The notes beneath the pieces were generated by a model. That model was not told the DNA's origin and made no database searches. It saw only the letters and a list, made by a program, of their open reading frames with translations. 44,796 nucleotides of DNA, from positions 1 through 44,796 of the forward strand of contig JADHWD010000003.1 of assembly GCA_016783645.1 (NCBI GenBank). Direction: 5' to 3'. The stretch is from a bacterium (GTDB taxonomy: Bacteria > Electryoneota > Tariuqbacteria > Tariuqbacterales > JADHWD01). Positions within the stretch are counted from its first letter, which is position 1, and the number at the start of each line of letters is the position of its first letter. The position numbers and the translations under genes are program-made. Below, in pieces: positions 1 through 44,796 of this stretch.

Positions 1-581
1 GGCAAACCATCCCCAATTGTCATTCCCGCGCAAGCGGGAATCCAGTCTCCATTCGTGAAAAATTGCTGGATACCCGCTTTCGCGGGTATGACAGGATTCG
101 ATATGTTGATTATCAACAATAGGTTAGTATATAAAAATCCAATTACCCATACAAAACAGCGAAGAGCCAAAAAAATAATATGCTGATCTGAGTTAATAAT
201 TCGTTTAATTTGTTTAATTCGTTGTGAATATTACTTTTTAGAAACACCGTTTGCGCTGAAAAAATCAGTGAAATCAGTGGTTCAGAAATTATTCACAAGC
301 TATGAAAGCAATTAAAGCTATAAAATTCGAAATCCGAAACAATGATTAACCGCGAGTGAAAATGATTTTACACGAAATGAACGAATGAATATTCACTGAT
401 TATTATGGCAGTTATAGCTATAATTACCATCATCACCATCATTACCAGTGAATTTCTTCCTAATCAACAATGACCTATTAGGATTTTTTTTTCTGCTTCA
501 TCCGCTTTATCTGCTGTGAATCTTTTTACTTTTGCCTTTTTACTTATCCTGTCTATCCTGTATATCCGTAGTTAATTATTA

Positions 582-1151
582 TCACACCAGCTTTTCAAAC
601 AGCCTCGGCTCCGGATCCGCCACTACCGTCTTATATACCAATAATCCCTTGTCCTGCGCAGTCCTCGCGCCAGCGTCGACCGCATTCGACACCGCTGCCA
701 CTTCGCCGGTCAACACCACGAAGGATTTCCCTCCTAATCCGGTGGCGAGCCGGACATTTATTAATAGCACTTCCGCCGTCTTAGCCGCCCGGTCAGCCGC
801 AATAATCGTCGAAGCGGCGGAGAAGGTTTCAATCACACCAATCGCATCGACTTTACCCGGCTGAGTCGCCGCATTGATAGCGTGGAACACTTGTGGATGC
901 AGGTTAGGGATGACCATATCATCCACCAACGCGGTCGGCGAAGCGGCGATCCCCGCTTCCACCGAAGCCCTCACCGCCGCTACTTCACCCCGCACCACGC
1001 AGATATATTTTCCGGGACAAATCGTGTTGGCGTAGATCAGTTCGACTTCCGACATTTTCAACATGGCGTCGGAAGCGAATATTCCCATAGCGATGGAATT
1101 CCATTCCACCATGCCGAGCGCGTTATGTCCTGCTTGGAACGGATTCATCAC
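582..1151 (-). CDS. pduT: BMC-domain shell protein, tandem BMC (PduT-like)
   Basis: 189 aa; two BMC domains (GMVEWNSIAMGIFASDAMLK... and AIGVIETFSAASTIIAADRAAK...GLGGKSFVVLTGEV); directly downstream of and overlapping a PduS-like gene. Confidence 0.88.
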   Translation of the reverse strand: MMNPFQAGHNALGMVEWNSIAMGIFASDAMLKMSEVELIYANTICPGKYICVVRGEVAAVRASVEAGIAASPTALVDDMVIPNLHPQVFHAINAATQPGKVDAIGVIETFSAASTIIAADRAAKTAEVLLINVRLATGLGGKSFVVLTGEVAAVSNAVDAGARTAQDKGLLVYKTVVADPEPRLFEKLV

Positions 1152-2491
1152 GCCCGCACCTTCACATATTCGGTGTTGACTTCAGTCACTGTCCCGTCGA
1201 TGGAACTGTGAATCCTCGCCGATAATTTGCCCGCCGGGATTTCACCTAACAATTCGCCCTTTAACACTTTGCTGCTTATAGAGACAACAGGTTCGGCGGG
1301 AAATCCGATATGCTGTTTCAAAGGTATTTTCACTTCCTGCGGAGTCCATTCGGAATCATCGAAACGCAATTTTTTATTATACTTATCCAATCCCATTCGG
1401 GTCATCAACCTTGCGCCTGGTATGCGGCGGTACTGCCGCATCGGGTGTTCGGACGGCGGGGAATTCTTTTTATTAAATTCCACAGATTCGCTCATCAAGT
1501 ATTCCAATGTCTTTTCATAAACCCGTCTCGGCGACAGCCTCATAGGACAGGCGTATTCGCACACTCCGCAGAAACAGCACAAATAAGCGGACATCATCTC
1601 ATCGGTGCGCTCGTTCATCTTGAGGCTGATAGTCCGCATAATTTTATGCGGCTCAATATCATGCCCTAACAAATAGCGGGGGCAGGCGTCGGTGCACAGC
1701 CGGCATGAAGTGCAGGCGGCTTGCGCTTGGCGGATGATGTGTTTATAGGTGATAGAGCGCGTCTGTATCAGAAAATGGTCATCGGGCAGTATAAATATCC
1801 CGGTGGTAGTCTTGGTAACCGGCGCATCCGTACCACTGATAGTTCCCATCATAGGCCCGCCGAGATATACTACCGGATCATCTATGGTGATTCCGCCGCA
1901 TCTGTCCAGCGTATCTTTCACTGAAGCGCCGATGGGAACGGAAATCACCGAGGGATTTTTCACTTCGCCGCAGACAGTCACATAGCGGCGGGTGACCGGG
2001 ATACCTTCCACCGCTGATGCGATATTCATCAGGGTTTCCACATTATCCACCACTGCGCCGACATCGAGGGGAAGCCCCCTCTCCGGGACTATTTCACCTA
2101 AGGCGAATTTGATGATTTCGACTTCATCGCCAGCGGGATAATAGTCCGGTAACAGCGCAAATTCACATCCGCTGTTACAGCTTTGGAATACCTTTATGGC
2201 TTCGGAGTATTTCTTTTTTACCGCTATTATCTTTCTGCGGGCGCCGGTGGATTCCGCTAATAACTGGAGTCCCTGTAAAATCTTATCGGGATATTTAACC
2301 ATGACCGCGCGGTCGCTGCCGAGAAGCGGTTCGCATTCCGCGCCGTTGGCTATCACGATATCTACCGCGGTTTGAAGTTTGACATGGGTGGGGAATCCTG
2401 CCCCGCCCGCGCCTACCACTCCCGCCGCTTTCACTTTTTCCGCTGTTTCAGATGCTGTCATTGAGAAAAATATATTTTGAAAATGTAACAT
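1148..2491 (-). CDS. pduS: PduS-like / RnfC-like Fe-S flavoprotein (cobalamin reductase of BMC loci)
   Basis: 447 aa; VVGAGGAGFPTHVKL N-terminus, two 4Fe-4S motifs (CTSCRLCTDACP, CCFCGVCEYACP), SLBB-like region; 4-bp overlap with pduT. Alternative start at 2461 (MTASETAEK). Confidence 0.87.
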   Translation of the reverse strand: MLHFQNIFFSMTASETAEKVKAAGVVGAGGAGFPTHVKLQTAVDIVIANGAECEPLLGSDRAVMVKYPDKILQGLQLLAESTGARRKIIAVKKKYSEAIKVFQSCNSGCEFALLPDYYPAGDEVEIIKFALGEIVPERGLPLDVGAVVDNVETLMNIASAVEGIPVTRRYVTVCGEVKNPSVISVPIGASVKDTLDRCGGITIDDPVVYLGGPMMGTISGTDAPVTKTTTGIFILPDDHFLIQTRSITYKHIIRQAQAACTSCRLCTDACPRYLLGHDIEPHKIMRTISLKMNERTDEMMSAYLCCFCGVCEYACPMRLSPRRVYEKTLEYLMSESVEFNKKNSPPSEHPMRQYRRIPGARLMTRMGLDKYNKKLRFDDSEWTPQEVKIPLKQHIGFPAEPVVSISSKVLKGELLGEIPAGKLSARIHSSIDGTVTEVNTEYVKVRA

Positions 2492-2735
2492 TAATCATGG
2501 TATTTTTCAAGATTTTGCGATAGAATTATTCATATTACAAACATAGCGGATTATTAGGGGAAGGGATAATTGGTAATAAACGCTTAAATAAGCGGAATTG
2601 TATGTTTTTACAGTGCGAAGCATTTTTTGCAAATGCTTAATATTTTTATTGTTAACTTATAATGCTTCGCCCCTACAAAAATCTCTATTACTGAATATCC
2701 TGCATATCCGTAGTGAATTTATTTTTCTGTATATA

Positions 2736-2772
2736 TGAAAAAGCCCGTATCTGTATAAAAGATGCGGGCTTA
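2736..2772 (-). terminator. Intrinsic terminator downstream of the ClpX-like gene
   Basis: On minus strand: GCCCGCATCT-TTTATAC-AGATACGGGC stem followed by TTTTTC, about 20 nt after the stop codon at 2793. Confidence 0.8.
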
Positions 2773-2792
2773 TCTTAATATCAGGAGTCCAT

Positions 2793-4331
2793 TCATTCGC
2801 TGACATCATTCTCCGAACGCTTCTTCTTATATGAACGCTTGATGAGTATATTCAAGTATTCCGAAGGATCTTTAATCACTTCCATATTGACCTTGAAGCT
2901 GTCCCGCCCTATCAGTTTCAGACCATAGTTATAGTCTTTGAAAGCCTTCTTCAGATATTCACTGAAGTTTTCATCGTATTCGATACCGGTCTGTAAAAGA
3001 TGCTTTTTAGCTTCAGCGGTGAATTCCAGCACTACACCGGATTCGACTAAAAACCGTTTCTGGAACTGGTTCAAAGCGTCCTCTATCATAATCCTTTTCA
3101 ACACTATCTGAGGATTTTCCACTAATTCAATGGTAACTTTTAGTTTTTTAATATCGGATGACGGCAGTTTCTTTTCAAAGGGGATGAGGATATGTTCCAT
3201 TACGGAAACTAATCCCCGCGCGCCGGTTTTCTCTTTTTCAGCCATTTCAGCAATCTGGCGCAGGGCGTCGTCCTCAAAGGATAATTGTATCCCATAGGAG
3301 GTGAAATCGCGCATTTTACCGGCGGTTACCGCGCCGTCCTGATTCTTGAGGATTTTATAGAGCCCTTCGACTCCTAATTCCTTCAAACGGGTGATTACCG
3401 GCAGGCGTCCCACAAATTCCGATTCGAAGCCGTATTTCATCAAATCCTCACTGCGGACACTGCTAAGATATTGATCCTTGCTCATCTTCTCCCGGCCTTT
3501 ATCCCGGAATCCGATCGCCTGATGATTCAAACGCTTGCGGATGATATCATCCAAGTCGCTGAAAGCGCCGGACACTACGAAGAGGATGTTCTTGGTGTTG
3601 ATCTTCTTACGCGGAGCTTTTCCCGTACGCTGGGTTTCAATCACCGCTTCCATCTGAGAAGCCAGATCATGGGGCACTTTCAAATCGACTTCGGTCTCCT
3701 CCATTAGTTTAAGTAAATTGCGCTGGACGCCGGTTCTGGACACATCGGGCCCTATCAGTCCCTGGCTGGAAGCGATCTTGTCGATTTCATCGATATAGAT
3801 GATGCCGTATTCCGCCATTTTGATGCTGCCCTTGGCTTCCGCCACTAAATCCCGCACCAAATCCTCCACATCGCCGCCCACATAACCGGTTTCACTGAAC
3901 TTAGTGGCGTCTCCTTTAACAAAAGGCACGCCTATCTTATTGGCGATTAATTTGACAATATAAGTCTTACCCACGCCGGTTGGACCTATCATCAATATAT
4001 TCGACTTCACATGACCGACAATATCTCCCGCTTCCGGATGCTTCCGTTCATAATTCATGCGGTGGAAATGAGTGCATATTTTGGTGGCGAGCACCGCCAC
4101 CGCGTCCTCCTGCATCACGACATACTTGTTTAAATACTCTTCAAGTTCTTCCGGTTTCAAGGTAAAATTGATATGGTCGATGTTTATGTTTTCATCGCCT
4201 TTGACGCCTTCCTTAGAACCGATATAGTCCGCATCGGCGAAAGCCACCTTGCCGCCGTATTTCTCCTCCAAAAATTTCCTCAAATCCTCCTGTATCTCCT
4301 GCTGAGTCGGTATTTTTATATCCTTCGACAT
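2793..4331 (-). CDS. ClpX-like AAA+ ATPase without an N-terminal zinc-binding domain
   Basis: 512 aa; Walker A GPTGVGKT, Walker B IIYIDEIDKIA, sensor FVVSGAF, IGF motif, EFVGRLPVI, KTGARGL; no N-terminal CxxC zinc module; long extra C-terminal region. Confidence 0.82.
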   Translation of the reverse strand: MSKDIKIPTQQEIQEDLRKFLEEKYGGKVAFADADYIGSKEGVKGDENINIDHINFTLKPEELEEYLNKYVVMQEDAVAVLATKICTHFHRMNYERKHPEAGDIVGHVKSNILMIGPTGVGKTYIVKLIANKIGVPFVKGDATKFSETGYVGGDVEDLVRDLVAEAKGSIKMAEYGIIYIDEIDKIASSQGLIGPDVSRTGVQRNLLKLMEETEVDLKVPHDLASQMEAVIETQRTGKAPRKKINTKNILFVVSGAFSDLDDIIRKRLNHQAIGFRDKGREKMSKDQYLSSVRSEDLMKYGFESEFVGRLPVITRLKELGVEGLYKILKNQDGAVTAGKMRDFTSYGIQLSFEDDALRQIAEMAEKEKTGARGLVSVMEHILIPFEKKLPSSDIKKLKVTIELVENPQIVLKRIMIEDALNQFQKRFLVESGVVLEFTAEAKKHLLQTGIEYDENFSEYLKKAFKDYNYGLKLIGRDSFKVNMEVIKDPSEYLNILIKRSYKKKRSENDVSE

Positions 4332-4581
4332 ATATTTTTCCTGAAGTTGTTGATTAATCCGTTTTGCATTTAGTTAAACTGCCGGATGACGGCGTGAGTT
4401 CCAGGAAACGGAAAACTGAAATTGAAAATTGGTATTAACAGGGATAAACAGGATTTGCAGGATTAATAAAAGGCAAAAGTAAAAAGTTAAAAGGCAAAAA
4501 TTAAAAAAATCACAGCAAATTAGGCAGATTAAACAGATAAAAGCCGGTTATCAGTCATTGGTCAATGGTCATTTGTCACTC

Positions 4582-4695
4582 GGATATCATGAAGTTGTAT
4601 TTGATGGGACAGATTTACCCAGCGGGATGTATTTTGTGAAGTTGACAGTTGACGGCGGGCAGTCGGCGGTGAGGAAAGCGGTGCTGATGAAATAG
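4582..4695 (+). pseudogene. Remnant of a C-terminal FlgD_ig / T9SS-like sorting domain
   Basis: Plus-strand frame reads GYHEVVFDGTDLPSGMYFVKLTVDGGQSAVRKAVLMK-stop (TAG 4693-4695). Upstream frame dissolves into low-complexity repeat, with no plausible gene body. Confidence 0.7.
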
Positions 4696-4891
4696 TGAAT
4701 GTGAAATAGTGAATAGTGAATGAAAAAAGTGTGAAAGTATGAAAGAAAGATTCACTGGAAATTGTGGATATCATGGAAATACAAATATTTAACATATCCA
4801 TCATTTCCATCATATCCAGTGAATCTTGTCCGCTTCATTACCTGTGAATCTCCTCACTTTTGCCTTTTGCCTTTTCACTTTTTACTTCTAT

Positions 4892-5389
4892 TCACAATCT
4901 CTTCAAAGGCGGAATCCATAGATTATCACTGACTTTCCTGATAGGCTCTTCCCGGTTGTATTCGCCCAGATAAGCGCGGTTTTTAGCGTTTGACACTTCT
5001 TCATTGCGGGCTTCCGGCAGTTCATCCATCTTATTCATCAATTCGTTCACCGCCGCTTTAGTCCTCACTTCATCAGCCGCCGGCGATTGTTTCAGGAAAG
5101 CGTCAGCCGCTTCCTCGATATTTTCTCCGCGGTTGTAGAATCCTTCTGATAACTTCGCTTTAGCGGCTTGCACTTTTTCCATGCGGACATCAGGTATGAC
5201 AGCGAGTTTATCCCGCACCACTTTATCTGTATGCTGCATCCCCTTGGCTTCCCGCGAGATCGAAACTTTATCATCGCCGGCGATACTCATATCTTTATAA
5301 GAAGCGCCTTCGCTTCTTTTAGCTTCCTGGCGGAGCTTCTGCATCTCCAGCTTATTAGCCTGCGGTTCGTATATTTCTTGTATGTTCAT
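4892..5389 (-). CDS. FlgM-like anti-sigma-28 factor with duplicated motif
   Basis: 165 aa; DKVSISREAKGMQ plus two similar units, IPDVRMEKVQAAKAKLSEGFYNRGENIEEAADAFL and LPEARNEEVSNAKNRAYLGEYNREEPIRKVSDNL; next to fliS/fliD/fliC. Confidence 0.55.
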   Translation of the reverse strand: MNIQEIYEPQANKLEMQKLRQEAKRSEGASYKDMSIAGDDKVSISREAKGMQHTDKVVRDKLAVIPDVRMEKVQAAKAKLSEGFYNRGENIEEAADAFLKQSPAADEVRTKAAVNELMNKMDELPEARNEEVSNAKNRAYLGEYNREEPIRKVSDNLWIPPLKRL

Positions 5390-5563
5390 GATTCACCTTG
5401 AAAATAGGGTTTAGGTGTATTGACACATTTAGTTATATTACATTTAGAGAGATTGCTTCAAGGCTTTCAGCCTTTCGCAATGACGCTTTGGAGTGATACA
5501 ATGATAATTATCAGTACAGATTCATCATTCGATATTCCTTGTTCCTTGTTCAATATTCCTTTA

Positions 5564-5974
5564 CTATGCCGTCATATTCGCCGGCTGCCTGGGCTTCCCG
5601 TTCTCTTTCTTAACCGCCTCGTCCCACACATTGCGAAGCTGGGATAACAATACTATCACATCATCCAGAAGTTTGGCGTCATTCTTCAACGAGGCTTGCG
5701 ACAATTGCCTGGTCATGAAGAAATATAACTGATTGAGAGAATCGGCTAATTTCGGATTATGTTCAAAATTCAGGGTGATACGCAGTTCGTTGATCGCCCC
5801 AAACGCCCGGTCAATATATAATCCCCTGCCGGAATAATCTTTAGTCTCCATACGGCTCTTCGCTTCTCTGACAAAACTTATCGCCGCATCATACACTTTA
5901 AGCAATAACTTGCCCTGATTGACCGTTGAAAGGTTCACATCTTGATATTTGGCGAAGGGATTAGGCGCAGGCAT
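5564..5974 (-). CDS. fliS: Flagellar export chaperone FliS
   Basis: 136 aa; NPFAKYQDVNLSTVNQGKLLLKVYDAAISFVREAK...GRGLYIDRAFGAINELRITLN; next to FliD. Confidence 0.9.
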   Translation of the reverse strand: MPAPNPFAKYQDVNLSTVNQGKLLLKVYDAAISFVREAKSRMETKDYSGRGLYIDRAFGAINELRITLNFEHNPKLADSLNQLYFFMTRQLSQASLKNDAKLLDDVIVLLSQLRNVWDEAVKKENGKPRQPANMTA

Positions 5975-6096
5975 ATAATTACTCCGTATATTTTATCCTG
6001 AAAATAGCTGTTATCTGTTAGCTGTTGGCTGTTGGCTGTTAGTAATCCGCACCGCTTATGTCATTCCCGCGAAGGCGGGAATCCAGTCATTCAATG

Positions 6097-6124
6097 TGGT
6101 GTCGACTCTCCGCAGTCGACACCA
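6097..6124. repeat. TGGTGTCGACT-CTCCGC-AGTCGACACCA hairpin repeat, copy 1
   Basis: Perfect 11-bp arms, 6-nt loop; further copies at 13030-13057, 19048-19075 and 44681-44708; degenerate copy at about 19305-19331. Confidence 0.96.
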
Positions 6125-6652
6125 CACAAATATCAGGTTGTAGGGGCGACCCTTGCGGTCGCCCTTGAAAATGTTTTCATGCTAAGTTGTGCGCCGTCGG
6201 CGCATCAGAATTCACTTCATAATTCCTTGTTCCTTGTTCGATATTCGATATTCTTTATCCTGAAAATAGGGTCTAGGGGCTGGGGGCTAGGGTCTAGTTT
6301 TGTGTTCTGGCAGGTCTTGTCCGCCGTACGGCGGATGTGACCTGCCAGCAAATTGAATATCGAACAAGGAATATCGATTAAAGAATGATGATTAATCAGA
6401 CAATTCTTCATTCCTTGTTCCTTGTTCATTATTCGATATTCAACAAAATCCCCCTTAGTCCCCCTTTATAAAAGGGGGAAACAGGGATTCCCCGGCTTCG
6501 GAGAAACCGGCCTGCCACTAAATAGCGTCCGATTCCGGACAAGCCGGAATGACGAATACGGGTGAGGTATCTTATACACTCGTTCCCATGCTCCCGCGTG
6601 GGAATCCATGCAAATATCACATATCAAATATCTAATATCACATATCTATATA

Positions 6653-8290
6653 CTATCCCGTCAGCATGCTTTGAATATAGGAACTCTGCGACTTTAATTG
6701 TGAGATATATAGTTCCAGTTGAGTGAATTCCCGCCGCATCATCTCTTCTTTCTGCTCCAGCCGCTCCTCCATCCGTTCAATCTGTTCCTCGAAATTTTCG
6801 ATGGAAGTGTTGAGGCTGTCGGTCGCCCAATATACTTCGCCCTCTTCAAGAGCGGTATTGGTCATGAATTCGATTTCTATGTCGAACTGCGAGGCGGCGC
6901 CGTCGCTTAAATCTAAATTAGCGGTGAGCTGGCTGCCGCTGCCAGGCCAATTGAATTTCAATAAGAAATCCTCTTCGGGATTGCCTTCTTTACCCTGAAT
7001 CAGCGTCCCTATAACAGTGGCTTCATTACCATTGATATAAGCCGAAGTGATAGTCCCGCTGCCGTCGTAATTCACCACCACTTGGTAAGCGCCAGCCTCA
7101 GTATCCGAAGAGCGGCTTTCGAAAACCACGCCTTGATTATCGGTGGTGACCTTTTCGCAGAACAGATCCGCCACCGCATCGAAATCCTCGTCAAAGGCGT
7201 CGCTCAATTCATCATCGTCTATCGTCAATAATCCATTGGAATCGCTGGTCTTAATCCCTATCTGGCCTAGACTATTGTAAGTTGCGCTACTCGACAATCC
7301 CGGTATCATGCCCGCCACAATCGCATCTAATTTGGAACGCACCGAAGATACATTGCCGTCGCCAAGCAACGGTCCTAATATCTCATTCTCTTCATCATAA
7401 CTGGCGGCGGTGTTAATCAGAGTCTTCACATCGTTATAGGCGTTGACCAGAGAATTGATATTGGATTTGGTGGTGGCGATATCCTTTTCTATTGTAATAT
7501 TCACATCTTCAGTGATGCCGTCATCGAGGAAAGTCAAAGTTACTCCTTCCAGCACATCGGTCACCACATTGGAGTTCTTGGTGACATTGATGGAATCTAT
7601 ATTGAAGACCAAATCCTGCGCGGTCAATCCCTGCGCCATCGCCAGCCCGGTACTGGTGTCGGTGATGGATGTGATGCGGTGATCGGTTCCCGAATTTACG
7701 GCGGTTAAAACTAATTTGTAGGGTGTTGCGCCGGAGCCGTCATTGACGATACTCGCCTGCAAAAAACCGTCATTATCGGGATGATTATTGATGACATCGA
7801 CAAAATCCCCCAATGTAGTGGTGGAGGAATAATCGGTGCCGTAAGTCAATGTGATAGCTTGAGCTCCGTCGGGATGGTCGGCGAAATTGATGACAAAAGA
7901 CCCAGCGCCCTGCCCGAAGGTGTTATCCTTCGACGCATAGCCGGTTCCTGCCACATAATTATTGGCTCTCGCCAATGATGTGATTGAAGTTATCACATGC
8001 GAACCCACCGGGGCGGAGCCGTTGGCGGTGGCGGCGACTGAATTGGTGTCCGATGAAGTCGCTAATTTGGCGAGGAAATCATCTTTATCAGTGTAACTTG
8101 ACGCTACGGTTTTCAAGGCTTGCAACTTGGTGTTAAGCTGCTGCCACATGGCGAGCTTGGTCTCATAGCTCTGCTTGCGCTGCGCCAGCAGATTTATCGG
8201 CTGGGCTTCAATCGCCAGTAACTGCTGAATGGTGGTATCCCAATCGATTCCAGTCACCAGTCCTGATACGGAGGCGGTACTTGCTGTCAT
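6653..8290 (-). CDS. fliD: Flagellar filament capping protein FliD
   Basis: 545 aa; SVSGLVTGIDWDTTIQQLLAIEAQPINLLAQRKQSYETKLAMWQQLNTKL N-terminus; coiled-coil ...LYISQLKSQSSYIQSMLTG C-terminus. Confidence 0.93.
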   Translation of the reverse strand: MTASTASVSGLVTGIDWDTTIQQLLAIEAQPINLLAQRKQSYETKLAMWQQLNTKLQALKTVASSYTDKDDFLAKLATSSDTNSVAATANGSAPVGSHVITSITSLARANNYVAGTGYASKDNTFGQGAGSFVINFADHPDGAQAITLTYGTDYSSTTTLGDFVDVINNHPDNDGFLQASIVNDGSGATPYKLVLTAVNSGTDHRITSITDTSTGLAMAQGLTAQDLVFNIDSINVTKNSNVVTDVLEGVTLTFLDDGITEDVNITIEKDIATTKSNINSLVNAYNDVKTLINTAASYDEENEILGPLLGDGNVSSVRSKLDAIVAGMIPGLSSSATYNSLGQIGIKTSDSNGLLTIDDDELSDAFDEDFDAVADLFCEKVTTDNQGVVFESRSSDTEAGAYQVVVNYDGSGTITSAYINGNEATVIGTLIQGKEGNPEEDFLLKFNWPGSGSQLTANLDLSDGAASQFDIEIEFMTNTALEEGEVYWATDSLNTSIENFEEQIERMEERLEQKEEMMRREFTQLELYISQLKSQSSYIQSMLTG

Positions 8291-8513
8291 ATTTCACCTC
8301 AATCCTGCAGTAGTATCCCTATATGGCAGGCCGGAGGCTTGTCCCCCGGCAAATTGTGCGGGGGATGAATCCCCCGCCTACCCTGAAAATTATAAGGACA
8401 TTACCAAACCCGCCGATGATAATACAGAACCGCCAGAGCGGCAAAAGGCACAACATCTATCGATGAAGCGCCTTTGCCGATTTCATTCGCTGAGGGGATT
8501 TAACTATTCAGTA

Positions 8514-9413
8514 CTACCCCAGAACTCCAGCCACTGTGGACGGCAGCATATTCGCCTGCGACATCATGGAGATGCCGGTCTGCATTAATATCTGCGCCCT
8601 GGTGAAGTTCATCATCTCCTCCGCCATATCGGTGTCGCGAATGGTGGATTCCGAAGCGGTGGCGGTCTCCTGGCTGATCTGCAGGTTCAATATAGTGTTC
8701 TGCAGACGCTCGACCATAGAACCGATGAATGTCCGTTCTATGTCCTTGGAATTGATCGCCTCATCGATGGAATCGATAGCAGCTTGAGCTGATGCCGTTG
8801 TACAGACATCAGAACTATCGATACCGAGGGCTGAAGAGGTCATACTGCCCAAGTTCACATAGTAGTAGTCTTCACCGACGGTGTTGTTCTGCCCAATGTG
8901 GAACTTGATACCGTTGTCATTGGTGGTGGAAGCGTTGTTGTAACCGAGCGCCAGGCAGGTGCCTGAAGCTGAGGTACCTGAATAGCTGCCGTCAATCAGG
9001 TTCAAACCGTTGTAGTTGGTGACCTGGGCAATTCTTGTGACTTCCGACTTCAACTGCTGGAACTCAACATTGGCAACCATACGGTCAGTCGATGTCAAAG
9101 CGCCGTTAGACGCCTGAATGGCGATCGCGCGCATCCTGATCAATTTCTCATCGATCACCGATAGCGCGCCTTCAGCTGTCGCCAGCAGGTTGACATTGTA
9201 GTTGGCGTTTCTCTCCGCTTCCACCATACCTGATAACTGAGCGCGGAATCGCTCGGAAATACCAAGACCCGTAGGGTCGTCCCAGGCGTAATTGATACGC
9301 ATTCCTGAAGACAACCTTTGAATCGAGGTATCCATGCTATTCTGCGTCACCCACAGATTACGCTGGGCGGTCAACGCCAACACATTGTGATTAATTCGCA
9401 TACTCATGGCCAA
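8514..9413 (-). CDS. fliC: Flagellin
   Basis: 299 aa; conserved N-terminus (RINHNVLALTAQRNL...SIQRLSSGMRINYAWDDPTGLGISERFRAQ) and C-terminus (MNFTRAQILMQTGISMMSQANMLPSTVAGVL); two sigma-28 promoters upstream. Confidence 0.97.
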   Translation of the reverse strand: MAMSMRINHNVLALTAQRNLWVTQNSMDTSIQRLSSGMRINYAWDDPTGLGISERFRAQLSGMVEAERNANYNVNLLATAEGALSVIDEKLIRMRAIAIQASNGALTSTDRMVANVEFQQLKSEVTRIAQVTNYNGLNLIDGSYSGTSASGTCLALGYNNASTTNDNGIKFHIGQNNTVGEDYYYVNLGSMTSSALGIDSSDVCTTASAQAAIDSIDEAINSKDIERTFIGSMVERLQNTILNLQISQETATASESTIRDTDMAEEMMNFTRAQILMQTGISMMSQANMLPSTVAGVLG

Positions 9414-9490
9414 TTCCTCCTTACTGGAATTATTACCCTTATTGCTTAGTTTCGATATTTAGAACAGATAAATTTTTTCCGCTGTTCTTA

Positions 9491-9517
9491 TTATCGGCAA
9501 TCCGAGGGAAAACTTTA
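9491..9517 (-). promoter_or_regulatory. Sigma-28 (FliA) promoter P1 of flagellin
   Basis: Minus strand TAAAGTTT-TCCCTCGGATT(11 nt)-GCCGATAA, an exact match to the TAAAGTTT-N11-GCCGATAA consensus, 78 bp upstream of the fliC start. Confidence 0.93.
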
Positions 9518-9628
9518 GTTCAGGAGGAAAGGGCCGGCCAAGAAGGGTAAGGAGGAATTGTCTTTTATCTGCGGATTAATCTTCCCGGCTGACCGCCATT
9601 TCCAATATTTTTTCAGGCTTCAATATTA

Positions 9629-9655
9629 TTATCGGCAAGTTGTAAAAGAACTTTA
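9629..9655 (-). promoter_or_regulatory. Second sigma-28 promoter upstream of flagellin
   Basis: Minus strand TAAAGTTC-TTTTACAACTT(11 nt)-GCCGATAA, one mismatch to consensus, 138 bp upstream of P1. Confidence 0.85.
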
Positions 9656-9816
9656 ACTATTTTTTAAGTTTTTTCTAAATATTTTTGAATTACTTTTCAA
9701 GTTTTATTAAATCAATCTTTCAGGTATTTTTAACTGATTAGATTACACTAATAATTTTCATTCCGGCTCGTCTAAAATCGGTTAACAGTTAACAACTGAA
9801 AGCTGACAGCTATATT

Positions 9817-11757
9817 TCACGCCACCGCCGTTTCCGGCATCTTGAACGATTCCGACTTGGTAAAATATTCTTTATACCACATCAATACATTCGCCGCCAT
9901 CCACACCTTCAACGCCTTATCTCTATCGTAATTGCCCGAAGCCCATTTCAATAATCCTTCACGGTCGAAAAAGTCCGGCACGCCATCCATCGTCAAATCC
10001 AAGAACAACTGCGACAGCGATTTAGTGAACCATCGATCCAGCGGCACCGGGAAAGAATACTTCTTCCTAAATAAAATATCCGGCGGCACCTTATCCACAA
10101 AACTCCGCTTCAATATATATTTGGTCGTGTCAAGCGTCTCCGAAATCTCCATCGCATTCAGGCGCATACAGATAGATTCATGGAAGGAGGTATTCCAATG
10201 CAGTTTGTATTTATGGGGAATGTACGATACAAAGTGCAGAAGCTCCGGGTCGGTGAAAGGCACCCTCCCCTCCACCGAAGCCGCCATTGTGGTCACATCC
10301 AGCCGGTTGAGCAGGCAGGGCAGATGCACCGTCTCCATCATATATAAATATTTATTGTATAAATCAAGCTCATCGACAGCGTTGAACCGCCGTCTCCAAA
10401 AATCGGCTATCTGGGTGAATTCATGATAATTTTCCAGCACATTCCGGTCGAATATCGAGTTGATATCATTCTGATTGAACCATCGGTAGACCGATAAGAA
10501 ATGGTCAAGTTCGCTGTCGAATGTAGTCTTGCCGTAAAGCCGCATCAAAGCGTTATTCAATAACTTGCGCTGATTCTTGGGCAGATCCATACGGCTGCGG
10601 TAATAATCTATCGGACTCCGGAGTATCACTCCGTATCCGCCGAATAATTCATCCGCCCCTTCTCCCGACAAAACTACCGTTATCCGCTCTTTCAATATCT
10701 TCGACATCAAGTAGAGCGGAACTTCATTGGGAACGGATAAAGGCGCATCCTTGAACCTGATCAATTCTCCCATAGCCTTGAAATAATCATCCTCCTCCAT
10801 TGTGATCTGAGTATGGTCAGTTCCCCAAGCCGCCGCCGCCTGGCCGCTGTATTTGAATTCATTGAATCCCTCTTCCGGGAAACCGATAGCGAAGGTTTTT
10901 AACTGCGAATCCATCTTATCCGCCATCAATCCCACTAATATCGAAGAATCCAATCCGCCGGACAAATACGCTCCCAGCGGCACATCGCTTATCAACTGCC
11001 GGTCCACCGATTTGGTCACCAGTTCCCGCACCCCGTCGATATAATACTGCTCGGTTTTTTCCTCTTTCTCCGATTCCGGCACCACCGGCAGTTTCCAATA
11101 ACAACGCCAATGCAGTTTATCGGGGATAACCGTCATGCAGTAACCGTGCGGCAGATTGTGTATGCCTTTAAATAAAGTTTCATCGCCCATCACCGTCTGA
11201 TAATGCGCCAGATAGAATCCCAAAACTTTCAGGTTGGGCTCTCTTTTTAATCCGGGAAAAAGCAGTAATGATTTGATCTCCGAAGCGAAGATGAAATTAT
11301 CGCCGGCCATAGCGTAATATAGCGGTTTTATGCCGCTCCTATCGCGGGCGAGGAACAGTTTATGTTCCGCGCTGTCCCAGATAGCGAAGGCGAACATGCC
11401 GTTCAATCTTTCGACGCAGTTTTCGCCGTATTCCATATAAGTATGCAGAAGGACTTCCGTATCGCTGCGAGTACGGAATGTATGACCCTTAGTTTCCAAA
11501 TGCCTGCGAAGTTCGCGGTAGTTATATATTTCGCCGTTGAAAGTGATATGAAAGCGGTTAGTCGAATCGCTCATCGGCTGAGCGCCGAATTCTATATCGA
11601 TGATCGCCAGCCGCCGGTGCCCTAATCCGATACCGCCGTCGATATATATCCCCCGCCCATCGGGTCCCCGATGCGCCAGGATATCGGTCATATTATCCAG
11701 GACCGCCCGGTTTATTCTCCCTCCCGCAAGATTGAATATTCCGGCTATTCCGCACAT
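9817..11757 (-). CDS. asnB: Glutamine-hydrolysing asparagine synthase (AsnB family)
   Basis: 646 aa; N-terminal MCGIAGIF with catalytic Cys2, HRGPDG, and synthetase motif SGGLDSS. Confidence 0.93.
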   Translation of the reverse strand: MCGIAGIFNLAGGRINRAVLDNMTDILAHRGPDGRGIYIDGGIGLGHRRLAIIDIEFGAQPMSDSTNRFHITFNGEIYNYRELRRHLETKGHTFRTRSDTEVLLHTYMEYGENCVERLNGMFAFAIWDSAEHKLFLARDRSGIKPLYYAMAGDNFIFASEIKSLLLFPGLKREPNLKVLGFYLAHYQTVMGDETLFKGIHNLPHGYCMTVIPDKLHWRCYWKLPVVPESEKEEKTEQYYIDGVRELVTKSVDRQLISDVPLGAYLSGGLDSSILVGLMADKMDSQLKTFAIGFPEEGFNEFKYSGQAAAAWGTDHTQITMEEDDYFKAMGELIRFKDAPLSVPNEVPLYLMSKILKERITVVLSGEGADELFGGYGVILRSPIDYYRSRMDLPKNQRKLLNNALMRLYGKTTFDSELDHFLSVYRWFNQNDINSIFDRNVLENYHEFTQIADFWRRRFNAVDELDLYNKYLYMMETVHLPCLLNRLDVTTMAASVEGRVPFTDPELLHFVSYIPHKYKLHWNTSFHESICMRLNAMEISETLDTTKYILKRSFVDKVPPDILFRKKYSFPVPLDRWFTKSLSQLFLDLTMDGVPDFFDREGLLKWASGNYDRDKALKVWMAANVLMWYKEYFTKSESFKMPETAVA

Positions 11758-11759
11758 GA

Positions 11760-12134
11760 TTATCTCTTCTTATCTATAAATATTGACGGCTTCGGCGATT
11801 TGGACGCATATTTTAAGACCGCTTTATGCATCTTCCGCATTTGATTGACAGCTTCCTTCATATCAAACTGCATTCTCCTAATCACAGCTTCCAGCCGGAT
11901 ATCCTGCTCTTTCAACCGGTTAAATATCTCATTCATTAGATCCGCATCCGACGGCGGATCGTCTTTGGTAACTCTCTCCAGTTTTGCGAGGATTCCCCGG
12001 CGCTTCTCTATCAGTCTCTTCACTCCGGCATTTGTATGCTCACGCGGGTCTCCGATAAAATCTTCAGCCGCCTGCAGGATTTCCCGGCATAATTGTATGA
12101 AAGTATTCTCTTTTACGGCGCTGTCCGCAGACAT
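11760..12134 (-). CDS. Small helical protein, possibly a flagellar chaperone (FliT/FlgN-like)
   Basis: ORF track starts at 12182. Start at 12134 (MSADSAVKENTF) is preferred because it gives a TAATG stop/start overlap with the upstream gene. Charged, helical, no clear family motif. Confidence 0.55.
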   Translation of the reverse strand: MSADSAVKENTFIQLCREILQAAEDFIGDPREHTNAGVKRLIEKRRGILAKLERVTKDDPPSDADLMNEIFNRLKEQDIRLEAVIRRMQFDMKEAVNQMRKMHKAVLKYASKSPKPSIFIDKKR

Positions 12135-12757
12135 TAATTCTCCAGGTAAGTCCGCCGGAAAACTGGCAGCATCTGTTCCCACTTCTGCAAAGCCTCTACC
12201 AGCTCATACTCTAAAACATCCGCCAGCCCCACCCAATCCTCTTCCTTCTGAACTTCATACATCTGGTCGAAGATAGGCACCAGCATTTCATCCTGGTAAT
12301 GCTTGATGCTCTTGCCGCCGGAGAACTCTTCCTCAATATCGATATTCAACATCCCTGTCAAAGCGGCGACCGCTTTGACCAGCCATCTCAAGCCGTCGAC
12401 TAATTGGGAATAGTTCTCATTCGCCCGGATATCATCGCCCATGCGGAACATCTCCGCCGTTTCCAAAGCGACTCTCTGCAGAATCAGCAGATGTTCATAA
12501 GTGGAATCTAAGGCGTCATTCGCCAGCTTATAGGGATCGGCGGTCCGCAGTTCCAGCGTCTCCACTTTAGTCAATGGAAAATGATAGAAATCCACCTGCC
12601 CGCCGCCCGATAAACTCTGCTCGTTCACCATGATATTAGTGATGACTTTCCCTTCAGCCTTCATCCGGTCAGACAGCTTCTCCATCACTTCTCCGAAGAT
12701 GGTCTCATCTCCCAGCGTCAATGCCTCGGGACTGCCATCGATTTTGAAATCAAACAT
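12134..12757 (-). CDS. Conserved hypothetical protein linked to the flagellar locus
   Basis: 207 aa; ATG start, stop overlaps the next ATG (TAATG); motifs VETLELRTADPYKLANDALDS and LVDGLRWLVKAVAALTGM; helical. Confidence 0.7.
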   Translation of the reverse strand: MFDFKIDGSPEALTLGDETIFGEVMEKLSDRMKAEGKVITNIMVNEQSLSGGGQVDFYHFPLTKVETLELRTADPYKLANDALDSTYEHLLILQRVALETAEMFRMGDDIRANENYSQLVDGLRWLVKAVAALTGMLNIDIEEEFSGGKSIKHYQDEMLVPIFDQMYEVQKEEDWVGLADVLEYELVEALQKWEQMLPVFRRTYLEN

Positions 12758-12838
12758 GATAACCTCTGATATTAATTTAAAATGTAAAATAGTGAATTAA
12801 AAATGAAAGACTGTAGAACTATAACTTCTAAAGTATAT

Positions 12839-12912
12839 GATGTCGGGATTGAGACAATCCCGACTCCACGCAAAGGAATCAACCGTGGAGGCAGGATTGT
12901 CTCAATCCTGCC
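12839..12912. repeat. Double-hairpin repeat (GTCGGGATTGAGACAATCCCGAC + GGCAGGATTGTCTCAATCCTGCC), copy 1
   Basis: Second copy at 42761-42833 in the same orientation. Confidence 0.94.
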
Positions 12913-13104
12913 TTTAATACCGTCATTCCGGCTTGTCCGGAATCGATTCCCGACGCGTCCGCTGTACAGCGGACTTGCGGGAATGACGAGTATTGGGATG
13001 GCCGCCCTTATATATGGACACTATTTATGTGGTGTCGACTGCGGAGAGTCGACACCACATATTTTTTTCATTCACTATTCTAAATTCTTAATTCTAAATT
13101 TTTC

Positions 13105-16100
13105 CTACATTCTTTCCATCATACGGAAATAGCTTCTCTGCTTCAACTGATTACTGCATTCACCGAATATTTTGCATCCGCCGCATTGGAAATTCCGCAA
13201 ATCGCAGGATTTACATTTTCCGCTGTCAATCATCGCCCTCCGATGCCAGGCGCAGTCCTCGGCGGATAATTTGGAGAACTCTTCGCTGTCCCGCACATTT
13301 TTGGGACCGGTATAATTAAGGTAAGGGCAATTGCCGATTTTACCTTGAGGATTTATCACTATAGTAGTGGCGAGTTCGCAGCCGAAACTTTTACAGCCGG
13401 AACTGAAACGCCCTTTCCTCAGCCATCTCGCTTCAGGATAACGCTTCAATATCCGTCCAACTAACGATTCCTCCTCGTCAATATGACCCTGCTTCAATCT
13501 GCCTTTGGGATTAGCCACTCCTAAAGCGCAGGTTATGCGGTCGGAATCGAAGGAAGCGATGAAACCGCCCAAATTTCTCTCAATATCACCGGCATTCTCC
13601 GGTAGTACAACCATTGTGATCTCAACCGGTACCTTATGCTTCAACAGCAGTCTGACCGCATTCACCGCTCCGGCATGGCTTCCGGCTCCTCTGACAGCGT
13701 CATTGATTTCCGGGGTAATCCCGTCCAGACTCACTTGCGCTGATTCCAGTAAATCACCTAATCTTTCCGCCTTCGCTTCATCAATCAATCCGCCGTTGGT
13801 CAATAATATCAGCCTCAATCCCAAATCCGCCGCTGCTTGCGCTATTTCCAAGAAATGAGGATGGGTCAAGGGTTCGCCGCCGGTGAATGTCACCGTACTG
13901 CCCTGTCCCATCAAACTGAATTTTCGTAACACCTTCTTCCATTCGTCAACGGATAACTCATCGTTCATGCTCTCACCCGCCGAAAAATAACAATGGCGGC
14001 AGGATAGATTGCAATTTCGAGTCAAAAATAACTGAAGGCTGCGGGGATTGCGGTCGATGTCAACCTGCTTGATATCGAAACTTTCGCGGAAGTTATTGCG
14101 GTTCATGATTTCAATCAAACTGCGCAGTTTCATCAAAGCGGTTTCCGGGTCAAGCCGGAACTTCTGCGCAGCGGAAGCCGCCGCTTCGCCCATCGTCGCT
14201 CCTTGAGACATCGACTGCGCCATATTAAAGCCCGCTGTATCGGTTACTATCCAAGCCGCCCGCTCCGGCGCTATCACCAAAGATTTGCCCGGATAATGAT
14301 GAATCGACAGTTCCCGCGGAACATCCAGCTGTTTGGGAAAGTCGATGATCAGCGATTCATGCAGATGATTCGCCGGTTTGAAATCCATAATCCATTCCGG
14401 CTTCCCGCTGTCAGCTTCAGTCTTAACCGACACCTTGAAACCTTTATATGTATAATCCAACTTCATCATAGTATCGATGATATAATCCGCACGATGCCGG
14501 TAAGTATGTCCTTCTAATATCTTCGCCCGCGCTTTTCCCGCCATCGCGGTTCTCAATTCGGGATGTGTCAAATAATATCTTGCCTTCTCCGCCGCTTCTT
14601 CCGGCGAACGATAAACTGCTATATCTTCATTTATATCAAATATCTCTTCCAATGCGCTGCGGTAATCCGTGAGTAGAAATCCTGCGGCGGCGGGGACATC
14701 GAAGGCTCTTTGATTGACTCCCTGCGGCATCTGCAAATGCGTCCAGTTGAAGCAGATATCCGCGCTTGCATAAATTAGAGGAAGTTCATCCGAATACCGC
14801 ACCGGCGGCTTCAAAACCGGCTTCCCGCCGTCGAACAGCTCCTCCCATCCCCCATCGCCGAATATAGTCAAATTCATATCCGCCAGCGGAATTAAATATC
14901 TCATCCGCTCTTCCCGGCTTAACTTGGAAGACCAGCCCGCTAAAAAATTCCGCTTCAATTCGCCGCTGTCCAGTTTCAATTCATCCGCTAAAGAATTTAA
15001 AATCTCCGGGATGACCCTGCCGTCGCTCAATTTCATCCGCCTGATTTCGCTGGTAACCATTTCCGATCTCAATTCAGCCGGTATTCGATTGAAATATTTA
15101 GCGGCTGCGCCTTTGAGGCTGTCAGCCGCATAAGCTAAACGCAGGTTGACACTATCATTCCGGCGGCGGGGATTGAATACCTCCGGGTCCGACGCTAACG
15201 GCAGATAATGAACATTATCGAAACCCTGTCCGCGAAGTATCTCCACATAGTAATTATCCCAGACAAACAGCGCCTGCGAAAGCGATTTCAGCTTTTCCGG
15301 GTCAGGCATCACATAATCGGGGCTGTCAACATAATAGACCGCCGATTTTATCCCCAGCTTCTCCAATTCGCCGATGAGAAATCCTTCACTGTCGAAACCG
15401 AAATGGTTCACGGTGAACAGGAAATCCGGCCGGAAACCGCCGGCAGTGTCCAGCAATTGATAGATGAATCTTTCCGCTTGGGAAGGATCCGCCATCATAT
15501 CCGGCGTCAATCTCACGGTCCTGAATTCCGCAGCTTTATCCGCCAAAGCTTTCAAAATACTGCCGGTCACCAGATAGGGATAATCTACCGCCAGGATTTT
15601 AATCCCCTTTCCCCGCCTTTCATGTGCTGGCAGGCCGGGGGCTTGTCCCCCGGCAAATTTCGCGGGGGGATAAACCCCCCGCCTACCATAACAATTATTT
15701 AAGTATTCCGTCTGGAATAGAGGAGTCAAGGGGGATTTTTCACCGAGATATTTCAAAAATAGCGTTGATGCTTTCCGCAAATTAGAATAAAGTCCCGCCG
15801 TCTTCTCCGCCATAGATTTCAAATCTCCATTGGGAAGAGCTTCCTTACCAAAGTGAAAATCCAGAGTCAACGGCCTTGCTGAATCCTGTTTATAGCCTAT
15901 AGCGGCGATATCGCTGTCAATTTCAGCCAGCGCTCCTCCCGCGGCTTTGACAGCGTCGATATCCAAGGGCTGACAATCAGCCAGTCTCATCAGCTTTTCA
16001 GCTTCGCGCTCTCCCCGTTCAGCCAATTCTATCAAAGAGCGTACCGAGGACACTGCCTCATCTAATTCTAACGCAAATCCCCTGCCATTTATATCATCAT

Positions 16101-17349
16101 CATAACTTGTTTCATTACAGTCATTTGCCATCTCCAGCCAGGTCTTCCTATAGGCAGTATTTACCCTTCGCCGGATTTCATTTCCGCCGGGATTCAGGCG
16201 CTTCATCTCCCACAATCCGCCTTCATCGAAACAGGTGCGGCTGACGATAACTCTGTCCGCCGCTTGAATTATCGATTCTATTCTATCATCACGGATCAAA
16301 GCATCGGCAATTTTTTCCATTAATACCGGAGTTATCAGCCGATGGCAGGCGAAATCGCTGCAGGGATGCTGGTAATTGCAGGGAGCGCAGTCGATCGACG
16401 GTTCAAGCAGCAAATGCCCTTCGCCATAGGGGCCTGTCTCCGAGGCTAACGCTGGTCCCAACGCCAGTGATAACACTCTTGTACCAACCGCCGAAGCCAA
16501 ATGCTGAGTCCCCGTGTCATTGGATATGAGTAACGAACATTTTTGTAACAATGCCGCTAACAGCGGAATAGTGGTCTTACCCGCCAGATTGATTGCATTC
16601 GCTATCCCCTCAGCCGCTTCCTGCGCTAATTCGGATTCTTTAGGGGAGCCGAATATTATGATTCTATATCGTTCGGATAACGCTTTGCCCAGTTCATTCC
16701 AATATTCCGCAGGCCATCGCTTGGCTTCAGCCGACGCCCCGGGCTGAAATCCGATTAATATTTCGGAATCCTTCACTCCGCTTGATTGTAACAGTTTATC
16801 CGCCTCGGCCCGGGCTTTTTCACTCACATTATATCTAAGTCTTGAATTATCTTTTGTCAGTTGTCCGCTTTTGAATCCGGCGGATAACTTATACAGATCC
16901 ACTAAATTGAATTGATTGAATCCGCGGTTGATGGACGCGTTCTGGAAATGGCGCATCCAGGGATTTTTCACCGCCGCGAAACCCTCTTCGTCCAGCGTCA
17001 ATCCTATCTTTTCACCCGGCAGTAACGAACTCAGCACCGCGCCTAACCGGTTATGCGTCAGATTGAAAACAGTGTCGTAATCATATCCGGTTATACTCTT
17101 GAGAAAATCTTGGAATATTTTATAATGAACGGATAGACTCCCTTCTTTCAAAGGCAGCATCAGGCTTTCCAGCGGCACAACATGCAGCGCATCCACATCG
17201 GGAATACCTTCTATCACTTCCCGGAAATGAGCGGCGCCCATCAATCCGATGACCGAACCAGGATACCTCTCCTTAAGGAAAGTGATAAGGGGCGCTGTCT
17301 GCAGAATATCACCCATTCTGCCGAAGTTGATGAGCAGGATCCGTTTCAT
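13105..17349 (-). CDS. Giant fusion protein: GT9 (heptosyltransferase-like) + helical domain + CgeB-like glycosyltransferase + PqqD/RRE-like domain + radical SAM/SPASM domain
   Basis: 1414 aa. N-terminus MKRILLINFGRMGDILQTAPLI and LISNDTGTQHLASAVGT (GT9); middle region IKILAVDYPYLVTGSILKALADKAAE... (CgeB-like); LSIHHYPGKSLVIAPERAAWIVTDTAGF...EAAASAAQKF (PqqD-like); CNLSCRHC, TFTGGEPLTHP and CKSCDLRNFQCGGCKIFGEC (radical SAM + SPASM). Confidence 0.85.
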   Translation of the reverse strand: MKRILLINFGRMGDILQTAPLITFLKERYPGSVIGLMGAAHFREVIEGIPDVDALHVVPLESLMLPLKEGSLSVHYKIFQDFLKSITGYDYDTVFNLTHNRLGAVLSSLLPGEKIGLTLDEEGFAAVKNPWMRHFQNASINRGFNQFNLVDLYKLSAGFKSGQLTKDNSRLRYNVSEKARAEADKLLQSSGVKDSEILIGFQPGASAEAKRWPAEYWNELGKALSERYRIIIFGSPKESELAQEAAEGIANAINLAGKTTIPLLAALLQKCSLLISNDTGTQHLASAVGTRVLSLALGPALASETGPYGEGHLLLEPSIDCAPCNYQHPCSDFACHRLITPVLMEKIADALIRDDRIESIIQAADRVIVSRTCFDEGGLWEMKRLNPGGNEIRRRVNTAYRKTWLEMANDCNETSYDDDINGRGFALELDEAVSSVRSLIELAERGEREAEKLMRLADCQPLDIDAVKAAGGALAEIDSDIAAIGYKQDSARPLTLDFHFGKEALPNGDLKSMAEKTAGLYSNLRKASTLFLKYLGEKSPLTPLFQTEYLNNCYGRRGVYPPAKFAGGQAPGLPAHERRGKGIKILAVDYPYLVTGSILKALADKAAEFRTVRLTPDMMADPSQAERFIYQLLDTAGGFRPDFLFTVNHFGFDSEGFLIGELEKLGIKSAVYYVDSPDYVMPDPEKLKSLSQALFVWDNYYVEILRGQGFDNVHYLPLASDPEVFNPRRRNDSVNLRLAYAADSLKGAAAKYFNRIPAELRSEMVTSEIRRMKLSDGRVIPEILNSLADELKLDSGELKRNFLAGWSSKLSREERMRYLIPLADMNLTIFGDGGWEELFDGGKPVLKPPVRYSDELPLIYASADICFNWTHLQMPQGVNQRAFDVPAAAGFLLTDYRSALEEIFDINEDIAVYRSPEEAAEKARYYLTHPELRTAMAGKARAKILEGHTYRHRADYIIDTMMKLDYTYKGFKVSVKTEADSGKPEWIMDFKPANHLHESLIIDFPKQLDVPRELSIHHYPGKSLVIAPERAAWIVTDTAGFNMAQSMSQGATMGEAAASAAQKFRLDPETALMKLRSLIEIMNRNNFRESFDIKQVDIDRNPRSLQLFLTRNCNLSCRHCYFSAGESMNDELSVDEWKKVLRKFSLMGQGSTVTFTGGEPLTHPHFLEIAQAAADLGLRLILLTNGGLIDEAKAERLGDLLESAQVSLDGITPEINDAVRGAGSHAGAVNAVRLLLKHKVPVEITMVVLPENAGDIERNLGGFIASFDSDRITCALGVANPKGRLKQGHIDEEESLVGRILKRYPEARWLRKGRFSSGCKSFGCELATTIVINPQGKIGNCPYLNYTGPKNVRDSEEFSKLSAEDCAWHRRAMIDSGKCKSCDLRNFQCGGCKIFGECSNQLKQRSYFRMMERM
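15600..15740 (-). repeat. Intergenic-type palindromic repeats translated in frame inside the 1414-aa fusion
   Basis: Encodes SPLTPLFQTEYLNNCYGRRGVYPPAKFAGGQAPGLPAHERRGKG. TTGTTATGGTAGGCGGGGGGTTTATCCCCCCGC is identical to intergenic sequence from 36411; a related copy lies at 8325-8381. Confidence 0.93.
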
Positions 17350-19007
17350 CAGACCGCTTCAGCCTCCATGTTGAGCCGGGCGGTATAATATTCCAAATCG
17401 TCAAGCATCATCTCCGTCATTTTGAGCGCGTCTTGATAAATCCTCCCCGCCATATCAGCGATATAATGCAGATCGCCGGATTCGGTGTTCTTCTTCTTGA
17501 TTCTGAAGGTGGTGGCGATATGCCCCATCGCCGAACGGGTCAATTCCATGTGATATATGGCGTTATCGAGGATTATCATCTCTTTAGTCAAGCGTTTGAG
17601 CGCTTCGACATTCGGCGGGTCGATCACTTGGCAGAATTCGTCAATCAAATTGACGCCTTTTTCGGCTAACTCCCTCATTTGCATCAAATCCGCCTCAAAT
17701 CTTTCAACTTCCCGTTCAAATTCACCGCTTTCCGGCGGCGTGAAATACCGCATGAAATCAGGTTCGCCGGCGTACCTGCCCCCGGACAAGAAATTTTTCC
17801 ACATCCGCCGGTAAAGTTCCTTGATATAATCATTGAATGTCAGTGATCTTTTTATTAAAGGAACTAAATTCCAAAATCCGTCCTCATCGAACACCGGCTT
17901 GGATATCTTCACTTTCGACCATTTAGGTTCATCAGTCAGATAGTCAATTTCATTGGATATTATCTCATCGAAATTACGCATTACCCACAGGACATCTTCC
18001 GGAGTGATATATTTATGGCAGGTATGATCGAGGCATTTGACATCGTAACCGCAGGGGGCGCAGGAGATATTGGCTTCTAAAACTACCGCCTTTTCAGTAT
18101 AGGGCCCCGTATCCGCCGGGCGCGCTTCACCTAAAAACAGCGCGACTGCAGGTGTGCCAACTGCGGCCGCAAGGTGCATAGTTCCGGTGTCGTTGGTCAC
18201 TAAAAATTTACAGCGCTTCAGCATAGCGGCGAGTTGAGGCATGGTGGTCTCCCCCAATGCGTCGATCACTTCAACCCGGCATTGCGATTTCATCTCCTTC
18301 AGCTTCTCCCCTTCAGAACCGGTGCCGAAGACGATTACGCGGTAATTCATCTTTTCATACAGCAATTCCGCTAATTTGGCGAAATATTGCGGCTCCCAGC
18401 ATCTGTCCGCCGAAGAAGCTCCTAACTGAAATCCCGCGAATTCACCGGAATAGTCTTTCAGGAACTCATCGGGGAAGCTTTGCGCATCATAGGGGACTTC
18501 ATAATATTCCTTCCGTTCCAGCATTTCGATTTCGCCGGTGAGGTTGTACATATCCACTAAATTGATGCCGTTCTGCAGGCGGTTGCGGGCGACATTGAAA
18601 AAGTAATTCATCCAGGGATGTTTCACGATAGGCGCGCCGTCTTTAGTCAACACCATCCCCCGAACATCCTTGGAATCCGTTAAAAACGCTAACACGGCGG
18701 ATAGAGTGGTATGCGATAAATTAATCACCAAATCATATCCTGTCCCCACCCGTTCTATGAACTTATTCATATATGTGAAATGGTTCTCTATCGACAGCCC
18801 CTGGTCGGCGAGGCGGGGCACAAAGCGGTTCACATCCATTGTCAGCAATCGGTCAATCCCCGGAAATCCGCCGCATATCCCCCGGAAATCATCTAACACC
18901 AGCAGAGTCGATTCCGAGTCAGGATATTTCCGCTTCAATCCCCGCATCAAAGGCGTGGACTGTAACAGATCACCCATGCGGGTAAAATTGATGATTAATA
19001 TGCGCAT
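17349..19007 (-). CDS. GT9-family glycosyltransferase with C-terminal helical domain
   Basis: ORF trimmed from 19175 to MRILIINFTRMGDLLQSTPL (start 19007) because the longer N-terminus is translated repeat. FLVTNDTGTMHLAAAVGTPAVALFLG; CAPCGYDVKCLDHTCHKYI. Confidence 0.88.
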   Translation of the reverse strand: MRILIINFTRMGDLLQSTPLMRGLKRKYPDSESTLLVLDDFRGICGGFPGIDRLLTMDVNRFVPRLADQGLSIENHFTYMNKFIERVGTGYDLVINLSHTTLSAVLAFLTDSKDVRGMVLTKDGAPIVKHPWMNYFFNVARNRLQNGINLVDMYNLTGEIEMLERKEYYEVPYDAQSFPDEFLKDYSGEFAGFQLGASSADRCWEPQYFAKLAELLYEKMNYRVIVFGTGSEGEKLKEMKSQCRVEVIDALGETTMPQLAAMLKRCKFLVTNDTGTMHLAAAVGTPAVALFLGEARPADTGPYTEKAVVLEANISCAPCGYDVKCLDHTCHKYITPEDVLWVMRNFDEIISNEIDYLTDEPKWSKVKISKPVFDEDGFWNLVPLIKRSLTFNDYIKELYRRMWKNFLSGGRYAGEPDFMRYFTPPESGEFEREVERFEADLMQMRELAEKGVNLIDEFCQVIDPPNVEALKRLTKEMIILDNAIYHMELTRSAMGHIATTFRIKKKNTESGDLHYIADMAGRIYQDALKMTEMMLDDLEYYTARLNMEAEAV

Positions 19008-19047
19008 TTTATTTTGAAAATAGGGTTTAGGGGGGGTTAGTTCAATG

Positions 19048-19122
19048 TGGTGTCGACTCTCCGCAGTCGACACCATACATAATAATAACAATGTCTTAGT
19101 GTCATGCGGGGACGCATGACAC
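19048..19122. repeat. Composite of two hairpins (gtcgac type + GTGTCATGCG-GGGA-CGCATGACAC), copy 1
   Basis: Near-identical composite at 44681-44755. Confidence 0.93.
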
Positions 19123-19357
19123 CACCAGGAACTGTGCTGGCAGGCGTCCTCGCCTGCCAGTAATCCTATTTTCATGCTTCGGGGTGCGCCGGAGGCGCAT
19201 GAGGGTTTACTCTGAAAATAGGGTTTAGGGGCTGGGGTCTAGGGTCTAGTACCTTGTTCCGGCAGGTCTTGTCCCGCCCTTATGTCTATAATTTACAAGC
19301 ATAAGGTATCGACTGCGGAGAGTCGACACCACCTAACAGTATTCCCGATATGTTCTT

Positions 19358-19421
19358 GTAGGGGCGAAGCATTTTTCCAACATCGTAGCATATACATCGC
19401 TTCCCAAAATGCTTCGCCCTT
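19358..19421. repeat. Inverted repeat GTAGGGGCGAAGCATTTT...AAAATGCTTCGCCCTTA
   Basis: Related copies at 24500-24566 and 2611-2679; half copy at about 36210. Confidence 0.92.
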
Positions 19422-19601
19422 ATTCGGCTCAATCATCGTACTCCCCGGCAGGTTACAGGCTTCGCCCTTGAAACCTGCCGGGAACAAATCTGATTTCGTT
19501 TAATTCGTTCAATTCGTTGTGAATCTTTATCTAAATTCCCGCGCCGGAGCATTAGGAACGAGAAAATTATTCATCATTCTTAATTCTCTATTTTCTATTC
19601 T

Positions 19602-21428
19602 TCAAATAACTTTCTTCTCCTTCGCCCAGTCGTAGAACTCTTTGATTAAAAGGAACACACCTTCGGTGCGGGTCAAATCCCCTTTGCCTTTGCGGATATG
19701 AGAAGCGATTTTATCGATACTGAGTTCCTCATCGGGGGAAAACTGGCGGAAAAATACTTTTAATTCTTCATCCTCGCCCGCCGCTTTCAATAAATTGCGG
19801 GTGATATTGGGATTATCCGCTTTATCTCGGATGCGGTGATCTCTTGAAGCGACCGCCTTCAGCATAGTTTCCATCCGATGCTTGTAAGTATGCTCCCGCA
19901 GAACTCGAAGGCGCGCCGCTTCCGCCATCGCCGACGCCTTATCGGGATTCTCCCAGTAATATTTCATCTTTTTCCGCAGTTCACTGATATCCCTGAAAGT
20001 ATCGATTTCCCGGCCGATATCGAACAACTCTCCCAATTCCGAGCGGGGATCGACTAATTGAAACGCGCCGCAGGCGGCGATTTCAAAGGTCCTGGGATTC
20101 ACAAAATCACCCTGTGGATTGACCCCGTTGTGATATGAAGAAGAATGCAGATTGATATTTATTTTCGATGCGTTGAATATTTTCACGCTGTCTTCGGTGG
20201 AAATACGCTCGGCGCTGCGCTGAATCAGCCGTCCCAGCGCCGAACGGGGATTCCATTCACTGCCCCATATCTTGAAGTCTTCTTCAAGCAGTTGTAAAAA
20301 GAAATGCTGGCGGTTATAGTAACCCGCGCCCGCGAAAGATAATGCGCTGCCATATTCAACTTGTTCCTCCGGCGGTAATTTCAAAGGTTTATGAACTTCC
20401 GGGTCGGCGGCAAGGGGCAGGTAATGGTAATTCTTCACGCCCATCCCTTCCAATTGCCGGATGAATTCACCTCTTTGGATGATGAAAAAATGGTCGTAGA
20501 AGGGAGCGAACTTTTTCCAGTAAGTGAACAGCCGGAAATCCTCCATGAACCAGAAGGCGGTGGGGATGTTCAACTGGCGGAATTCGGTCAGGGTTTCGGT
20601 GGTGAAAGGCGACTGCGCAATTCCGAATACCAAATCCGGCTTCCATTCAAAGGCTTTGGCTAATACCAATTCCGCCACGAACATGGTGAATAATCCCCGC
20701 AGTTTCCCCTGATGCTCTTCATTGGAAGTCACCTCTTTTATCGATTTGAAAGCGGGATAATAGAAACTGGAATCGAACATCAGCACTTCATGCCCCATCT
20801 CTTCCAGCGCCTTTTTACAATAACCGGCGATCGGCAGGGAGCCGCCGTACAGCGGACTGGGAAGTAATATTTTCAAACCGCGGGGAACTTCACATTCTTC
20901 TAAAGGAGTTTCTGTTTCCGAAGATTCCGCTTCACCCAATGAATCATAGAACCGGCGGTTCAGTTTGACAGAGGGGCTGTGTTCAATATAGTGGATATCA
21001 TGGGGAACGGCATGTTTCCTGAAAAACGCTTGCAAATGGCTGGGAGACTGCCCGGCGAAAACTAGCACATTCTCCAATAATCCGCTTAAATCTCTATTTT
21101 CACACGCAATCCGTAGAATATTAATATCCGCTTCAACAATAACCGGCCGAAATCCCCGCTGTTTTAGAGCTTCCGGCAGATAGCCTAATCCGAATCCCTT
21201 GACTAACATCCATCCCGGTGGTATATTTATCTTTTCCGCCAGCCGTTCCGCTTCCCGGGCGGGATTATAGGAACTGTGCAGTAATATATTTCCGGCTTTA
21301 AGCGTCATATCACCGTTACGGGCGGTGATAAGCTGATATTCGCCGGTTGATTCGGCTTTGACTATTCTATCCGCTAATTCCCGGTTATTCTTTGCGATAG
21401 CTTCGAGGTTTTTCTGCAGGTAGTTCAT
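19602..21428 (-). CDS. Maf-like N-terminal region fused to a CgeB-like glycosyltransferase
   Basis: ORF trimmed from 21518 to MNYLQKNLEAIAKNNREL (start 21428). Maf-like LLHSSYNPAREAERLAEK...LVKGFGLGYLPEAL; then LKILLPSPLYGGSLPIAGYCKKALEEMGHEV...FEIAACGAFQLVDPRSELGELFD (CgeB). Confidence 0.75.
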   Translation of the reverse strand: MNYLQKNLEAIAKNNRELADRIVKAESTGEYQLITARNGDMTLKAGNILLHSSYNPAREAERLAEKINIPPGWMLVKGFGLGYLPEALKQRGFRPVIVEADINILRIACENRDLSGLLENVLVFAGQSPSHLQAFFRKHAVPHDIHYIEHSPSVKLNRRFYDSLGEAESSETETPLEECEVPRGLKILLPSPLYGGSLPIAGYCKKALEEMGHEVLMFDSSFYYPAFKSIKEVTSNEEHQGKLRGLFTMFVAELVLAKAFEWKPDLVFGIAQSPFTTETLTEFRQLNIPTAFWFMEDFRLFTYWKKFAPFYDHFFIIQRGEFIRQLEGMGVKNYHYLPLAADPEVHKPLKLPPEEQVEYGSALSFAGAGYYNRQHFFLQLLEEDFKIWGSEWNPRSALGRLIQRSAERISTEDSVKIFNASKININLHSSSYHNGVNPQGDFVNPRTFEIAACGAFQLVDPRSELGELFDIGREIDTFRDISELRKKMKYYWENPDKASAMAEAARLRVLREHTYKHRMETMLKAVASRDHRIRDKADNPNITRNLLKAAGEDEELKVFFRQFSPDEELSIDKIASHIRKGKGDLTRTEGVFLLIKEFYDWAKEKKVI

Positions 21429-21686
21429 GATATTATTGTGTGAATTTTGGTTTTTTCGATTTGTATGCATTCCCACGCTGGAGCATGGGAACGAGAGAAA
21501 CCGCCTCTGCACCGTCATTCCCGCAAGCCCGCTGTAAGCGGGCGCGCCGGGAATCTAATTGTAACACCAAACCGATTCCGGACAAGCCGGAATGACATTA
21601 TGGTATTTTGGTATGCATTCCCACGCAGGAGCGTGGGAACGAGTGCAAAAACACTTCGATATTCCTTGTTCGATATTCGATATTCT

Positions 21687-24428
21687 TCAGCTTTTCCCAT
21701 CCGCCGCCAGATTCACCTTTTCCAACATTCTAATAATGCTCCTGTTGCCGGGATTATTTTTCAGAAATTCATTCAGATAATGTTTTGCGCCGGTATAATC
21801 CTTCGCCTTGTAAAGGGCTCGGCCGATATCCCGCATAATCTTCCCGTCTTCATCGCCCAGCGCCATAGCGGCGGTATATTCCTCCGCAGCCTTGTTGAGA
21901 TGTCCCTGATGTTCCAAACAGCGGCCTAAAGTGAGATGCGCTTCCCGCCTAATTTCATTCACCGCAATAGGATATTCACCGGTATGAAGTTCACAGTTGA
22001 AAAACCGCTCCAGCTGATTGCGGCATTCGGAATATAACTGCTCTTTGAAATAATTCATCGCCAGGCAGAATATTCCCAAAGCCGAATCCGGCCGCTCTTT
22101 CAATAGTATCTGTAATAATTTTAATGCAGTTTTATAATCATCGAACTGCTGAAAAATCTGAGATAATTTCATTAATGTTAATTCATACAATTCCGGACAC
22201 TCCTGAGCGGCGGAAATTGAAAATGCGGTTTTTTTCAGATGCTCCACCGCTTCAAGCTCCTGCCCTAAATACAGATGAAACCGCGCAGCGCTGTCGTTCA
22301 AATAGTTGTCGTAAATATCGGCTTTTAATTCTTTCTCGATCAATTCCAAATTGCGTCTGCATTTCAACATGAATTGTGAATCTTCAATATACCCGGTGTG
22401 AGAAATCGTGAAAGAGGCTTCCTCAATTTGAAATCTGTTCAAATCGACCGGCAATTTCTCCATCACCTTCCCGCTGAACTTAAAAGCCGGCGAGTTAGGG
22501 AATACTCTGTATCGATAACATACCTCCTTAGTCCTCTCATCGGAAACTTTAACTTTAAATACTGTTTTTTTCTTCCCGCGTAACCGCTTTTTAAAGGATT
22601 CCAAATCCTCCCGGTCGATTCTTTCATCGGCGTCGAGTATCAAGATGAATCTGCCTGCAGCCTTCTCCTGCGCGAGATTTCTCGCTTGGGAAAAATCGTC
22701 TTCCCAGGTGATGGATATCACTTCAGCGCCGTATCCGCCTGCAATATTTATGGTGTTATCCAGCGAACCGGTGTCCGCCACTATTATCTGATCGGGGATT
22801 CCCTGTATGGATGACAACAATTTCTCCAGGTTCTCCTCTTCATCCCGCGCGATAATACACAATGAGAGTAAAATATTCTTTCGTTTTTCATCCGCGCTGT
22901 TCAATGTGGCGTAAGCGGAATATTCGGCTTTTTCGATTTTTTCAAAAGATATTTTCAATCCGCCGGCGAAATAAGCCTGCAAAGCCTGGTCGGGCGCATG
23001 ATTATCCATCAACAAATCGCCGACCTTCTCCCAATTGGCACGGTTTAACTGTGCGGCTCTGAAGTAATGTTCCAAAGCGCTCCAGAACTGCATGGGAAAC
23101 TCCATCTGCATCAATCCCGGCATCAAATCCTCTCCTGAATTCCGCAGGACATCACCCCAGAACAGATGAAAATCTTCGCTTCCCGGTTTGCGGTGTATCC
23201 CGTTGAATACATTGCCGGATACGCATTGTTCGGCTTGGGAAAGGCATTCTCCGGCTTCTGCATCCGCGCCCATCTTATTCAATGATATTCCTTGAAATAA
23301 AGGAGCGTGAAAATCGGAATCACTATCCGAAGCCGCTAATCGGAAAAACCTCTGCGCCTCAAAATGCTCCCCCCGGAATTCGCACAATTTTCCCAGATTC
23401 AATAAAGTGCGGCGGTCAATTTTAATATCCAGCGATTTTAAAAGTAATGATTCCGCTCTATTGAAAGCCGAGAGATCTTTATCCGGCCATTTCACTCCGT
23501 AATATAACAGCGCTTCACCCGCGCCGGACAGTTTCTCCCATTCCGGTGTCCGGTTAATCCCTGGATTACCTGCTAACATATTCATAAGCTGTTCCGCCCG
23601 GCGCTTCAATGAATGTTCACGCCGGACGAGTTCACAAGACGCGGCGGCGATATTATTCAGTTCATCTTCACGCTTTAAATAACTGCTGATCTTGTTCAAA
23701 AGATTGTCCGGATTATAGGTCAACAGGTGTATCCCGTCTTGGAATAATCTGTCCAATCCCGAAGCGGTATCCTCAGTCAAGACCACAGTATTGCACGCCA
23801 TCGCTTCCAACAATCTTAAATTCACTGCGGGAAATAAGGTCTCATTGAGAACCATCCGGCTCTGAGAATATACCTGCGCCACTTCAAAAACGGAAAGATA
23901 CGGATCACCGTCGAAAATATTGAAATCGAAATTCTCTTCCAGCGCTTTCAAGATATTTTCTCTTTTGCCCCGCGTTCCCATATTACGGTTACCGACAAAA
24001 GCAATATCGTATTTCTTAGGCGCTTTGAATGGACGGTAGATATCGGTGTCCGCCGCTAAAGGAAACCATTGCTCATTCACACTGGTTTTTTTCAATCTTT
24101 CGGCTTCCGGCTGTTGATCGGTCAATACCAAATCGAATAATTTCGCATAAGGCGTCTGCCAGAACCGGTTGATAGTGGAATCGATGAAATAAGCGGCGGA
24201 GGGGATTCCGCAGGTCTCCAATCCTGACGGAAGAAACCGCTCCAAAGAATCCATGAAGATAATCCAATCGGGACGAAATCCCGCTCTATCCAGAACATTA
24301 TCGATAGTATAATCCTGAGGCGCTAAAACATGGCCGCAGTCTTCCTGCAGTCCTGCGCAGGCCACCTCTGCACCCATCTCCCGCAGTTCATCCTGCAGAT
24401 AGGGATAGTTTAACAGGATTATCTTCAT
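21687..24428 (-). CDS. CgeB-like glycosyltransferase + GT2 glycosyltransferase + TPR repeats
   Basis: 913 aa; MKIILLNYPYLQDELREMGAEVACAGL...LRLLEAMACNTVVLTED (CgeB-like), LSLCIIARDEEENLEKLLSSIQGIPDQIIVADTGSLDNT...ILDADERI (GT2), C-terminal TPR pattern. Confidence 0.86.
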   Translation of the reverse strand: MKIILLNYPYLQDELREMGAEVACAGLQEDCGHVLAPQDYTIDNVLDRAGFRPDWIIFMDSLERFLPSGLETCGIPSAAYFIDSTINRFWQTPYAKLFDLVLTDQQPEAERLKKTSVNEQWFPLAADTDIYRPFKAPKKYDIAFVGNRNMGTRGKRENILKALEENFDFNIFDGDPYLSVFEVAQVYSQSRMVLNETLFPAVNLRLLEAMACNTVVLTEDTASGLDRLFQDGIHLLTYNPDNLLNKISSYLKREDELNNIAAASCELVRREHSLKRRAEQLMNMLAGNPGINRTPEWEKLSGAGEALLYYGVKWPDKDLSAFNRAESLLLKSLDIKIDRRTLLNLGKLCEFRGEHFEAQRFFRLAASDSDSDFHAPLFQGISLNKMGADAEAGECLSQAEQCVSGNVFNGIHRKPGSEDFHLFWGDVLRNSGEDLMPGLMQMEFPMQFWSALEHYFRAAQLNRANWEKVGDLLMDNHAPDQALQAYFAGGLKISFEKIEKAEYSAYATLNSADEKRKNILLSLCIIARDEEENLEKLLSSIQGIPDQIIVADTGSLDNTINIAGGYGAEVISITWEDDFSQARNLAQEKAAGRFILILDADERIDREDLESFKKRLRGKKKTVFKVKVSDERTKEVCYRYRVFPNSPAFKFSGKVMEKLPVDLNRFQIEEASFTISHTGYIEDSQFMLKCRRNLELIEKELKADIYDNYLNDSAARFHLYLGQELEAVEHLKKTAFSISAAQECPELYELTLMKLSQIFQQFDDYKTALKLLQILLKERPDSALGIFCLAMNYFKEQLYSECRNQLERFFNCELHTGEYPIAVNEIRREAHLTLGRCLEHQGHLNKAAEEYTAAMALGDEDGKIMRDIGRALYKAKDYTGAKHYLNEFLKNNPGNRSIIRMLEKVNLAADGKS

Positions 24429-24499
24429 GATTATTTTCCTTGAAAAAAGTTACAAGTAACAAGTTGCAAGTAACAAGAATTAATCGTTTCTGTGCTGAA

Positions 24500-24566
24500 G
24501 TAGGGGCGAAGCATTTTCACCATCGGCGCCGCATATCCATCATCTTCCCAAAATGCTTCGCCCTTA
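24500..24566. repeat. Inverted repeat GTAGGGGCGAAGCATTTT...AAAATGCTTCGCCCTTA
   Basis: Same arms as 19358-19421 with a related central segment (cgcatatccatc / agcatatacatc). Confidence 0.92.
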
Positions 24567-24806
24567 CATCATGTGATTTATATCTTAATTCGGTTATCCA
24601 GTTTGTTCAGCCAATTTATTGGGCAGGTTACAAACCTGCCCCTACCAAAGGTTATTGTAGGGGCGGGTTTTTAACCCGCCCTTAATGAATAATAAGATTT
24701 CCTGACCTAAATGGATAACCGGTATCTTAATGAAGCGCTTATGGGGTGGACGGTGTCCGCCCTTACCATAGTTGACAATTTTCGCAAGGGCAAACGCCGT
24801 TTGCCC

Positions 24807-26222
24807 CTACACAGGTATATTCTTAATATATTCAACCGCGGTAGTAATCTGCCTTTCAGCCTCCGCCTCTCCTTCATCCGCCTTCACCATCAGATAATGA
24901 TTGGCTAAGGGCAGAGTCAAAGGATCTTTCGCTAATTCGCTTATCAGCCTTTCAAACTTTACGCTGTTCATTCGGCTTGACGGTTTATATCCTGTCTTCC
25001 CATTCCCGCTCAATAATTCAGTCCATAATCCCCGGTAAAATCCCGCTGAATCATACCAGCCTTCATTCAAGACATCATAAGTCTGTCCCGATTCATCGTA
25101 CCTTGATTTGCATAGTAGGACATCCTTCGGAATTTCAATCTCAGAAATCCGGTCTACATCATCTTCAAGAATACTCAAAGCGGTTTCCGCGGCGAATCCC
25201 GGCGGTATCATATTCCTGCAGGTGATTTCATTCCCGCAGGCGGGTTCATCCTCCCGGCAGGGCGCGCAATAGGGATAAGCCTGAATCACGATATGGCCGT
25301 CCCCTAAAGGTCCCGTTTCGTGTACTTGTGCGGAAGCGAAAAACAATCCTAATGTCCGCGTCCCCGCCGCCGCCGCTAACTGCAAAGGTCCCGAATCCGC
25401 TCCGATGAACAGATCCGATGATGCTAACACCCCGGCAAGTTCTGCGATAGTGGTCTGTCCGCTTAAATCCAATATTTCTATATTCTTAGGAAGCGATTTA
25501 ATAATAGCGGTGTTTTCAGTCCGGTCAGTTCCTATGAGGATGAACGCCGGGGATATTTTCCGTGAAAGAATAGTGATTAAATCGATGTATTTTTCATCAC
25601 CCCACCGCCGGATCTCCGCTCCGGCGCCGGGATGAACCGCTATGATATGCTCAAAGCCTTTATTTCTTATCGGATTGATAAATCTCCCTGCGAAGTCCCC
25701 GCCTGACTCGGCAACCTTCCATAGAGGATGCGGCAAAGGATACAGTTTTCCCGCATGTTGGCGGAAAATATCTGCTATATGGATGCGGGCGAAACGGCGG
25801 TGATGCCCTTGATTGAACAGCAGGCGCATATAGGGTGGATAACGGAAATCCCCGCTTTTACCGGCGGGGATGAAGCCCTTAACCTCCCTCGCATTAATTT
25901 GACTCAATATCAGTCCGGATAGAGTCGAGCGGTTGAGATTATAAACAATATCATAGCAATCTTCCCGCAGGGGCTTCATCTGTTCATCGAATTCCCTGAA
26001 TATCGCGGTTAAATCCCCGTTGAATTTCCTCCCCGCCATAGCGGGAAAATCGATGGGTATCATCTTGTCAACCGGGATGGAATCGATTGGTATTTCCTTC
26101 AGTCGGGAATCGGCTGCTATGGCCACTTCCCATCCGGCTTCACTTTTCAGGCGGTGCAAGAGCGGCAGAGTCTGGACTAAATCGCCCAGCCGGGCGAGCT
26201 GTATGACCAGCGCCTTCTTCAC
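24807..26222 (-). CDS. GT9-family glycosyltransferase (heptosyltransferase-like)
   Basis: 471 aa; MKKALVIQLARLGDLVQTLPLLHRL; HPGAGAEIRRWGDEKYIDL; LFIGADSGPLQLAAAAGTRTLGLF; CAPCREDEPACGNEITCRNMI. Confidence 0.9.
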   Translation of the reverse strand: MKKALVIQLARLGDLVQTLPLLHRLKSEAGWEVAIAADSRLKEIPIDSIPVDKMIPIDFPAMAGRKFNGDLTAIFREFDEQMKPLREDCYDIVYNLNRSTLSGLILSQINAREVKGFIPAGKSGDFRYPPYMRLLFNQGHHRRFARIHIADIFRQHAGKLYPLPHPLWKVAESGGDFAGRFINPIRNKGFEHIIAVHPGAGAEIRRWGDEKYIDLITILSRKISPAFILIGTDRTENTAIIKSLPKNIEILDLSGQTTIAELAGVLASSDLFIGADSGPLQLAAAAGTRTLGLFFASAQVHETGPLGDGHIVIQAYPYCAPCREDEPACGNEITCRNMIPPGFAAETALSILEDDVDRISEIEIPKDVLLCKSRYDESGQTYDVLNEGWYDSAGFYRGLWTELLSGNGKTGYKPSSRMNSVKFERLISELAKDPLTLPLANHYLMVKADEGEAEAERQITTAVEYIKNIPV

Positions 26223-26226
26223 CGCC

Positions 26227-29200
26227 TCATCCTATCTGTTCGATAAGTTCGGCGGCGGGTTGATTATCGGGATGAGACTGCAATATCCGCTGAGCGGTGT
26301 CCCGCGCCCCGGCTCTATCGCCCTGCGCCAATTTGATACCCGCTAAAGTGAACAGCGCTTCGATATTGTCCGGATTGATTTCCAAATATTTCTCAAGATG
26401 CCGTTTGGGATTATCCCAATCGTTGATCCGGTGTCCGGCGCGCACTGACAACATTAACGCCTGCAGGTTCTCAGGATTGAGCGTTAGCGTTTCATCGAAT
26501 TCCAGCGCCGCCCGCCCCGCGTTATCCTGCTCCAGATATAATATGCCCAATCCCAGATGCGCCTTTTCGGAAGCGGGATTCATCTTCAAAGCCGTCTTCA
26601 AATACCGTTCAGCGGTTTGATAATCCTTGCGCAGGAGGCATGCCGAACCCAATCCCAGATAAGGCTTCTCCGAATCCGGCTTGTATTCATGCGCCTTGTG
26701 ATAACAGGACTCCGCTTCCTCCAGCTTGCCCTGCTTCAATAGGCAGTGCCCCATCAAACGCTGGATATCGAAATCGTAATGCCCGTTGATACCGGGCATC
26801 TCTTTAAGAAGATCAATAGTCGCCAATGCCTTTTCGCATTTATTCAGTTTCTCCAATATTTCCGCTAATAGCACTAAAGTTTCACCCTCCGGCTGAATAT
26901 CCACCGATTTTTCCACATATTCATGAGCTTCTTTGAATTTTCCGCGCAGGAACAAGACTCGGCCCATCGCCGCTAAAGCTTTATGGTCAGAGGGAAAACC
27001 CTGTAATTTTTTTTGCAGGAGATCCTCCGCCTTAAGGTAATCCCTGCTTTCGATCAGCTTATTCACTTCCTCCAAAGCGTCAGCTTCCTCGAATTTCCAG
27101 TCATCATCCAGCTTCAGCGGGGCTTTAATCTCGAATCTTTTTTCGCTGTCCTCCTGATTGATCTTCAACCGTTTCAGCATAACGGAACCTCGCGGATCGC
27201 CTTCCGCCGCGAGTAAGCCTCCAGCCACCGATAACGCTTCCAACCTGTCAGGGGCGATATTCAACACCTTCAGATAATTATCCAGCGATGTCTTCATATC
27301 TCCCGCGCTTCTATGTTTTACAGCCTCATCCATCAATCGTTCGATTCCGCCATGCTCTTCGACGGCTTCACGATACACCTCGATTGTCTCTTTTGCCGCG
27401 CGTTCCCAGGTGAACTGCGATACTAAACGCTTCAATTCCGGATTCACCGGCTGGGACAAGGCTTTAATAACCGCTTCCCGGATAGTTTCCGGCTTATCCG
27501 GTTCGCAGTAATGGACATGTCCGCCCAGATAGTCTTTGATACAGCCCCAGGAGGATGCGGCAATATTACATCCGTAATAAGCCGCTTCCAAAGTCACTAA
27601 TCCCGGCAGTTCGTACCAGCTGGGTAATGCGTGGACTTTCGCCGCTTTGTAAGCGGATACCAGCATCTCGTCACTCAATCTGTCGAGGAATACTGTCTGT
27701 CCTCTGCGCTTGAACCTCTGGCACATCTCAGCGTACTTCGGCTGATAGGTGAATCCGCCGCTGGCGAATACTACCGGTATATCGTCATCTTCCAAAGCTT
27801 TCAACAACATCAACTGGTTCTTGCGCGATTCGATCCTCCCTACGCACAGGACGAAATCTTTAAGTCCGGTATCCCGGATGAACAATTCCGGGCTCACATC
27901 TATATCTTTGATATTACAGCCGTATTTAACGGGTTTTATTCTGCGGGCGAAGGGATAATCCCGTCTGATATGTTCAGCTTCGGTTTCTCCGCAGGGCATC
28001 AAAGCCGCCGCCTGACGGACCGTAAAACTGTTTTCCGCTATAGGATGGGGCTTAATCAAGTGCAGTCTCGCTAATTTCTCCTCCATGAATCCCTCCGGCT
28101 GTCCCTTGTCAAGATATTCCTTGAACAAAGCCGCCGCTTTTAGAGATTTATAAAGGTATCCTTCAAGGTCTTCATAAAGCGTGGTGACCACGAAGGGCTT
28201 CTTTTCCCGCATGGCGTTCTGCGCTATCATCTTGACCATTTCCGGCAGGACGAAATTGAAAGCGTGGACAACATCGTAATCTTTCAACGATTCCAGCCTG
28301 AAACCGAAATCGACCTTGACGCCTAATCTCTCCAGTCCTCCTTTGAGATTCTGCATCACAATGGTATCTCCGCCGGGAGCCTCCAAGGTATTGGGGCGGT
28401 TCTGCATCAGAATCCTCAAAGGTCGATCCTTCCGGGATTTAATCACTAAAGGCGCTTCTATACTCCGTTTGAAATCAATATTAGGATTAAGAGCTTTGAC
28501 CGCTGCATCAATCTGATGTTCAATCGTCCAATTATTCATTATATCTTTGCGGGCTTTGACGCCTTTATTTGCCGCCTCTTCGCGGTTATCATAAACATGG
28601 CGCATCAATTCAGCGGTGTGTTCCAGCGAAGGGATGCCCCAGGAAGTGCCTAAATAGACCGGATTATCGGTCAACTGCTCTTCGTCCACCGATTCCGTGC
28701 CCAATTTATCTATCAGATAAGAGTTATCATCGTTCATGAAATCGAGGTGAGCGCTGAAACGGGTGGCTAATACTGGCAGGCTCATCGCCATCGCCTCCAT
28801 ATAGGGCAGACCCCATCCTTCGCCGCGGGTGGGCAAAACATAAGCCTGGCAGGCTTTAAATAAAGACGGCATATTCTTTTCGGAAATCCTCTCGGAGACC
28901 ACCGCGATACGGGGTATTTGATTGATGTCGTATCCCAGATGCGCCACATATTTGCGGATTCTATCCTCAATCGATGAACCATCGGAATGATAGGCGCGGA
29001 TCACCAAAGCCGCATCATCGTCTTTAGTGAACGCCTTCAAATAAGCCTGCAGGAGAATATCCCATCCTTTGCGCTTCGACCATTGGAAATTAGCCAGGAA
29101 ATTGAAGCCCTTGATACCGGGAATCAGCATGGGAACGACTTTATCAGGATTATAAACTTCGATATCGATACCGATAGGGACAATTTTAATCTTCTCTTTA

Positions 29201-30813
29201 GGATAACCGCCGCGGGCGAAAGTGTCGCGGTTGAAAGAGGAAGGCACCCAAATTTCGTCCATATAGCGGCAGGAATCTATCCATTTGCGGGAAACATCCG
29301 CCATCTCAAACATAGTGTAGCCGATATATTTGGCGTATCCGGGATGATCGTCACGGATCATCTTATATATGGAGGAATTCTTCCCCACCGGCGGCAGGCA
29401 GGCGATATAAGTCCTGCCTTGAGGGCTGTTTTCGGCGTTATCCAATTCGACAATCCGTTGGACTTTGTCATAGTCAACTTGAGTCTTATAGCGGTAGCGC
29501 TTTCCTTCTAATTTCAGATAGATAGCGCCGTTTTCGGCGGGCGCGTTTTCCTCCACCTGCTTGACATCGGGCGCGCCGCCGAACCATTTGTTGATCACAC
29601 TGACATCGGCGCCTCTTTTATCCAATCCTAAAGTCAAACTGCGGGTGAAATAAGCGTAGCCGGAAATGTCCAACTGAGGACCGTCGATGGTGACCTTTAT
29701 GTCAGAGGTTTTACCTTGTTTTTCCGGCGCAATATGAACAGTTTCTGCTTTCACGGGTTTCGATTCCGCTTCTTTTTTTGCGGATTCAGTCTCATGTATG
29801 ACCTTGGATTCGGCTTCACCGCTCAGCCGCTTCAACTCTTCTTCAATTTCCCGCTGAGAAATCAAACCCTTGCTTTCCAATAGGTTGATCAGCGCCTGCA
29901 GGCGCGCGGAATCGCTATATTCTTTACTATTATCCGTATTCATACCCGCCTCAATAGTTTCTTCATACTTCGATTTAGTCTGAAGTGTCTGTTGGTCTTG
30001 TTCATTCCGCACCTCGTCATTCCCGCAAGTCCGCTCATCGGCGGACGCGTCGGGAATCGATTCCGGACAAGCCGGAATGACGGTGTTGGGGAGATTATCT
30101 AAAGAATAATCAGGGGCATCGACAATTTGCTTGTCCTCTTGTACCGTAGTCCTCAATGGTTTCAAGCAATGAAATATCTTTTCATCCCTGAGCCCGTAAA
30201 GTTTTATCTCATTCGGTGTGAAATCGTCTAGGATATTCACCAATTCCAGTTTAAAACCCGCCAATTTAATACGCTCTAAATAATCCCTGCCGTATATCCG
30301 CACATGGTCCTCCTGCCCGAAAGCCTTCAACCGCTCCCCGGCAGCTGTTATATTCGGATCTTCAAAAGTATGTTCCCTCTGCCAATCGACCGGGCTTTGT
30401 AACACCGCCCATCCCTGCGGTTTAAGGACGCGGAAAAGTTCTGCCAAAGCTTTCCGGTCATCTTCAACATGTTCCAGCACATGGTAACACAATATCACAT
30501 CGAAGGAATCATCCTTGAAGGGGATTTTAGTGATATCCACCCGCATCATAGCGGAATCGGATTCGATGTCCGCATTGTAGTATTCCAGGTTCTTCAGTGA
30601 ACCGAACATTTTGCGGAAATATTCTTCAGGCCCAAAATGCAGAACCTTGAGGTTATCCTGGAAAAATCCGGTCCGGTTCTGCAGGAACATCCATAAGGCG
30701 CGATGTCTTTCCAATAAACCGCAATTAGGACATAACGCATTAGGTCGGGGAACTAATCCGGCGGGCTGGAATTTATCCGATTCCCATCCGCAGCAAGGGC
30801 ATTTCACCGGCAT
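26227..30813 (-). CDS. Zinc-ribbon/SAM methyltransferase + two GT4-type glycosyltransferase domains + TPR repeats
   Basis: 1528 aa; CPCC/CPNC N-terminus; DSFDVILCYHVLEHVEDDRKALAELFRVLKPQG (methyltransferase); YVLPTRGEGWGLPYMEAMAMSLPVLAT (GT4); VLCVGRIESRKNQLMLLKAL...ALPSWYELPGLVTLEAAYYG (second GT4); TPR tail. Confidence 0.88.
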   Translation of the reverse strand: MPVKCPCCGWESDKFQPAGLVPRPNALCPNCGLLERHRALWMFLQNRTGFFQDNLKVLHFGPEEYFRKMFGSLKNLEYYNADIESDSAMMRVDITKIPFKDDSFDVILCYHVLEHVEDDRKALAELFRVLKPQGWAVLQSPVDWQREHTFEDPNITAAGERLKAFGQEDHVRIYGRDYLERIKLAGFKLELVNILDDFTPNEIKLYGLRDEKIFHCLKPLRTTVQEDKQIVDAPDYSLDNLPNTVIPACPESIPDASADERTCGNDEVRNEQDQQTLQTKSKYEETIEAGMNTDNSKEYSDSARLQALINLLESKGLISQREIEEELKRLSGEAESKVIHETESAKKEAESKPVKAETVHIAPEKQGKTSDIKVTIDGPQLDISGYAYFTRSLTLGLDKRGADVSVINKWFGGAPDVKQVEENAPAENGAIYLKLEGKRYRYKTQVDYDKVQRIVELDNAENSPQGRTYIACLPPVGKNSSIYKMIRDDHPGYAKYIGYTMFEMADVSRKWIDSCRYMDEIWVPSSFNRDTFARGGYPKEKIKIVPIGIDIEVYNPDKVVPMLIPGIKGFNFLANFQWSKRKGWDILLQAYLKAFTKDDDAALVIRAYHSDGSSIEDRIRKYVAHLGYDINQIPRIAVVSERISEKNMPSLFKACQAYVLPTRGEGWGLPYMEAMAMSLPVLATRFSAHLDFMNDDNSYLIDKLGTESVDEEQLTDNPVYLGTSWGIPSLEHTAELMRHVYDNREEAANKGVKARKDIMNNWTIEHQIDAAVKALNPNIDFKRSIEAPLVIKSRKDRPLRILMQNRPNTLEAPGGDTIVMQNLKGGLERLGVKVDFGFRLESLKDYDVVHAFNFVLPEMVKMIAQNAMREKKPFVVTTLYEDLEGYLYKSLKAAALFKEYLDKGQPEGFMEEKLARLHLIKPHPIAENSFTVRQAAALMPCGETEAEHIRRDYPFARRIKPVKYGCNIKDIDVSPELFIRDTGLKDFVLCVGRIESRKNQLMLLKALEDDDIPVVFASGGFTYQPKYAEMCQRFKRRGQTVFLDRLSDEMLVSAYKAAKVHALPSWYELPGLVTLEAAYYGCNIAASSWGCIKDYLGGHVHYCEPDKPETIREAVIKALSQPVNPELKRLVSQFTWERAAKETIEVYREAVEEHGGIERLMDEAVKHRSAGDMKTSLDNYLKVLNIAPDRLEALSVAGGLLAAEGDPRGSVMLKRLKINQEDSEKRFEIKAPLKLDDDWKFEEADALEEVNKLIESRDYLKAEDLLQKKLQGFPSDHKALAAMGRVLFLRGKFKEAHEYVEKSVDIQPEGETLVLLAEILEKLNKCEKALATIDLLKEMPGINGHYDFDIQRLMGHCLLKQGKLEEAESCYHKAHEYKPDSEKPYLGLGSACLLRKDYQTAERYLKTALKMNPASEKAHLGLGILYLEQDNAGRAALEFDETLTLNPENLQALMLSVRAGHRINDWDNPKRHLEKYLEINPDNIEALFTLAGIKLAQGDRAGARDTAQRILQSHPDNQPAAELIEQIG
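30005..30087 (-). repeat. Palindromic repeat translated in frame within the 1528-aa protein linker
   Basis: Encodes NTVIPACPESIPDASADERTCGNDEV. The DNA (tcattcccgcaagtccgc...gcggacgcgtcgggaatcgattccggacaagccggaatgacg) matches the intergenic repeat at 12920-12986. Confidence 0.92.
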
Positions 30814-30960
30814 TGCTCTTCCTTATTGAGTTATATGTTCAGGTAATGAAGGTAATTGAGCGGATAAAGACAGAACATCTAAAATCTAGCCAAAGATATT
30901 TGAAATTTTATATTTGCCACAGAGAACACAGAGATACAAAAGGCTAAAGATTCAAGATAA

Positions 30961-31219
30961 TTAACAGGGATTAAGGGGATGAAAGGGATAAAAAATGCAA
31001 TATGAGGATTTCACAAAAAATTCAATTATTTTGAAAACTTGGTGAACTTTGCGCCTCTTTCGTGTTCTTTGTGGCTAGAATTAAAAAAAGAGAAACCACA
31101 AAGGACACAAAGGATTAAATTTATGTGTTATATAATATCGGAGATTTGATAACAGGATTTCATCGAAGATTGAATAAATTCAATGTTTTTATCCCTTTCA
31201 TCCCTTTTATCCCTGTAAA
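30961..31219. repeat. Long inverted-repeat (MITE-like) block between flgL and the 1528-aa gene
   Basis: TAACAGGGATTAAGGGGATGAAAGGGATAAAAA near 30961 pairs with TTTTTATCCCTTTCATCCCTTTTATCCCTGTAAAT near 31187; an inner inverted pair (tttcgtgttctttgtggct / aaccacaaaggacacaaagg) sits inside. Confidence 0.75.
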
Positions 31220-31316
31220 TTTTAATGCGGGGAAATGTTAATGTAAGAGATTAACTCTTACATCTAATGAGTAAGTATCTAAAATCAAATCTCAAAAATC
31301 TAAAATCTCGCAGAAA

Positions 31317-32240
31317 TCATCCCATGAAATTGATCAGGCTCATCTGAATGATAGTGGCTCCGCTAGCCAAAGCCGCCTCGTATGCCGCCTGTTCCTGTTC
31401 ATACATCATCACCGTCTCGATTAAATCCGCATCCTCTACATTTGAAAGAGAATCGGTGTAATTCACCGCATCCATTCCCAGCTGTTCCAGCTGTCTTTGG
31501 AAAAAGTTCACCTTAGCGCCTAATGTCGATGAATGATAACTAATTTGGTCGATGCCGTCTTGGATAGCGTCTATCTGGGGACCTATCGCATCCGGGTCAT
31601 TATTGATACAGCCGTCCCTCAAAGTGATGAGTTTCCGGAACAGGTCGGATTCGGCTCCTTCACCGTCAGGTTGAAATAATAAAGTCCCGCCGATATTGAC
31701 AGTCTCTTTCAAACCCACGCCGATTTCCCGCTTGATCTCTTGGTCGATTCCATCGGGATTAGCGCTGACCGCGGTGATTAATCCCTGCCCATCGCGGGTG
31801 ACTGTGAAAGCTTCGGCGTTGTCGTTGAATCCGCCGAAGAGGTACTTGCCGTTATATTGAGTGTTCGCTTTGGATACCAAATCTTCCAGCAATTGATCAA
31901 CCTCGTTGGCTATCACCTGCCGGTCTGCGGCGGTTAAAGTGTCATTATCCGCTGCCACTGCCAGGCTCATAGCCTGATTCATTAAATTGGTGATACTCTG
32001 CAGGATACCGTCAGAATACTGCATCCGCCCCATCCCGTCTTCAGCGTTCCTAACATGCTGTTCGTTCATCTTTATCCCATGACGGTATCTCAACGCCTTT
32101 CCCGCGCCGAAAGCATCATCCGAAGGCTCCTCAATCCGCTTCCCCGTCGATAACTGCGATTGATACTTGCTGACCGAATCCAAATGGTTCTCCAATTGAT
32201 ACAGCAGGGAACGGACGCGCATCTGGTCTGATATTCTCAT
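31317..32240 (-). CDS. flgL: Flagellar hook-associated protein FlgL
   Basis: 307 aa; MRISDQMRVRSLLYQLENHLDSVSKYQSQLSTGKRIEEPSDDAFGAGKALRYR; ...GATIIQMSLINFMG. Confidence 0.93.
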   Translation of the reverse strand: MRISDQMRVRSLLYQLENHLDSVSKYQSQLSTGKRIEEPSDDAFGAGKALRYRHGIKMNEQHVRNAEDGMGRMQYSDGILQSITNLMNQAMSLAVAADNDTLTAADRQVIANEVDQLLEDLVSKANTQYNGKYLFGGFNDNAEAFTVTRDGQGLITAVSANPDGIDQEIKREIGVGLKETVNIGGTLLFQPDGEGAESDLFRKLITLRDGCINNDPDAIGPQIDAIQDGIDQISYHSSTLGAKVNFFQRQLEQLGMDAVNYTDSLSNVEDADLIETVMMYEQEQAAYEAALASGATIIQMSLINFMG

Positions 32241-32249
32241 GTGATCACC

Positions 32250-32351
32250 GTTAAGAGTTAAGAGTTAAGAGTTAAGAGTTAAGAGTTAAGAGTTAAGAGT
32301 TAAGAGTTAAGAGTTAAGAGTTAAGAGTTAAGAGTTAAGAGTTAAGAGTTA
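32250..32351. repeat. Tandem heptanucleotide repeat (GTTAAGA)x14.6 abutting the flgL ribosome-binding region
   Basis: Direct count of 14 full 7-bp units plus GTTA; ends 10 bp upstream of the flgL ATG. Confidence 0.98.
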
Positions 32352-32513
32352 GATGTATTGACAATAAAGATTAGTTCTATAAAGTATCCAATTGTGTCAT
32401 TGCGAAAGGGTGAAGTCCGCTGTATAGCGGACGAAAGCCTTGTGGCAATCTCCATTTTAAACCGAAATAAATTTGAATGTCAATACAGACTATGCAGGGG
32501 ATAAATCCCCTGC

Positions 32514-33899
32514 CTACTTCCCCAGGTTAATAATCGTGGTCATCAGTTCATTGGCGGTCGACACCAAAATCGCCGCCGCATTGAAGCTCTGCTGGAACTT
32601 GATCAAATCCGCCATCTCTTCGTCCAAGGACACGCCTGACACCGCCGAGCGGTCATTGACCATCTGCAGATGCACCGCTTCCGACTGTTCTCGGTATAAA
32701 CCGGAACTCTCCTTCCTCGCTCCCACTTCCGAGACGGTTGCGGCGTAATGCTCATTTAAAGTCTGAGTTCCGCCGTTCATCAGTTTCGCATCGGCTAAAG
32801 CGGCGATCGCCAACGCGTTTTCATTATCGCCGGGAGCTTCACTCCCCCCGGCGGCGATATTATTCAAATCATTGAGGATGTTGGGATTCACCTCAATACC
32901 TCCCGCTCCGGTTGTATCCGAACGGAAGAAGCTTATCCCCATACTGCCGTTAAGGCCGTATCCGCCTTGATGTAAGCCGTTCACATTATTCACTAATGTA
33001 TCAGCGAAGTCGTCAAGACGGTTCCTGATATCTATAGCGTCCACATCGCGGAATTGCATAATCCCCTTTAATCTGCCGCCGTCCACCACAACATTATTAT
33101 AAGTCCCGTCCCATACCAATTCATCGATTACGACGCCGTTGATAGACGAGAGCTTAGTGGTTAATGTGCGGTATTCACCGCCTTGAATGAATATCTCCCC
33201 TCCGAGGTAGATATTCACCGTGCCGTCGTTGTTGTCGCTTATTTTTACCTTGATGATTTCCGACAAATTATCGAGCAGTAAATCCCGCTGGTCGCGCAGG
33301 TCATTAGCGTTCTGTCCGCTGTTTTCCGCAATCTGAATCTTCTTGTTCAGATCGGCGATTTGGGCGGCGTATTGATTCAGATTATTTTTCAATGATATCA
33401 CTTCGGCGTTAGCGTTTTCCTGCAGCATTTTTATATCGCTGTCGTAATCATTCAAATTCTGGCACAGCATCACCGCCCTTTGTCTTAAAACCGACCGCCC
33501 TCCTATATCTTCCGGATCATTAGCGATATCGCCCCAGGCGCTCCAGAACTCATCCAGCACATTGCCGAAACCCAGTTCCGAAGGCTCGGTGAAGATATTC
33601 TGTATGGAATTCAGCAGATCGTCCTGCCCTTCCCAGCGTCCTAAAGCCGATTTCTCATTCCGCACCTGGCGGTCGAGCAGGATATCGCGGGCGCGGGTGA
33701 TCTCCTGAATCATCACGCCGGTGCCCGCCTGCCCTAAACCTGGCATATCCATAGCGGAAGCCGCCTTCTGATTGGCGCGCTGGCGGGAATAGCCCTCGGT
33801 GTCAGCGTTGGCGATATTATGACCTATCACCTGCATCTGCAGGCGGTTGGTCTGCACCGCACGCTTGCCGACTTCTAATAAACTGAATATATTGTTCAT
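32514..33899 (-). CDS. flgK: Flagellar hook-associated protein FlgK
   Basis: 461 aa; FSLLEVGKRAVQTNRLQMQVIGHNIANADTEGYSRQRA...; C-terminus SLDEEMADLIKFQQSFNAAAILVSTANELMTTIINLGK. Confidence 0.95.
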   Translation of the reverse strand: MNNIFSLLEVGKRAVQTNRLQMQVIGHNIANADTEGYSRQRANQKAASAMDMPGLGQAGTGVMIQEITRARDILLDRQVRNEKSALGRWEGQDDLLNSIQNIFTEPSELGFGNVLDEFWSAWGDIANDPEDIGGRSVLRQRAVMLCQNLNDYDSDIKMLQENANAEVISLKNNLNQYAAQIADLNKKIQIAENSGQNANDLRDQRDLLLDNLSEIIKVKISDNNDGTVNIYLGGEIFIQGGEYRTLTTKLSSINGVVIDELVWDGTYNNVVVDGGRLKGIMQFRDVDAIDIRNRLDDFADTLVNNVNGLHQGGYGLNGSMGISFFRSDTTGAGGIEVNPNILNDLNNIAAGGSEAPGDNENALAIAALADAKLMNGGTQTLNEHYAATVSEVGARKESSGLYREQSEAVHLQMVNDRSAVSGVSLDEEMADLIKFQQSFNAAAILVSTANELMTTIINLGK

Positions 33900-34399
33900 A
33901 TCTGCCGGTTCAATATAATACTATGTTTCTTATCCGCTTCTTTCTTAACTCCATTCCTGCCATACATCGCATTCCCGCTTTGGAAATGCAGAACATTCCG
34001 CATCCGCTCTTCATTCAACTGCATACTGCGCTTGAAATACAAACTGTTCACTCGGACCGCCCGCCGGATTTTCAATATCAACGGTTTTAAAACCATCAGC
34101 AATTTATCCCAGCGGCCGCCGCTGTTATCCCCGCTTCTTTGTTTCAATAAAGATAGCGTGACCTCTTCGGGAGCGACTTCCAATTCTTCCGCAATCGGGG
34201 CGATCAATTTCAACCGTTCCGTTTCCAGTTCCGCTATCCTGGCGTACGCCTCGGACTGCTTAAGGGTCAAGCGGTTCAACAGCTCGATATCTCCCCGTAT
34301 AGCGGACATCTTCTGCTGATACAGCAGGTCGGTCAACGCTTCCAGTATCTCTGTTTCCCGCTCTACTATTTCCTGTATTTCAGCGATATTGGCTTCCAT
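33896..34399 (-). CDS. flgN: FlgN-like flagellar chaperone
   Basis: 167 aa; helical, ETEILEALTDLLYQQKMSAIRGDIELLNRLTLKQSEAYARIAELE; ATGA overlap with flgK. Confidence 0.75.
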   Translation of the reverse strand: MEANIAEIQEIVERETEILEALTDLLYQQKMSAIRGDIELLNRLTLKQSEAYARIAELETERLKLIAPIAEELEVAPEEVTLSLLKQRSGDNSGGRWDKLLMVLKPLILKIRRAVRVNSLYFKRSMQLNEERMRNVLHFQSGNAMYGRNGVKKEADKKHSIILNRQI

Positions 34400-34759
34400 C
34401 TATTTCAATTCCTTTATTTCCGTTGAACTGTCTTCTATCCGATGGTATCTGGGACTCATCTGTTTGAACAGCATATCCGCCAGTCCTATTCTTCCGTTTT
34501 CCGCCACGGTGTCCGCTACTTTTTCATCAAACATCGAAGTGTAAAAAGACCGCTCGTTGCTTTCCGGGAACATTCCGTCTTTGGGGATAGTCTTGCGCAT
34601 CTCTTTGAGCATCTGCCGGATGAATATCGCCTCAAACTGCTGGCAGACGTGCAATAGTTTCTTCTCGTCCTTGCTCTGCAGATCCGCCTTCAATTTACCC
34701 TGGTCATTGCGGATTAAGTCCAGATAGTCCGCGCCGAAATTCGCTAAGTTGATATCCAT
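34400..34759 (-). CDS. flgJ: Rod-binding protein FlgJ, N-terminal domain only
   Basis: Start trimmed to 34759 (MDINLANFGADYLDLIR). LLHVCQQFEAIFIRQMLKEMRKTIPKDGMFPESNERSFYTSMFDEKVAD; no peptidoglycan hydrolase domain. Confidence 0.87.
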   Translation of the reverse strand: MDINLANFGADYLDLIRNDQGKLKADLQSKDEKKLLHVCQQFEAIFIRQMLKEMRKTIPKDGMFPESNERSFYTSMFDEKVADTVAENGRIGLADMLFKQMSPRYHRIEDSSTEIKELK

Positions 34760-35014
34760 TGTTTTTCCTGAAAATAAGTTCGCAAGTTTGCAAGTTGACA
34801 AGTCTGCAAGTTAAAAAATCCCGTTCTGGCAGGTCTTGCACGCCGCAGGCGGGTGTGACCTGCCAGCGTTGTTTAATCATTCGATTCCGGACAAGCCGGA
34901 ATGACGGTGTTCTTTGTTTCTCGCTCCGGCGTCGGAACGAGAGTCTGGTATGCATTCCCACGCTGGAGCGTGGGAACGAGTGCATAGCTAACAGCTGACA
35001 GCTGACAGCTATTT

Positions 35015-36115
35015 TCAGATGATAATCAATTCCGCTTGTAATGCGCCGGCTTCCTTCAAAGCTTGAAATATTGCGATAATATCGCGGGGAGTCACTCCCA
35101 GCGCGTTCAGCGCCTTCGCCATACTGCCGATATCCGGCGTCTGCTCGATGACCATCAATCTCGATTCCGGCTGGCTGACTTCGATAGTGGCGCCGGTATC
35201 CACCCGGGTCTGCCCCTGTGAAAAAGGAGCGGGCTGAGACACGCTGGTAGTAGTCCCGATCTTAATCGAAAGACTGCCATGGGAAATGGCTATGGGAGTC
35301 AGTTTGGCATGGCTGCCCACTACAATAGTACCGGTCCGTTCGTTTATCACTACTCTCGCCGGCATATCCGGCTGAATCTCAATATTTTCCACATTAGAGA
35401 GGAATTTGAAAGTCTCAGTGGGACCCATGACTTCCGGGGGGACTCTCACTTCTACCGTTCCGGCGTCTAACACCATCGCCAGCGGCTGACCGTAGAGTTC
35501 ATTGATAGCTTCAGCGCACCGTGTTGCGGTGGTGAAATCAGGATTGCGTAGAAGTAGAGTGACTGCGCCTTTCACCAACACTTCAGCGGGATTACCCTGC
35601 AAAACTGAACCGCCCTGAGGTATCCTGCCTACTAAAGCGTGATTGACTGATATGGAAGCTCCCGCCGCCCCGGCATTCATTCCGCCGATGGATACCGGCC
35701 CCTGAGCCTGAACGTATTGTTCGCCTTCGACCGATAACAGCGGTGTCATGAGTAAAATACCGCCTTCCAGACTGCGGGCGTCGCTTATAGAGGATACTGT
35801 AACATCGATGGACGATCCCGGTCTCACGAAGGGCGGCAGTTCCGCTGTCACCATCACCGCCGCAATATTTTTAGGCTTAATCTTAGCGGCTTCCACGCTG
35901 AGACCGAACCTTTGCAGCATGTTCACTATCGACTGGATGGTGAAAAATGACCTGGTACCGTCGCCGGTACCATCAAGTCCCACCACCAAGCCGTATCCAA
36001 TAATTTGGGTGGAAGCCGCGCCCTGCATATCCATCAAATCCTTTAACCGGACTTGTGCGGTGAGCAGTCCGGGAAACAATACTAATATCGCTATGATGAT
36101 GTAAATCTTTCGCAT
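35015..36115 (-). CDS. flgI: Flagellar P-ring protein FlgI
   Basis: 366 aa; signal peptide; VRLKDLMDMQGAASTQIIGYGLVVGLDGTGDGT; VVINERTGTIVVGSHAKLTPIAISHGSLSI. Confidence 0.96.
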   Translation of the reverse strand: MRKIYIIIAILVLFPGLLTAQVRLKDLMDMQGAASTQIIGYGLVVGLDGTGDGTRSFFTIQSIVNMLQRFGLSVEAAKIKPKNIAAVMVTAELPPFVRPGSSIDVTVSSISDARSLEGGILLMTPLLSVEGEQYVQAQGPVSIGGMNAGAAGASISVNHALVGRIPQGGSVLQGNPAEVLVKGAVTLLLRNPDFTTATRCAEAINELYGQPLAMVLDAGTVEVRVPPEVMGPTETFKFLSNVENIEIQPDMPARVVINERTGTIVVGSHAKLTPIAISHGSLSIKIGTTTSVSQPAPFSQGQTRVDTGATIEVSQPESRLMVIEQTPDIGSMAKALNALGVTPRDIIAIFQALKEAGALQAELIII

Positions 36116-36260
36116 GATATTACCTTAATATAATTAGCGGCTTTTCAATTGTTATAATAATCCCCCCTTCCCCCATAAGCGCTTAATTAAGACATAAATC
36201 TTATAATGTAGGGGCGAAGCATTTTAAGTGTGTAGCGGCATGCTATAGCGTGTCGCTGCA

Positions 36261-36288
36261 GTAGGGACGCAAAATTTTGCGTCCCTAC
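36261..36288. repeat. Perfect 28-nt palindrome, copy 1
   Basis: GTAGGGACGCAAAATTTTGCGTCCCTAC; identical copy at 42214-42241. Confidence 0.97.
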
Positions 36289-36410
36289 AATTTAGAAGGT
36301 CAAATTTCGGTGAGGGCGAACGCCGTTCAACCCTACAAAAACATACAATTCCTCTTATTCAAGCGCTTATGCCCCCTTCCCCCCTTTAGAAAGATGAAGT
36401 CTTTATATGA

Positions 36411-36477
36411 TTGTTATGGTAGGCGGGGGGTTTATCCCCCCGCACAATTCGTCGGGGGACAAGCCCCCAACCTACCA
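36411..36477. repeat. Palindromic repeat (GGTAGGCGGGGGGTTTATCCCCCCGC...CCTACC)
   Basis: Same family as 15628-15696 (inside a CDS) and 8325-8381. Confidence 0.93.
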
Positions 36478-36533
36478 AATCATAAGTCTTGTTTCCCCCT
36501 TTTTTAAAGGGGGATTAAGGGGGATTACTTCCT

Positions 36534-37112
36534 TCAGAATATCCAGTTAAGAACTCTCGCCAATATGCCGGGACGCTGGGAGGTGTTGACGGGACCTCTG
36601 CCCTTGTAACTTATCTGGGCTTCAGCGATATTATATGAATAGACCGTGTTCTGCGGCGTGATATCCTGCGGCCTGATAACGCCGGTCAATACCGTAGTCT
36701 GTTTTTCGCCGTTGACATCGACAATCCTCGAACCCTCGATAATGTAATTGCCATTAGGCAGTTCGGCTACGATACGGGCGGTTATCTTCGCCTTCAAATT
36801 ACCCTTGCGGGAACTTTTACCTCCACCGCTATATTCGTTCTGCATGGAATTATTTAATCCAGCCACAGGTATCAAATCGAGGAATCCCGATCCGGAACTG
36901 GAAATCTTATTGCTCTGCTCCTTCTTGATATCGGTGGAAGCTTCGTTAGAGGCGGAGGCTACTTCCATAATTTCGATGGTGATCACATCGCCTACTCCGC
37001 AGGCGCGGTGGTCGGAGAACAAAGTCGGCGCATTGCCGTATAACCCCCCGGCGGAAACTATACCGCTTATAGTCAAAAGGATTGTCGATATTATCATTAG
37101 CTGTTTCATCAT
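36534..37112 (-). CDS. flgH: Flagellar L-ring protein FlgH
   Basis: 192 aa; signal peptide; LFSDHRACGVGDVITIEIMEVASASNEAST...; VLTGVIRPQDITPQNTVYSYNIAEAQISYKGRG. Confidence 0.9.
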   Translation of the reverse strand: MMKQLMIISTILLTISGIVSAGGLYGNAPTLFSDHRACGVGDVITIEIMEVASASNEASTDIKKEQSNKISSSGSGFLDLIPVAGLNNSMQNEYSGGGKSSRKGNLKAKITARIVAELPNGNYIIEGSRIVDVNGEKQTTVLTGVIRPQDITPQNTVYSYNIAEAQISYKGRGPVNTSQRPGILARVLNWIF

Positions 37113-37371
37113 TACCTCAAGTAATATTGTTCAGATTGTTCAGTGCACAGCCAGCGCGAAATTTATCTGTGATTTCTTCGATGAAGGTTATTAAAAAATA
37201 AAGAGTCTTATTTGTTATAAGGGCTGGCTGTGCCACACAAATTTAAACTTTAAAAATATGGGTGGCGCGGTCAGCCATATAGTATCACAAAAAATTATTC
37301 TACTGAAAGCTCTCATTGAACTGGTTATTTTCTAGCTTGCTCGCTGACCGCGTTTATAAAAAGAACTTTAT

Positions 37372-38349
37372 TTAAAATCCCTGTAAATCAACTAACACTG
37401 TGTTTTCATCTATGATCTGTCCGGTGACCAGCTTTTTAGAAGCAATATTAATCACTTCTATGAAATCGCCTTCACCGCCGCACTGTCTTGCCCGCCCGGG
37501 AATCGTAATCCGTAAATTTTCCGCTTTCACTGTCAGCAGCACTTCATCACCGGTTTCAATCAGCGGAGGAATTTCCACCATAGCGGAAGTTATTATTTCA
37601 CCTTCATTGATTATCCGCTTGGTGCGGATATTGGCGCTGTAAGCCGATTCAGTCAAAGGTTCGCCAAAAGTCCTGGTAGTCTCCACCATTTTCAATGTTG
37701 TATTGGCGGGAAGAATTTGGCTGTGGCGGTCTATTCGAGTTTTTGCCGCTAAAGCCCGCTGAAAGGTTTTAATCCGCACTGAAACCGGCAGTTTCTTCAA
37801 TAATTTGAAATCATCATATATGCCGACATTAATCACCGCAATCCCCGCGAAATCCTGATTCGGCTTGTCAATGACCTTCATCTCTAAATTACCTTCCGGC
37901 AGTTTATCCAAATTGGGGAGATGCTTGAATTCGATTTCACAGACTATGCCGCTGTTATAATAATGTGAATTGATATATTGTTCGACAATCCGCTTCAAGT
38001 AATCGCCGCCGCAGGCGAAATCTTCGCTCACCACCATTGTTTCAAATGAACCCTGAAAAGCGATATCCCTCAAATTGAAGCCGCCGATTTCTATCCGGCG
38101 GCGCAGTTCATTGCGGTTGATTTTATAGACTTCATTGTTCACCGGGGTTTCAGCGATGAACAGCGAATTCAGATTCGCCGCCAGCCGGCGGTTTAAACCA
38201 AAAATATCCGCTATATCCGTCAACAGCACTTCGGAACCGCTGGCGATAACATATTCTCTCGCCGCCACCGTAACTTCCTGCGCATCGGCCGTTACAACAA
38301 GCGCTGATAAGCAGATCAAAATGACGATATGTATTTTTTGTGTTTTCAT
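37372..38349 (-). CDS. flgA: Flagella basal body P-ring formation protein FlgA
   Basis: Start trimmed to 38349 (MKTQKIHIVILIC). Signal peptide; SAF-like C-terminus with VETTRTFGEPLTESAYSANIRTKRIINEGEIITSAMVEIPPLIETGDEVLLTVKAENLRI. Confidence 0.85.
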   Translation of the reverse strand: MKTQKIHIVILICLSALVVTADAQEVTVAAREYVIASGSEVLLTDIADIFGLNRRLAANLNSLFIAETPVNNEVYKINRNELRRRIEIGGFNLRDIAFQGSFETMVVSEDFACGGDYLKRIVEQYINSHYYNSGIVCEIEFKHLPNLDKLPEGNLEMKVIDKPNQDFAGIAVINVGIYDDFKLLKKLPVSVRIKTFQRALAAKTRIDRHSQILPANTTLKMVETTRTFGEPLTESAYSANIRTKRIINEGEIITSAMVEIPPLIETGDEVLLTVKAENLRITIPGRARQCGGEGDFIEVINIASKKLVTGQIIDENTVLVDLQGF

Positions 38350-38410
38350 CACGGCATCGTTATGCATTCCCACGCTGGAGCGTGGGAACGAGTGTAAAAG
38401 ATTTGAACTT

Positions 38411-38444
38411 TTAACTCTTAACTCTTAACTCTTAACTCTTAACT
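38411..38444. repeat. Short heptanucleotide tandem repeat (TTAACTC)x4.9 between flgG and flgA
   Basis: Same heptamer as 32250-32351 but in the opposite orientation. Confidence 0.95.
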
Positions 38445-38449
38445 GATTT

Positions 38450-39238
38450 TTACCGTTTGATATTATTCGCCATCTGCAGCATCTCTTCGGCGGTGCGGAT
38501 GGACTTGGAATTGAGTTCGTAAGCTCTTTGCGCCACTATCATGTTCACCATCTCTTCCACCACCTTGACATTGGAACCTTCGAGATAACCTTGATTCAAC
38601 TGCCCGAACCCTTCGGCGCTGGGAGTTCCCAGTAAAGGATCGCCGGAAGCGGCGGTGGGCTGGTAGAGGTTCTGCCCGATGTTCTTCAATCCGGCGGGAT
38701 TGATGAACTTAGCTAATTCGATCTGCCCCACTTCCTGAGAATCGGTGGAACCGACCACTAATATGGATACGATACCGTCCGCGGCTACACTCATAGAAGT
38801 GGTGTCTTCCGGCAGGCTTATCTGCGGTTCTAAAGTGAATCCATCGGAAGTGACTAAAGTGCCTTCATCGCTCATCTTGAAAGAACCGTCGCGGGTGTAA
38901 GCGATAGTGCCGTCCGGCAGGCTGATTTGAAAAAAGCCGTTGCCCATGATAGCGACATCTAATGGCCTTTCGGTGGCTAATGCATCGCCTTGAGAGAAAC
39001 TCTTCTGCACCGCCACAGGCCTAACACCGTGACCGACCTGCAGTTCCGTCGGCACCATCACTCCTTGAAAGCTTGAGGTGCCGGCGGCGCGTAATGTCTG
39101 ATAGATCAAATCCTGAAATTCCGCCTTGCTCTTCTTATAGCCGGTGGTGTTCACATTCGCCAGGTTATTAGCGATGACATCGATGCCCAATTGCTGGGCA
39201 TACATACCGGAAGCGGCGCTGAATAATGCTCTTATCAT
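38450..39238 (-). CDS. flgG: Flagellar basal-body rod protein FlgG
   Basis: 262 aa; MIRALFSAASGMYAQQLGIDVIANNLANVNTTGYKKSKAEFQDLIYQ; GYLEGSNVKVVEEMVNMIVAQRAYELNSKSIRTAEEMLQMANNIKR. Confidence 0.95.
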   Translation of the reverse strand: MIRALFSAASGMYAQQLGIDVIANNLANVNTTGYKKSKAEFQDLIYQTLRAAGTSSFQGVMVPTELQVGHGVRPVAVQKSFSQGDALATERPLDVAIMGNGFFQISLPDGTIAYTRDGSFKMSDEGTLVTSDGFTLEPQISLPEDTTSMSVAADGIVSILVVGSTDSQEVGQIELAKFINPAGLKNIGQNLYQPTAASGDPLLGTPSAEGFGQLNQGYLEGSNVKVVEEMVNMIVAQRAYELNSKSIRTAEEMLQMANNIKR

Positions 39239-39275
39239 AACTGTAGTCCTTTATGTTAATAAACAAAATAATCAA

Positions 39276-40013
39276 TTAAGAAACTCGTCCGACATCATTG
39301 ACCGCCCGGCGTAAAGTATCATCCTGCGCCATTAAAATCCGCGAGTCCGCTTCATAATTGCGAAAATAAACTATCATATTCAGCATCTCTTCCACCGGCT
39401 GCACATTGGAACGCTCTAAAAATCCATGCCGGACTTTATACATTGTAGCCGGGGAACTGACGACAGTATTGTTAATCGGCGTAAAAAGGCTGTTAGCGGC
39501 TTTTTGCAATTGATATGGCTGAGGGAAATCCCGGATTTTCAACTTACCGACAATGCGGTCATCGATAGAAACTTCGCCCGCTTCATTGATGAAGACCTTG
39601 CCTTCGGTGATATAGATAGGGCGGTTCCGGTCATCTAAAGCCACCATATTTTCAGAGGTCACCAATCTCGAGCGGGCGTCGATTTTAAAATTGCCGTTGC
39701 GGGTGTACATCTCGCCTTGAGGAGTCTGAATAGCGAAGAACCCATCGCCGACAATCGCCAGATCCAGCGGATTATGAGTTTCTTCCAATAATCCCTGACT
39801 GTAATTTGTCATCACCTGTTCAATTTCCAGCAATCTGGAATATTTGTCGCGGTCCTTCTCCGCCATCAACTCGGCGTCCAGCATCGACTTGAAATAAGCC
39901 CGCTCTTTCTTGAAACCGGTGGTGGTGACATTGGCGAGATTATTCGCCGCTATCTCCTGGCGGAACATCCGCGGACACATTCCGGCGGCTGATGTCCAAA
40001 TTCCCTTTATCAT
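39276..40013 (-). CDS. flgF: Flagellar basal-body rod protein FlgF
   Basis: 245 aa; MIKGIWTSAAGMCPRMFRQEIAANNLANVTTTGFKKERAYFKSML; C-terminus NVQPVEEMLNMIVYFRNYEADSRILMAQDDTLRRAVNDVGRVS. Confidence 0.87.
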   Translation of the reverse strand: MIKGIWTSAAGMCPRMFRQEIAANNLANVTTTGFKKERAYFKSMLDAELMAEKDRDKYSRLLEIEQVMTNYSQGLLEETHNPLDLAIVGDGFFAIQTPQGEMYTRNGNFKIDARSRLVTSENMVALDDRNRPIYITEGKVFINEAGEVSIDDRIVGKLKIRDFPQPYQLQKAANSLFTPINNTVVSSPATMYKVRHGFLERSNVQPVEEMLNMIVYFRNYEADSRILMAQDDTLRRAVNDVGRVS

Positions 40014-40421
40014 ATCAAATCCTGAAAATAAGTTTGCAAGTTACAAGTTACAAGAAGCAACCGTTATGCCACCTCTATATATCTGATAATGTATGAGATA
40101 CATAACAGAACAATCGGCAAATATTTCCGATTTCGTATATTATGGAATAATATGCCGATTGGGAATTCGGAAATGGGAAATATATAAGCGGCTAAAATTC
40201 CAGTCATTTAATAATCCCTCCCGTTCCCCTTTAGGAAAGGAGGGAGTTTGATTACCCCTTTTTTAAAGGGGGACTAAGGGGGATTATTTCTTTGGCTAAA
40301 TATTCTAATGGACATTTCTTAACATCGTTTATCATAAATTTCTGCGTTCCGTTCTCCGTTTTCCGTTCTCTGTTTTCTGTTCTCTATTTTCCGTTCTCTA
40401 TTTTCCGTTCTCTTTTTTCTG

Positions 40422-41774
40422 TTATTTGATTTTTTCCGAGAACGCCTCCGCTAAATTCTCGATGAAATTATCCTTCGCTTTCCGGCGCAGATCCTCCTTG
40501 TATTGACTTTCCAGGAAAAACAGATCTTCCGAATTCATGGGGAAAAAAGCCACTCCTCTTAACTTGGAGGCTTTGCCGGTGATATTCCCGCTGAAAATCT
40601 GTTCGCCGCGCTTAGTGTCGATCACCCATACATCGGCGTTGATTTTCACAACTGTCTTGGGAGCGTGGATTAGTCCCGGCAGAAACCATCCGTGATGTCT
40701 TTCAAATTGAGCGCTGCGATATCGGCCGAATACCAATAAATCAGCTTCGCTGTCTTCGGTTTCCGTTAAAGCGCGCTGGCGGTTTAATACCGCTTCTTCC
40801 GGATTTATGCCGTTTTCCGGTTCTAATATCGTAATGTCTTTCAGCGATCCCAATTTTCTGGCGAATTCCCGCCGCACTCCGTCATCCATATTGTAGTCGT
40901 CGGCGTCAAGAAATTCAAACACCATGATATTATTGTAATCCCTGCCCGAATCCAATATCCCCTTGGACACTCCGGGTATCGCCTTCCGCGAAGTGATGGA
41001 AATCCCAATAGTGAATTTCACGGAAGATTCAGTCACCGCTTCATTCTCCACCCCTCCCCGCAGTCCTAAACCGATATAGGGGAAGTGCGATTCCAGACCG
41101 AAATAAGCGGTGGATACTGCTGATTCGTTGAGGTATTCATGTTTAGTGAAGTATTCTCCAGACGCCATCAAAAATCGGCCTAACAGCCTGATCCTGACAG
41201 CGAAACCGCCGAGAATTTCCAGATTATCACGGTTCTCCGTAGTGAAAGCTCCGATATTTCCCAGCAGTTCCACTTTACTGCTCTGCAATTGTAATAACAG
41301 GCTGGGCGCGAAACCTATCTGACTGACAGAGAATTCCGGAAATCCGTTCACATGGTTCTGGTAGCCTGTGGGCAGGAGAAAGGAAGCCTGAAATCCCGCC
41401 AAAACCGGCAGTTTCCAGGGTTTAACGCAGGATATTTTCAATCCGATAGCCGCATCGCCCTGCCCGCTCTTGTTTACACCGCCGCGATTCATCTTGTAAT
41501 AGGGAACGGAGAAATAAAAATCAACATTGCGGTATAAACCATAAGCCGCATTGAAACGGAGGAAATAATTTGAAGTGTCCAGCTCCATCCTCTGAAACTG
41601 GCTTCTTAAGTCGAAATGGAAACCGCCGGGACCAAGAGTCTCCGCTAAAGCGACGCGGTTGATACTTTCTCCGCCGCTGAATTCAAAACCGGATACCCCC
41701 GCGCTTTCATCGGCGGCGGCGAATAAAATCAAGATTGGTATGACGAAAGCGAGCCTTTTATATATTCTCTTCAT
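40422..41774 (-). CDS. Putative outer-membrane beta-barrel protein with C-terminal FlgO/CsgG-like domain
   Basis: Preferred start 41774 (MKRIYKRLAFVIPILILFAAADESAG signal peptide; ORF track gives 41840). Alternating beta-strand pattern; C-terminal NNIMVFEFLDADDYNMDDGVRREFARKLGSLKDITILEP...ADLLVFGRY...VWVIDTKRGEQIFS. Confidence 0.55.
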   Translation of the reverse strand: MKRIYKRLAFVIPILILFAAADESAGVSGFEFSGGESINRVALAETLGPGGFHFDLRSQFQRMELDTSNYFLRFNAAYGLYRNVDFYFSVPYYKMNRGGVNKSGQGDAAIGLKISCVKPWKLPVLAGFQASFLLPTGYQNHVNGFPEFSVSQIGFAPSLLLQLQSSKVELLGNIGAFTTENRDNLEILGGFAVRIRLLGRFLMASGEYFTKHEYLNESAVSTAYFGLESHFPYIGLGLRGGVENEAVTESSVKFTIGISITSRKAIPGVSKGILDSGRDYNNIMVFEFLDADDYNMDDGVRREFARKLGSLKDITILEPENGINPEEAVLNRQRALTETEDSEADLLVFGRYRSAQFERHHGWFLPGLIHAPKTVVKINADVWVIDTKRGEQIFSGNITGKASKLRGVAFFPMNSEDLFFLESQYKEDLRRKAKDNFIENLAEAFSEKIK

Positions 41775-42213
41775 GGTTTTCACCATAATCAAATGAATAT
41801 GAGCGGTCAAAGTTGAAGATGCGGATATGAATAAACGCATCTCATACTTTTTCCCATCATACTAAATGCAAGCCTCATACCAATCTTAAGTTATTGTTTA
41901 TTAAAGACAGGAATGAAATGGAGGGGAAAATATTTCCGGTCAGACTAATGAATATGGGTAGATTTTAACAGACGGGGAGGGATTGATGCGATGTTTTAAT
42001 TTGAAAACAGGATTTAGGTTTTAGGGTCAAGAAAATGCGAATATCGAACAAGGAATATCGAATAACGAATGATGAATAATTAGAAACTTCTTCATTCCTT
42101 ATCCGTTATTCGATATTCATAATAATCCCCCTTAGTCCCCCTTTAGAAAAGGGGGAAATAGAGATTCCCCGGTTTCGGAGAAACCGGGCTGACCAAAAAC
42201 TGTATTATATGTA

Positions 42214-42241
42214 GTAGGGACGCAAAATTTTGCGTCCCTAC
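42214..42241. repeat. Perfect 28-nt palindrome, copy 2
   Basis: GTAGGGACGCAAAATTTTGCGTCCCTAC. Confidence 0.97.
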
Positions 42242-42252
42242 AGCTCGCATAT

Positions 42253-42307
42253 TATTTTCATGCTAAGTTGTCAGCCGTACGGCTGATGAGGGTTTATCCT
42301 GAAAATA
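42253..42307. repeat. Hairpin element with TATTTTCA...TGAAAATA ends
   Basis: TATTTTCATGCTAAGTTGTCAGCCGTACGGCTGATGAGGGTTTATCCTGAAAATA; related copy at 19167-19220 and partial copy near 6172-6210. Confidence 0.9.
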
Positions 42308-42405
42308 TAAGTAGGGTGGGTTCTTAACCCACCTTCCCGTTCCCGCCGGGTTTTTGACTTGTAACCTGTAACTCGCAGCTCGCAACTTACAGCTCGAATC
42401 TATTT

Positions 42406-42705
42406 TCAATTCTTCGATTCTCCATATTTGCCGCTCATGCGGTAGACGAAAGCCAGCACTTCCGCCACCACCTGGTACAATTCTTCGGGAATGAATTGGT
42501 TCAAGTCCAGCTTCATCAATATTTCCACCAAATCCGGGTCTTCCTTGATGGGAATATCGTTTTCTTTAGCGAGTTCGATAATTCTTTCGGCGATCAATCC
42601 CTTGCCTTTGGCGGCGACTTTAGGAGCGGGATCCTCGCTCATTTTATACTTCAAAGCGACGGCTGAGAGGCGCTTCTTTTTTTCTTTTTCTTCCTTTTCG
42701 TTCAC
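42406..42705 (-). CDS. FlhB C-terminal-domain-like protein (FhlB type)
   Basis: 99 aa; AVALKYKMSEDPAPKVAAKGKGLIAERIIELAKENDIPIKEDPDLVEILMKLDLNQFIPEELYQVVAEVLAFVYRM. Confidence 0.88.
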   Translation of the reverse strand: MNEKEEKEKKKRLSAVALKYKMSEDPAPKVAAKGKGLIAERIIELAKENDIPIKEDPDLVEILMKLDLNQFIPEELYQVVAEVLAFVYRMSGKYGESKN

Positions 42706-42760
42706 TTCTAACCGTTTACCGTTAAGAATTTTTATTTCACTTTAACTTTGTGAAGAGCAT

Positions 42761-42833
42761 GATGTCGGGATTGCGACAATCCCGACTCCACAAAAAGAGA
42801 ACTCCGTGGAGGCAGGATTGTCTCAATCCTGCC
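42761..42833. repeat. Double-hairpin repeat, copy 2
   Basis: gatgtcgggattgcgacaatcccgactccac...gtggaggcaggattgtctcaatcctgcc. Confidence 0.94.
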
Positions 42834-42889
42834 ATATAAAAAATTATCTTGTTACATATTTTAACTTGCGGACTTGCAAACTTGCTAAC

Positions 42890-43381
42890 TTATTTTAAAA
42901 AAAACACCGGAATATAATTACCAGTATGTCTCCTGAGCGCTTTAGGGCTTTGAAAGGTGATATATTCAATCGTGTCAGCGTATCTTGGCGGTTTTCCTGC
43001 GGGATAGAATTTTTTATCAATTTTACCGTTATCGTGCTTCTCAATCAGCATCCGTAATTCCCACTTGCCGGTGAAGGATTTCACCACAAAAGGTTTCCGC
43101 CTTTTGAAATCCGGCAGGTCGATGTCGAACCGTCTCATATGTTTCTCTAAAAACGGCAGGATATCGTCTTTATTCATGAACGCCTGGTTGATAAAGAATC
43201 TTTCGCCCATTCGGCTTTCCATTTCGGAAGGATCAATCACCGCCAGTTTCAGCTTTTTGAATAATTTCGACGGTACGCCATGCTTCACATAAAAACCTTC
43301 AGCGGGAATATGAAATATATACAATCCCGCCGTCTCTTTCTCTTTAGCTTTCGCTCTGCGCCTTTTAAATATACCCATCAT
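42890..43381 (-). CDS. Hypothetical protein
   Basis: 163 aa between the FlhB-like and FliK-like genes; no motif recognised. Confidence 0.6.
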   Translation of the reverse strand: MMGIFKRRRAKAKEKETAGLYIFHIPAEGFYVKHGVPSKLFKKLKLAVIDPSEMESRMGERFFINQAFMNKDDILPFLEKHMRRFDIDLPDFKRRKPFVVKSFTGKWELRMLIEKHDNGKIDKKFYPAGKPPRYADTIEYITFQSPKALRRHTGNYIPVFFLK

Positions 43382-43394
43382 GATAGCACCTCTA

Positions 43395-44639
43395 TCACGC
43401 TAAAAAGTCTATCCCTTCCTCCGAAGGATGAAATCTCATTTCATCCTCTTCCGTATTTAAATTTCCTCTTCCTCCGGTCACAGTCAGGCTTTTGATATTA
43501 TAACCTAATCCTTCGACCGCTTCTATCAATTCATGGGAAAATTTTCTCACGAAATCGGCTGTCTCTTCGGATTGGAAATCCAGTCCGATAATCATCGCTC
43601 CGCCGGAGATATCCACCGCCGCCGACAATTCGCCTAAATTGCGGGAATCGAGTTTTATTCTAATCGAAGCGTTATCTTTATCGAGATGTTTCTGATTGCC
43701 GCCGAAATTGAATTTCACCCAAGCTTCTTCCCACTGCCCCTTAAAGAGCACCGGTATCTGCAGGATGAAATTATCGCCGGCGCCCGGGCGGTTTTCCGGC
43801 AGGTTCTGAAACTGCATAGCTTCCAGATGCTGTCCCAGTTTATTGACCGTTTCACTGTCCAATCCCGCCTTCTGCATCAACATCAGCGCCCATTTCAAAT
43901 TCATCTCTTTGCCTGGCTTCAGATTATTCAGCAGGCTTTTCAATGAAGATTCATGCATCAATCCCAGCAGATTCGCTAGAACGGGAAGGTTTTTCACCAT
44001 ATTTTCCGCGCTGAACTGCTGCGGCAGGCTTTTCAGGAATTTCATCACTTCCGCTGGAACGCCGCTGTCTTCAGACAGGTTCATCATCATCAATTTTTCC
44101 AAAAGCCGGGCTAATAAAGTATCGCCTTTGACAATGGATAACTGAACCGCGAAGTTTTCTTCGGTGGCCGGCAGACCCAGTTGATGTAATCTGACAGCGG
44201 CGCGGGTGATCTCTTCCCGGCTGGCTTTAAAATTCGGATTCCGCTTGAATCTTTGCACAATATCCCGCACTCTATCGAAATTTTCCTTATCCAGCGGCAT
44301 TTTAGCGGCGGACATCTCATCTAAAATATGCCGGTCACCTTCGTTTATACCCCATTCCCGGCTGAGGGACTCGGTCACCCCGTCTTTGAGAATTTTCAGT
44401 TCAAGTTTGGGTTCAACCGCCTGCACCCGCGCCTTGAATAACTGCCCCTTCTTCAACGGAGAATCGGACTGGGCGACCAGATGCATACCCCGCAGACTCA
44501 CCACATACTGATTGGTACCGATAGCCTGCGCCACCCTGCCGGTTATATTTGACCCAAGTTTCAAACCCGCTTTGAATCGGCTCAAATCGGTCTGAATTAC
44601 TTGAAATTGTAGGCGGGGTAAAGTCGGGATATTCATCAA
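43395..44639 (-). CDS. FliK-like flagellar hook-length control protein
   Basis: 414 aa; C-terminus IRIKLDSRNLGELSAAVDISGGAMIIGLDFQSEETADFVRKFSHELIEAVEGLGYNIKSLTV matches the FliK C-terminal pattern; flagellar context. Confidence 0.72.
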   Translation of the reverse strand: MMNIPTLPRLQFQVIQTDLSRFKAGLKLGSNITGRVAQAIGTNQYVVSLRGMHLVAQSDSPLKKGQLFKARVQAVEPKLELKILKDGVTESLSREWGINEGDRHILDEMSAAKMPLDKENFDRVRDIVQRFKRNPNFKASREEITRAAVRLHQLGLPATEENFAVQLSIVKGDTLLARLLEKLMMMNLSEDSGVPAEVMKFLKSLPQQFSAENMVKNLPVLANLLGLMHESSLKSLLNNLKPGKEMNLKWALMLMQKAGLDSETVNKLGQHLEAMQFQNLPENRPGAGDNFILQIPVLFKGQWEEAWVKFNFGGNQKHLDKDNASIRIKLDSRNLGELSAAVDISGGAMIIGLDFQSEETADFVRKFSHELIEAVEGLGYNIKSLTVTGGRGNLNTEEDEMRFHPSEEGIDFLA

Positions 44640-44680
44640 ATTCTATTGGGGTTACCTTGAAAATAGGGTCTAGTTCATTG

Positions 44681-44755
44681 TGGTGTCGACTCTCCGCAGT
44701 CGACACCATACATAATATAAACAATATCTTAGTGTCATGCGGGGACGCATGACAC
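44681..44755. repeat. Composite of two hairpins, copy 2
   Basis: Same order and spacing as 19048-19122. Confidence 0.93.
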
Positions 44756-44796
44756 CACAAATATCAGGGAATGTAGGGGCGAACCCATGTGTTCGC

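Follow-up and report, generated by a model that had tools for sequence, protein, structure and literature searches.

A glycosyltransferase–RRE–radical SAM fusion protein in an Electryoneota flagellin island and its possible action on a flagellin cysteine pair

Overview

The window analyzed here, a DNA stretch of 44,796 nucleotides, encodes a single protein that joins two glycosyltransferases to an RRE (PqqD-like) domain and a radical SAM/SPASM enzyme within a flagellin glycosylation island. The protein is tentatively read as a flagellin-modifying enzyme with two functions, in which the radical SAM half would act on the polypeptide itself and plausibly form a thioether at a pair of flagellin cysteines; this reading is a real possibility, though somewhat short of probable.

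Domain organization of the fusion protein

The first-pass annotation had described one unbroken ORF divided into GT9, CgeB-like, PqqD-like, radical SAM, and SPASM parts. An ATG-to-stop ORF lies exactly in the place described, on the minus strand, a detail absent from that annotation, and the parsing was borne out by Pfam matches, the cysteine pattern, and a divergent RRE. The features of the ORF are as follows.

13105–17349, minus strand: GT9-CgeB-RRE-radical SAM-SPASM fusion ORF, 1414 aa, uninterrupted from ATG to stop
16315–17349, minus strand: GT9 (heptosyltransferase-like) domain, aa 1–345, from Pfam PF01075 and motifs
15730–16314, minus strand: helical extension at the C-terminal end of the GT9 module, aa 346–540, common to the adjoining GT9 (17349–19175)
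15628–15703, minus strand: 76-bp dispersed repeat, in-frame in the GT9-CgeB linker (about aa 549–574)
14455–15609, minus strand: CgeB-like (DUF3880 + Glyco_trans_1_2) glycosyltransferase domain, aa 581–965, from Pfam
14080–14319, minus strand: RRE (PqqD-like) domain, aa 1011–1090, from a sub-threshold HMM match, the StsB N-terminus, hhalign, and AF2 strand-helix order
13540–14058, minus strand: radical SAM core, aa 1098–1270, from PF04055, CxxxCxxC, and GGEP
13108–13395, minus strand: SPASM-type tail, aa 1319–1414, with seven conserved Cys; TIGR04085 below cut-off

The Pfam GT9 match covers aa 82–324 (E 4e-31; PF01075 108.6 bits, above the cut-off of 22) and is accompanied by a GxGD-type N-terminus, a DTGTQHLA motif, and a conserved Cys cluster (321/324/330/335). 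The adjoining GT9 is 33% identical to the fusion across query aa 3–532. The CgeB-like part comprises DUF3880 at aa 672–729 (29.9 bits; cut-off 25.2) and Glyco_trans_1_2/CgeB-like (PF13524) at aa 822–959 (E 2.7e-31; 108.9 bits, above the cut-off of 25). Radical_SAM (PF04055) was assigned to aa 1109–1258 (E 7.8e-28; 98.2 bits, above the cut-off of 29.5), with CxxxCxxC (CNLSCRHC) at 1113–1120 and GGEP at 1157. The tail scored 23.5 bits with the SPASM model TIGR04085, under its cut-off of 27. Its seven cysteines (1324, 1341, 1379, 1382, 1389, 1392, and 1398) follow the SPASM pattern C-GX4C-CX2C...C...C with slightly unusual spacing (C1324-x16-C1341 with GX4C; CX2CX6CX2CX5C), and 7/7 are kept in the orthologue from Tariuqbacter described below.

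The RRE segment missed the PF05402 (PqqD) cut-off of 23.4 bits in both the window (12.1 bits) and Tariuqbacter (16.6 bits). This sub-threshold place is the only one for the PqqD HMM in the window's genome, and its counterpart in the Tariuqbacter orthologue scores too. The segment also matches the N-terminus of StsB (E 3e-4). A two-row alignment alone gave no significant hhalign match to true PqqD proteins; a five-row alignment, including three relatives, matched those of Tariuqbacter with Prob 91 and E 9e-7. Stand-alone PqqD genes also occur in Tariuqbacter, unlinked to the locus. The AF2 models of the RRE-radical SAM part (mean pLDDT 49) and of flagellin (44) were built from two-row alignments and used only for secondary-structure order; in the former, a low-confidence model, the RRE part forms three strands followed by three helices. 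Several lines thus support the assignment of aa 1011–1090 as an RRE too divergent for the Pfam cut-off. The earlier PqqD/RRE claim, to be abandoned if HMM searches found no such fold, stands in the sense that the RRE is detectable at the profile level.

Verification of the fusion

The same architecture was found as a single 1394-aa ORF in Candidatus Tariuqbacter arcticus (phylum Electryoneota; JABMRZ010000166.1). This orthologue is 49% identical to the window fusion over its whole length and syntenic with it, the shared order being CgeB-GT9-fusion-207aa-140aa-AsnB. Conservation between the two genomes is 56–61% for the RRE, radical SAM core, and SPASM parts, 57% for the GT9 catalytic domain, and 47% for CgeB, and the cluster cysteines are all retained.

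In a whole-genome search, aa 537–579, approximately, gave dozens of short matches within the window's own genome, some of them containing stops. At the DNA level, this corresponds to the 76-bp repeat, of which about 39 further copies occur elsewhere in that genome with 87–93% identity. A dispersed repeat located where two domains meet could mean that the fusion is spurious. However, the repeat is absent from the Tariuqbacter orthologue, the linker of which is 25 residues shorter (net +25 aa in the window). Since Tariuqbacter has the fusion without the repeat, the repeat is a later in-frame insertion, and both an assembly or repeat artefact and an origin of the fusion from the repeat were ruled out. 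The fusion, whose possible artefactual nature the first-pass annotation had raised, is therefore real, being present in a second genome. In the window copy, the beginning of the CgeB part lacks a nearby in-frame ATG (aa 618 is the first, and a GTG occurs at 594), which makes separate initiation of CgeB unlikely.

Gene content of the flagellin island

The fusion lies inside an island that spans from FlgL to flagellin and contains the following further genes.

8514–9413, minus strand: flagellin, the proposed substrate, bearing the clade-specific cysteines C153 (8955–8957) and C204 (8802–8804)
9817–11757, minus strand: AsnB-type amidotransferase, among the loci compared at this locus only in the radical SAM clade and the sister family f5
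11760–12182, minus strand: 140-aa protein with an orthologue in Tariuqbacter
12134–12757, minus strand: 207-aa protein, conserved in 36/39 genomes at this island
17349–19175, minus strand: GT9 glycosyltransferase
19602–21518, minus strand: CgeB-like glycosyltransferase
21687–24428, minus strand: CgeB-like + GT2 + TPR protein, the GT2 with a weak match to SunS (S-glycosyltransferase)
24807–26222, minus strand: GT9 glycosyltransferase
26227–30813, minus strand: methyltransferase + two GT4-like + TPR protein
31317–32240, minus strand: FlgL, distal border of the island, syntenic with FlgL elsewhere and resembling flagellin

Comparison of the window with 16 loci revealed a phylum-wide layout, with variations, of FlgK-FlgL-(GT/TPR genes)-GT9-CgeB-GT9-(CgeB)-207-aa protein-flagellin-FliD. 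Among these loci, families f3 and f7 mostly have GT9 and CgeB as separate adjacent genes and f6 has them fused, while f5 has a GT9 without a CgeB partner at the corresponding place. The flagellar linkage noticed earlier, a position between FlgL and flagellin, thus belongs to a flagellin glycosylation island conserved across the phylum.

Relatives and distribution of the RRE-radical SAM part

The best PDB relative by sequence was SkfB (E 4e-16); CteB was also among the relatives, with an alignment covering the RRE and the core. Both are sactisynthases (PMC6231123). The sactisynthase NCBIfam models remained far under their cut-offs (StsB, the best, 117 of 625 bits; SkfB 71.7 of 300). A Foldseek search with the poor AF2 model (pLDDT 49) gave SkfB, CteB, SuiB, and TigE as top matches over about 330 columns, and the best ten were all peptide maturases; with such a model, this likeness is supportive only. 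Overall, the RRE-radical SAM part most resembles sactisynthases of the SkfB/CteB/StsB type. The Tariuqbacter operon leaves no gap between genes for a small precursor-peptide gene, and none is conserved, which makes a protein encoded at the locus the likelier substrate.

The RRE-radical SAM part was found in 2/39 Electryoneota genomes, those of the window and Tariuqbacter. A scan of 85,462 species genomes, made with RRE patterns only, returned Tariuqbacter as the sole full-length relative, 386 genomes from across the wider domain yielded no further close relative, and viral contigs contained none. The 386 genomes contained 20 distant radical SAM loci without flagellin nearby. These non-flagellar relatives are not orthologues and so do not tie the same radical SAM enzyme to a non-flagellar peptide, a linkage that the first-pass annotation had named among its possible refutations. 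Two larger RRE-radical SAM ORFs (L177 and L178) were ruled out as glycosyltransferase fusions, both being methyltransferase fusions.

Cysteines in flagellin and other axial proteins

Because sactisynthases act on cysteine, flagellin cysteines were looked for in 79 full-length Electryoneota flagellins. All three flagellins of the two radical SAM genomes (one from the window, two paralogues from Tariuqbacter) have Cys at two aligned positions. The pair occurs in 0/76 of the others, 75 of which have no Cys and one a single Cys elsewhere. The window contexts are GTCLALGY for C153 and DVCTTASA for C204. In the flagellin tree, the sister group of these three proteins consists of 20 family f5 sequences (support 100/99). 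They share the 20-residue insertion and mainly have Thr in place of the first Cys and Ser in place of the second. The pair falls in the region that separates the N-terminal D1 segment from the C-terminal one: C153 belongs to a stretch inserted relative to the solved flagellins in the alignment, and C204 just precedes the C-terminal D1 helix, so both residues would be expected towards the outside of D1. The enzyme clade and the flagellin-Cys clade coincide, as one evolutionary event in one clade with no independent replicate.

Among the other axial proteins, FlgL has no Cys common to both radical SAM genomes, and the FlgK proteins of other families contain 0–3 Cys. FliD has a clade-specific Cys378 in both genomes, replaced by A, V, or S in the five others where the position aligned. 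Given this residue, the gain of Cys may be wider than flagellin or unrelated to the fusion.

Proposed mechanism and alternative explanations

The first-pass idea that sugar transfer and radical chemistry both modify a flagellar protein gains from the co-occurrence of the flagellin Cys pair; the action of the radical SAM and glycosyltransferase halves on flagellin, as one shared substrate, is what we infer. Modification would take place in the cytoplasm, ahead of export. The RRE would bind flagellin, and the radical SAM core could abstract hydrogen from it to give a Cys-based link, most likely a thioether from the Cys sulphur to a backbone or side-chain carbon, as formed by SkfB and CteB. Neighbouring Ser/Thr residues would receive sugars from the GT9 and CgeB domains. 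Tariuqbacter dominates the bottom water of Lake A; it lives as a strict anaerobe in sulfidic water devoid of oxygen (PMC10439189). In such a habitat a thioether would persist, whereas a disulfide would tend to be reduced. In its fullest form, with a RiPP-type thioether cross-link placed at the co-evolved Cys pair and a covalently stapled, glycosylated filament as the outcome, the proposal is rather unlikely. RRE-radical SAM enzymes also carry out other chemistries, and the RRE-radical SAM-methyltransferase fusions suggest that the use of the pair may extend beyond RiPPs.

The substrate of the radical SAM module could instead be another flagellar or non-flagellar polypeptide, such as FliD or an unlinked peptide. 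Conservation of FliD C378 in both genomes and the unlinked stand-alone PqqD genes of Tariuqbacter are in line with this, but the fusion gene is firmly tied to the flagellin island, two clade-specific Cys are conserved in flagellin against one in FliD, and the operon lacks a conserved small precursor gene; such a substrate is unlikely. An action on sugar (epimerisation, deoxygenation, or decarboxylation of a glycan or nucleotide sugar), with the Cys pair incidental, would suit a domain fused to two glycosyltransferases, and the sugar-acting radical SAM enzymes BlsE (cytosylglucuronate decarboxylase) and DesII are among its relatives. Yet an RRE with a 7-Cys SPASM is typical of peptide-acting enzymes, SkfB ranked above BlsE and DesII in both sequence and fold searches, and peptide maturases filled the leading fold matches, which makes a sugar substrate unlikely as well.

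Other explanations separate the Cys pair from the radical SAM chemistry. The pair might be no more than a disulfide, or have drifted neutrally in a strictly anaerobic organism; this would agree with a change confined to a single clade whose known member has that lifestyle (PMC10439189). Against it, FlgL and FlgK show no parallel Cys enrichment (FliD excepted), both positions remain Cys in the two Tariuqbacter paralogues, and sulfide would presumably reduce a disulfide, so this origin appears quite improbable. The pair could also be an S-glycosylation site for the island glycosyltransferases, with the radical SAM domain doing something else: Cys stands in place of the Thr/Ser of the sister family, and SunS is the best NCBIfam match of the GT2 domain encoded at 21687–24428 (E 1.9e-13). 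However, the SunS score is 50 where 350 is needed, and genomes whose flagellins lack Cys have relatives of this ORF as well; S-glycosylation is accordingly also quite improbable.

The reading of the fusion as a bifunctional flagellin-modifying enzyme names specific, testable substrate residues. If true, it would mean that peptide-maturase chemistry of small natural products is applied to a filament of thousands of subunits, and by bacteria whose sulfidic surroundings make disulfides unreliable. The modifications known from flagellins are glycosylation and methylation.

Comparison with known systems

A search of a literature library, judged by titles, abstracts, and term counts, found no system linking flagellin with a radical SAM enzyme, sactipeptide, or S-glycosylation, and agrees with the earlier remark that no described system is known to have such an architecture. 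The parts of the fusion are each of a known kind; no described system was found joining them. RREs fused to glycosyltransferases (PF00535) were noted in a genome survey (PMC12710340), an architecture other than GT9-CgeB-RRE-radical SAM-SPASM. FliB of Salmonella also makes a non-glycan flagellin modification, in its case lysine methylation (PMC7181671); the comparison concerns function. The RRE-radical SAM-methyltransferase (ArsM-like) fusions, among the closest RRE relatives, likewise place RRE-radical SAM-SPASM and another enzyme on one chain; they differ in their C-terminal methyltransferase partner and in loci without flagellar genes among the ORFs listed.

Within Electryoneota, the GT9 and CgeB-like proteins of the flagellin islands correspond in place, order, and sequence family to the glycosyltransferases of the fusion. 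Unlike the latter, they are separate or two-part fused in the other families, never with an RRE-radical SAM part. The C-terminal part of the fusion has the domain order of the sactisynthases SkfB, CteB, and StsB, namely RRE-radical SAM-SPASM/Twitch (PMC6231123). It differs from them in scoring far under the family cut-offs, in standing behind two glycosyltransferases without a small precursor, and in having a full structural protein as its proposed substrate.

Gene content of the flagellin locus and related genes elsewhere

Among the loci compared, an AsnB-type amidotransferase (window 9817-11757) was encoded at the flagellin locus only in the radical SAM clade and its sister family f5, and a 20-aa flagellin insertion is common to these two groups, both with the amidotransferase at the locus. 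The conserved 207-aa protein (window 12134-12757), without a Pfam match, is present in 36 of 39 Electryoneota genomes and adjoins flagellin in most of them; it may act as a chaperone specific to flagellin or as a partner in glycosylation. The Tariuqbacter genome encodes three stand-alone PqqD proteins that score above Pfam's threshold (loci L196, L198, and L199); none was found in the window genome. RRE-radical SAM-methyltransferase (ArsM-like) fusions occur in unrelated genomes:

L177:4456-6942
L178:6762-9416

Repeats

The following repeats were located in the window:

15628-15703; 8324-8393; 36403-36477, copies of the 76-bp repeat
30013-30087 and 12916-12990, 75-nt repeat of a second family, matching at 93% in inverted orientation
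32250-32350, tandem array between flagellar genes, units GTTAAGA
40347-40416, tandem array between flagellar genes, 14-nt units, TTCCGTTCTCTGTT-like

The 1528-aa ORF (26227-30813) contains the second-family repeat as an in-frame stretch, VIPACPESIPDASADERTCGNDE; therefore, the window carries at least two in-frame repeat insertions. The dispersed 76-bp family numbers about 40 copies genome-wide, of which three lie in the window and one of these is in-frame within a coding sequence; the family is reminiscent of protein-inserted palindromic elements.
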